A stretch of 41,146 nucleotides of DNA, taken from a virus. Below the pieces are notes generated by a model that worked only from the letters and a program-made list of their open reading frames with translations, had not been told where the DNA came from and made no database searches. Below are positions 1-41,146 of this stretch, one piece after another. The DNA lies in the IMG/VR virus record IMGVR_UViG_3300020477_001244, positions 1-41,146 of that record; one strand, 5' to 3'. The number at the start of each line of letters is the position of its first letter. The first letter of the stretch is position 1. The translations under genes and the position numbers were made by a program.

Positions 1-1
1 G

Positions 2-1171
2 ACTTGGGGTAGTGGAAAGGGCTTTGACAAGTTTAGCACCTATGACCCAGTTGGTGACGGATTAGTGTCGTGGAAGTCAGAAAAAGGTGGTTTGGAATCT
101 ACCGGGTTTACCGAGGGGAGTGAAGTTATTCTTGGAATCAGAATTACTAAGGAAACACAGCTAAGAGAACCAGTAAACTCAGCAATAGACGCAACTAGGA
201 GAGGTATGTTACTTCCTTTTACCTCTTTCCCGAAGACTGTTGGTTTGGACCCAAGCTATATGTGGATAGGAGATGCGGGTATAGACTATAGCGTTGGAGA
301 TCTTTTGGAATTTAATGGAACTGGCAGTGGGTGTGTTGTACAAGTTACACATGTGGGGGCCGCTGGAGAAGTTAAGCAGTTTGTGCTTCACAATACAGTG
401 AACGTGGGCGGCGTTGGAGATGGATTTACTGGTGGAAATCCGGTTGGAGAAGAAGTTCCAAATCCGCTTGAAGATAACGATGCAGAGGAGAATAGAAGGC
501 AACAACTTGCTGCTAACGTAACAGTTGGAAAAGTTGTTCAGCAAAAGATACCCGGACTTGGTTATAATTATAGACCAGAAGACTTTATGGATATGGAGTG
601 GAGCGATAGAAACAGCCCAACGACTCAAGGCGGTGAGTGCAGTGTAGAAGGGGGAATCTGCACTGGTCACAACCCAACATTGCACCCAACCACTAAGGAG
701 GAATGTGAAGCCGATTTTGGAACTTGGGAAGAGGCGTCAAGCAGTAAAGGAGTTTGTGAGGAGCTTGGTGGTACATGGTCTCAATATAATCCTACTATTG
801 AGATATCTGATTTGAATGAGGTTCCAAAGGTTAGGACAGAAAACAAGACCGTGGCTAAGGAAACTGCTTTTGGATGTGTTATATATGCCCCATATGGGAA
901 AGTTTGTTTGTTTACAGCGGATGATAGCGGCCCAGAACTTAGGGGTGGTATGCAAAGGGCAACCCCGTATAGCGCTGAAGGGAATAAGGGGGTAATAACA
1001 ACCCCTCATAATATTACATTTTCCCTAGAAAGCCCCAGTCCAACGGATCATTACGACCTATTTGTTCATTTTCATAACGATATTTCACACACTATCCTCA
1101 GTAATATAGACGCTACCAACGGCATGGGGGGAGGGGCGCAGTTTGTGAAACTAGAATTAACTGTACAATAA
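2..1171 (+). CDS. Virion-type protein, 5'-truncated by window edge
   Basis: The reading frame is open from base 2 with no stop, so the GTG at 65 is probably internal and the gene starts outside the window. The product is rich in Gly, Thr, Asn and acidic residues, has no signal peptide or membrane segment, and reads like a beta-rich phage structural protein. Around residues 190-245 (counted from the GTG) lies a cysteine-containing stretch in which the phrase CE-x3/4-GTW occurs twice (CEADFGTW and CEELGGTW), a small tandem repeat. It is co-directional with the next gene and opposite to the rest of the window, as expected for a late structural operon meeting an early one. I do not recognise a named family; the structural role is inferred from composition and position. 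Confidence 0.6.
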   Translation, partial: TWGSGKGFDKFSTYDPVGDGLVSWKSEKGGLESTGFTEGSEVILGIRITKETQLREPVNSAIDATRRGMLLPFTSFPKTVGLDPSYMWIGDAGIDYSVGDLLEFNGTGSGCVVQVTHVGAAGEVKQFVLHNTVNVGGVGDGFTGGNPVGEEVPNPLEDNDAEENRRQQLAANVTVGKVVQQKIPGLGYNYRPEDFMDMEWSDRNSPTTQGGECSVEGGICTGHNPTLHPTTKEECEADFGTWEEASSSKGVCEELGGTWSQYNPTIEISDLNEVPKVRTENKTVAKETAFGCVIYAPYGKVCLFTADDSGPELRGGMQRATPYSAEGNKGVITTPHNITFSLESPSPTDHYDLFVHFHNDISHTILSNIDATNGMGGGAQFVKLELTVQ

Positions 1172-1225
1172 TGCACTTTATGTGTATACTATTATAGAAT
1201 CAACTTCTTAAAGGAGAGGATAACA

Positions 1226-1966
1226 ATGGCAGCAGCAATTAAATTTTATGCTAATAATGTAACCAATTCAGGTACAGATACGCACAGTCTTGAAATAAAT
1301 CATAGTGCGGGGTCTGGATTGGGGTTTTATGGCGCTGGATACGGTATATCAGTGCCTATTAGTGAATATCAAGATTCTACCTTTACAACCAATGCCAATG
1401 GTACTGCCACTGATTATACTCAGTTGCACAACACAAAACCAGTTGGATCTAGCCCTACTAGCGGGGTAAAGGCAGACACCGTTGAGGGGTTATATCTAAA
1501 CCAATTGCCTAATTTTCAGGCACCCTTAAACATTAGATTCACAAATGATACGGCAGTTAGAGTTCAGAACTGCAAGCTTAAGATATTCGATAGAAATGAC
1601 ATTACAAAGCCACCTAAAGGCGTATATACGTATGTTTATGAAGTGAGGCACCCTTCTACTCTGCAATCAGTGGGGGATTTAGACCACAAACAAGTTGCTG
1701 GTCAATCATGGAAAGAGTTTAGTCCTTCTGGTATTGTTAGCTCCGCAGAAGAGTTAGATTTTACTTCTTCACCCGGAGTTAGCGGTACAAACAGTAACGC
1801 AAACGATCCTGATCCAAATGTGGATGGAACTCTTGGGCATTTAACCAGAAATGGTGCATCTCATACTGGGATAAGGCACGATTGGTACGTTGCTATTGGA
1901 GCTTCCCCAGACTCTATTGGAAGCAAAACAGATTACGGGCTATACTTTACCCTAGAGTATCTGTAA
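1226..1966 (+). CDS. Probable virion structural protein (246 aa)
   Basis: Starts at ATG after a strong Shine-Dalgarno (AAGGAGAGG at about 1210-1218), suggesting high expression. The protein is soluble, beta-rich in appearance, full of Gly, Ser, Thr and Asn, and lacks cysteine clusters, export signals or enzyme motifs. It contains the phrase LNIRFTNDTAVRVQNCKLKI in its middle, which reads like a beta-sandwich. It ends in LYFTLEYL, and the terminator at 1988-2029 follows 20 bases later, so it is the last gene of a rightward operon. A decoration, tail or baseplate protein is plausible, but no family was recognised. Confidence 0.55.
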   Translation: MAAAIKFYANNVTNSGTDTHSLEINHSAGSGLGFYGAGYGISVPISEYQDSTFTTNANGTATDYTQLHNTKPVGSSPTSGVKADTVEGLYLNQLPNFQAPLNIRFTNDTAVRVQNCKLKIFDRNDITKPPKGVYTYVYEVRHPSTLQSVGDLDHKQVAGQSWKEFSPSGIVSSAEELDFTSSPGVSGTNSNANDPDPNVDGTLGHLTRNGASHTGIRHDWYVAIGASPDSIGSKTDYGLYFTLEYL

Positions 1967-1987
1967 AAATAAACGCGACCTAAAATC

Positions 1988-2029
1988 AGAAAGCCCCAAT
2001 CCGGCTAAGGAAAGGGGCTTTCTTTTTTT
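1988..2029 (+). terminator. Strong intrinsic terminator between convergent operons
   Basis: A perfect 10-bp stem (AGAAAGCCCC at 1988-1997 with GGGGCTTTCT at 2014-2023), a 16-base loop, then a run of six T. It ends the rightward structural operon. On the minus strand the same stem is followed by TGATTTTAG, a weaker U-tract, so it may also stop the leftward transcript that ends at 2047. Confidence 0.88.
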
Positions 2030-2046
2030 CTAAGGTGAACTAACCG

Positions 2047-2382
2047 CTATTCATTGCGTTCAGTTTTCGGATTCCACTTAACCCAACCATTGTCAGGCAA
2101 CCAGTTCCCTTCACTGTCCTTACGTCTAGGAAATAAACCACCGCCTTTCTTATTTGCACCAAATGCAAGTCTAGCGCCACAGCTAGAACACCTCAGCTCA
2201 TAATACGAGTTATCGTCTACAGTGCGGACTACAAATCTGATGTTTTCGTGACCACATTTTCCACAAACGTCCTCCTCAAAAACCTCTTGGAACTTGTTTA
2301 TTTGTTCAAAGAGATCCCTGTGGGAATCACCCTCTACTTCTACGCTAATTTTGCCATTTCTTGTTGTGTACGTTAGTTTCAT
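2047..2382 (-). CDS. Zinc-ribbon protein (111 aa)
   Basis: Two knuckles, CGKCG (about residues 40-44) and CSSCG (about 65-69), form a four-cysteine zinc ribbon; the segment between them (ENIRFVVRTVDDNSYYELR) is the usual beta-hairpin spacer. The C-terminal part is basic and Trp-rich. Its ATG overlaps the stop of the upstream annealing-protein gene as ATGA, so the two are translationally coupled. It is the last gene of the leftward run. A DNA-binding partner of the recombination protein upstream is a reasonable inference; the exact function is unknown. Confidence 0.7.
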   Translation of the reverse strand: MKLTYTTRNGKISVEVEGDSHRDLFEQINKFQEVFEEDVCGKCGHENIRFVVRTVDDNSYYELRCSSCGARLAFGANKKGGGLFPRRKDSEGNWLPDNGWVKWNPKTERNE

Positions 2383-3152
2383 TTGTTACGCCACTCCTCA
2401 TTATAACCTACGATTTCTTTAGGGATTGTACTCTTATCCCTTTGATACTCATTTAGCTGGTCGATGATATCAGAAGCTACCTTCTTAGACACCTTCCTAT
2501 TGCTATCTACTTTAAAGATTTGTTTAAATAAATTCTCACCATCCACATTCAACTGTCTACACTTAACGTCTATAAAGTTGTATTGTGCATCGCTCATTCT
2601 ACTATCCTCGTTGAAGCCTCCGTCACTTGACTCTCTTGAGGCCGCTTGGGATGCCGATTTGACGATCTGGGCGGTGTTCTTTTTGGTAAGTTCCTCAGCA
2701 GCTACGGTCCTAATTTTTAAGGCTTTTCTTAATGCTCTGCCCTCAGCTCTAGTGCTGGCTGTAGCCACGGCATACGCGCAGAACATATCATCAGTATTAC
2801 CTTCCCAGCAATCCGCTACTTCAGAAAATCTAGTACCATTATCGAACTCAACTGTAAAAACTACGGTTGCACGCCCATGATGATCGTCTCTCGCCGCAGG
2901 AAAAACCTGCGTAGGCCCACTGTATATGATTTGGCCAATGACAAGTTCAGCCACCCGCCTTAAACCATGAACCAGAGGGTTTCCATCAATTAATTCGCTC
3001 TCGCTAAAAAGCGACATGACATATCCATTCCACTCAGGGGATGTCGGGTGTGGAGAGCCCTCTGTAATAACATCCTGAACACTTGTATCAACATCTTGTG
3101 GGGTTTCCAACTCTAGTGTGTCAAACATATCTGTTTCCTTTTCTATACTCAT
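2379..3152 (-). CDS. Probable single-strand annealing (Rad52/Erf-type) recombination protein
   Basis: 257 residues. The central part has a beta-strand-rich region (RATVVFTVEFDNGTRFSEVA) followed by a helix reading ATASTRAEGRALRKAL, which closely resembles the AETRA-x-ARALR helix of phage Rad52/Erf-like annealing proteins. A flexible linker leads to a small C-terminal helical domain (SDAQYNFIDVKCRQL to SKKVASDIIDQL) of the kind found at the end of several phage recombination proteins. The expected role is annealing complementary single strands during phage recombination. It is coupled by ATGA overlaps to the nuclease gene upstream and the zinc-ribbon gene downstream. The family assignment rests on motif resemblance only. 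Confidence 0.5.
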   Translation of the reverse strand: MSIEKETDMFDTLELETPQDVDTSVQDVITEGSPHPTSPEWNGYVMSLFSESELIDGNPLVHGLRRVAELVIGQIIYSGPTQVFPAARDDHHGRATVVFTVEFDNGTRFSEVADCWEGNTDDMFCAYAVATASTRAEGRALRKALKIRTVAAEELTKKNTAQIVKSASQAASRESSDGGFNEDSRMSDAQYNFIDVKCRQLNVDGENLFKQIFKVDSNRKVSKKVASDIIDQLNEYQRDKSTIPKEIVGYNEEWRNK

Positions 3153-3913
3153 AATTCTATTTCAATATACCTTTTTGTTTTTGGTGGAAATTTGGTTTCT
3201 ATTTTTTGCAATGTTTCAACTATGTTGTTTAATAGGCTGTCCTTTCTGTTTAGCGATACAAAATCTGCAAGACTCTTTACTCTTATTATAATAAAACCTT
3301 TGCTTAATATCAAGCCCGATTTTTGAGAGTCAGCTTTTATTTGCTTCTGTAGCTTCTCTTCTCCCCATATTGGAAAAAAGTGTGAAGGCCCATCTACTTC
3401 TATTATAGTCTTGAGAGACGGAATATACAAATCAATTTCTAAATTTTGGTTGGGAATCAGGTTTTTTTTGTGAAATTCTACTGAGTACCCCTTATTTCTA
3501 AGCTCTTCGACTATAAATTTCTCTAGCTTAGAGCCTTCCTTGCCAGCCTTTTGGATGGCTTTTATTGCCAAGCTGCATATTCTATGTCTGTCCTCTTCTG
3601 GCATACTGTGCCAACGTGTTTTGGCGTCTGCACACCTTCTATCATATTCTTCTTCGCTCATACTGTCCCAATACTTGTGTACTGAAGAGCTTATTTTGAG
3701 CCTTTCTTTTTTGGTTCTTTTTTTACCATCAGTGGGATGAGCAGCCCTTCCATTGCTAAGTGCGTTCTTTTGAGCTTGACTTCTAGTCTTGAGATTAATC
3801 CCATTTTTGGTTAATATTCTTCTTATCTTGTTTGGGTAAGTTCCATAGGTTTCTGCTATAGCATAGGTACTTTGACCCTCTTCATATAATTCGATAATTT
3901 CTTGTTCATTCAT
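3149..3913 (-). CDS. HTH plus PD-(D/E)XK endonuclease, homing-endonuclease-like
   Basis: 254 residues. The N-terminus (about 1-45) is a helix-turn-helix of the resolvase type (IIELYEEGQSTYAIAETYG). The middle is basic and looks like a NUMOD-type DNA-binding linker. The C-terminal domain (about 130-230) has a Vsr/DUF559-like nuclease signature: EIDLYIP followed by IIEVDGPSHF, then a lysine-rich helix and a final strand FIIIRVKS. This layout matches EDxHD-like homing endonucleases and related phage nucleases. It overlaps both neighbours by a few bases, so it could be an integrated recombination nuclease rather than a free-standing homing element. No intron or intein was seen nearby. Confidence 0.6.
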   Translation of the reverse strand: MNEQEIIELYEEGQSTYAIAETYGTYPNKIRRILTKNGINLKTRSQAQKNALSNGRAAHPTDGKKRTKKERLKISSSVHKYWDSMSEEEYDRRCADAKTRWHSMPEEDRHRICSLAIKAIQKAGKEGSKLEKFIVEELRNKGYSVEFHKKNLIPNQNLEIDLYIPSLKTIIEVDGPSHFFPIWGEEKLQKQIKADSQKSGLILSKGFIIIRVKSLADFVSLNRKDSLLNNIVETLQKIETKFPPKTKRYIEIEL

Positions 3914-4358
3914 TGTTCACCGCCTTAATAATATCCTTTATATTGAATTTTTCTACTACAGCTACAGGTTTTTTTCCTGTTATCCTGAATAGCTCCTTAG
4001 AGTCTTCTTCGCTTGCGCATATAACTTTTACATTTTCGTCGCACAAAGAATCTATAAGGGCTAGTGTGTTTCGCTCTCTCGTTGGGTTGTAATAGAAAAA
4101 TAGTTTAAACTTGTTAACTATGTTAGAACAAATGGCCGTTGTCTCTGTGCATGTCGTTATTAGGTTCCCAGTAAAGGCCCAGATATCCGTGGAGTTGAAC
4201 ATCCCAAACTTTGGAGGCTTTTCCGTTGGCCCTATTGCGTCGTAAAAAAGACTAGCATCAGTAAGAAGCCCTTCTTCTATTCCTTCGTTTACATTTTCAA
4301 TGGCTTCATTTATGTGGTCTGCCACTCCAATGCTTTTAAAATATACTCCTAAATTCAT
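3906..4358 (-). CDS. Unknown protein in glycan cluster (150 aa)
   Basis: The frame is open further upstream, but the ATG at 4358 is preferred because it overlaps the preceding stop as ATGA, the pattern at most junctions here; the longer form would add twelve residues of read-through sequence. The protein looks like an alpha/beta fold with alternating strands (KFKLFFYYNP, VKVICAS, PVAVVEKF) and could be half of a GT-B or Rossmann-like domain. No catalytic motif was recognised. Its place between a nuclease gene and the GDPD-like gene makes it the last gene of the glycan block. Confidence 0.5.
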   Translation of the reverse strand: MNLGVYFKSIGVADHINEAIENVNEGIEEGLLTDASLFYDAIGPTEKPPKFGMFNSTDIWAFTGNLITTCTETTAICSNIVNKFKLFFYYNPTRERNTLALIDSLCDENVKVICASEEDSKELFRITGKKPVAVVEKFNIKDIIKAVNNE

Positions 4359-4783
4359 TGCATCTCCTCTACGTAATCTGTGCAAATACCCCAAGCCATG
4401 CTATCTGCATATTTTCTTGTTTCTTCCAGTGATTGGCAAACAATAATGCAGTTGCTGTCAACCTCTTTTCTAGGGTATGTCCATATAAAGTTTTTAGAGG
4501 TTAACGTGTAGTCATCCTCTTGGTGCCAAAAATAGTGAAGGTCTGTGTCTACAAGACGGTTGAGCGCTTCTAGGTTTTTGGCGTGAAGTATGAAATTTTT
4601 GTTTCCCAAAAATGATTCGGGTACAGGGGTCTCAGGCCCATCGTGACCTAGGAACCAGCTACCATTTATTGACCAGACATCTACTTCTACAATCATCATC
4701 TTGGAAACTAGGTCGAGCTGAATAACGTCATTTTCTTCCGCCGATGGGCCAAAGAGATTTCCCCTGTGTGATATGAAAATCAT
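4355..4783 (-). CDS. Short glycerophosphodiester phosphodiesterase-like protein
   Basis: 142 residues, shorter than typical GDPDs (about 230-250). It begins with ISHRGN, matching the catalytic HRG motif of the GDPD/PI-PLC TIM-barrel superfamily, followed by EVDVW (metal-binding E-x-D) and GHDGP (second HD motif) at the expected spacing. The C-terminal half of the barrel is reduced to a few strands (FIWTYPR, CIIVCQS). GDPD-like enzymes in polysaccharide clusters process glycerol-phosphate or related phosphodiester decorations, which suits the surrounding nucleotidyltransferase and cupin genes. Start at ATG 4783 overlaps the cupin stop (ATGA). Whether so short a barrel is active is uncertain. 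Confidence 0.6.
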   Translation of the reverse strand: MIFISHRGNLFGPSAEENDVIQLDLVSKMMIVEVDVWSINGSWFLGHDGPETPVPESFLGNKNFILHAKNLEALNRLVDTDLHYFWHQEDDYTLTSKNFIWTYPRKEVDSNCIIVCQSLEETRKYADSMAWGICTDYVEEMQ

Positions 4784-5091
4784 ATTAAATATTTATCTCC
4801 TGCTACAGAAGGTTTTTTGACTACTACTGTCACGGTATCCTCTAGGACCTCAAAGTCAGATGATTCATTTGGGATTATACATATAATATCGCCTTCGCCA
4901 TACTCTTCTGAGTTCATCTTAACTCTTCCTGATACTATCACCGTAAACTCTACAGCGACCTTGTGCACATGCCTAGGCTCCTTATCTCCAGCGCTGTATT
5001 TTTTTATAGCAACCTCAAATTCTTTTGTCCTAAGAACTGAAGGTTCAAAGTCACCAATAAACCAGCCGCCCACCATATCTTTTATGTTCAT
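4780..5091 (-). CDS. Cupin-domain protein (103 aa)
   Basis: A single small beta-barrel cupin: motif 1 is seen in EPRHVHKVAVEFTVIVSG (two His and a Glu as likely metal ligands) and motif 2 in YGEGDIICIIPNESSDFEV. Cupins of this size in sugar clusters act as isomerases or epimerases or as metal-binding accessory proteins. It is tightly coupled to the HAD/nucleotidyltransferase gene upstream and the GDPD-like gene downstream (ATGA overlaps at both ends), so the three probably work on one sugar or head-group. The substrate cannot be told from sequence. Confidence 0.72.
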   Translation of the reverse strand: MNIKDMVGGWFIGDFEPSVLRTKEFEVAIKKYSAGDKEPRHVHKVAVEFTVIVSGRVKMNSEEYGEGDIICIIPNESSDFEVLEDTVTVVVKKPSVAGDKYLI

Positions 5092-6458
5092 TTTTGGTTC
5101 TCCAAAAAATAGTTAAGATCTTCTGGCGTACCAAGGCCCCACATGTTTTCTATATTAAACACCTTTACCTTTTTACCCTCTTCAATTGCCTCGTTGAAAA
5201 CTGGGCACACATAAAATTCATTGTTTACTCTTTTGTTTGCTTCGATCATCTGCTCTGCATATTTAACGTAGTCACTACCCTTAGACCAGTAATATATACC
5301 TACTGTAGCCATGTCGCTGATAGGATTCTTCTCTTGGACTTCGGAAACAAACCCGTCATCGTTTAATTTTGCGTAGCTCCACTTTGGATGATTTGATTTG
5401 AAAGTCAAGATTCCAGCGTCTATGTTGTCCCCAATCATAGAGTACATAAACTCGTTTGAATCCCATTCTACAAACTGGTCTGAGTTTGCCATCAACAAGG
5501 GCTCGTCATTATTGATATATTCTTTTGCCAATAACGTCGTGCAGGCTGCTCCTTCAGTAACCCCATCTACTTGTATAATCTCACAATCTGGGGATATATT
5601 ATTAAGAACTGTCTTTAAATTATACTTATCGTAGTGTGATTTTTGCACAACAAAAATATGTTTAGCGTCGATGTTTATGTTTTCAACGACCACTTGAATC
5701 ATTGGTTTGCCGTTGACTTCAATTAGCGGCTTGGGGAAGGTGTAACCTGCTTTCTCAAAGCGGGAACCTGCGCCAGCCATAGGGATAAGGACATTCATCT
5801 TTCCTCCTTGCCACTTGGGTTTAGTTTCTTCTTCTGTTTTGTTCAGCTTGTTAATTCTGCTTATGATGTCCTCTAGCACAACGTCGTCTGGATTTTTTAC
5901 GGCAAACAGGTGCGCTCCCGAATCAATCGCAGATTTTCTCCCAACGTGTGAGTCCTCAATCACTAGGGTTTCTTTTGGAGAGACCCCTGCGCGTACCATA
6001 CACCTAAGATATATTTCTGGGCTTGGCTTTGGGTTCTTTACATCTTGGTTGGAGAAAATTTCATCAATAAACTCCAAAATGCCCCTCCTAAGAAGCATCA
6101 TCTTGATAGTGTGTTTTACGGAGTTGGAGCCCACATATATTTTGTACCCCGACTTCTTAAGCTCAGAGAGAACGTGAGCCATCCTGTAGTCGGTGGTCAT
6201 CTTGTTTATTATATCTACTGTTTTTTCCTGCTTCTTTTTCCACACCTCGTTATATTTTTCTGGAGGAAGACCCTTGTTTTCAGTTAGCAGTTCAAGCTTT
6301 GCTGTTGTGGGGCGTCCATCGTATGTAGATAGATGTTCCTCTCTATCAATTACGTATTGAGAACCAATCTCATTAAGCGCTAAATTAAACGCCTCGTAAT
6401 GAAGATCTCTAGCATCCACAAGAACGCCGTCTAAGTCAAAAACAATTAACTTTATCAT
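5088..6458 (-). CDS. HAD phosphatase fused to sugar nucleotidyltransferase
   Basis: 456 residues, two domains. Residues 1 to about 205 are a HAD-IA phosphatase of beta-phosphoglucomutase type: FDLDGVLVDA (nucleophile Asp and acid Asp), a helical cap, YVGSNSVKH, and VIEDSHVGRKSA (motif IV). From residue 221 an NTP_transferase domain begins (MNVLIPMAGAGSRFEKAG, then FPKPLIEVNGKPM), the signature of glucose-1-phosphate-type nucleotidyltransferases; LLMANSDQF is the metal-binding site. The pair would make or trim a sugar phosphate and activate it as NDP-sugar. An AGGAGG sits 4 bases before the in-frame ATG at 5798, so the second domain may also be made separately. Coupled by ATGA to its neighbours. 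Confidence 0.82.
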   Translation of the reverse strand: MIKLIVFDLDGVLVDARDLHYEAFNLALNEIGSQYVIDREEHLSTYDGRPTTAKLELLTENKGLPPEKYNEVWKKKQEKTVDIINKMTTDYRMAHVLSELKKSGYKIYVGSNSVKHTIKMMLLRRGILEFIDEIFSNQDVKNPKPSPEIYLRCMVRAGVSPKETLVIEDSHVGRKSAIDSGAHLFAVKNPDDVVLEDIISRINKLNKTEEETKPKWQGGKMNVLIPMAGAGSRFEKAGYTFPKPLIEVNGKPMIQVVVENINIDAKHIFVVQKSHYDKYNLKTVLNNISPDCEIIQVDGVTEGAACTTLLAKEYINNDEPLLMANSDQFVEWDSNEFMYSMIGDNIDAGILTFKSNHPKWSYAKLNDDGFVSEVQEKNPISDMATVGIYYWSKGSDYVKYAEQMIEANKRVNNEFYVCPVFNEAIEEGKKVKVFNIENMWGLGTPEDLNYFLENQK

Positions 6459-7189
6459 GACTCTCCTCTTACCAGCGGGTCTATATTATATTCTGAGTAC
6501 AGCTTTTTGAGTTCTTCTGGGTACTGGCTCGTAACCCATTCCCCTTTAAATATGGCCGTTGCGATATACGGATATGTCACTGAGTCCCAGTGCAACATTC
6601 CTCGCTTCTTATCGTCCTCGTGGTGTGCATACAGACACTTGTATTTTTTATCTCTGCAATACGCTTGGCCTTGCACCTCGAACTCCCATATGCTTAGCTC
6701 CTGATTGTTTTCCAAGAGTGATATCAGGCTTTCTGTTTTCCATATTGTTGGCTGTATAGCGAAAATGTAATCAAAGTCCAGCCCTATATACTTAAGCACG
6801 TCGCTACCTTTGTATTTAATATCCCTAACTGTGTCTTGCGGGCTTCCACCCTTTAGGAGTTTTACAAAATCAACCCCGTCATCCATGACAGCCGAAAGGC
6901 ACTCTTTGAAATATTCTTCATTTACATCGTCATACAACATCATGTCTTCGTGTGTGAACAGACAAAAATCCGTACCAACTTGCTTTAGGCAGGACAGCAG
7001 GCGGTTAGTGTAAGGGGTCTTGTCGTCATAACTTATGTGCGTAAATTTCTCAGGCACCTTCTCGTTAATCGAGTCGGCAAAGATAAAATACTTGTCAAAG
7101 CTGAACGAGCAATGTCTGTCTAATCTGTCGAATGTTGGCGTCCAGCAGTCATCGTATTCTGAATGTGTGTATAAAATATATGATATCAT
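6455..7189 (-). CDS. Probable GT-A-like glycosyltransferase
   Basis: 244 residues, soluble, alpha/beta. The N-terminus MISYILYTHSEYDDCW and the acidic stretch CLFTHEDMMLYDDV (about residues 75-90) resemble the nucleotide-binding strand and DxD-like metal site of GT-A glycosyltransferases. Later phrases such as DYIFAIQPTIWKTESL fit an acceptor-side region. It sits between the HAD/nucleotidyltransferase gene and another glycosyltransferase-like gene. The family is not certain; assignment depends on fold-like features and context. Confidence 0.45.
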   Translation of the reverse strand: MISYILYTHSEYDDCWTPTFDRLDRHCSFSFDKYFIFADSINEKVPEKFTHISYDDKTPYTNRLLSCLKQVGTDFCLFTHEDMMLYDDVNEEYFKECLSAVMDDGVDFVKLLKGGSPQDTVRDIKYKGSDVLKYIGLDFDYIFAIQPTIWKTESLISLLENNQELSIWEFEVQGQAYCRDKKYKCLYAHHEDDKKRGMLHWDSVTYPYIATAIFKGEWVTSQYPEELKKLYSEYNIDPLVRGES

Positions 7190-7944
7190 TACTCAAACTC
7201 ACACTTAAGAGCATCCTTGTTGTCCCACAGCCCATTGTCTTTGAACCACCAGTGATAGAAAGCCACTGCGTTGGAAAGGTCATTGAACCCAAGGGGCGTT
7301 TCGGATTGAACCCACTGATGAAATTGTGAGTCTATAAAAAATTCCCTTGACAGGAGGTCAAATATTTCTGCAAAGTGTCTCATGTTTTCATAGCTTGAGT
7401 AAAACCACATATCTGCTGGCCCTTGGTCAAACATCTCCCATTCTGCCATTTTAACTGTACTCATGTCTAGTGTGGGGTCAAAGTTTATGCACTGAACGGG
7501 TGTTGTGTTAGGGTCTCTATTTATCCTACCTGTGTCAAAACGAGCTTTGATTACTATGTCGTACTCTATGTCTGACTGGTAGCAAAGCTCAAAGCTTTTT
7601 TGTATTGAGTAGAAATGAGAAAGTATAGTTTCTGGAGTCCTCCTCATCGGCGGGCAAGCTTCTGGTAGGTTAACGTCCAAGCCTCTGAATTTAACCATTT
7701 TGGAAAAATCAATCTGAGGTTGGTACAAAAAGGACTTTGGATTATATAGTCCATTTATCCTTTCGCATAGCTCTGGTTCCCAACTATGTATGTACACGTC
7801 AACGTCGGCTTTTGATAACACATTCTTTTTCAGGTGCTCAAAGCCGTCCTCGCCTAACGAGTTTCCATCTGTCTTAGAGTTGAAATACCCATGCAGACAT
7901 AATGCTACCTTTTTATCTGCTTCCATAAAATCCATACCTGTCAT
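7189..7944 (-). CDS. Glycosyltransferase-like protein (about 250 aa)
   Basis: The protein opens with VALCLHGYFN and later has VDVYIHSWEP, IVIKARFDTGRIN and ADMWFYSSYENM, a set of phrases typical of uncharacterised glycosyltransferase-like proteins in surface-polysaccharide loci, where the K-x-R-x-D region acts like a DxD site. Three in-frame ATGs lie close together (7944, 7935, 7926). The third has an AGG about ten bases upstream and is a realistic alternative start. It overlaps the preceding aminotransferase gene under every choice. Substrate unknown. Confidence 0.45.
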   Translation of the reverse strand: MTGMDFMEADKKVALCLHGYFNSKTDGNSLGEDGFEHLKKNVLSKADVDVYIHSWEPELCERINGLYNPKSFLYQPQIDFSKMVKFRGLDVNLPEACPPMRRTPETILSHFYSIQKSFELCYQSDIEYDIVIKARFDTGRINRDPNTTPVQCINFDPTLDMSTVKMAEWEMFDQGPADMWFYSSYENMRHFAEIFDLLSREFFIDSQFHQWVQSETPLGFNDLSNAVAFYHWWFKDNGLWDNKDALKCEFE

Positions 7945-8551
7945 ATTGTCGTTTTTTTATAAATCCGTATTGTGCTAGGTCGGGGTATCCTCCCGGCTCC
8001 TCTTGGTCTGGGTGCTGCTCTGGGTAAACACTCAAAAGCATGAGACCCCTAGCTGCCCATTCTGGGGTGATATATGAGTTGTATCCCATTGATTCTATCT
8101 CGTCTTCAGGCATTGGAACGCCCTCTACTCTTCCAGACCATCTAAGCTTTTTCAGTTTTTCAACAGCCTCCAGACTGTCAGTTAAAATCATCCCGCCCTT
8201 CCCTAGTTTCAGATTTTTCTTTATGCCAAATGAAAGGCACATTAGGGAGCCTTCTATGTACATGTTTGAAGTAAATCTTTTTGCTGCGTCGTAAATGGGG
8301 TACGGAGATAGCTTATATATACCTTTCCACTCTTTGTCTGAAAGCCTCACCTGACCTCCAGCCTGAATGATAGACTGTGGAACAGAAACATATGTGCGAC
8401 TTGGTATTGTAACCTCTTCTACTTTTAGGTATTCGCAGCACATTCGTATCGCATTAGTGCAGTTATCACACGAAACGGCGTATGGGGCACCTGTGTAATG
8501 GGCCACTTCCTCTTCAAACCATTTTACAATGCTATGTGGGTTCCTAAGCAT
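7913..8551 (-). CDS. Truncated DegT/DnrJ/EryC1-type aminotransferase
   Basis: 212 residues; full-length DegT enzymes have about 360-400. Recognisable pieces of the PLP-binding large domain occur in order: AHYTGAPYAVSCDNCTNAI (the N-terminal cofactor-loop region), VTIPSRTYVSVPQSIIQAGG, PIYDAAKRF (in place of the usual D-x-A-x-x-x-G) and SFGIKKNLKLGKGGMI, which holds the candidate Schiff-base lysine. The C-terminal small domain is missing; the protein ends soon after PEWAARGLMLL. It could be a minimal enzyme making an amino sugar, or a decayed copy, though the frame is intact. Its ATG overlaps the stop of the FkbM gene (TAATG). Confidence 0.72.
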   Translation of the reverse strand: MLRNPHSIVKWFEEEVAHYTGAPYAVSCDNCTNAIRMCCEYLKVEEVTIPSRTYVSVPQSIIQAGGQVRLSDKEWKGIYKLSPYPIYDAAKRFTSNMYIEGSLMCLSFGIKKNLKLGKGGMILTDSLEAVEKLKKLRWSGRVEGVPMPEDEIESMGYNSYITPEWAARGLMLLSVYPEQHPDQEEPGGYPDLAQYGFIKKRQYDRYGFYGSR

Positions 8552-9216
8552 TACTTTCTCCTAAACACCAAGTGTTGGTGATAATCTTTAAAGTTTGGAT
8601 CATACGGAGTAAGCAACATATGTGTCCGGCTGATCCAGTCCACAAGTTCGCTTTGGACACCCAAGTCTATTAAAAAGTTGTGTATCTCCATAAATATGAA
8701 ATCTACTTTAGTGAGATCTTTCTGGAAAAGGAAGTCGTGTTCCGCACCCTCAATGTCTACCTTTAAAACGTCTACATTTCCTACTTCACTTATTATGCTT
8801 TCTAGGGATACCGTGGAAACTTCTTCCGTCCCACCTTCGTCTGTCCATCCGTGACCATTTTCATACTTGAAGTCAACCGTGCCAAAAGACCCACAGTTTT
8901 CTGTGTTGTTATGCTTCTTTAGCTTAACGGTATCTCCTTCTGTTTTTCCTACCGCCGCGTGAAAAAGATTTGCGTTTTTGATATCTCTTTCTTCTAGATT
9001 TGCTCTACACTGATTGATGTTTATCGTGGAGGGTTCATAGGCATAGATGTTTTCAAACATATAATGGTAGTTTATAATGAACCCACCAACGTTAGCTCCA
9101 GCGTCTACGCATGTATTTTTTTTGCCTTGCAGGTACTTGTTTATGGGGTAATCAAATTGACACTCTTGTACAATTCTATTAGTCCAAAGCACCATGTTTT
9201 CTGTAGACTCAAGCAT
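8551..9216 (-). CDS. FkbM-family SAM-dependent methyltransferase
   Basis: 221 residues. SAM motif I is TCVDAGANVGGF (about residues 35-45), followed by the acidic strand end IYAYEPSTIN (motif II) and later VDVLKVDIEGAEHDFL, the hallmark of FkbM-type methyltransferases. These enzymes O-methylate sugars of exported polysaccharides or glycolipids. It lies between a GNAT acetyltransferase and the short aminotransferase, consistent with tailoring one sugar by amination, acetylation and methylation. It shares stop/start bases with the downstream gene. Confidence 0.85.
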   Translation of the reverse strand: MLESTENMVLWTNRIVQECQFDYPINKYLQGKKNTCVDAGANVGGFIINYHYMFENIYAYEPSTININQCRANLEERDIKNANLFHAAVGKTEGDTVKLKKHNNTENCGSFGTVDFKYENGHGWTDEGGTEEVSTVSLESIISEVGNVDVLKVDIEGAEHDFLFQKDLTKVDFIFMEIHNFLIDLGVQSELVDWISRTHMLLTPYDPNFKDYHQHLVFRRK

Positions 9217-9612
9217 TTATCTCTCCAAAACAAAGTATTTTTTCTCGAACCCACATGATTCAAACAATCTAAGACTCGCCACATTTTCAACCTTGACTGT
9301 GGCTGAACATTCTGGATTGTTTTTCATGAATTCATTAATCATAAATCTTCCAACCCCCATACCTTGATAATCTGGGTGTGTGGCCACTCTAATGTCGCCG
9401 TTTACCTGACCCACAAACCCAACTGGTGTATCGTCCCCATTAACGCATATCTTGTAATTGTTTGCGTTGTATACCATGAATTCGTGGTGATCTTTTGAGG
9501 AAATATCATCCTGTAAAATGAATCCTTCCTTAAGTCTGTTTCGTAAAAGCAAAATAAAGTCCCAGTGGTGATAGAGGCACTTTACCATTCTTAGATTAAT
9601 CTTATCTACCAT
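9217..9612 (-). CDS. GNAT-family N-acetyltransferase
   Basis: 131 residues. The acetyl-CoA-binding motif A is clear: VATHPDYQGMGVGRFMINEF with the Q-x-x-G-x-G/A pyrophosphate loop. It is followed by ATVKVENVASLRLFESCGF, motif B with the conserved N-x-x-S-x-x-x-F-x-x-x-GF ending. Enzymes of this type in sugar clusters N-acetylate amino sugars such as those made by DegT aminotransferases, and a DegT-like gene is two genes downstream. The start overlaps the end of the upstream GT-D-like gene by a few bases. Confidence 0.85.
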   Translation of the reverse strand: MVDKINLRMVKCLYHHWDFILLLRNRLKEGFILQDDISSKDHHEFMVYNANNYKICVNGDDTPVGFVGQVNGDIRVATHPDYQGMGVGRFMINEFMKNNPECSATVKVENVASLRLFESCGFEKKYFVLER

Positions 9613-10418
9613 ATGCAGGTCCTCACTCTCAGGTCTGGATTGTCAAGCTGTTTCATATATTCCCTCTTTCCTCCAACCCCCGGCATAAACGGGTTCAGTG
9701 CAGACCCGATATCAACATACGTGTTGTTGGGGTGTTCTTGGTAACATTGGTGAATAATCATATTAGACAAACTCGACGCTGCACACAGAAAAACTGTGTC
9801 GTTAATTTTGTCTGATGTGATATACTCTTTTATGTCGCTTATCGTGTCGTAGTTATTTATCATGCAGTTTTGACCTATCCTAAAGTCTTTCTCTACCTTA
9901 AACGGTAGTTCGCTTATATCTGCCGACTCATTTACAACTATAGCAATTTTTCTGTCCTTAAAGATGCTCATTGTTTCCTCTACAAATCTCTTGTAGTTTG
10001 AGTTTATGAACAAGTTGGACCAAGTTAGATTTTCTTCATCTCCAAGTCCGATCATTTCAAACTGCGAATCGTAAAAGAACTGGCCCCACATCGGAACTAT
10101 ACAGCACCTACAACTAATGCCTTTGAAATAATTATCTGCCCTGTACTCTATTGCTTCCTGAAGCTTCTGTCTTTGGAACTCGTGTTTGCTTGGGTCATAG
10201 TGCTTATGGTCATCTGGGGGATTATCTGCTGGAAACAGAGAGTGATGTATTTTGTTTTGGCTCTCGCCCATTAGAACCTCTACCCTGTTGAGCATCAGAA
10301 CTTCGCCATCTGAAAATCTAGAGAACGCAAAGTTTTCTTTGTTGGATAGTAGATTATTGATTATATCCAAGTCGCCGCTCATGCTTTTTTGGGAACCTAG
10401 CCCAAGCTTAGTGCTCAT
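9606..10418 (-). CDS. GT-D-type (DUF1792-like) glycosyltransferase
   Basis: 270 residues. Near the N-terminus is FAFSRFSDGEVLML, very close to the RFGDGE signature of the GT-D fold (DUF1792 family), where the D-x-E carries the metal/nucleotide-sugar function. Later come IAIVVNESADI and, near the C-terminus, TYVDIGSALNPF, matching the conserved last strand of that family. It would transfer a sugar from an NDP-sugar in assembly of a glycan. ATGA overlap with the upstream epimerase gene. Family call is from the signature motif. Confidence 0.65.
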   Translation of the reverse strand: MSTKLGLGSQKSMSGDLDIINNLLSNKENFAFSRFSDGEVLMLNRVEVLMGESQNKIHHSLFPADNPPDDHKHYDPSKHEFQRQKLQEAIEYRADNYFKGISCRCCIVPMWGQFFYDSQFEMIGLGDEENLTWSNLFINSNYKRFVEETMSIFKDRKIAIVVNESADISELPFKVEKDFRIGQNCMINNYDTISDIKEYITSDKINDTVFLCAASSLSNMIIHQCYQEHPNNTYVDIGSALNPFMPGVGGKREYMKQLDNPDLRVRTCIW

Positions 10419-11392
10419 GAAATACCGCCTCTCAAAAGCTTTTTAATTACCCTTACATTTATTGACTTTGACCTGTCGTGCTTGCCAAACATTATTTCTT
10501 GGTGCAGCTTTCTGATTGAACCTTTGAGTCTTTTCTTGAACTTTATTCCTAAGTCTTTCTTTATCAGCGCGGAACTTGTTCTGTATGACCTCTGGTCTAT
10601 CACATGTTGGTAGTGAATTTCTACATCCGGTATTGCGTCCTGTATAAGCTCAACAACCTGATTCACGGAATAGTTTTCGTTAGTGACGTTGTATATTTTT
10701 CCGTTTGAGATTGGGTTTTCAAGGCACAGTTCATAGGATAAGCAGAGATCATCCACATGTAAGCATGGTCTACATTGCTCGCCCCCTTCGACCATAAGTC
10801 TGTTTTCTCTTATAGCCCTGTCTAGCATGGTATTAACCATTACGTCAAGTCTGAGCCTTGGTGAATATCCATACAGCGTTGCTGGCCTAAGGGACGTTAT
10901 GCCCACACCACCCTTCTTAATATAATAGCCAAGAACATGGTCAATCTCCGCTTTTATTTTTCCATATTGTGTTATTGGTTCGGGAATATCTTTTTCTGTT
11001 ACTAGCTTCCCTTGCTTTATTCCATACACGCTGGTTGTGGAAGTCTGTATTATTTTCGGAATTTTTTTCTCTATTGATGCATCTATGACATTCATGACTC
11101 CGTTATAACTAACGTCGTGAGTAAAGCCATAATCCACATCAGAGCTAGTGTCGTTTGAAAGACAAGCTAAGCTGATCACTGCATCCTTGCCCCTGAGAAG
11201 CTTTCTGATTGAGTGCTCTCTTATGTCTTCAACCACACACTTTGCGTTAACACCTGTGACTTCCTTATATTGCTCCACGTCATCCCAAAACCAGAATGTG
11301 TCAACAACAGTTACATCATATTTTTGTTGCAGAAGGGGGCAAAGCCTTGATCCTACAAAGCCAGCTCCCCCAAAAACCACTATTTTTTTCAT
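10415..11392 (-). CDS. NAD-dependent epimerase/dehydratase (extended SDR)
   Basis: 325 residues from ATG 11392, chosen over an upstream in-frame start because it overlaps the previous stop as ATGA, has AAGGGA 6 bases before it, and puts the Rossmann motif at the N-terminus: KKIVVFGGAGFVGS (residues 2-15). The catalytic Y-x-x-x-K is YGKIK (143-147), with Thr/Ser residues at 118-121 as the third catalytic position, and SLRPATLYGYSPRLR as the substrate-binding region. This is the extended SDR fold acting on NDP-sugars, giving epimerisation or dehydration. It follows the UDP-GlcNAc 2-epimerase gene, so both may act in one NDP-sugar route. Confidence 0.85.
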   Translation of the reverse strand: MKKIVVFGGAGFVGSRLCPLLQQKYDVTVVDTFWFWDDVEQYKEVTGVNAKCVVEDIREHSIRKLLRGKDAVISLACLSNDTSSDVDYGFTHDVSYNGVMNVIDASIEKKIPKIIQTSTTSVYGIKQGKLVTEKDIPEPITQYGKIKAEIDHVLGYYIKKGGVGITSLRPATLYGYSPRLRLDVMVNTMLDRAIRENRLMVEGGEQCRPCLHVDDLCLSYELCLENPISNGKIYNVTNENYSVNQVVELIQDAIPDVEIHYQHVIDQRSYRTSSALIKKDLGIKFKKRLKGSIRKLHQEIMFGKHDRSKSINVRVIKKLLRGGIS

Positions 11393-12396
11393 ATTATATC
11401 CCTTAATATTTCTGCAACCTTCTGTGCCGAATTGCCATCCCCGTAAGGACATTTTCCAGATACTATATCTGGTTGCATGAAGCTTACCTTGCGAAATACC
11501 TCTGGAAGATCGCTTGGCGACCCACACATAAAGGCAAACTGCCCAATTCCTTCTAGCCTTTCGGTTATTTTCCTACAGACTATACATCTTTTTCCAAAGA
11601 AGCTAGACTCCTCTTGTAGCCCTCCACTGTCAGTTATCAGGAGCCTGCATTTAGAAACCATGTCTATGCAATCTGCGTAGGGAAGGGGGTCTATTACCTT
11701 TACGTCCTTTAATAGGTGTTGGTATTTTACCACGTTTGGGTTTGGGTGTATAGGTAACACAAAATCTATGTCGCTGGTTCTGGCCAGTTCATTAATTGTC
11801 TCAAACCACTCTGCTATGTTTTCATGGTTTTCTCTTCTGTGTAGAGTAACTAAGACAAAATCCTCCAAGCTAGATGGATGACCCACTAGGTTGTCTAAAA
11901 CCGTGTTGCCAACAACGTGCATATTGGCTTCTCTACCAAGTGACATCCTAAGGTTGTGTGCAGATGTGATGGTTGGACATAGGTGTACGTCAGCGAGTGC
12001 GGATATTGCACACCTGTTAAACTCTTCTGGGTATGGGTTATCTTTATCAAAAGTTCTAAGCCCAGCCTCAAGGTGTATAACTGGAACTTGCCGATGGAAA
12101 GCTGCTAGAGCAACAGCAAAAGCTGAAGTTGTATCACCCTGAACCATAACCCCGCTTATGTCTGACAGCGGTGGGAGTTGGTCTAGTATAGAACAGACAA
12201 TTGCATCCAAGCGACATCCGCCAAGCTGGTCATCTATTTCTATCCTTTTGTATGGATAATTTTCTATGCTCTCATCTACTAGAGATGTATGCTGCCCAGT
12301 AAACAGAAGCTTGAACGGTATTTCTCCGTCAATCGCATCTATCACCGGCTTTATCTTAATCCATTCTGGTCTAGTTCCAAAAGCTATTAATAACAT
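11389..12396 (-). CDS. wecB: UDP-N-acetylglucosamine 2-epimerase (non-hydrolysing)
   Basis: 335 residues, close to the usual 360-380. Family motifs are all present: GTRPEWIK (7-14), TGQH (33-36), VQGDTTSAFAVALAAFH (85-101), HLEAGLRTF (108-116), PEEFNR (123-128), VGNTVLDN, TLHRRENH (184-191) and TDSGGLQEE (255-263), which together form the UDP-GlcNAc site of the GT-B-like WecB/MnaA fold. It converts UDP-GlcNAc to UDP-ManNAc, the precursor of many capsule and O-antigen sugars. Such an enzyme in a phage suggests the virus builds its own activated sugar. Coupled to the SDR gene downstream. Confidence 0.92.
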   Translation of the reverse strand: MLLIAFGTRPEWIKIKPVIDAIDGEIPFKLLFTGQHTSLVDESIENYPYKRIEIDDQLGGCRLDAIVCSILDQLPPLSDISGVMVQGDTTSAFAVALAAFHRQVPVIHLEAGLRTFDKDNPYPEEFNRCAISALADVHLCPTITSAHNLRMSLGREANMHVVGNTVLDNLVGHPSSLEDFVLVTLHRRENHENIAEWFETINELARTSDIDFVLPIHPNPNVVKYQHLLKDVKVIDPLPYADCIDMVSKCRLLITDSGGLQEESSFFGKRCIVCRKITERLEGIGQFAFMCGSPSDLPEVFRKVSFMQPDIVSGKCPYGDGNSAQKVAEILRDII

Positions 12397-13136
12397 TATT
12401 TATCCTTTACCAGTTTATACCCTTGGGACAACATAAAATTCCAATACCAGTTGGCTTGCATGTGCCCCTCACCTGTTCTCGATGTGGCAAATGCATCTTC
12501 CCCATACTCGCTAGGCTTTAAGGAGCCCCACATTTCTTTGTCATCTTTTGGGTGTGGTGGTACATATGTCCCCAAGCCAAAGTGTTTTTGTAGAGCGTAT
12601 GAAAAGTGCATATCTTCCCCACCAGATATAAGCTTTGTACTTGGCATTTCTGCCCAATAAGCTCTCAACCATTCTCTCTCGAAAAACCAGCAGTGACCCA
12701 TTATGTCCACCTGCTCCACTTCCTCGCTTGGATTGTTGGCACAGAAAGATACGTATTGACAACCGGGGTAATTCTGATAATCATCACCAACCATTCTAAC
12801 CCCACGGCAACCTAGGAGCCCCCTGTGTGTTTTCATGGTCTCTAGGCAGTTTTCAAACCACTTTTTTCCGGGTATTGTGTCGTCATCAAAAACGCAAACA
12901 TATTCAGTGTCTGCGTTTATTGCGTATGCAAACCTAGCCCACACACCTAGATTTTTATTACAGAAGGCGGATGTGCAGTTTTCTATAACGTCACTTGGAA
13001 ATTTTTCCATCGACTCTTCGTGAAAGTTACCCCAAAACATTATCTTTGCATCGTCTATAGTTTGAGACTTAATTGCTTCATATTGTTCTTTTAGGGTGTG
13101 TGGTCTCTTATAGCCATTTAGGATTGCTGTGATCAT
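12396..13136 (-). CDS. Family 2-like (GT-A) glycosyltransferase
   Basis: 246 residues. It starts ITAILNGYKRPHTLKEQYEA, the usual first strand and helix of GT2-like enzymes, and carries a metal-binding site CVFDDDTIPGKKWFENCL at about residues 80-97. A later SGGEDMHFSYALQKHFG resembles the catalytic-base (ED) region. The product would add one sugar to a growing glycan, using an NDP-sugar. Start and stop bases are shared or overlap with neighbours on both sides. Confidence 0.75.
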   Translation of the reverse strand: MITAILNGYKRPHTLKEQYEAIKSQTIDDAKIMFWGNFHEESMEKFPSDVIENCTSAFCNKNLGVWARFAYAINADTEYVCVFDDDTIPGKKWFENCLETMKTHRGLLGCRGVRMVGDDYQNYPGCQYVSFCANNPSEEVEQVDIMGHCWFFEREWLRAYWAEMPSTKLISGGEDMHFSYALQKHFGLGTYVPPHPKDDKEMWGSLKPSEYGEDAFATSRTGEGHMQANWYWNFMLSQGYKLVKDK

Positions 13137-14056
13137 TTTTGCAAGTCCTTTATTTTCTTTTCTATTTTTGATACAAGATCTTTGTTTTGTAGCTTTGAGG
13201 CTAACCTCTTTACCCTACTAAGGCAGGTGTGGGAGGATAAAACTTTGTTCTTCACGGCTAGAGCTTTCTCTTCCCACTCTTCTTTGGGGTCTGTGTCAAT
13301 TAGTGGTAGTGGAGCTTTTAGTGAAGAATCTAGAACCTCATACATCTTATCTTTTTGGCTTTCGTATTTTGGTAGAAAGAAAACGTTTTTCCCATAAAGT
13401 ATAGAATCAAAAAGAACCTGAGGGATATCTTGCGTGTCCTGAGTAACCAATATATTCTCATACTTTCCATACAGTCCGTAGAGGTGCATTGTGGGCGCTA
13501 CGATATCCACCTCGTTTGCAAGCTCTTGGTTTGTAGAAAGGAAGTGATGTACATCAAACCCATCAGTTATATCAGAAAGCCTACCCTTGACTGTGTAGTT
13601 AGATATAACAGCGAGGTCAGCCTTATACTCAGGGGTTTCAACACTTTGTTTAGAAAGGTATATGTCAGCCCCAAGCATAATGTTAATCATTTTTGTCTTT
13701 CGTTGCTTGATGGTATTAAACGCCGAAGGACTGTTATAAAATACAAATGGGCAATTAATGCCGCTGGAATCCACGATGTCGTCGAGCTGATCTATTACAT
13801 CTTGAGTCGCCCCAGTAACATTAACTAACAATTCGATATTATTATTCTGAGAAAGGTACTTTAAGATGTCGTTAGTGAGATAACCAAAGTGTGTTATGAA
13901 AACATCTGGCTTAGTGGTGTCAAACGCATCGAAGGCGCTGCTACCATCAGGGGTCCATATATTTGCTTCCTCACCTTCCAAATCGTTTAGGGATTCACAG
14001 ATATACAGAGGCTCGGTAGACTCTGTGTTAGCGTAATTTTGTATTAGTGTTTTCAT
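13133..14056 (-). CDS. Probable glycosyltransferase, GT-B-like
   Basis: About 307 residues. The ATG at 14056 is preferred over that at 14074 because GAGG lies about 12 bases upstream; both overlap the preceding gene. The protein looks like two alpha/beta halves: an N-terminal half with FITHFGYL and LLVNVTGA, and a C-terminal half where DIPQVLFDSILYGKNVFFLP resembles the nucleotide-sugar-binding helix region of GT-B enzymes. The clear E-x7-E of GT4 is missing, so the fold call is weak. The C-terminus is Lys-rich and helical (KNKDLVSKIEKKIKDLQ-like). Confidence 0.42.
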   Translation of the reverse strand: MKTLIQNYANTESTEPLYICESLNDLEGEEANIWTPDGSSAFDAFDTTKPDVFITHFGYLTNDILKYLSQNNNIELLVNVTGATQDVIDQLDDIVDSSGINCPFVFYNSPSAFNTIKQRKTKMINIMLGADIYLSKQSVETPEYKADLAVISNYTVKGRLSDITDGFDVHHFLSTNQELANEVDIVAPTMHLYGLYGKYENILVTQDTQDIPQVLFDSILYGKNVFFLPKYESQKDKMYEVLDSSLKAPLPLIDTDPKEEWEEKALAVKNKVLSSHTCLSRVKRLASKLQNKDLVSKIEKKIKDLQK

Positions 14057-14795
14057 GCGATTTGCGAACCTCATGGTATGTTTTGATGTTACTTATTTTG
14101 GTTACTGGCTTTTGTATGTTTTTAATGACATGCACTTTGTGTTTTGTTTTTACTAGATCATTAATAGCCTCGAACATAAATTTATTTTTGTAGTCTGCAT
14201 TGGAGATTATCTTCCTAAAGGATTCTATTGTTTCTTGGTCGTGTAAAAATACTATTTCCGACCAAAGGTTTTCTATTCCAAAGGAGAGGTTTTCTGTGTA
14301 CCCTTCTTCGTTTATTGTGACCCCAACCTCAAGGTTGTTGCAGGGTTCCTGCTCTAGCATTATAAATGATTTGCCTCCGTGTACAAGAGAGAAGACCTCG
14401 GTATCCACCAGCAAGTCTCCGTTGCAAATTAATATTTTGCTATTTGTCGTGTTGTTTATACATAGTCTAACGCTTTCGCAAGAGTTTGAGTGTGGATAAA
14501 CTTGGTTCTCCACGATCCTTATATTTAGCTCCTTGTATTTTTCCCTTACAAACTTGACTACCTTCTCGCAGTCAAATCCACCGCATATTATAAGCTCAAA
14601 GCTTGAAAAAACGCTTTTGAGTGATGCTATTTGTCTGTCTAGCAATGTTGCCCCGCCAAACTTTATCAATGGTGTGGGGCCATACGACTTCATCCTGTGC
14701 CCCGCCTTTTCACAAAGCAATACAACCGTTATAAAGTCGTCCATTCTTTCTGATTCTTGCCGTGGAGACGTTACGAATCCGTGTTGTTTTCTCAT
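14028..14795 (-). CDS. Nucleotidyltransferase-like protein, atypical P-loop
   Basis: 255 residues. The region VVLLCEKAGHRMKSYGPTPL matches the N-terminal signature of NTP_transferases (L-x-A-G-x-G-x-R-M-x-P-x-T-x-x-x-PK-x-L), but the glycine loop is replaced by CEKAGH and the PK-x-L lysine is not obvious, so catalysis may be altered or lost. SKILICNGDLLVDTEVF is the expected metal-binding strand (GDL). It would activate a sugar-1-phosphate. The start forms an ATGA overlap with the upstream stop; ATG 14744 is an alternative that removes a 17-residue leader. Confidence 0.62.
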   Translation of the reverse strand: MRKQHGFVTSPRQESERMDDFITVVLLCEKAGHRMKSYGPTPLIKFGGATLLDRQIASLKSVFSSFELIICGGFDCEKVVKFVREKYKELNIRIVENQVYPHSNSCESVRLCINNTTNSKILICNGDLLVDTEVFSLVHGGKSFIMLEQEPCNNLEVGVTINEEGYTENLSFGIENLWSEIVFLHDQETIESFRKIISNADYKNKFMFEAINDLVKTKHKVHVIKNIQKPVTKISNIKTYHEVRKSHENTNTKLR

Positions 14796-15529
14796 ATCGT
14801 AAGGTGTAGTCCTTGAATCTTCGCTTCATTTTCGATATCTTCTTCAAACGCCTGATAGTCATAATAGTCTCTGTATCTTATATTTAGAACCATAAACATC
14901 ACAACCTTGAGGCCATTGCAGTCAAAAAACACACACTTCTCAAGATCTTTATTTATTGCGTCGTTTATTTTTGTGAAAGCGTCCTTTGGTATCTTTTGGC
15001 CAAACTTGACCCGACTGCAAAAAGAGTTTTTCGCTGCGTGCTTGAAGCTTTCGTGATCCCTAAATCTTTCTGAGCCAAAAACAACGACTACTGCATTTAT
15101 TCCAGATGCTACCAAGTCGTCGCAGAAACTAGCGACTATTTGCTTTTGTTTTCCTTTGTACGTTTTGTGGGGTTGCGACACAACGATATTAAACTTAGTT
15201 CTGTCATAGTCTATTTTTAGTATGTCCTTTTTTGTCTTTTCTACCTGCTTCTCTTTTATCTCGTCTGCGTATATCACAATGGAAAAGGTTTTCTTGCACT
15301 GGTCCTCAACGGTTTCTAAATCTGTTTTTGTTCCGTTTTCCCTAAAGTAGTTACACACTGACTTAACAACATAAAACTCTTTGTCATCGTCGTATGCCTC
15401 GAAAACCGAATCGCCAAACTTTTCTATTCTCCCAGCTTCACACCCCACTTGTATATTGCCATCGTAAACAGCAAACATACAATCTTTGCAGCTAGTTTCG
15501 AGCTTATTCTCTTGATGCTTCGATTTCAT
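14792..15529 (-). CDS. Unknown protein with N-terminal cysteine motif
   Basis: 245 residues. Near the N-terminus are C-x2-C at SCKDCMFAVYDG, then a third Cys in VGCEAGRIEKF and a fourth in SVCNYFRE, a set that could bind zinc or an Fe-S cluster. The rest is an alpha/beta domain (FSIVIYADE, FNIVVSQPH, INAVVVVFGSERF) that might be a degenerate GT2-like fold; no DxD motif was found. It lies in the glycan block between a nucleotidyltransferase-like and a methyltransferase-like gene. Function not recognised. Confidence 0.4.
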   Translation of the reverse strand: MKSKHQENKLETSCKDCMFAVYDGNIQVGCEAGRIEKFGDSVFEAYDDDKEFYVVKSVCNYFRENGTKTDLETVEDQCKKTFSIVIYADEIKEKQVEKTKKDILKIDYDRTKFNIVVSQPHKTYKGKQKQIVASFCDDLVASGINAVVVVFGSERFRDHESFKHAAKNSFCSRVKFGQKIPKDAFTKINDAINKDLEKCVFFDCNGLKVVMFMVLNIRYRDYYDYQAFEEDIENEAKIQGLHLTI

Positions 15530-15920
15530 AGTAGACCCCTGATATTGTTGTCGTATTAATTTTTAAGCCAAGTCTTTGTAAAAGATCAGATACATGATTA
15601 ACATCTGAGCATGACTTGTTTCTTGAAAAAACCTTGCTGGCGTCTTGGGGTGAAATTCCACCGTTTACTACAGCCCTACAAAAAACCCTCAGGTCTGTTC
15701 CTCCAATTGAAATAGAAGAGCCCATTCGCATCTTTTGCCTGAGCTTTACTAGAAACTCCTCTATGCTTTCTATTTTTATAGCATCCAGACAGCCAGAAGC
15801 CAATATGAAGGTGCACTCGTTGTCAGAAACCTTTTCCAACTCTACGCCTTCTTCGCTTATCACGACTCTTTCGTAGCCCTGAATGTGTTCTTCATTTTCT
15901 TGCACTATATGTATTTTCAT
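15504..15920 (-). CDS. Half-size methyltransferase-like protein (138 aa)
   Basis: The order of elements (ECTFILASGCLDAI, EFLVKLRQKMRMGSSISIGGTDL, then a helical part and ISGVYYEIEASR) resembles the C-terminal half of a class I SAM methyltransferase: strand 4, strand 5, and the final beta-hairpin. The SAM-binding glycine loop is not present. It might need a partner subunit, be inactive, or be a mis-recognised small domain. It overlaps the downstream Cys-motif gene by 26 bases, and its own start overlaps the end of the GT4 gene. Confidence 0.35.
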   Translation of the reverse strand: MKIHIVQENEEHIQGYERVVISEEGVELEKVSDNECTFILASGCLDAIKIESIEEFLVKLRQKMRMGSSISIGGTDLRVFCRAVVNGGISPQDASKVFSRNKSCSDVNHVSDLLQRLGLKINTTTISGVYYEIEASRE

Positions 15921-16909
15921 TTTCTAACCTCATAAGCCAAATCAAAAATCCTATTCCAGTCATTTATAAACCGTTCCTCTGAGAATTTCTCAAGTATTGT
16001 TTTTCTAGCGTTCTCGCCTAACTCCTTGGCCAAGTCCTCGTCTTTGAACAGCTTTTTTATGTATCCACGAAGTTCTTCTTCGTCGTTGGAGATAAAACCA
16101 TTTACGCCATTTTCAATTACTTCTGGTATCATACAGGTTGCAGTGGAGACAACCGCAGACCCACACGACATAGCTTCCAATAACGAGGTTGGTACAGGGC
16201 TTAACGTAGAAGTGTTCAAAAATACCCTACACTGGTTATACTCTTCTACAAGCGCTTGTATGGATGGTGCTGGATCAGAAAGCCCCTCATTGCTTCCTAG
16301 AAGCTTTGTTGGTAATTCAGAGGTTATTCTTTTCCACCCCTCATAGTTGCAGCAATAATCCCTATTGGCAAAGTCGTTTACAACACTTAGTAAATATGGT
16401 TTAGTGTCAATGCCTAAAGGCTTAAACAGTTCACTATCTACGCTGTGGTGTATGACCTCAAGGTTTGGGCTTCTTATCTCCCATGCGTCTCGTGAGTGCT
16501 CTGATATAAATACGTTTATGTCTCCAGCCATTGTTTTTATTTCCGCAAGCCATTCGTCTTTCAGGTTGGGCGTGGGAAACGTGTGCTCCAAGGAGACTAC
16601 AGGCAAGTTTAGCTGCGTGTTTACAACAGCAGCCGTTTGGAATTGACCAAACTTGCTTTGCGAAAGAATGAAGTCGTATTTTATGCCGGGGTAAATTGCG
16701 TTGTCTGGAAGCATATAATAATTATCTGGGATCTCTGCATACTCTGTTCGCCACCGTTTCATATCGTTTGCGTTGAATACATAAAAATTATGGCCGGTTT
16801 TGGCTAGCTGCGTTTCATATCTTTCATGTGTTGAAAAAGTCAGGATATTATATTTATCCGGCTTTGGTAGAACAGCGTCTCTTATTATGTTGATGGATTG
16901 ACTAGCCAT
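15917..16909 (-). CDS. GT4-family (GT-B) glycosyltransferase
   Basis: 330 residues. The C-terminal domain carries the GT4 signature: FLNTSTLSPVPTSLLEAMSC, ending in the E-x7-E-like region, followed by GSAVVSTATCMIPEVIENGV and the typical NGFISNDEEELR and KFSEERFINDWNRIF. The N-terminal domain holds YDFILSQSKF and PVVSLEHTFPTP, the acceptor-binding side. The enzyme would transfer a sugar from an NDP donor with retention. It is the second of three consecutive GT4-type genes and overlaps its neighbours by a few bases. Confidence 0.8.
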   Translation of the reverse strand: MASQSINIIRDAVLPKPDKYNILTFSTHERYETQLAKTGHNFYVFNANDMKRWRTEYAEIPDNYYMLPDNAIYPGIKYDFILSQSKFGQFQTAAVVNTQLNLPVVSLEHTFPTPNLKDEWLAEIKTMAGDINVFISEHSRDAWEIRSPNLEVIHHSVDSELFKPLGIDTKPYLLSVVNDFANRDYCCNYEGWKRITSELPTKLLGSNEGLSDPAPSIQALVEEYNQCRVFLNTSTLSPVPTSLLEAMSCGSAVVSTATCMIPEVIENGVNGFISNDEEELRGYIKKLFKDEDLAKELGENARKTILEKFSEERFINDWNRIFDLAYEVRK

Positions 16910-18026
16910 TGATATACTCCTTCATCATATTCCCGATGACTTCATAGGAAAACTTCTCTGCCTGCTTTAGTCCAGCAAACCTATCTATGTTGTCTCTGTT
17001 TTCGTAATAGTACCTCATGGCTTTCTTTATTTCAGACTCGCTTGGGCTAAACCACTCTTCTCTACCCGTGAATATATCTGGAAAAGCTGCGTCTGTACAT
17101 TGACACACGCTAAAGTTTCCGCCGACACATGTGCCAGTTGAGGGGTTGTCTTTATCTATAAAATCTTTGGGTCCACCAAAGCTACTGCATATTGGAGTTT
17201 TACCAAAAGCCATAGCCTCAAAGGAAGGTATTGACCAAGCCTCCCCGTGAGTTGGGGACAGGAAGCAGTCTCCATATTGGTGCAAAGCTTTTATTCCTTC
17301 CCCATCTATATCTTCAGGTATTACCACCTCTGTTATATAGTCTTCCACTTGCGGATACATCCTCAGTCGGGATTTTATTTCTCGGAGCGAATGATTAACT
17401 ATCTCTTTGACTTGCTCTGGGGAACTCCCAAACCTTCTTATCTTCAATATAAGAGAGACTGGCTCTGACTTGTCAAACTCACTATGGAAGCACCTTATGA
17501 TAGAAGGGAGGTTCTTTCTGTCGTTAAGGTCCCCTATATAGTAAAACTTGAACTTATGGTTTATTTCTTCTATGGATATCTGCTGTGTGCCGGACTTATA
17601 TTTGTCCATGTTAAATGTGTGAGGGACAACCTTCAAGCTGTTAGGTACAACAAGGCCATCGTTGATAAGGCTTTGCCATAAATCCTTATTGGGCACCCAC
17701 ACCTCGTCCATTTGATGTAAATCAACGAACCAAGGGATCGTTTTTATGCTTGTTGATTCCGACACAAAAAAAGCTATGTTCTTTTTGAATCTTTTGGTTC
17801 CAACTAAGTGGTGAGGCAAAAGATGCTGTATGCAAACATCGCAGTCTCTAGTGTCTTTACTCTCTAGCTCTAATATCTTTGGGGGTACAGAACCTTCCTT
17901 GCCTGTCAACGACACGTTTCTACACACCACGTCTACACCAACAGAGTCTAGGGCCAATATATAATCTATTGCTGCCTGTGCCCATCCTGTGGATTCTCTA
18001 TAGTGTCCTAAATATAATACTTTCAT
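16902..18026 (-). CDS. GT4-family glycosyltransferase
   Basis: 374 residues from ATG 18026, chosen because the longer frame would run into the upstream gene, AGGAT lies upstream, and the product then begins MKVLYLGHYRESTGWAQA, a normal GT4 N-terminus. The C-terminal domain has FKFYYIGDLNDRKN, FLSPTHGEAWSIPSFEAMAF (the donor-site E-x7-E) and GKTPICSSFGGPKDFI, all classic GT4 elements. The role is glycan chain assembly. It is followed, with a short overlap, by another GT4 gene. Confidence 0.82.
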   Translation of the reverse strand: MKVLYLGHYRESTGWAQAAIDYILALDSVGVDVVCRNVSLTGKEGSVPPKILELESKDTRDCDVCIQHLLPHHLVGTKRFKKNIAFFVSESTSIKTIPWFVDLHQMDEVWVPNKDLWQSLINDGLVVPNSLKVVPHTFNMDKYKSGTQQISIEEINHKFKFYYIGDLNDRKNLPSIIRCFHSEFDKSEPVSLILKIRRFGSSPEQVKEIVNHSLREIKSRLRMYPQVEDYITEVVIPEDIDGEGIKALHQYGDCFLSPTHGEAWSIPSFEAMAFGKTPICSSFGGPKDFIDKDNPSTGTCVGGNFSVCQCTDAAFPDIFTGREEWFSPSESEIKKAMRYYYENRDNIDRFAGLKQAEKFSYEVIGNMMKEYING

Positions 18027-18036
18027 CTTATTTATC

Positions 18037-19707
18037 CTATTGGTGAGCTGGCGACATCGCCATTCTTTGTTGTTCCCAATAATTTCTTCTTTCACACAGT
18101 TGCTTCAAGTGGTCATATGCTATATCCAAGTTGAATGGCTGTCTTGTGTTTCTACCGTCAAACGCAGAGGAGCTTTCATTAAAGTACATTCCGCCGGTGG
18201 TTGCGGTTGCACTTTGGTATAGCAAATCTCTCGTCAGTCTGGCTTCAAAGTGTGTATTAACCCTGTCTGGTTCGCATAGCACATTCACAACTAACCATCT
18301 GGCCAGTTGTTTGTGGTCTATGTCCTCAGGAAGATTTTCTTTTGGTTGGGGCATATATATTCTTGGGCTAGAATCCCACGTTTGGTCGTGAGGAATAATA
18401 TCAACGCTGTCAAAGTATTCCTCCCACACTTTTCCACTTTTGTCCCACTGATAATGTTTTTGGAAAGCCTCTCTTGTTTTTTCCCCAGCTTCCTTTCTTT
18501 CGTCTGCTGACTTAGAAAAGAATTCAAGAAACATGTCGGCTGCTAAATCATTGTCTGGAACTGCTCTTAAACACCCTGTCTCCAACTCTTTATAAAGTGC
18601 CGCTGGCTTAATCGGGTATCCCTCAAGTTTTCTCAGTACGCTCTCCATGGCGGAGTAATCAGTTCCCATTACTGGGATGCCACAGGCAGCCGCTTCAACC
18701 TGAGGAAGACCAAACCCTTCACAGTTTGCATATTGTACATACAAATCAAACGTGTTAATTATGGAAGCTAGATCCTCGTAGCTTGCTCCCTCTTTTACAC
18801 TAGCAACTGTAGCACCATATTTACCCGTGAATGGAGACTGTGCTATTGCACCCTTGAACAGAGACGGGAACGGCCTTCCTGTTTCCCTACAGATATAGGT
18901 GAACATTACGTGTGAGGCAAGCTCATATTGTTGTATAAGCTCAGGAAGATCCCATCCCAAGTCTGGATAACTTGTATGGCAATAGAGTATGTACTTTTTA
19001 TCTTCCGACTTATCTAGGAACTTTTTGAAAGCCTCGAATAAATCTGGGTACAGCTTGCGTCTCTGGTTACGCATTACCGTGCCTATTATCTTAAACTCTG
19101 GGTCTATTCCAAGCTGCCCCTTGTGGAAGTCTTTATCGTCCACAGGGGAGTATGCTGCGTGAGCAGAGGGGGGAGCGCTTCCAAGATAATTTATTGATCC
19201 ACCAGATTGATCGTCTAGAATACCACCGGCCCAGTCTGAGTACGTAAGGCAGGCGTCTGCGTTTTTGTATGTGGCTACCCACTGTCTGGCTTGCGGTCTA
19301 GCGTCAACCGTTGGCATAACGCACCATTTGAAAAATTTCCTAAAGGGGGATCTTTCAGCAAACTCTAGCATCCAAAAGTCTCTAATGTCACAAACTATAT
19401 CCGGCCTAAAATCTAAGCACACACTCTCAAAGATGAACTCCCCAAATTGATTTCCGGGGTTAGAGTGATACTTATCTATTTCTTCTTGGCTTGCCTTTGG
19501 CTCAGAAGATTGATTGGGCATAACGCCATAAAACTTCCAAGGCAAACCGTTGGCCCTTGAGTCATTTCTCTCACCATAAGACGCAAGCTCAGCCAGTTCG
19601 TATTTACCGGTGGAGTGTAGATAATTCAAGATTTCTCTAGCATACGTGGAGTATCCAGTATTTAGAAAAGTCGCCTCGCTACAAAACAGTATTCTCTTCT
19701 TTCGCAT
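18037..19707 (-). CDS. Large GT4-type glycosyltransferase with C-terminal extension
   Basis: 556 residues. N-terminal GT-B domain begins RILFCSEATFLNTGYSTYAR; the donor domain includes FKIIGTVMRNQRRKLYPDLF, FDLYVQYANCEGFGLPQVEA (E-x7-E) and ACGIPVMGTDYSAM. After about residue 440 there is an extra region of roughly 115 residues (RIYMPQPKENLPEDI onward) not typical of GT4 enzymes; it is rich in aromatic and charged residues and may bind an acceptor or partner. Ten bases separate it from the next GT4 gene. Start: ATG 19707, ten bases after the ssb stop. Confidence 0.8.
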   Translation of the reverse strand: MRKKRILFCSEATFLNTGYSTYAREILNYLHSTGKYELAELASYGERNDSRANGLPWKFYGVMPNQSSEPKASQEEIDKYHSNPGNQFGEFIFESVCLDFRPDIVCDIRDFWMLEFAERSPFRKFFKWCVMPTVDARPQARQWVATYKNADACLTYSDWAGGILDDQSGGSINYLGSAPPSAHAAYSPVDDKDFHKGQLGIDPEFKIIGTVMRNQRRKLYPDLFEAFKKFLDKSEDKKYILYCHTSYPDLGWDLPELIQQYELASHVMFTYICRETGRPFPSLFKGAIAQSPFTGKYGATVASVKEGASYEDLASIINTFDLYVQYANCEGFGLPQVEAAACGIPVMGTDYSAMESVLRKLEGYPIKPAALYKELETGCLRAVPDNDLAADMFLEFFSKSADERKEAGEKTREAFQKHYQWDKSGKVWEEYFDSVDIIPHDQTWDSSPRIYMPQPKENLPEDIDHKQLARWLVVNVLCEPDRVNTHFEARLTRDLLYQSATATTGGMYFNESSSAFDGRNTRQPFNLDIAYDHLKQLCERRNYWEQQRMAMSPAHQ

Positions 19708-19717
19708 TTATTTGTCC

Positions 19718-20041
19718 TTAATAATCCGTGACTTCATTTTCAACGCTTGCAAAGTCAAATTCGTTTATTCGGAATATGATGTCTCTATTATTCTTGGAAA
19801 CGTTTTTTGCCGAGGCGTGAACGTGTATTTTAGTCCCTTTTGATGCAAACTTTTCTATAGTTTCAGCTCCAGTGTGCCAAGCTTCACATCTTATAAAAGT
19901 GGGGATTCTGCTTTTTTCACCCGTACTCTTGGTCTTTCTGTACGTGTAGGTGACAAGTGTGAACTCTACTAGGCTAACCCCATTAATAGTAGAGAGTTTA
20001 GGGTCGTCTGTTAGAAACCCTGTAAACGAGCAAAGATTCAT
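19718..20041 (-). CDS. ssb: Single-stranded DNA-binding protein
   Basis: 107 residues, an OB-fold SSB without the long acidic tail of cellular SSBs. It reads CSFTGFLTDDPKLST, SLVEFTLVTYTY, FIRCEAWHTGAETIEKFASKG and KIHVHASAKN, in the order of SSB strands with the conserved W and K-G. It coats single-stranded DNA during replication and recombination. It lies at the boundary between the glycan block and the polymerase genes, starting right at the stop of a methyltransferase-like gene. The missing acidic C-terminus suggests it does not recruit host partners in the usual way. Confidence 0.85.
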   Translation of the reverse strand: MNLCSFTGFLTDDPKLSTINGVSLVEFTLVTYTYRKTKSTGEKSRIPTFIRCEAWHTGAETIEKFASKGTKIHVHASAKNVSKNNRDIIFRINEFDFASVENEVTDY

Positions 20042-20601
20042 TATTTCTTCCTTAAGTCAATCACGCCAACGTCGTTGGCTACTTGGTGTATTTCGACAGT
20101 GTAATCCTCTGAAACGCTTTGGTTGTCTACTAGCGTGCCTTTAATAGAGTAGTCATCAATAAGCACAACAGATTCGGTATGTTTAATTTTGTTGAATTGA
20201 TCTAGTGTTTCTTTGGGGTCGTTTCCCCCGTCTAAGTAGTATATATTATAACCATCTTCGATGTGGTCTATAGCATCACCGTAGATTGTTTCTAGGGGAT
20301 ACCCCTTCTTTTGTGAAGCTAGTTCTGACTTTGCTATATTATCTAGGTTTATATCTACCACAGTGAGCTTACCACCAAACTCATTGATGTAATCGCCCCA
20401 CACTAAGTCGCTCCATCCAGAGCCAATCCTCCACTGGACATTATACGTTTCTATAGCTCCAACCTGAAAGACTGAAACCGGAGACGAGTCAAAGCTTTCT
20501 AATACCGCGTGAAACACTTTGTCCCGACTCGGTATGTTTGATGGTAAACTATTGCTTTTTCCCAAGAATAAAACTTCGTGGGCGAAATCAAACTCTTCCA
20601 T
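20041..20601 (-). CDS. SAM-dependent methyltransferase-like protein
   Basis: 186 residues. A Rossmann-type order is visible: SVFQVGAIETYNVQWRIGSG in place of the SAM glycine loop, LTVVDINLDNIAKS (acidic strand end of motif II), IYGDAID, then NIYYLDGGNDPKETLDQF and SVVLIDDYS, as in Methyltransf_24-type enzymes. The glycine loop is unusual, so activity is not certain. It shares its stop with the ssb start. The 52 bases upstream hold a GATAGGGA that may serve as ribosome-binding site. Confidence 0.6.
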   Translation of the reverse strand: MEEFDFAHEVLFLGKSNSLPSNIPSRDKVFHAVLESFDSSPVSVFQVGAIETYNVQWRIGSGWSDLVWGDYINEFGGKLTVVDINLDNIAKSELASQKKGYPLETIYGDAIDHIEDGYNIYYLDGGNDPKETLDQFNKIKHTESVVLIDDYSIKGTLVDNQSVSEDYTVEIHQVANDVGVIDLRKK

Positions 20602-20653
20602 TGTTAAAAATCCCTATCTTATTATTTTAGAAAGGACGGCAAATTAAAACACA

Positions 20654-22225
20654 TTAAATTTCAAATATTGTATTAACTATGAAAGAATCATCTTGTTTTG
20701 ATGCAGCTCCGCTAAAAAGCAGATTGTTTCCCTCGTATAATAAATACTTAAACTTATCCCTACAGTCGGGGAAAACGATAACGCTGTCCAAAGAACAGGT
20801 TTCATCTTCTATGGTTAAAAAAGCCATAGTTTTTCCCGTAGACTTACCCTTGTTTATTTTGTAGTCTGAAACTCTTTTTATGTGTCCTGCTATAAGTATG
20901 TTTTTTCCACGCTTTCCATCTAGCAGCTCTTTGCATGTTGTGTTTGCCCCAGACGTGTCAGACGTTTCTATCTTAGACATTGAAACTGGACATCCGAGGA
21001 ACTTTACCTCTTGGTCTACAACCCAGTCTGGGTCATCCGATAGGCTGTATGGAGGGTTATTTAAAAAGTGTATTTCGTTGTTAACTGCCTGACTGCGTTC
21101 AGCCCTGTGTGTTCCCCCACCCTCTTTTTTGGTTGGAGCTAAATCTGTCAAACAATCAATTAGGGTCTTCCACCTTGAGTTGGCATAGTTTTCTTCTACC
21201 CACTTTTGCTCCGCTTTAGTCAGGCCCCTGTAAATTTCGTATTCATACAGAGCTTGGTTTCTGCTGACATGATCTTTAAAGCCTCTGAAAAAGCCTACTG
21301 ATGCTAAGGCTTTAAAGGCTGTTGAATTAACTTTCTTTGTAAAGAAAATCAAAATCTCCATCCAGAAGAAGTTGTCTGCTGTTTTTCTAAGTTCTTCTTC
21401 TAGCTCTCTAACGCCACTGACAACTTTGTCGCCTGTTTTGCCGGTTAGGGACTTTACATCCTTTACCCCAAAATATATGTTATCGCCATTGATACTAAAC
21501 TTATCGCTAAAGTTTGTTATGTTGGGCGTCTTTATGTTTATATCAAATAGCTTTGCATCGTAAACTAATTCATAAGTCTCTTCGTGTGTGTCTTGTTTTT
21601 CGTTGGCGTTGTAAAGGTATGCCAAGAAGAATTCTAGGGTGTGGTGAACCTTGTAGTATGCACTCCAGTATGAACACATGGCATAAGCAACTGCGTGGGA
21701 CTTGTTGAACGAATATCTAGACGACTTTTCAATCCAACTAAAGATTTCTTCAGCCTCTTCTTTGCTAACAATGCCCTCATTGGAAGCTCCTTTCAGAAAA
21801 GACTTCTTAACCTTAGCCATTAGTCCAGCCTTTTTCTTCCCGATGGCCTTTCTTAAAACGTCTGCCTCTTGAAGGTCGAAGCCTGCTATTTTCTGTGCTA
21901 TTCTCATGGACTGCTCTTGGTACACAAGAACTCCATGTGTTGGCCTTAAAACGTCTTCCAAGGACTCGTGAAGGTACTCAACCTCCTCTAGACCGTGTTT
22001 TCTATCAATGTACCTCTGTGTCATTGATTTACCATCTTGGATTGCTTTTAGACACCCCGGCCTGATCAATGCAACCAGAGCCGCAAGCTCCTCAAGATTT
22101 CTGGGCTTAAGCTTTTTAGACCAAGATTTACCAAGGTTACTTTCTAGCTGAAACACCCCCTTGGTTCTTCCTTCGTGAAATAGCTCCCAAGTTTTTTCGC
22201 AATTATAATCAATTGACTCAGACAT
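20654..22225 (-). CDS. dnaE: DNA polymerase III alpha subunit, C-terminal half
   Basis: 523 residues from ATG 22225, preferred over a TTG at 22243 because GGTGA sits 5 bases upstream and it gives an 8-base overlap with the exonuclease gene. The first recognisable DnaE phrase is TKGVFQLES, which in intact DnaE follows the palm domain; then LVALIRPGCL, YQEQSMRIAQKIAGF, ADVLRKAIGKK (fingers) and YSFNKSHAVAYAMCSYWSAY. Further on are a helix-hairpin-helix-like region and an OB domain (NILIAGHIKRVSDYKINKGK). It has fingers and accessory domains but none of the three catalytic aspartates, so it must work with the product of 22888-24528. No intein motif at its N-terminus. Confidence 0.88.
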   Translation of the reverse strand: MSESIDYNCEKTWELFHEGRTKGVFQLESNLGKSWSKKLKPRNLEELAALVALIRPGCLKAIQDGKSMTQRYIDRKHGLEEVEYLHESLEDVLRPTHGVLVYQEQSMRIAQKIAGFDLQEADVLRKAIGKKKAGLMAKVKKSFLKGASNEGIVSKEEAEEIFSWIEKSSRYSFNKSHAVAYAMCSYWSAYYKVHHTLEFFLAYLYNANEKQDTHEETYELVYDAKLFDINIKTPNITNFSDKFSINGDNIYFGVKDVKSLTGKTGDKVVSGVRELEEELRKTADNFFWMEILIFFTKKVNSTAFKALASVGFFRGFKDHVSRNQALYEYEIYRGLTKAEQKWVEENYANSRWKTLIDCLTDLAPTKKEGGGTHRAERSQAVNNEIHFLNNPPYSLSDDPDWVVDQEVKFLGCPVSMSKIETSDTSGANTTCKELLDGKRGKNILIAGHIKRVSDYKINKGKSTGKTMAFLTIEDETCSLDSVIVFPDCRDKFKYLLYEGNNLLFSGAASKQDDSFIVNTIFEI

Positions 22226-22895
22226 ACAAATCACCATCTGCAAATGCTTTATCTATAGTTAGTTTTCGGTATACTGACCTGTGTGTTTTCATGAATTTTA
22301 TCATGATATTGGCCGTATCCTTAACATCCTGAAGTGCGTCATGCGCGTTATCTTTGCTTAGGCCCATGCGTTCACGGAGTGAATCCATGCTAATTGATTT
22401 TACAGATGGGTCTCCCTCCGTCCACATAAACATATTGTCCATCATGTCTATTTTATATATCTTATGAAACAGTTTTTGCTTCTGAGAATCTTTGTCCCAA
22501 GGGCCGTAAGCCTTGCATAACCTGTTTATAATCACCATGTCGAAACCTATGATGTTAAAACCGGCTGGTATTGGGGCAAACCACTGGGTTCCCTTCCAAT
22601 TATACTGTTCTACAAATTTAACAAACTTTTTCCAGACAGCCTTTGGGCTTGGTGCCTTTGCTAGGTCTTCTCTGTTTTTTCCTGTGATCCTTAGGGCTTC
22701 ATCTTCTAGTGGGTCTAGTCCTAGACTGATGGCTTTTTCATCGTCCAGAATAGGTTTCATCTCACTGTTGAAGGTTCCCTTTAGCTTAAAGTTTCTTCCG
22801 TCCAGAGCTAAAGCCGCAAGCTGTGTGGGCTGTGTGGTCACTGGGTTTCTGGAGCCGGTCTCAAAGTCAAACACTATTATATCTCTATTAGCCAT
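22218..22895 (-). CDS. DnaQ-type 3'-5' proofreading exonuclease (DEDDh)
   Basis: 225 residues. Exo I is IVFDFETGSR (D and E metal ligands), Exo II is GFNIIGFDMVIINR, and Exo III is NAHDALQDVKDTANI with the His-x4-Asp of DEDDh enzymes. It would remove mispaired 3' ends for the polymerase. The gene lies exactly between the two DnaE halves, overlapping each by 8 bases (ATGGCTAA upstream, ATGTCTGA downstream). The position suggests it is made in step with both polymerase halves and joins them as a proofreading subunit. Confidence 0.88.
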   Translation of the reverse strand: MANRDIIVFDFETGSRNPVTTQPTQLAALALDGRNFKLKGTFNSEMKPILDDEKAISLGLDPLEDEALRITGKNREDLAKAPSPKAVWKKFVKFVEQYNWKGTQWFAPIPAGFNIIGFDMVIINRLCKAYGPWDKDSQKQKLFHKIYKIDMMDNMFMWTEGDPSVKSISMDSLRERMGLSKDNAHDALQDVKDTANIMIKFMKTHRSVYRKLTIDKAFADGDLYV

Positions 22896-24528
22896 TCAAA
22901 ACTTCCTCAATTTTCATTATCTTATCCAAAAGATTAATACCTAAAACATCAAATTTAACATGACCCAAGCTCTCTAAGTCGGCCATTTCTAGTCCAGCGA
23001 TCTTTTCTCCACCGCTTTTCTGATCTACCATTGGACACACATTATACAATTTCTCTGAGGATATTACAACACCTGCTGCGTGTTTTCCCTGAGTCTTGAA
23101 CGTGCCCTCTATTCTTATTGCTTGGTCAAAATACTCTGCATAGTCGCCCTCTAGGTCTCCAGACTCTGATACAAAGCAGTAGTCCTGAAGCTCTTTTTGG
23201 TTGTTTATTAATGCCCACTTGATTATTGACCTGTCTTCTTCGTCCATCATTTGTAGCTGATCAGAAACATCTGCTTCGTTAGGGATGTGTTTTGATATCT
23301 CATTCATCTCACCAAAAGAACAGGCTTCATTAACTCTTAGCACTTCTTTTATTGCGCTTCTACCTTGCAGTCTTCCAAATGTTAGCATTTGACTAACGTT
23401 GTGTTTTCCATACGTGTCCTTTAGATAGTCAATTATTTCATCCCGTTTCTTTCCGGGGACATCAATGTCAATATCTGGTAGAGAGATATTTCCAGCGGTG
23501 TTTCTTCCGCTGTTGTAAAACCTTTCAAACAGTAAGTCAAACTCAATCGGGTCGATTTTTGTTATGCCTACGAGATAGGATATCAAGCACCCTGCGGCTG
23601 AGCCTCGCCCCGGACCAGAAAGCCAACCCTTGCCATTCACGAAATTAATTATATCTCTAACTATCAGAAAATAACCAAATAGGTTTGCGTCGTTTATAAC
23701 ATCAAATTCTTTGTTGAATCTTTCTAGATATATATCCTCGTCTTCCTGATCTTCGACCTTACCTGTCTTCAGGAGAAACTCACGCCAACCTTCTCTGCAT
23801 AGCTGTTTAAGATATTCTTCTTCTGACTCTCCGCTTGGGGTTGGAAAAGCTGGTAGCATTGGTGGGCTGAGAATGTCATATTCCTCACACTTATCTACTA
23901 TCTCTTTCGCTGAGTCAATCTGGTTATCAGAACAACCCAGAAGGACCTCGACGATTTCTTCTCTATTCTTTACGTTTAGGTCGTTTCTATCAAAGAACTC
24001 TTGTAGTTCAATGTGATCACCCTTGGATAGAAGTCTGTTTACTTTGGGCATGGTTGTTTTCATTTTTGAACATAGAAGGATTCTGTGTAGTGGAGCATCT
24101 TCCTTCTCTGTGTAATATGTGTCCATCAGCGCTGGACTTTTTTCGTAGAAGTCGTCCCCTTTTATTGGAGACCTGTCAAGGCTTTCAGCCACACAGATAA
24201 GGTTCCCGTTTTCACATATTGCTCTTAAGGTTTTTACGGGGACGTTGCCTTGTTCATCTAGAGAGGAGACAAGCTGGATTAAGTCAAACCACCCGCTATG
24301 ATTTTTTGAGAACAGCGTGTAGCCATCAAAAGAACAGCCTATGATAGGTTTGATGCCTTCGCTCTGGCAGGATCTGTAGAAAGAAACTGCTCCAGATATG
24401 GACTTGTAGTCTGCTATTCCACAAGCCCTGTACTTATTTTCTTTACATTTTTTTGCCAGTTCAGCGGGCTTAGAGAAGCCTCTGAGTAAACTGTAGTGCG
24501 TATAATTGCACAATGGAGACCAGTCCAT
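22888..24528 (-). CDS. dnaE: DNA polymerase III alpha subunit, N-terminal half (PHP + palm)
   Basis: 546 residues. The PHP domain (about 1-240) has lost its metal ligands: the usual H-x-H and DHG motifs read NYTHYSLLRG and ADYKSISG. The palm is intact: GPGRGSAAGCLISYL (305-319), PDIDID (351-356; D352, D354), HAAGVV (483-488) and KFDVLG (D527), which supply all three catalytic aspartates. The protein stops at EEVLNG, 19 residues after D527, where intact DnaE would continue to the fingers. No split-intein sequence is seen. AGAAGGAACGC before the ATG is the ribosome-binding site. Confidence 0.88.
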   Translation of the reverse strand: MDWSPLCNYTHYSLLRGFSKPAELAKKCKENKYRACGIADYKSISGAVSFYRSCQSEGIKPIIGCSFDGYTLFSKNHSGWFDLIQLVSSLDEQGNVPVKTLRAICENGNLICVAESLDRSPIKGDDFYEKSPALMDTYYTEKEDAPLHRILLCSKMKTTMPKVNRLLSKGDHIELQEFFDRNDLNVKNREEIVEVLLGCSDNQIDSAKEIVDKCEEYDILSPPMLPAFPTPSGESEEEYLKQLCREGWREFLLKTGKVEDQEDEDIYLERFNKEFDVINDANLFGYFLIVRDIINFVNGKGWLSGPGRGSAAGCLISYLVGITKIDPIEFDLLFERFYNSGRNTAGNISLPDIDIDVPGKKRDEIIDYLKDTYGKHNVSQMLTFGRLQGRSAIKEVLRVNEACSFGEMNEISKHIPNEADVSDQLQMMDEEDRSIIKWALINNQKELQDYCFVSESGDLEGDYAEYFDQAIRIEGTFKTQGKHAAGVVISSEKLYNVCPMVDQKSGGEKIAGLEMADLESLGHVKFDVLGINLLDKIMKIEEVLNG

Positions 24529-24555
24529 AGCGTTCCTTCTTTCAACATAAATTTC

Positions 24556-24765
24556 AAAAAAAATGGAAGGGCGGGATTTTCATTTATTTACCCGCAACTT
24601 TCAGGGACAGATATGTTCACCTCCCCCGAAGGGCAGGGTCCCTACTTGTACCGCCAACCGAGACCTCAGCCATTTGGCCATCAACCTTGCCCAGCGTGCC
24701 TTGCCGCCTCTGTCTTGCTGCGACATTTCAGCCACCTTCCTAATCGACGGGAGCTACCCGCCGTC
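24556..24765 (-). ncRNA. GC-rich structured RNA candidate, family unknown
   Basis: This holds most of the 309-base gap between dnaE-N and the next gene. Bases 24601-24760 are 95/160 G+C, against about 40% in sampled flanking lines. On the minus strand an AGGGAC/GTCCCT helix (24638-24643 with 24603-24608) encloses a UUCG-capped hairpin with one mismatch. A second helix can close the whole element (GGCGGG 24757-24762 with CCCGCC 24570-24575). The 3' end is GCGGG/CCCGC (24591-24595 with 24571-24575) followed 7 bases later by eight U, an intrinsic-terminator shape. It does not match RNase P, tmRNA, SRP or 6S signatures that I know. It could instead be the mRNA of the small ORF inside it. Confidence 0.5.
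24601..24726 (-). CDS. Possible 41-residue basic peptide ORF
   Basis: ATG at 24726 with AGGAAGG 8 bases upstream, stop TGA at 24601. The peptide starts MSQQDRGGKARWARLMAKWL, is strongly basic and Trp-containing in its first 24 residues, and ends LPFGGGEHICP. The basic helix vaguely recalls the first helix of IS66-type OrfA proteins (W-x2-L-x-A-x-W-x-x-S), so it may be a fragment from a GC-rich genome. It lies wholly inside the structured element. The GC-rich sequence may equally be explained by RNA structure, so coding is uncertain. Confidence 0.3.
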   Translation of the reverse strand: MSQQDRGGKARWARLMAKWLRSRLAVQVGTLPFGGGEHICP

Positions 24766-24770
24766 ATTAT

Positions 24771-24799
24771 ATTATAGCAAGAAAGCCCCTCTGTGACAC
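24771..24799 (-). promoter_or_regulatory. Sigma-70-like extended -10 promoter for the structured element
   Basis: On the minus strand TGC-TATAAT (the hexamer at 24771-24776, TG-n just upstream) is a consensus extended -10. GTGTCA at 24794-24799, 17 bases away, is a weak -35, and the bases further upstream are very AT-rich. Initiation would fall at about 24764-24765, at the start of the GC-rich element. Confidence 0.55.
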
Positions 24800-24837
24800 T
24801 ATAAAAATTGAATAATATAAATATTGTACAGAAAAGC

Positions 24838-25197
24838 TTACTCGCTAATTGTGCTAGTTATGCTGTCTTGTTCTTCGCTTAATATTTCTTGCTTTTCAAG
24901 TTCACATTCAGGACACCCTTCCATGAACTCATCATGCGGTTTGACAAAATGATGAACCCTAAGCATAGCTAAGCTTAGTTGCTGTTGATTAAGAGTCAGT
25001 TGGGATTGTCCTTGCATCAACATGCTCATTCCTTTGTATGCATTCTCTTCAAACTTTTTGTTTTGAGGATTTTCTACCTCTATTTTATATTGTTTACCTT
25101 CTTCTGGGAGATTTTTATAGACTGTGTACCCCACTGAAAGTGTTGTAACAATGTTTACTGACAACAGCAGGATCACTAACTTCTTGAATATCGTCAT
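24838..25197 (-). CDS. Small membrane-anchored protein (119 aa)
   Basis: Residues 6 to 27 (KLVILLLSVNIVTTLSVGYTV) form one transmembrane helix or uncleaved signal anchor, with Lys before it, so the rest should face the periplasm. A Gln-rich helical part follows (LMQGQSQLTLNQQQLSLAML), then a short C-x2-C (GCPECEL) and an acidic tail. Preceded by AGGGGA. It is the last gene of the DUF1501 cassette. An i-spanin-like or scaffold role could be imagined from the layout, but there is no direct evidence. Confidence 0.5.
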   Translation of the reverse strand: MTIFKKLVILLLSVNIVTTLSVGYTVYKNLPEEGKQYKIEVENPQNKKFEENAYKGMSMLMQGQSQLTLNQQQLSLAMLRVHHFVKPHDEFMEGCPECELEKQEILSEEQDSITSTISE

Positions 25198-25211
25198 TGC
25201 GGCGTCCCCTA

Positions 25212-26420
25212 TTAAAATAACTGTTTAATGATTTTCCCACTATTCGCTATCCTCATAGGTCTTCCGCTATTGCTTGTGAATGTAGTTTGTGTTGACACCC
25301 CCAGAGCCTTACATATCGAAGCCATTACGTCCTGAGATTGATAGGGTTCACTTTCTACGGATGTGCCATCTTTACTGGTCTCTCCTATTGCGATACCCCC
25401 GTTCATGCCTGCTCCACCGACAGCCACGCTCCAACTGCGTGCCCAGTGGTCTCGCCCAGCATTTCCATTTATTCTTGGTGTACGGCTAAATTCTCCCATC
25501 CATATGATAGCCGTATCTTGCAGCAAGCCTCTTTGCTCTAAGTCTTCGATCAAGGCGCTCATGGCCCTATCCAACACCGGTAGCTTTGTGTCTCTAAGGG
25601 TTGGGAATATATTCTGGTGATTGTCCCAGCCCCCTAGGTTGACCTCAACAAATGGCACACCGGCTTCCACCAGCCTTCTGGCCATCAAACACCCCTTGCC
25701 AAAATTGTTGTTTCCATAACGCTCTTTAACTTCTTCCGGTTCACTGTCAACCTTCATAGCGTCCATCTTTTCGCTTGTTAAAACATCGAAAGCTTGCTTA
25801 ATAACATCTCTATGATCTTTGGCGGCACTGCCTCTGTTTTGTTTTATAAAGTTATTCTCTATTAAATCTAAAGTAAACGCCCTCTGGTAAAACCTTTGGT
25901 CAACTTTGATATCTAGATTTTTTACTCTTCCATTGCTACTCACCACAAACGGCGCGTATTTCATTCCTAGGTATCCTGCTCCAACACTACTGCCACCAAC
26001 TGATATAAATTGAGGTATAGCAAGATCTTCTCTTTTTAGCTGATGAGAAAGCACCGCACCATAACTAGGGTGTTTCATCTGTGGGTTTGGCACATATCCA
26101 GTGTGCATGTAGTATCTTCCACGCATGTGATCGGCTTCTCGCGTGCTCATTGATCGAACAATAGACATGTTGTGCATTTGTTTTGCCATCATGGGCATGT
26201 GTTCACAGATTTGCATGTCACCGGTTGTTGATATAGGCTTGAATGGACCTCCGGTTGGCGCGTCTGGCTTTAGATCCCAGATGTCCATAGTGGAAGGGCC
26301 ACCGCCCATCCAAAGAAGTATTGCAGACTTGTTTTTCTTGGTCATTTCTTCTGCTTGGAGGCTTAATGCGTCCATGAATGGAAGCGAAGAAAAGCCAGCT
26401 AAAAATTTACGTCTATCCAT
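25212..26420 (-). CDS. DUF1501 protein 1, Tat-exported
   Basis: 402 residues. N-terminal twin-arginine signal DRRKFLAGFSSLPFMDALSL. Family motifs in order: LLWMGGGPSTMDIWDLKP (metal/nucleophile region of the alkaline-phosphatase-like fold), HPSYGAVLSHQL, AGYLGMKYAPF, CLMARRLVEAGVPFVEV, GGWDNH, WMGEFSRTPRIN and GRDHW. DUF1501 proteins are predicted members of the alkaline phosphatase/sulfatase superfamily, common in Planctomycetota, with no settled activity. This copy keeps the full GGGPS-x2-D-x-WD motif. Its start shares a base with the stop of the upstream small gene (TAATG), with GAGGAG before it. Confidence 0.88.
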   Translation of the reverse strand: MDRRKFLAGFSSLPFMDALSLQAEEMTKKNKSAILLWMGGGPSTMDIWDLKPDAPTGGPFKPISTTGDMQICEHMPMMAKQMHNMSIVRSMSTREADHMRGRYYMHTGYVPNPQMKHPSYGAVLSHQLKREDLAIPQFISVGGSSVGAGYLGMKYAPFVVSSNGRVKNLDIKVDQRFYQRAFTLDLIENNFIKQNRGSAAKDHRDVIKQAFDVLTSEKMDAMKVDSEPEEVKERYGNNNFGKGCLMARRLVEAGVPFVEVNLGGWDNHQNIFPTLRDTKLPVLDRAMSALIEDLEQRGLLQDTAIIWMGEFSRTPRINGNAGRDHWARSWSVAVGGAGMNGGIAIGETSKDGTSVESEPYQSQDVMASICKALGVSTQTTFTSNSGRPMRIANSGKIIKQLF

Positions 26421-26653
26421 TACTGCTCCTCTTTTATCATTAATTCCGCAACGTATCCAGCCAAATCTTTGAAATATGGATGTTGCTTGTCTTTCCAGTC
26501 TTTAAGCATCTGTGTTAACCTTTTGACAATAGCTTTCTCTTCTTCAGTAAAACCGTCAAGCCCGTCTCCCCCAAAAGAAAGAAAGTCAGCGGCTTCTATA
26601 ATGCTCATGAATCTTTTGTCATCTTCATCTCTTCTTTTTGATGGAGTGGGCAT
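26420..26653 (-). CDS. Small unknown protein in the DUF1501 cassette (77 aa)
   Basis: No signal peptide or membrane helix. An acidic/hydrophobic N-terminal part (IIEAADFLSFGGDGLDGF) is followed by an amphipathic helix EEEKAIVKRLTQMLKDWKDK and a second helix DLAGYVAELMIKEEQ. It reads like a compact cytoplasmic helical protein. It lies between the secreted proline-rich gene and DUF1501 copy 1, sharing a base with the latter. No family recognised. Confidence 0.5.
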   Translation of the reverse strand: MPTPSKRRDEDDKRFMSIIEAADFLSFGGDGLDGFTEEEKAIVKRLTQMLKDWKDKQHPYFKDLAGYVAELMIKEEQ

Positions 26654-26662
26654 CTTGTCTCC

Positions 26663-27088
26663 TTAAAATCTAAATTGGAAAAAGAAGTGGGGCTGAACAG
26701 GGTATGCTGGGTATACGGGCTGTGTCGAATGATAATGGTAAAAAATGCTCCAATTTTGGTATACAGGATGGGGGTGTGCATATCTATAGTAATAGGGGTT
26801 ATAGATAATTACAGGCCCTCTGTTCCAGTTGTAATTTCTTTGTACCTGAGGTGGTTGAGGAGGTCTTTGCCACTCTTGTTTACCAAATCCCAGAGGTCTT
26901 TGTGTGGGTCTACCAAAGTCTCTAGGTAGTTGTGGCCTCACGGTGGCTGGGGGTGAAACAACCCTTCGTTCCTGAGGCGATTGCGGCCTCGCAGTAGTTG
27001 GAGGTTTAATGACCTTACGTTCAGGCTGTTCTGCGTTTACATAAAGTGGCACAAATAGTAAACATAGTACTGATGTTAAATATTTCAT
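26663..27088 (-). CDS. Secreted Pro/Tyr-rich protein with internal repeat
   Basis: 141 residues. A Sec-type signal peptide (KYLTSVLCLLFVPLYVNAEQ, likely cleaved after NA-E) is followed by two imperfect copies of a unit of about 20 residues, ERKVIKPPTTARPQSP and ERRVVSPPATVRPQLP. A segment rich in Tyr, His and Pro follows (YNPYYYRYAHPHPVYQ), and the protein ends FFFQFRF. Such low-complexity chains are usually surface-exposed, extended or adhesive. Its start shares a base with the stop of DUF1501 copy 2, so it is co-expressed with that enzyme. Confidence 0.6.
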   Translation of the reverse strand: MKYLTSVLCLLFVPLYVNAEQPERKVIKPPTTARPQSPQERRVVSPPATVRPQLPRDFGRPTQRPLGFGKQEWQRPPQPPQVQRNYNWNRGPVIIYNPYYYRYAHPHPVYQNWSIFYHYHSTQPVYPAYPVQPHFFFQFRF

Positions 27089-28371
27089 TATACTAACTCC
27101 TTAATTGGCTCTCTGTGATCAAGAAGATATTGTGGTCTTCCAGTTCTGTCTAGTAGTGTTGTAGACATGGTATCAATGCCAAGTGCGCGATACATTGTGG
27201 AACACACCTCTTGAATATGTACGGGTCTTGACTCTGGAACTTCACCAAGTCTATTCGTCTCCCCGATGGTTTGACCATGATTAAAACCGCCGCCAGCAAT
27301 AAGGGCACATGACACCTGAGGCCAGTGATCTCTTCCACCATTTTTGTTAATCTTTGGTGTTCTGCCAAACTCTCCCCAGACAACAACCAGCGTGTCGTCT
27401 AACATTCCACGGCTGTCAAGATCTGTTACTAGGGCTGAAACGCATTGGTCTAGCTTTGCACCGTGATCTCTTACAAGGTCGAAGTTTGACCCGTGGCTAT
27501 CCCAGCGACCATAAGATAGCGTCACAGATCTAGCTCCAGCCTCAACGAGCCTGCGGGCCATGAGGACATGTTCATTAACAGTAGGTGCTCCGTCATACTG
27601 AAACTTAAATGGTTTTCCATCGCCGTACATTTCTCTTATCTTTGGGTTTTCTTTTGAAATGTCTAGTGCGTCAACCAGAGCGCTTGATGTTAACACCCCA
27701 AAGGCTTCTTCTGTAAATGTGTCGGAAGCTATCGAGTTGTCTATACTTTCTCTTATCTCGGAAAAACCGGCGAGAAGATCCTTCCTGCTCTTAAATCTAT
27801 CTACGTCAATGTTAAGCTTTAGGTCTTTCATCATTTCGCCATTAGGCTTAAAGGGCTTATGGGTTTCCCCTAGATATCCAGCTCCACCAGCTTCAGACCA
27901 AGGCCCATGCTGAGTTTTATTCGCTAGACCGACAGCCACTGGGACAGCAGGATCGACTGGCCCCAAAATTTTAGATGCACACGCTCCAATGGCTGGATAG
28001 CTAGTTCCAGAAACCATGTCTTTTCTGCTCCAACCTGTCACACATTGGTATCCGTCATGGCTACCGTCAGACCCAACTATAGATCTGATGGCTGTGAATT
28101 TGTCAAACATAGAGGCTATTTTAGGAAAACACTCACCTATCTGTATTCCGTTGACAGCAGTTGAGATAGGCTTGAAAGGCCCTCTTATCTCAGATGGGGC
28201 TTTTGTTTTAATATCCCACATATCTTGGTGTGGTGGGCCTCCACCTAAAAAGATGTTGATTACGGCTTTGTGTGATGTTCCAAACTTATCTTGCGCGTAC
28301 ATGACTTGGGGCATCGACAACATGCCAAGACCACCAACTGTTAAAAAGCTTCTACGGGATAAGGTTAACAT
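27088..28371 (-). CDS. DUF1501 protein 2, Tat-exported
   Basis: 427 residues. A very clear Tat signal: SRRSFLTVGGLGMLSMPQVM, ending near MYAQ. Motifs: NIFLGGGPPHQDMWDIKT, GGAGYLGETHKPF, VLMARRLVEAGARSVTLSYG, RWDSH, VVWGEFGRTPKIN, GRDHWPQVS and DRTGRPQYLL. The residue after GGGP is Pro instead of Ser, so the putative nucleophile position differs from copy 1. AGAAGGAACGC before the start is identical to the ribosome-binding region of the dnaE N-half gene. Activity unknown, probably a secreted or periplasmic hydrolase of the sulfatase/phosphatase type. Confidence 0.88.
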   Translation of the reverse strand: MLTLSRRSFLTVGGLGMLSMPQVMYAQDKFGTSHKAVINIFLGGGPPHQDMWDIKTKAPSEIRGPFKPISTAVNGIQIGECFPKIASMFDKFTAIRSIVGSDGSHDGYQCVTGWSRKDMVSGTSYPAIGACASKILGPVDPAVPVAVGLANKTQHGPWSEAGGAGYLGETHKPFKPNGEMMKDLKLNIDVDRFKSRKDLLAGFSEIRESIDNSIASDTFTEEAFGVLTSSALVDALDISKENPKIREMYGDGKPFKFQYDGAPTVNEHVLMARRLVEAGARSVTLSYGRWDSHGSNFDLVRDHGAKLDQCVSALVTDLDSRGMLDDTLVVVWGEFGRTPKINKNGGRDHWPQVSCALIAGGGFNHGQTIGETNRLGEVPESRPVHIQEVCSTMYRALGIDTMSTTLLDRTGRPQYLLDHREPIKELV

Positions 28372-28384
28372 AACTGCGTTCCTT

Positions 28385-29641
28385 CTATGTAATTAAACTT
28401 GTTATAATTTTGCCACCGTCTACAATCTCTATGGGCCTGTCGCCGGGGGCCATTAACTCCTTATCGGCAACTATTCCAATCCTGTTGTAGATAGTGGCTG
28501 CCCAGTCTTCTATATTAACTGGGTTTTCTTCTGGCTCACTGGCGGTGGGATTTGAGGTTCCGTAAATCATGCCTCTTTGAATACCTCCGCCAGCTATTAT
28601 TGTACTGAATACCTTGGGCCAATGATCGCGCCCAGCATTGCCGTTTATTTTTGGCGTTCTACCAAACTCAGAAACCACGCACACAAGAGTAGAATCTAGA
28701 AGACCTCTATCATCTAAATCCTCTACCAATGTTGCAAAGCCTTGATCAAAGGCTGGTAGCTGACTCTTCATGCCATTGGCAATATTGTTGTGCATGTCCC
28801 ATCCGCCATAGGTAAGTGTAACGAATCGCGTTCCGGCTTCAATCAAACGGCGGGCTAGTATCATTCTGGCACCAGCGGTATTTCTACCATACTTATCTCT
28901 TAATGCAGACGGTTCCTTCTCTAGATCAAACGCTTCGCTTGCTTTTACATCGCCAATTAATTTGTAGGCTTTGTTGTAGAAGGAGTTTACTGCGTTTATG
29001 GAGTCGGAAGACTCTTTTGAGTTAAACTCAGTGTTTACTATGTCTAAGACCGTTCTTCTTCTGGCAAATCTATCGTCTGACACTGGAAGCTTGAGATCTC
29101 TTACCTCAAAGTTATTACTAGCTGGGTCAGAGCCTAAGCCAAAACCTGAATAGGAGCTACTGAGGTAGCCTGTCCCAGCATACTCATTTGGCTGATTTGG
29201 TATGCAGACATATGGGGGTAGGTTGTGGCGTGGGCCAAGCTCATGAGAAACCACAGACCCCATTGAGGGGTACTGTAGTGCTGGGCTTGGTCTATAACCA
29301 GTAAACATGTTGTGAGTTCCACGCTCATGGGCCGCTTCGCCGTGGGTCATGCTTCTGATAATTGATATCTTGTCCATGACCTTAGAGGTTTTACTTAAAA
29401 ACTCTCCCAACCTAACGCCGGGGACATTGGTTTCTATGCTACGAAGTGGCCCACGATACTCCAAGGGGGCAAATGGTTTTGGATCAAAAGTTTCCTGATG
29501 AGCCATGCCTCCGGGGAGATAGATAAAAATAACACTCTTTGCCGGTCCTTCCACGCTTTCGTAAAATTTTTGGTCGGCATTAGCAAAAGATAGTCCAAAT
29601 CCGCCTAATAATCCAGCCTGCAAAAAAGATCTTCTTCTCAT
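28385..29641 (-). CDS. DUF1501 protein 3, Tat-exported
   Basis: 418 residues. Tat signal RRRSFLQAGLLGGFGLSFAN. Motifs: FIYLPGGMAHQETFDPKPFA (the GGM-x-x-x-x-TFDPKP variant common in the family), YPSMGSVVSHELG, AGTGYLSSSYSGF, MILARRLIEAGTRFVTLTYG, GGWDMH, VSEFGRTPKIN and NAGRDHWPKV. The metal-ligand-like residues in WD-x-H, EFGRT and GRDHW are all kept. It starts at an ATGA overlap with copy 4's stop. The divergence among copies suggests old duplications or separate acquisitions. Confidence 0.88.
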   Translation of the reverse strand: MRRRSFLQAGLLGGFGLSFANADQKFYESVEGPAKSVIFIYLPGGMAHQETFDPKPFAPLEYRGPLRSIETNVPGVRLGEFLSKTSKVMDKISIIRSMTHGEAAHERGTHNMFTGYRPSPALQYPSMGSVVSHELGPRHNLPPYVCIPNQPNEYAGTGYLSSSYSGFGLGSDPASNNFEVRDLKLPVSDDRFARRRTVLDIVNTEFNSKESSDSINAVNSFYNKAYKLIGDVKASEAFDLEKEPSALRDKYGRNTAGARMILARRLIEAGTRFVTLTYGGWDMHNNIANGMKSQLPAFDQGFATLVEDLDDRGLLDSTLVCVVSEFGRTPKINGNAGRDHWPKVFSTIIAGGGIQRGMIYGTSNPTASEPEENPVNIEDWAATIYNRIGIVADKELMAPGDRPIEIVDGGKIITSLIT

Positions 29642-30888
29642 AATATTACCTTTGCTTCTCCTTCTAGTAGATATCTAGGGCGACCACCGTTGTCAACCTT
29701 TTGAATGTTTTTAGGAATTCCGAAGTGGTCAAACATGGTGGCGGCAACGTCAATAGGACCAAATGGGCTTTCTATTGGTGAGTATGATTTATCTGCCGCG
29801 CCTATTACTCTTCCACTTTCGTATCTCCCGCCAGACATGAGCATCGTGGAAATAGACGGCCAGTGATCTCTACCGGCGTTCTTGTTGAGTTTGGTACGCC
29901 CAAATTCACCAGTGACAACCAAGAGTATCTTTTCATTGAGACCCCTCTGGTGAACATCTTCAACAAATGCGGCCAAAGCCTTATCTATTGGCGGAACTCT
30001 ACCTTTTAGGGCGTTGGCAATATTGCTATGCATGTCCCAGCCACCATAGTGTATTGTCACGAAGCGTGTTCCGAATTCACATAGTCTTCTAGCCAAAAGA
30101 AGCTGCTGACCAATAGAGTCTTTGCCATATTTCTCCTTGATTTTTTCATCTTCTTTGTCTAGATCAAAGGCGTCTTTAGCTGTCCCAAGAATCACATCAA
30201 ATGCCTGCTGATTAAACTTTGTTACAGAGTTAGCAGATGGGCTTGGTATGTTAACGCCTTCAAGCGATTTTAGTAAATCGTTTCTGTTGGTAAACCTACT
30301 AACGTCCACCCTTGGTGTTAGATTGTCTTTGTTAGAAGGGTCAAAGGGCTTATATGCTCCACCCAACCAAGCTGGGTCTTCTCCCTCAATCTTGCCCTGC
30401 TTTACATATGTAGGAACACCATTTTTAGGATTATTGGCACCATAAATCGCAGATACAATAGACCCATGAGAGGGGAACATAGAGTTAGAGGTTTGACTTC
30501 TCTCTTTATTGTAATGAGAGGTCATCATCCAGTGGGTGGCTTGTCTATGCGAGGAGTCTCCATGAGTAAAAGAGTCCACCACGTTTAGCTTAGGAGCTTG
30601 CTTTATTAAGCTTTCCCAGTGTGAGCCAAAAGCCATTCCCGTGGGCTTATCAATAAGGGCACCGCCAACGGAACGATACTCATCGGGAACGGAGTCTTCT
30701 TTTGGAGCGTGGAAGGTTTCAAACTGAGTTGGTCCACCCCCCAGCCAAACCCACACAACTGAGCTATCTTTAAGTTGAGATTGTTCCTGTTGAGCCAAGG
30801 ATATGTCTGAAAGCCCGATGGCTGATAAACCACCTCCAATAGCACCAACTCTTAAGAAGTCCCTTCTGTTAGAATAAAAATCTATCAT
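29638..30888 (-). CDS. DUF1501 protein 4, Tat-exported, divergent active-site region
   Basis: 416 residues. Tat signal NRRDFLRVGAIGGGLSAIGL. It keeps HYGGWDMHSN, TGEFGRTKLN and NAGRDHWPSI, but the first motif reads LGGGPTQFETFHAPK, where the usual (F/W)D is FH, so one predicted metal ligand has changed. This is the first gene of the cassette; GAGAGGG lies about 10 bases before its ATG, and 27 bases separate it from the nuclease gene upstream, so it is probably transcribed with the replication genes. It may be the least canonical enzyme or have a binding role. Confidence 0.85.
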   Translation of the reverse strand: MIDFYSNRRDFLRVGAIGGGLSAIGLSDISLAQQEQSQLKDSSVVWVWLGGGPTQFETFHAPKEDSVPDEYRSVGGALIDKPTGMAFGSHWESLIKQAPKLNVVDSFTHGDSSHRQATHWMMTSHYNKERSQTSNSMFPSHGSIVSAIYGANNPKNGVPTYVKQGKIEGEDPAWLGGAYKPFDPSNKDNLTPRVDVSRFTNRNDLLKSLEGVNIPSPSANSVTKFNQQAFDVILGTAKDAFDLDKEDEKIKEKYGKDSIGQQLLLARRLCEFGTRFVTIHYGGWDMHSNIANALKGRVPPIDKALAAFVEDVHQRGLNEKILLVVTGEFGRTKLNKNAGRDHWPSISTMLMSGGRYESGRVIGAADKSYSPIESPFGPIDVAATMFDHFGIPKNIQKVDNGGRPRYLLEGEAKVIL

Positions 30889-30915
30889 ATCACAAACCCT
30901 CTCTTTTTTATGTGT

Positions 30916-31929
30916 TTACCCCGGAGCGTTATAATAACCTACATTAAAGCCCTTTTTGGTACAGCTTTTAACTGTTTCATCCATACCATGCTTTTTAAGG
31001 TGCTCCTCTATATATATACACATATTTTTGTTTGTTCCCGGCCACTTGTTTTTATAAAAATGGCACAGCTTAGTGCATTTCCAGTGGTTTCTAGAGTATG
31101 ACATGGGTTTTGGCGTGTTATTTCTACATATTTGCTGAAAACGCCTCTTTAACATTTCTAAAAACTTAGCCTCGTCCTTCTTATCGAAGCACATGGAGAA
31201 AGGACCGCCATCCCTAATATAGAATATAGTCATTATGGACTGTTTGTAATCTGGAAATAACTTAGATATCGCGTAGTTATATAGTAATAACTGGGGGTCT
31301 GAACATAACTTTTCGTAAGTTTTCTCTTCCCCCGTGGCCCAGTCTAATCTCCTTCCGGTCTTCCAGTCCACCACCTCTATTATGCCATCTTCTACTTCAG
31401 TTACTAAGTCGATGGTTCCCTTGATTGCTAATTGCCCTTCTATCTTCTCCCCATTTGGAAGGGTGTGCTCGTACTTCGCCCAGTCCTCCTCTATTACTAT
31501 GTCGAAGTGGGGCTCAGCGGCTACAATATTTCTGTTTCTTGGGTCAAACAATCCACCGTTATAGTTTATCGCCTCCCATGTTAATTCTTCACAAAACTTG
31601 TAATCCTTTGGTGTGTATTTATGCGTGCAATTTTCAGTGTACCAGTCGTAACTTTTCTTGAGGATGTCGTTTACAAACTCATCGCTGGCAAGCTTTTTCT
31701 TGGTGAATTTTATGTCGCCAAGTGCATCATCCTCTAAAAGCATTTTTTTCTTTCTCTGTATGAGGTGTTCACACCCCGCTAGTACCTCCATAACCTTGTG
31801 GACAATCGTCCCCAGTTGAGCCTTCTTGCCTGATGTAGACTGGTGCCCAAGAGTGTACGTTATGAAATACTGCATTTGGCAATAATCGTAATTATTATAA
31901 CTTGAACTTCTTATATATGTAATTAGCAA
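30916..31929 (-). CDS. Cas4/RecB-like PD-(D/E)XK exonuclease, TTG start
   Basis: 337 residues. The start is TTG at 31929, supported by GGGGAGG 7 bases upstream. Nuclease motifs: LGTIVHKVMEVL (conserved His), IKGTIDLVTEV (Asp) and IIEVVDWKTGR (D-x-K), then QLLLYNYAI, the QxxxY helix of RecB-family nucleases. A Cys near the N-terminus (YDYCQMQYF) and three after the nuclease core (KCTKLCHFY and MCIYI) fit the four-cysteine Fe-S arrangement of Cas4/AddB enzymes. It likely resects DNA ends in recombination-dependent replication. It sits just upstream of the DUF1501 cassette. Confidence 0.82.
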   Translation of the reverse strand: MLITYIRSSSYNNYDYCQMQYFITYTLGHQSTSGKKAQLGTIVHKVMEVLAGCEHLIQRKKKMLLEDDALGDIKFTKKKLASDEFVNDILKKSYDWYTENCTHKYTPKDYKFCEELTWEAINYNGGLFDPRNRNIVAAEPHFDIVIEEDWAKYEHTLPNGEKIEGQLAIKGTIDLVTEVEDGIIEVVDWKTGRRLDWATGEEKTYEKLCSDPQLLLYNYAISKLFPDYKQSIMTIFYIRDGGPFSMCFDKKDEAKFLEMLKRRFQQICRNNTPKPMSYSRNHWKCTKLCHFYKNKWPGTNKNMCIYIEEHLKKHGMDETVKSCTKKGFNVGYYNAPG

Positions 31930-31932
31930 GGT

Positions 31933-32676
31933 TTAACCTCCCCACAAAGAATGTAACTTATCGACCTCTTTGCAAAGAAGATCGACGCCACCTGATGAAT
32001 TGTCTAATTTTACGTCAAAATTTGACCAATCAAAGTTCTCTTGGTCTAATGCACACTCGCTATCGTGGTCGTCGTCGTAAACCTCCCTTGTGAGCCTAAC
32101 AACCTTTCCACCTGCGTTATGTATTGCTTCCACTTCGTTTGGGAATCTTATATCAGCAATAATTGCTAAATTTGTCTTCTCTCGCTTTATTGTTTTCATT
32201 AGGTGGTCAACCCAAACGTTTGGCTTGATTGATCTGCAAACGTTGGTTCCAAAATACTGCATAAACTCACGGGCAGTTGCTGGGGTTCTTCTTAAGTTGC
32301 CAGTGTTGTTTCTCACTCGTAGGTTTGTCATGGTATTTTTTTGCTCGTCGGTTCCGTAGACCTGTTCTGGTTTTAAGTCGAAGAGATCAACACACAGAGC
32401 TTTAAGGGTATCCGCAAAGCTATACATTTTAACATAAGGCCATAGTTCCATTTCAGCAAAAGAAACGAACTCATTATCTTTTCTGGTGACATCTAGTAAT
32501 CCGTGCTCAACCCTTCTATCCGCAGTCCTTGTTGCAATTATCAACTCTCCCTTTTCACCTAAGAAGAAGTCCTCAATCATACCTCTTCTAGTTAATATTA
32601 GGCCATTTATGTAGTTGGCCATTGTGTTTTTACCAGACTGCTTTTTTCCCGATATACCCAAAATTTTACACATCAA
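31933..32676 (-). CDS. Deoxynucleoside monophosphate kinase
   Basis: 247 residues, the size of T4 gp1-type enzymes. P-loop GISGKKQSGKNT (8-19); YSFADTLKALC, typical of dNMP kinases after the lid; FMQYFGTNVCRSI, NVWVDHLMK, and IADIRFPNEVEAIHNAGGKVVRL, a hallmark of phage dNMP kinases. It phosphorylates dNMPs to dNDPs to feed phage DNA synthesis. Its last codons carry the ribosome-binding site for the nuclease gene, and its start overlaps the primase stop. Confidence 0.85.
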   Translation of the reverse strand: MMCKILGISGKKQSGKNTMANYINGLILTRRGMIEDFFLGEKGELIIATRTADRRVEHGLLDVTRKDNEFVSFAEMELWPYVKMYSFADTLKALCVDLFDLKPEQVYGTDEQKNTMTNLRVRNNTGNLRRTPATAREFMQYFGTNVCRSIKPNVWVDHLMKTIKREKTNLAIIADIRFPNEVEAIHNAGGKVVRLTREVYDDDHDSECALDQENFDWSNFDVKLDNSSGGVDLLCKEVDKLHSLWGG

Positions 32677-33695
32677 TATGTTCCTCTAACTTGTGGTAAT
32701 ATGGTATCCCTTATGCCCGAAGCGGTCATGTCCCCGATGTCTTTTCTTGTCATCTTGGGAAAATATAGCTTGAACATCCTACTAAACCTTCTTTGTATCT
32801 GAATTTTAGATTCTCTTCCAGCTTGGTCGTTGTCTGTTAATATAACAAGCTTTGTTACTCCGCTGGCGAGCACTTTTTCTGACTGTCTCGCGCTTAGATC
32901 TTTTCCGAAAATACTCACTGCATTTTCTACACCCGCCTCGTAAAGCTTCCAAACATCCCCTTGTCCTTCGGTTATAAAAAGACACGAAACGTCTTTGGCC
33001 TTGTTTATTGCTCTGTGGTAATTATATAAAAAATTGCTTTTGTTTATTCCTTTGGTGAATAAAAACTTAGGTGTCCTGTAGTCTTTCGTTGATCTCCCTA
33101 TGTAACCGACCACGCTAGACCCATTGTCACTATGAATGGGAATAATCGCCCTCTGATACATAGGAGAACCTTTGTCCAAACAATCACCCACCTCAAAGTA
33201 GAGTAAGGTTTGTTCGTTGAACCCTCTTGTTGTGAAATATTCGGAGGGGTGTAAAAGATTGTATCTTTCTTTGACCTCGTTGAATGAGTCGTTCTGTTTT
33301 TTCTTTGTACTTGAAAACAGGTTGACCATTTTAACAAAATCGCTAGGCTCTTCTTTCTTCTCCACATCTATTGTTTTGCTGTCTATGTTAAGTATTTTGC
33401 AAGCCCATCTTAGTGCCCCCTTGAAGCCAACGTCTTTGTTTTCCCGTTGAGATAGTACACCTCTGATTAGGCCAAAAATATCGCTCCCATGTTCGTTTTG
33501 GCAATCTCTAGTCCAGCATCTCCACACTTGCTTTTCTAGCGAAAGGGAAAACGCCCTTTTGTTGTCGCTCCCTTCATGTATGGGGCAGGTTGAAAAAACA
33601 TTATCTCCAACAATTTCATAATCCATCTCTAAGTTCGACAATACAAGCTCAATATCTTTAAACAGGAGCTTCTTGATCTTCTTCAAATCCATCAT
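32673..33695 (-). CDS. DnaG-type DNA primase
   Basis: 340 residues. An N-terminal zinc site is formed by C37-P-I-H40 with C60 and C65 (STCPIH ... RCWTRDCQ), as in CHC2 primases. The middle is the RNA-polymerase basic region (FTTRGFNEQTLLYFEVG, AIIPIHSDNGSSVVGYIGRS). The Toprim part has FITEGQGDVWKLYEAG (E) and LVILTDNDQAGRE (D-x-D). It is shorter than cellular DnaG and has no large helicase-binding domain, fitting a phage primase working with the DnaB helicase encoded just upstream. It overlaps that gene by 38 bases. Confidence 0.88.
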   Translation of the reverse strand: MMDLKKIKKLLFKDIELVLSNLEMDYEIVGDNVFSTCPIHEGSDNKRAFSLSLEKQVWRCWTRDCQNEHGSDIFGLIRGVLSQRENKDVGFKGALRWACKILNIDSKTIDVEKKEEPSDFVKMVNLFSSTKKKQNDSFNEVKERYNLLHPSEYFTTRGFNEQTLLYFEVGDCLDKGSPMYQRAIIPIHSDNGSSVVGYIGRSTKDYRTPKFLFTKGINKSNFLYNYHRAINKAKDVSCLFITEGQGDVWKLYEAGVENAVSIFGKDLSARQSEKVLASGVTKLVILTDNDQAGRESKIQIQRRFSRMFKLYFPKMTRKDIGDMTASGIRDTILPQVRGTY

Positions 33696-35130
33696 TTACT
33701 TCGTCTAAGCCTTTATCGTCAATAAGTCCTGTGTCGTCAACTGGTTGATTTTTGAATTCGTTTCTGGTTTTAAGCTCTGTTAGCTTTGCGTACTCACCAG
33801 CCATATTCATGTTTATGTAGTTGCCATCGTCTAGTCCGGGGCCATGTCTTGAAACAATTGGTACTAGCTTTCTGTTGCCTGCGTTTGGGCCGTCTTCCGC
33901 CAGCTCTTCAGGAGACTTTAGCTTAAAAATGGAAAATGATGTACATAACCATATCAATCTGTCTGACCCGCTAACCGCATCAGTGCTTTCTTTTGTTATA
34001 CCGTCCCGATTTAACTGAACAAATGAAAGGCACGGAAAGTCGTATTTTACACATAGGTTGTGAAGTGAAGTTATTTGAAACCCTAAAGCTTGATATTCTT
34101 GTATGTTGTTAGTTATGGTGTTTGATGACATCAGCTTTAGGTAGTCATATATTACCACGCACTCATTTGTCTTCCCATTTTCGTCCATCCTAACGTCTTG
34201 AATTATCCATCGCTTGATGATATTTAGGATTTGATCAAATGGTTTTCCAGCTACACTGACGTAGCTATAAGGTATCGACTCTATATGTTTTACGGACTCG
34301 TGTACTCTTGAATTTTTTTCATCGTCTTCTAAAAATTTCCCCGTGGCAATATCGTTTATGGGAACGCCACTGAGGTTTGCAAGAATTCTATTTAGGTGAT
34401 CTTCTTTTGACATTTCGGTATCTAATACTAGCACTGGGACACCCTTTGATGCCACATTTAAAGCTACATTATCTGCAAAAACACTTTTACCGACCTTGGG
34501 TCTAGCGGATACTAAATCTACACACTTACGGCGTAGCCCCCCGCCTATTGCGTGATCGAAACGTGGGAAGCCTGTTGGTATACCTATTATGTCGCACTTG
34601 TTTTCTTTGATGAATTCAATGTATTCATCAATGTCTTTACCGATTGCCTCTGGCCTCTCTCCACCATCATCCTCCCGAAGAAAGTCCATGACTGGATTCT
34701 CTAGCATGGAAATTATTTCGTCGGTGCTTTCTGCTCCCGTAACACTATCCATGTCCTTGTGTATTTTTTGCGTTAGGGACTTGATATTTCTGGCAAACTC
34801 AAGCTTCTTTATTTGTACGGCGAAGTTGAAAACGTTGTCTTCGTTGATTGGAAAATCAAACAGGGACTTTATATACTGTAGTTCTTGGCTATTATTTATT
34901 GAGCTGGAAAAGTTTAGACGGTCAGCGGCAGACAAAATAGACGGAAGGTCTACCGTTGAGTTATTATCTAAAACATCTTGAACACATTTATATAGTATTT
35001 GGTTGTTTGTGTGTCCAAAAGTATCACTATCAATTATGTCGGAAACATCAATGTACGCATCAATGCCGTACTGAAACAGACCGGACAAGACCGCTCTTTC
35101 TGCTCCAACGTCTGTTAGGATTTGATCCAT
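33658..35130 (-). CDS. dnaB: Replicative DnaB-family helicase
   Basis: 490 residues. The N-terminal domain (ERAVLSGLFQYG onward) is the DnaB hexamer collar; the RecA-like ATPase domain begins near residue 180. Walker A is ARPKVGKS (209-216), followed by VLDTEMSKEDHLNRILANLSG (motif H1a). VIYDYLKLM is Walker B and FVQLNRDG holds the arginine/Gln sensor region; SDRLIW is also typical. It unwinds the fork and recruits primase. Upstream is a small zinc-ribbon gene one base away. Confidence 0.9.
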   Translation of the reverse strand: MDQILTDVGAERAVLSGLFQYGIDAYIDVSDIIDSDTFGHTNNQILYKCVQDVLDNNSTVDLPSILSAADRLNFSSSINNSQELQYIKSLFDFPINEDNVFNFAVQIKKLEFARNIKSLTQKIHKDMDSVTGAESTDEIISMLENPVMDFLREDDGGERPEAIGKDIDEYIEFIKENKCDIIGIPTGFPRFDHAIGGGLRRKCVDLVSARPKVGKSVFADNVALNVASKGVPVLVLDTEMSKEDHLNRILANLSGVPINDIATGKFLEDDEKNSRVHESVKHIESIPYSYVSVAGKPFDQILNIIKRWIIQDVRMDENGKTNECVVIYDYLKLMSSNTITNNIQEYQALGFQITSLHNLCVKYDFPCLSFVQLNRDGITKESTDAVSGSDRLIWLCTSFSIFKLKSPEELAEDGPNAGNRKLVPIVSRHGPGLDDGNYINMNMAGEYAKLTELKTRNEFKNQPVDDTGLIDDKGLDEVNDGFEEDQEAPV

Positions 35131-35131
35131 G

Positions 35132-35494
35132 TTATCTTCCTGTGCACTTGTTGCATCTTAAAAACTCTCCACTAACTAAGCTTGCGTGGATCTTAAATTT
35201 CCCGCCACAAACATGGCAAACCTTTTCTACACTTTTGGGTGAGGGTCTGGATCTTGGGGTGAGTTCAACGTCTGGGGTGGATACATCAGAAAACTCCGAT
35301 CCGTCATCACTCCAAGTATTTTCCCCTGCCTTGACAGGCTTTTTTCTGGCGACATTAGTTGGTCTATTTACAGTAAACTCCTCACTTACAGAAGGTATTT
35401 GTTTTTGGGGCTCTGCTTCTGGTTCGGCAGAACCGCTTTTTTTCTTTTGTAGAAGTTTTTCTAGCTCTTCTATGCTTAAGTCTTCTGGGTTCAT
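35132..35494 (-). CDS. Small zinc-ribbon protein next to helicase (120 aa)
   Basis: The N-terminus is a short helix MNPEDLSIEELEKLLQKKK; then a long acidic, Ser/Pro-rich, probably disordered stretch. The C-terminus is a zinc ribbon: VCHVCGGKF and RCNKCTGR (C-x2-C ... C-x2-C) separated by about 18 residues. The layout (helix, linker, zinc ribbon) suits an adaptor that ties the helicase to another replication protein. No named family. It overlaps the next gene upstream by an ATGA junction. Confidence 0.6.
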   Translation of the reverse strand: MNPEDLSIEELEKLLQKKKSGSAEPEAEPQKQIPSVSEEFTVNRPTNVARKKPVKAGENTWSDDGSEFSDVSTPDVELTPRSRPSPKSVEKVCHVCGGKFKIHASLVSGEFLRCNKCTGR

Positions 35495-35967
35495 AGTCTT
35501 TTACCTTTCTCAAGTAGTATATCTCCCTTACGCTTAAGTTCATAAACTTTTCCTTCAAGGGATTGTAGTCTAGCCTCTGCAACCTGACGCATCTGATCGC
35601 ACTTAGCAGCGTATGAATTTTCAGCTATTATACTCTGGCGCTTGACTTCATGTTTAGTATACTGGTCAAAGTTTCCGAGATTGCGGGTAACCATTTTTTC
35701 TATCTGGTCTTCGCACCAATCGAGAACGACTTTATTTTTGTTTATTTCGTCTTGTATATAAGAGGCGTAGCCATATATGACGTAGGCGTGGTCGAACAGC
35801 TCGTCCCGTGTTAGAGAACTCATTGTGCTTCGTTTCATATCTGAAGAGTGTAGAAACTCTTCATGGAAGCTGACAAACCTTGTGTTAGAAAGATCAAGAT
35901 AATCATTGATCTGTTCGATATGCTTAGATAGTGTTTCAGCAGCCCCTAATAGCTCTTTTCCAGTCAT
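35491..35967 (-). CDS. Helical protein of recombination operon (158 aa)
   Basis: Almost wholly alpha-helical by pattern, with a coiled-coil-like C-terminus (MRQVAEARLQSLEGKVYELK). No cysteine cluster or enzyme motif. It lies between a PD-(D/E)XK nuclease gene and the helicase-linked zinc-ribbon gene, close to recA. A mediator like T4 UvsY would fit size, composition and context, but this is inference only. It overlaps the nuclease gene by 32 bases. Confidence 0.45.
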   Translation of the reverse strand: MTGKELLGAAETLSKHIEQINDYLDLSNTRFVSFHEEFLHSSDMKRSTMSSLTRDELFDHAYVIYGYASYIQDEINKNKVVLDWCEDQIEKMVTRNLGNFDQYTKHEVKRQSIIAENSYAAKCDQMRQVAEARLQSLEGKVYELKRKGDILLEKGKRL

Positions 35968-36358
35968 GTTCTGTTTCCGAATATTTGAGTACAGTTAATT
36001 CAATATTATTCATCTCACACCACGCAGCCTTGTCTTCGTCTCTAGCTTTCGCCCTGAGGAAGTCGGCTTTATTCTTGTGAAAGAAAGGTATGTGTTCGTA
36101 ATGTTGTTGTCCGTGTACTTCAAAGGCTCTTTTAATATTCGGTATAAAAAAATCCAAATACAGAACAGACCTTTTGTTTGGTGAAGTGCTTCCGGGTAGC
36201 TTTACTTCTTCGAGTATACTGTAGCTGCTGTAAATCTCTCGCAAGATCCTTCTCGCCGCTAAGTGATACTTTGATCTCTTTTTGGTGTCATTGTGGTACA
36301 CTTCATATTTGGTAAGATTCCAAACATACTCTCTACCATTGAAACCTATGGCCTTCAA
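35936..36358 (-). CDS. PD-(D/E)XK (Vsr/DUF559-like) endonuclease
   Basis: 140 residues. Motifs: LYLDFFIPNIKRAFEVHGQQ (D ... E-x-x-G/Q) followed by HYEHIPFF, then RAKARDEDKAAWCEMNNIEL and TVLKYSE. This is the pattern of DFYIP ... AIEVQGxQHYE nucleases found in phages, with Lys/Arg-rich helix and a final strand. Likely a structure- or site-specific nuclease for recombination intermediates, given its place directly after recA (ATGA overlap). A second nuclease of related type is at 3149-3913. Confidence 0.68.
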   Translation of the reverse strand: MKAIGFNGREYVWNLTKYEVYHNDTKKRSKYHLAARRILREIYSSYSILEEVKLPGSTSPNKRSVLYLDFFIPNIKRAFEVHGQQHYEHIPFFHKNKADFLRAKARDEDKAAWCEMNNIELTVLKYSETEHDWKRAIRGC

Positions 36359-37455
36359 AACAGCTCCTTCACTTCCTCGTAAATAAAGGAGACTATTGAT
36401 GGGTTTTCATCTAAAAATTCTGATAGGTTTTTGACACCTTGGAACTTAAAGAATCTCTCTATGTCCTCTGGTTTTTCCCCCACTTCGTTTTTCTTCAAAA
36501 CTTTTGCTATTACTGGGTTGTCTTTGTTGTCTACGGCGCATTGCACCGTATACCAAGCTCCAGCAGCTTTTATGAGTCTAAATTCACAGGCTATATGTAT
36601 GATTTCCTGAGTCTCGTCAATTCCAATGCCGTATCTGATCCAGCTTTCTGCTGTTGAGTTGGGTATTCCCCCAGCGTTTGAAGTTTTAATATTCCAATTG
36701 GCTATCTGACCCACATGAGGCCCAGTGTCCTTTGGAACCTGCCATCTTCCACGGTGTGTTATCACCATGTTTGTACCTGCTTGGTATTGTAGCATGTTTC
36801 CGCAGTCTGCCATTTTGAGTGGTGAATATCTACTGCCGCCTGTATTTGCTATATTATGCGTTATAAAAAGCAGTATAACTTTATTTTTTGTTACTGAGCC
36901 CCCAATCCTCTTCAGGAACATGGATAGCAACCTAGGTAGAGCATTTCTGACGCCTGTTCGTATCTCCCCGTCAAGCTCGTCTTTTGGCACCATGTTTGAC
37001 GTTGAGTCAACTATTATTAAACATGATGGGTCATTGTTGACGTAATATTCAATAATGTTTAAAAAATTCTCAGCGGATAGAACTTTGTCGTCAGTAGATT
37101 CCACAACGAGTATCTTATCTGGGTCTAACCCCTTGATACCGTTGAAGTTTTGTATTGCTAGTCTACCCTCTGTGTTTATGTAGATAACCTTTTTACCTAA
37201 CTTTTGACACTTTGCTGCAAAGTGAAGTGCTGTTGTTGTTTTTCCACTTTTTGGGTCTCCAGTCATAACAACGCAACTGCCCTCTCTTAACCCTCCACCC
37301 AAAGCTATATCTAAAGCTGGTGAGAGACCTATTACATCTAGGCTGTTGAGATTTTTTAGAACTTCGGAGCCACTCCTTACAACGTCTCCGTATGTGGAAA
37401 CTATAGCGTTGCTAACCACATCTTCTAAAAATCTATTTGTTTTCTTCTTTGCCAT
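36355..37455 (-). CDS. recA: RecA/UvsX-type recombinase
   Basis: 366 residues. Walker A GDPKSGKTT (66-74), Walker B CLIIVDSTSNMVP with MP-D-like region, and a strand exchange L1-like region near ELDGEIRTGVRNALP. L2-like LLFITHNIANTGGSRYSP also fits. The N-terminus is short and the C-terminal domain ends in an acidic/helical stretch (LSEFLDENPSIVSFIYEEVKELF). It forms filaments on single-stranded DNA and drives strand invasion in phage recombination. It overlaps the upstream small gene by 23 bases and may be read from the promoter at 37894-37921. Confidence 0.88.
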   Translation of the reverse strand: MAKKKTNRFLEDVVSNAIVSTYGDVVRSGSEVLKNLNSLDVIGLSPALDIALGGGLREGSCVVMTGDPKSGKTTTALHFAAKCQKLGKKVIYINTEGRLAIQNFNGIKGLDPDKILVVESTDDKVLSAENFLNIIEYYVNNDPSCLIIVDSTSNMVPKDELDGEIRTGVRNALPRLLSMFLKRIGGSVTKNKVILLFITHNIANTGGSRYSPLKMADCGNMLQYQAGTNMVITHRGRWQVPKDTGPHVGQIANWNIKTSNAGGIPNSTAESWIRYGIGIDETQEIIHIACEFRLIKAAGAWYTVQCAVDNKDNPVIAKVLKKNEVGEKPEDIERFFKFQGVKNLSEFLDENPSIVSFIYEEVKELF

Positions 37456-37885
37456 CTAGTCCTCTCAATCTTTGCATCTTAGATATTTTTCCAAAGCTTT
37501 TACCTGACCGAGACTTCGGATCTTCCTTTACTTCAATGATAGTCGATTGGCGATCTTCTTGCTCAATTATTTTTTGATATTTTCGTATTACCGAGTCGAT
37601 ATTTGGATACCGAAGGGAATACACACTCTTTAACTCTCTGGAGTTTATAGCTCTCACTATAGCTTTTGTGCTATATTTCTTGATAAGTCTGTTCGCAAGA
37701 ACGACCTGATGTTGATAGGTTTTTTTCCACTTGTCGGTGTTCCAAAACTTGTAGGCTTGAGTGCCCTCATTTTCTTTTTGAGCCATCCTTGTGCACATGA
37801 TCTCGGCAACATACTGAGCACATGTGCAATATTCACCAGTGGAAGGCGACTGATATTTACTATTTTCCGTTCTCTCTTTTGCCAT
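37433..37885 (-). CDS. Conserved-looking phage protein, unknown function (150 aa)
   Basis: Reads STGEYCTCAQYVAEIMCTRMAQKE near the N-terminus with three Cys, then AYKFWNTDKWKKTYQHQVVLANRLIKKY, and KAIVRAINSRELKSVYSLRYP, helical and basic. Looks like a DNA-associated helical protein, with no catalytic motif. It stands just upstream of recA in the same operon and directly downstream of a strong promoter-like sequence. Function unknown. Confidence 0.5.
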   Translation of the reverse strand: MAKERTENSKYQSPSTGEYCTCAQYVAEIMCTRMAQKENEGTQAYKFWNTDKWKKTYQHQVVLANRLIKKYSTKAIVRAINSRELKSVYSLRYPNIDSVIRKYQKIIEQEDRQSTIIEVKEDPKSRSGKSFGKISKMQRLRGLDGKEENK

Positions 37886-38297
37886 GGTTATATATTATAG
37901 CCTCCTCAAAACAATTTTCAACACTATCTTCTTCTTTTCTCTCTTCAATTATTTCTGGTGTTAGCCACATAGATTTGTGCATAACGCCGTCCTTCAATTT
38001 TCCAACTGTGTAGTAGTATCTTGTCGATCCCCCCATCTGCCCCATCAGGGATCTTATGAGATACACAGCTTCCGCCCCTCCGATGTCTACCTCTTCTTTG
38101 TGTGACTTAAACTGGATGCTAAGGTTGATGACGCTTAGCATCTTTTCTTCGCACATAGATTTTATTTCAAGCCATACGTCGTAGTCTTTGAACCATATTT
38201 GCTTTCCATCGGAAAGGGTAACTATTACCCAGATCGCAGATTTATCCTTTTTATACTCTTCAAGCCACTGCTCCCTTGAGGTTATATAATTATCCAT
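37860..38297 (-). CDS. Unknown phage protein (145 aa)
   Basis: Begins MDNYITSREQWLEEYKKDKS; has beta-strand-like AIWVIVTLSDGKQIWFKDY, then a helical IKSMCEEKMLSVINLSI. A strand-rich part STRYYYTVGKLKDGVMHKS follows. The C-terminus is acidic/basic mixed. Soluble and not membrane-bound. It overlaps the HTH gene upstream by 8 bases and contains the -10/-35 element for the next gene in its 3' end. No family recognised. Confidence 0.45.
   Translation of the reverse strand: MDNYITSREQWLEEYKKDKSAIWVIVTLSDGKQIWFKDYDVWLEIKSMCEEKMLSVINLSIQFKSHKEEVDIGGAEAVYLIRSLMGQMGGSTRYYYTVGKLKDGVMHKSMWLTPEIIEERKEEDSVENCFEEAIIYNHGKRENGK
37894..37921 (-). promoter_or_regulatory. Sigma-70-like promoter upstream of recA operon
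   Basis: Minus strand TTGAAA (37916-37921), 16-base spacer, TATAAT (37894-37899), a near-consensus promoter. A start about 7 bases downstream would be within a few bases of the ATG at 37885, giving a leaderless or near-leaderless mRNA; the GGAGG at 37901-37905 then lies upstream of the transcript, and it is 15 bases from the ATG in read-through mRNA. Confidence 0.5.
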
Positions 38298-38610
38298 CGC
38301 CCTTCCCGTCTCCTTTGATAGTTGTTACACACCGAGACACCCTAGATGATGTTCTCCTTGCTCTACTATCATCAGCGGCGGCAGACGCATTGCCAGTCAT
38401 TGTTACAATGCCATCTCTTCTAGCCATTTGAGATCCAGCAGAACCTAGGCGCGCTTCTTTCGGGTTTTCTTTTACAAATTTTTCAACCTGCTTTCTAATC
38501 GTTGCAATCGGCCTGTCTAGCTCTTTCGCTATTTCTTTTTCATCTAGATCCTTGTAATGTTCTTTAACGTAAAATACTTCTGCCTTCCCTAGTGGTCCTT
38601 TTTTAGTCAT
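38290..38610 (-). CDS. HTH-type DNA-binding protein (106 aa)
   Basis: The N-terminal 45 residues form a helix-turn-helix: EVFYVKEHYKDLDEKEIAKELDRPIATIRKQ, with the alternation of a Myb/SANT-like or sigma-like recognition helix. The rest is basic and low-complexity (SRARRTSSRVSR), likely disordered. It could be a transcription regulator or terminase-small-like DNA binder. It overlaps both neighbours. Function not known. Confidence 0.55.
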   Translation of the reverse strand: MTKKGPLGKAEVFYVKEHYKDLDEKEIAKELDRPIATIRKQVEKFVKENPKEARLGSAGSQMARRDGIVTMTGNASAAADDSRARRTSSRVSRCVTTIKGDGKGDG

Positions 38611-38947
38611 TTATAAAGCTCCTTTGTGCTCTTGTCATGTATAAAGAGTTTCTAGTTTTTAGAAACAACATATAATAGTCAAAGGTTTCTTTAGACACTT
38701 TGTTAAACTTTGTTTCTAAGTATTGCTCTCTGTGACCATAAGACCCACTTGGGTCAAACGGAACGTTTTGGTATGTTTTTATGTAGTAGGAAGTTATAGG
38801 ATCTTCATCTAAAATCGTTGTTTTGACCAACCTAGCGTAGCTATCTTCCCTTTTGCTTATCACTTCTTCGCCTGACCTGTCGAAGAGTGTTTGTTCAATC
38901 TTCTTATCTTCTTGTATTGAGTGCTGTTTAGGGTCTACGTATTTCAT
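38603..38947 (-). CDS. Unknown phage protein (114 aa)
   Basis: Soluble, polar, with no cysteine or membrane segment. The middle has TSYYIKTYQNVPFDPSGS and EQYLETKFNKVSKETFDYY, mixed helix and loops, ending in TRNSLYMTRAQRSFIND. No motif recognised. Genes on both sides overlap it by 4-8 bases, and it lies between an FmdB-like zinc ribbon and an HTH protein. Confidence 0.45.
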   Translation of the reverse strand: MKYVDPKQHSIQEDKKIEQTLFDRSGEEVISKREDSYARLVKTTILDEDPITSYYIKTYQNVPFDPSGSYGHREQYLETKFNKVSKETFDYYMLFLKTRNSLYMTRAQRSFIND

Positions 38948-39306
38948 TTTTGTCCTCTCATGATATAGTTTCTCTTTTGAGCCTCTGACATCCTATTTAT
39001 TTCAGATCTACTTGCTGTTGCATCTTTTCCATAGGGGTTTTGGGGTGCAATTCTTTCTTTGGCTTCTTTTGCTTTGGCCTCTATTTCTGACCTTTGGTAG
39101 CTTCCCATATTTTTCGTGTTTTTGTCGGCTAATTGACCAATCGTATTTGTGTGTTCTACAAAGCCGTACAGACCGCCATACAAAACTCTTTCGAGCTTAT
39201 GCTTACCGCAACTTGGGCACTTCTTCTTGGGCTCGTCTTTTATTGACTGTAGCACATTCTTTAATTCATGACCGCAGGCGCTACAAGCATAGTCATAATT
39301 AATCAT
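38944..39306 (-). CDS. FmdB-type zinc-ribbon protein (120 aa)
   Basis: The N-terminus YDYACSACGHELKNVLQS, then KKKCPSCGKHKLERVLYGG, is the FmdB/CxxC_CXXC_SSSS zinc ribbon: two C-x2-C knuckles about 20 residues apart and a YxYxC start. The C-terminal part is helical and charged (EIEAKAKEAKERIAPQ). Such proteins are common small regulators or factors in phages. It overlaps the end of phoH by 8 bases. Confidence 0.75.
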   Translation of the reverse strand: MINYDYACSACGHELKNVLQSIKDEPKKKCPSCGKHKLERVLYGGLYGFVEHTNTIGQLADKNTKNMGSYQRSEIEAKAKEAKERIAPQNPYGKDATASRSEINRMSEAQKRNYIMRGQK

Positions 39307-39982
39307 AGTAGTAATCCCCTTCTAAGGCTCCTAAAACCTTTCCGATGATGCCATTTCTTTGTATATCTTCATGCTCTAGCCTGCAAATCCCTATGCCGGA
39401 AATTTCATCAAGCCTGTCTATGCACTCAAGAAGACCACTGTTTCTTTTGATGTCGGTTTGTCTAATGTCGCCATTTATTAAGACTTTTGAGTTTTCTCCC
39501 ATTCTTGTTATGAACATCTTTATTTGGTCTAGTGTGCAGTTTTGTGCTTCGTCAAGTATCATGTATGCGTCGTTAAAGGTTGCGCCCCTCATTAGTTCTA
39601 GAGGTTCATATCTTATGTTGCCTAGATTGTAAAACTTCCCGTAGAAGTCTCTTCCAAGGAAGAATCTTAGGTTTTCTTCCATAGGCATAAGGTAAGGCTT
39701 TATTTTTTCGCCAACCTCTCCGGGCAGTGCGCCTATGTCTTGACCTGAAGAAACCAACGGTCTCGTAACAATTATCTGGTTAACTTTCTCATGAAATATA
39801 TGCTCAGCCGCTATCCCTGCTGCAATAAATGATTTTCCGCTTCCAGACGGCCCCGTGCAAAATATTACGTCATTTTCTATGATAGCCCTTATATAATCTT
39901 TTTGGTTTTCTGTTCTCGCCTGAAGCGATATTATTTTTCTGGGTTTATTTTTATTTGATGATCTTTTAGATCTTTTTGTCAT
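39299..39982 (-). CDS. phoH: PhoH-like ATPase
   Basis: 227 residues. A basic N-terminal tail (KRSKRSSNKNKPRK) precedes the ATPase: Walker A GPSGSGKS (44-51), IIVTRPLVSSGQDIGALPGE (typical PhoH strand and loop), Walker B AYMILDEAQNC, then ITRMGENSKVLINGDIRQTD, a sensor motif of the family. PhoH-like proteins are widespread in phages, especially marine ones, with RNA-helicase/ATPase-type activity proposed. AAGG before the ATG. It is separated from dut by 18 bases. Confidence 0.92.
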   Translation of the reverse strand: MTKRSKRSSNKNKPRKIISLQARTENQKDYIRAIIENDVIFCTGPSGSGKSFIAAGIAAEHIFHEKVNQIIVTRPLVSSGQDIGALPGEVGEKIKPYLMPMEENLRFFLGRDFYGKFYNLGNIRYEPLELMRGATFNDAYMILDEAQNCTLDQIKMFITRMGENSKVLINGDIRQTDIKRNSGLLECIDRLDEISGIGICRLEHEDIQRNGIIGKVLGALEGDYYYD

Positions 39983-40000
39983 TTTGGGAACCTTATAAAA

Positions 40001-40525
40001 TTATTTGCCGCTACTGCCAAAACCTCCGTCGCCCCTTTCTGAGTCGTCAAGGTTATCAACTTCATTTAGATTGAAAGTTGGGACTTCTTGTATAACCATT
40101 TGGGCAATCCTGTCCCCACGTTTGACATGGTAAAATTCCTCGCTTGAGTTGTGTAGGCACACTTTTATGTGACCCCTGTAGCCAGAGTCCACTACTCCAG
40201 CGTGTCTGTGGATACCTTTAACCCCCATAGAAGACCTATCCCAAATTAAACCGGCGTAGCCGCGTGGGATAGCCATGGAAATTCCTGTACCGATTAATAC
40301 TGTCGCCCCTTTGGGAATTGTTACATCTTCCGAAGAGTATAAGTCCCACCCAGCATCATCTGAGGTCGCTTTTGTTGGAAGCTCTGCTGACGGGAATAGT
40401 TTTTTTACCGCTATGTTCTGACTGACAACTTTGGTTTTTTTTTGCATTTTCAATAATTGCTTTCTTTTTTCATTTTGGTCATGAAGTGATTCGTCTCTTC
40501 CGTCGTAACTATATGTGTTATTCAT
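40001..40525 (-). CDS. dut: dUTP diphosphatase (trimeric dUTPase)
   Basis: 174 residues. Five dUTPase motifs are all present: 1 SDDAGWDLYS, 2 WDRSSMGVKG, 3 GVVDSGYRGHIKV, 4 KRGDRIAQMVI and 5 RGDGGFGSSGK. It hydrolyses dUTP to dUMP, keeping uracil out of phage DNA. The N-terminal 35 residues (before NIAVKKLFPSAEL) are an extra charged leader. An in-frame ATG at 40447 would remove most of it but has no good ribosome-binding site, so the longer form is kept. The ATG follows directly on the sulfotransferase stop. Confidence 0.93.
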   Translation of the reverse strand: MNNTYSYDGRDESLHDQNEKRKQLLKMQKKTKVVSQNIAVKKLFPSAELPTKATSDDAGWDLYSSEDVTIPKGATVLIGTGISMAIPRGYAGLIWDRSSMGVKGIHRHAGVVDSGYRGHIKVCLHNSSEEFYHVKRGDRIAQMVIQEVPTFNLNEVDNLDDSERGDGGFGSSGK

Positions 40526-41095
40526 CTATATTACCCCATAAAGGCCGTAAGAGAATTGTTCACAGTCTTCTTGTGCCCAGTTTTCTACGACGTAATCAAA
40601 AACGTCCTTTCTATTATAGCACTCTCGCATATCATTTGGCTCATGAAATGCTGGAGGTAGAGAAACCTTTTCCTCCAAGACTTCGGACACGTTCTGTTCT
40701 ATTCCTTCAAACCTTATTATTTCAAAGCCTTCTATGTTATGGTCTCTTATAAACTGGCTTATCGTTTTGTGATATATCCAGTGTGGTGGCCTCTGCTTTA
40801 TAACAAAATCACTGAAGCTAAGTTCAGGCTTTTTGTTCTTCCAGAACTCGTTATAGTGCAGAAATAGGCCGTATAGCCTATCAAACGGATTTCTAACAAC
40901 GAGAAAAACTTTTATTTTGTCGTGAATCCAGCCGGTGTGTAATCTCGCATAATGGTGATCTACAATATTATTGTAAGTTGGTCCAATGACGTATGTTCCA
41001 CCGTGCTTATCTGTGCAAAGGGCTTTGTGTAAGTTGCCGCTTGCCACATGAGGGGGTGTAATTATTACAATTTTTTTATCTCTGAAGTATATCAT
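40526..41095 (-). CDS. Sulfotransferase-family protein
   Basis: 189 residues. It begins KKIVIITPPHVASGNLHKAL, which corresponds to the 5'-PAPS-binding P-loop (P-K-x-G-x-T-S/T) in altered form, and has FLVVRNPFDRLYGLFLHYNEFW, the 3'-phosphate-binding R-x-P-x-x-R-x-x-S-like region of Sulfotransfer_2/carbohydrate sulfotransferases. The length is short for the family (about 230-260). It would transfer sulfate from PAPS to a glycan. The ATG has AAGGG 4 bases upstream. Upstream bases to the window end hold an AT-rich TATAGT that may be promoter-like. Confidence 0.65.
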   Translation of the reverse strand: MIYFRDKKIVIITPPHVASGNLHKALCTDKHGGTYVIGPTYNNIVDHHYARLHTGWIHDKIKVFLVVRNPFDRLYGLFLHYNEFWKNKKPELSFSDFVIKQRPPHWIYHKTISQFIRDHNIEGFEIIRFEGIEQNVSEVLEEKVSLPPAFHEPNDMRECYNRKDVFDYVVENWAQEDCEQFSYGLYGVI

Positions 41096-41146
41096 AAACC
41101 CTTATCTCACTGGCCAGCGTCAAAATACTATAATCCAATTGGTTTG

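Follow-up and report, generated by a model that had tools for sequence, protein, structure and literature searches.

To our knowledge, replicative polymerases of the C family are almost always made as one long chain. Split polymerases are a known theme in phages. In the T4-like Aeromonas phages 25 and 44RR, the family B polymerase is encoded as gp43A and gp43B, and the two parts from phage 25 purify together and show activity (PMC2988022); similarly, a family A enzyme, PolA, is split in an OM43 phage (PMC10580990). In all of these a replicative polymerase consists of two co-acting polypeptides, and in some homing endonucleases lie at the break. Within the C family, the cyanobacterial DnaE is encoded in two genes joined by split inteins, an arrangement discussed together with other "fractured genes" (Dassa 2009, as cited in PMC6892783 and PMC11766414). 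In the group 2.2 jumbo phages the catalytic subunit of Pol III is divided into two proteins, for which no splicing is described; these comprise the catalytic core only, their genes are far apart and PolB is present alongside (PMC7824862). Finally, Corynebacterium phage P1201 (gp59/gp58) and Rossellomorea phage phiT1 (gp20/gp18) have an alpha subunit split at the boundary of palm and fingers, the genes for the halves lying next to each other and each being annotated as a DNA polymerase; between them there is nothing in P1201 and a 49-aa ORF in phiT1, with no exonuclease in either. Bacillus phage Jayan and Cellulophaga phage phiST were considered as further cases and set aside, their split point being a different one, inside the N part.

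The arrangement described here is a new form of this theme. It was found in an IMG/VR virus record of 41 kb, analysed as a whole (the window, 41,146 nt), and recurs in a clade of viral contigs. Unlike the gp43A/43B and OM43 polymerases it belongs to the C family, is broken at another place and has a gene for a probable proofreading exonuclease in the gap.

Anatomy of the locus and position of the break

The features of the window, all on the minus strand, are the following:

22888–24528, minus strand: N-terminal half of alpha, 546 aa; a degenerate, shortened PHP domain (PF02811, 1.9e-14) and palm/thumb with the three catalytic Asp (DNA_pol3_alpha PF07733, 2.2e-69)
22888–22895, minus strand: 8-base overlap ATGGCTAA, end of the N-half gene and start of the exonuclease gene
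22218–22895, minus strand: epsilon-like DEDDh 3'-5' exonuclease, 225 aa (RNase_T PF00929, 7.6e-12; phrog_192 "DNA polymerase exonuclease subunit", 1e-22)
22218–22225, minus strand: 8-base overlap ATGTCTGA, end of the exonuclease gene and start of the C-half gene
20654–22225, minus strand: C-terminal half of alpha, 523 aa; fingers, HhH and OB (PF17657, 9.9e-48; HHH_6 PF14579, 6.5e-06)
19718–20041, minus strand: SSB, downstream of the C-half (PF00436, 7.5e-11)

A first-pass annotation, made from the sequence alone, had read this locus as a Pol III alpha divided into a PHP-palm gene and a fingers-to-OB gene around a DEDDh exonuclease, with an 8-base overlap at each junction, and the domain matches and gene coordinates bear it out on each of these points. 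The N gene ends with the residues KFDVLGINLLDKIMKIEEVLNG. For the C gene it is sensible to prefer the ATG at 22225, within ATGTCTGA, over the upstream TTG (22243) given in the list of open reading frames. The catalytic Asp of the palm are D352, D354 and D527, in the PDIDxD and KFDxLG motifs characteristic of DnaE-type enzymes, and the exonuclease set is D10, E12, D119, H185 and D190. Each half, folded separately as a single chain by AlphaFold2, is predicted with high confidence and matches Pol III alpha in Foldseek: the N-half has a pLDDT of 92.2 and a TMq of 0.79 to 4jom, the C-half a pLDDT of 91.8 and a TMq of 0.70 to 7pu7 and 0.66 to 3e0d, with alignments to full-length alphas that span about 540 columns. 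Together with PF17657 and PF14579, these matches give the C-half the C-family domain order fingers-HhH-OB. The bacterial DnaE of Escherichia coli (2HNH/5FKV), Taq (2HPI/3E0D) and Mycobacterium tuberculosis (7PU7) share with the viral protein the domains from PHP to OB, the catalytic Asp, the fingers motifs and the fold, whereas the viral alpha is cut into two genes between palm and fingers.

The break falls between residues ~626 and 652 of Taq alpha, or ~566 and 591 of the E. coli protein, and is uniform among relatives, in which the N-half mostly ends 12–25 residues past KFDxLG and the C-half mostly starts 14–33 residues ahead of TKGxFQL. As the first-pass annotation had proposed, it is distinct from the cyanobacterial split-intein site, whose counterpart FNKSH lies at residues 173–177 of the C gene, and no intein motif is present at either break of the window. 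Real inteins do occur elsewhere in these genes: two relatives (L199 and L341) have a split intein in the C-half (FNK|C...N|SHS), a third (L279) has one in the N-half (GPGRG|C...HN|SAAG), all three in the fractured layout with a free-standing endonuclease, and a contiguous intein is found in L041 (RPG|C...HN|C). The lack of one at the palm/fingers break is meaningful for this reason. A cryptic split intein, or another unrecognised trans-splicing element, that joins the halves into one full-length alpha is nonetheless conceivable, given these inteins and a short Cys-rich extension that begins the C-half in deep members of the clade. This extension, however, is without the HN/S-C-T end of a C-intein, the ends of the halves leave no space for an N-intein of ~100 residues, and the two ends taken together amount to a linker of 35 residues, against 44–46 in fused bacterial DnaE. 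On end and linker lengths an intein at the break was rejected, and trans-splicing of any kind is considered highly improbable. A gene split by a group I intron was likewise rejected, since the 8-base overlaps leave no room for a self-splicing RNA; Rfam gave no match in the window or in five other loci.

Conservation and phylogeny of the split

The same palm/fingers split is present in all informative viral-contig relatives found, corresponding to 189 dereplicated genomes with alpha identity down to ~42%; every informative clade member has two genes where DnaE is otherwise a single polypeptide. The order N-half, exonuclease, C-half on one strand is kept in 372 of 409 fetched loci. The exceptions are nearly all contig ends or extra breaks within a half; in the cases where a part was absent from the fetched stretch, it was located 6–9 kb away. 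No fused alpha was seen among the viral-contig relatives, which were the best 80 matches per scan, a sampling in which fused alphas outside the clade are under-represented. In the tree the split form is one clade on one side of a branch with SH-aLRT 100, the fused outgroups lying outside; SH-aLRT is the only support measure of this tree, P1201 and phiST are long branches and the root of the clade is not fixed. P1201 and phiT1 fall outside the clade and are independently split. Within the lineage the alpha halves differ by up to ~65% in sequence, and no re-fusion was seen.

The three proteins are under strong purifying selection, with a median dN/dS of 0.052 for the N-half, 0.022 for the exonuclease and 0.030 for the C-half. 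Across the 189 genomes D352, D354, D527 and all five residues of the exonuclease D-E-D-H-D set are invariant, and the catalytic residues of palm, fingers and exonuclease as a whole are invariant or nearly so. A frameshift or sequencing error, or an unbroken dnaE conserved in its close kin, could have overturned the first-pass annotation; both were checked for, and neither did so. Extra breaks are present in a small number of relatives (L084, L145) and could be errors. An error or decay as the source of the shared split is practically out of the question, given a break that is the same across the set and is filled by a complete gene, invariant catalytic residues and dN/dS of 0.02–0.05.

We therefore regard it as very probable that this is an obligate two-polypeptide replicative alpha with a separate epsilon-like exonuclease, assembled post-translationally. 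Alpha would be permanently in two pieces, cut at the palm/fingers domain boundary: the N-half would contribute PHP and the palm with its metal site, the C-half fingers, HhH region and OB domain, with the fingers gripping nucleotide and template, and the two would associate non-covalently following translation. The halves presumably bind each other, and the enzyme presumably copies the phage genome. The exonuclease, encoded between them in the same gene block, would act as a separate proofreading subunit.

The exonuclease, the junctions and the origin of the split

The exonuclease, whose gene is nearly always placed between the halves, is a probable proofreading nuclease. Its link to the polymerase consists of gene order and of parallel divergence, the distances of the three proteins being correlated (Mantel r 0.87–0.92). 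Both are expected of any vertically inherited block; the exonuclease presumably binds alpha and proofreads for it.

The first-pass annotation had further suggested that the parts are made in fixed ratio by coupled translation. If coupling through the overlaps were the purpose of the arrangement, fixing a 1:1:1 ratio, it would fit the 8-base overlaps at both junctions of the window and the short overlaps, of -8, -11 or other lengths, kept in some relatives. Overlap length is variable at both junctions, however, and the genes overlap or lie within 10 bases of each other at only 54 of 181 N-half/exonuclease and 69 of 156 exonuclease/C-half junctions of dereplicated relatives. Other genes (HNH/EndoVII, UDG and others) frequently stand in the gaps, and in three records (G004, G005 and G006) two parts are ~6–9 kb apart. 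Coupling is thus unsupported as a general explanation and appears unlikely. The form ATGNCTRA noted at the junctions is simply the shape that an 8-base overlap takes when it includes a start codon; the overlaps themselves stand, and a special signal was rejected, as the form also occurs off-junction in the window and is not kept in relatives.

The other suggestion, that insertion of an exonuclease gene split the polymerase gene in the ancestor of the clade, concerns origin and is compatible with the obligate two-polypeptide alpha. The exonuclease is present in every informative clade member, nearly always between the halves, and the split clade has a single origin in the tree. On the other side, P1201 and phiT1 were split independently at the same boundary without an exonuclease between, and endonuclease genes, too, are recurrent in the gap, so that the initial split could have been the work of a homing endonuclease, with the exonuclease arriving later. 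The insertion is unproven, and we consider it possible rather than probable. Split inteins, homing endonucleases and gene splitting converge here on one gene block.

Role in replication and distribution

The three-part polymerase of the first-pass annotation is well supported by its conservation, by strong purifying selection and by 14 large relatives (105–230 kb) in which no other polymerase was found. In each of these records there is a single Pol III fingers domain, and searches for PolA and PolB found neither. Since it is not known that any of the 14 is complete, a polymerase of another type could lie outside them, although a consistent gap in all of them is unlikely. An accessory or repair role, the genome being copied by another viral polymerase or by that of the host, would recall the group 2.2 jumbo phages, in which a split minimal Pol III stands beside PolB (PMC7824862). 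The clade differs in having a PHP-to-OB alpha in one gene block in nearly all members, rather than distant separate genes, and in the absence of PolB from the 14 relatives. Moreover, the window also encodes a DnaB-like helicase, a primase, SSB and a RecA-like protein, and the accessory role is accordingly quite unlikely.

No match to DnaN was found in the 14 relatives, and the canonical internal clamp motif, Q-x-x-[LMI]-[FY] past residue 330, is absent from 170 of 189 C-halves, in which non-canonical motifs are possible; most members differ in this from bacterial DnaE. A second difference concerns PHP, which in the window's subclade is shortened and without the usual metal-site motifs: 98 of 99 short-N members, the window included, match none of four such motifs and one matches a single motif, although the PHP fold is present, while most long-N members retain some of them. 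Tentatively, these viruses could be an old lineage of large uncultured phages that replicates with an obligate two-polypeptide C-family polymerase and a separate exonuclease, and has no other viral polymerase. In such a lineage, for which neither a DnaN clamp nor a canonical clamp motif has been found, about half of the genomes sampled would have lost the metal-site motifs of PHP. Were this to hold, the palm/fingers boundary would be a natural split point of C-family polymerases with at least three independent origins, and the mechanism of processivity may be new.

This lineage has kept alpha in two pieces, and at least two cultured phages gained a cut at this boundary on their own. The boundary can thus be tested as a natural split point of C-family polymerases, and P1201 and phiT1 offer cultured systems to test reassembly. 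Among cultured phages in INPHARED, three N-half, one C-half and two exonuclease queries returned none with an exonuclease in the gap (best alpha identity ~34%). A distant relative of the exonuclease (~23–28%) occurs in Bacteroides and Chryseobacterium phages, where the surrounding stretch that was retrieved contains neither half of alpha. In bacterial genomes the locus was met in two MAG contigs only, one in a SAR202 MAG and the other, 3.6 kb long, in a MAG of Flavobacteriales; the SAR202 MAG has its own, fused dnaE on another contig, and no host is assigned on these grounds. As to the surrounding replication gene block, most of the close relatives (most of L002–L021) keep SSB on the downstream side of the C-half.

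Anatomy of the polymerase block and position of the break

The window is an IMG/VR virus record of 41,146 bases. Its polymerase III alpha is encoded by two genes that lie on either side of a DEDDh exonuclease gene:

22888-24528, minus strand: alpha N-half, with PHP (PF02811) and DNA_pol3_alpha (PF07733) domains
22218-22895, minus strand: exonuclease, RNase_T (PF00929), phrog_192 'DNA polymerase exonuclease subunit'
20654-22225, minus strand: alpha C-half, with fingers (PF17657) and HHH_6 domains

The N-half ends in KFDVLGINLLDKIMKIEEVLNG, the C-half starts with MSESIDYNCEKTWELFHEGRTKGVFQLES, and each of the two junctions with the exonuclease is an 8-base overlap. The anatomy described in the first-pass annotation holds, and its reading as a three-part polymerase is retained. 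The neighbouring genes encode an SSB, a primase, a DnaB-like helicase, a RecA-like protein, a PD-(D/E)XK nuclease, a dNMP kinase and PhoH. A 186-aa gene without family (window 20041-20601) adjoins or sits within the block, and its position shifts among relatives (7613-8137 in relative locus L005; 12417-12995 in L021). Elsewhere in the window, four DUF1501 genes, an odd phage cargo, are clustered at 25212-30888 (at 25212, 27088, 28385 and 29638), and positions 1-18000 hold an extended stretch of glycosyltransferase, epimerase, methyltransferase and HAD/nucleotidyltransferase genes.

Comparison with solved alphas places the break at the palm/fingers boundary: the match of the N-half ends at about E. 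coli residue 566 (Taq 626), and that of the C-half begins at about residue 591 (Taq 652). Joining the two ends would give a linker of 35 residues, whereas two fused DnaE proteins of bacteria have 44-46. In relatives, the N-half mostly ends 12-25 residues past KFDxLG, and 14-33 residues precede TKGxFQL in the C-half. A short Cys-rich (CGC) N-terminal extension of the C-half occurs in 70 of 90 long-N members of the clade, as against 1 of 96 in the short-N subclade of the window, and is common in deep members. Modelled singly with AlphaFold2 from alignments of 40 and 38 sequences, the N-half and the C-half reached mean pLDDT values of 92.2 and 91.8; Foldseek matched the former to the polymerase III alpha structures 4jom (TMq 0.79), 5fkw, 2hnh and Taq 2hpi/3e0d, and the latter to 7pu7 (0.70), 3e0d (0.66) and E. 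coli alpha. On these predictions, both halves fold as domain sets of their own, each equivalent to its portion of a fused alpha.

Conservation and function of the split enzyme

The three parts are separate genes in all 20 close relatives (N-half identity 63-83%). When the scans were widened to alignments of N, exonuclease, C and distant members, each limited to its best 80 matches, at least 409 loci were obtained; 372 of 409 show the N-exonuclease-C order on one strand, and no fused alpha was seen among the viral-contig relatives in this set. In a further exonuclease scan (best 80), the order recurred in 70 of 79 loci, four had an extra break in C, and the remainder were contig ends or had the absent part far off: in records G004 and G005 the N-half is found upstream of the exonuclease at a distance of about 6 kb, and in G006 an interrupted C-half about 9 kb beyond it. 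The proposal of a fixed ratio through coupled translation does not hold generally, as the genes overlap or lie within 10 bases at the N-exonuclease junction in 54 of 181 relatives and at the exonuclease-C junction in 69 of 156.

Dereplication at 95% identity left 188 genomes in addition to the window, and all 189 retain the three palm Asp, the GRGS residues and the DEDDh set; the fingers positions that were inspected show no or almost no variation. Median dN/dS for close pairs is 0.052 (N), 0.022 (exonuclease) and 0.030 (C), and distances run parallel across the three genes (Mantel r 0.92, 0.87, 0.88).

Fourteen relatives of 105-230 kb, no record being known complete, contain exactly one Pol III fingers domain each and no PolA, PolB or DnaN clamp; therefore, from gene content, the split alpha very probably serves as the replicative enzyme of the phage. 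A canonical internal clamp motif is absent from most C-halves. Four PHP metal-site motifs were searched, and none matched in 98 of 99 short-N members, so that proofreading would be left to the exonuclease.

Origin and precedents

In a tree including 12 fused bacterial and phage alphas, the split clade forms one side of a branch with SH-aLRT 100. The same boundary is also where alpha is divided in two cultured phages, Rossellomorea phage phiT1 (573 aa, a 49-aa ORF, 469 aa) and Corynebacterium phage P1201 (overlapping gp59 and gp58); with both included, the palm/fingers split requires three changes, the exact placement of P1201 being unsure because of its long branch. The alphas of Bacillus phage Jayan and Cellulophaga phage phiST are split elsewhere. 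Split replicative polymerases are already known in phages: gp43A/B of Aeromonas phage 25, whose parts co-purify and are active (PMC2988022), PolA of OM43 phages (PMC10580990), the PolB of MIJ3 with a split intein (PMC6892783), and a minimal split Pol III alongside PolB in group 2.2 jumbo phages (PMC7824862). The N-exonuclease-C arrangement was not described in the openly licensed papers searched. What is new is a large single-origin clade whose PHP-to-OB alpha invariably comes as two genes, with a DEDDh exonuclease lying between them, and in which the split alpha is the sole polymerase found (14 relatives of 105-230 kb).

Cargo and inteins

Both junctions are tight in 47 of 154 distinct exonuclease loci; the others carry genes or spacers in the N-exonuclease gap, the exonuclease-C gap or both. 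Among these genes are EndoVII/HNH endonucleases, UDG, a nuclease-like family with no Pfam match, and others. True inteins occur in some relatives at sites in these genes other than the palm/fingers break. In relative loci L199 (6641-9530) and L341 (8786-11781), the C-half holds a fractured split intein (Hint domain) at FNK|SHS, the FNKSH site, whose halves are separated by a free-standing Vsr-like endonuclease ORF, a fractured-gene layout. A split intein at GPGRG|S fractures the N-half of L279 (2044-5120), and also of L292, and an endonuclease-like ORF lies in between; L041 (8331-10679) has a contiguous HNH-type intein within the C-half at RPG|C...HN|C. One 206-kb record, G003 (IMGVR 3300024358_000009), carries the three-gene set twice (L164 and L342), one copy with a split intein, and could represent two joined genomes.
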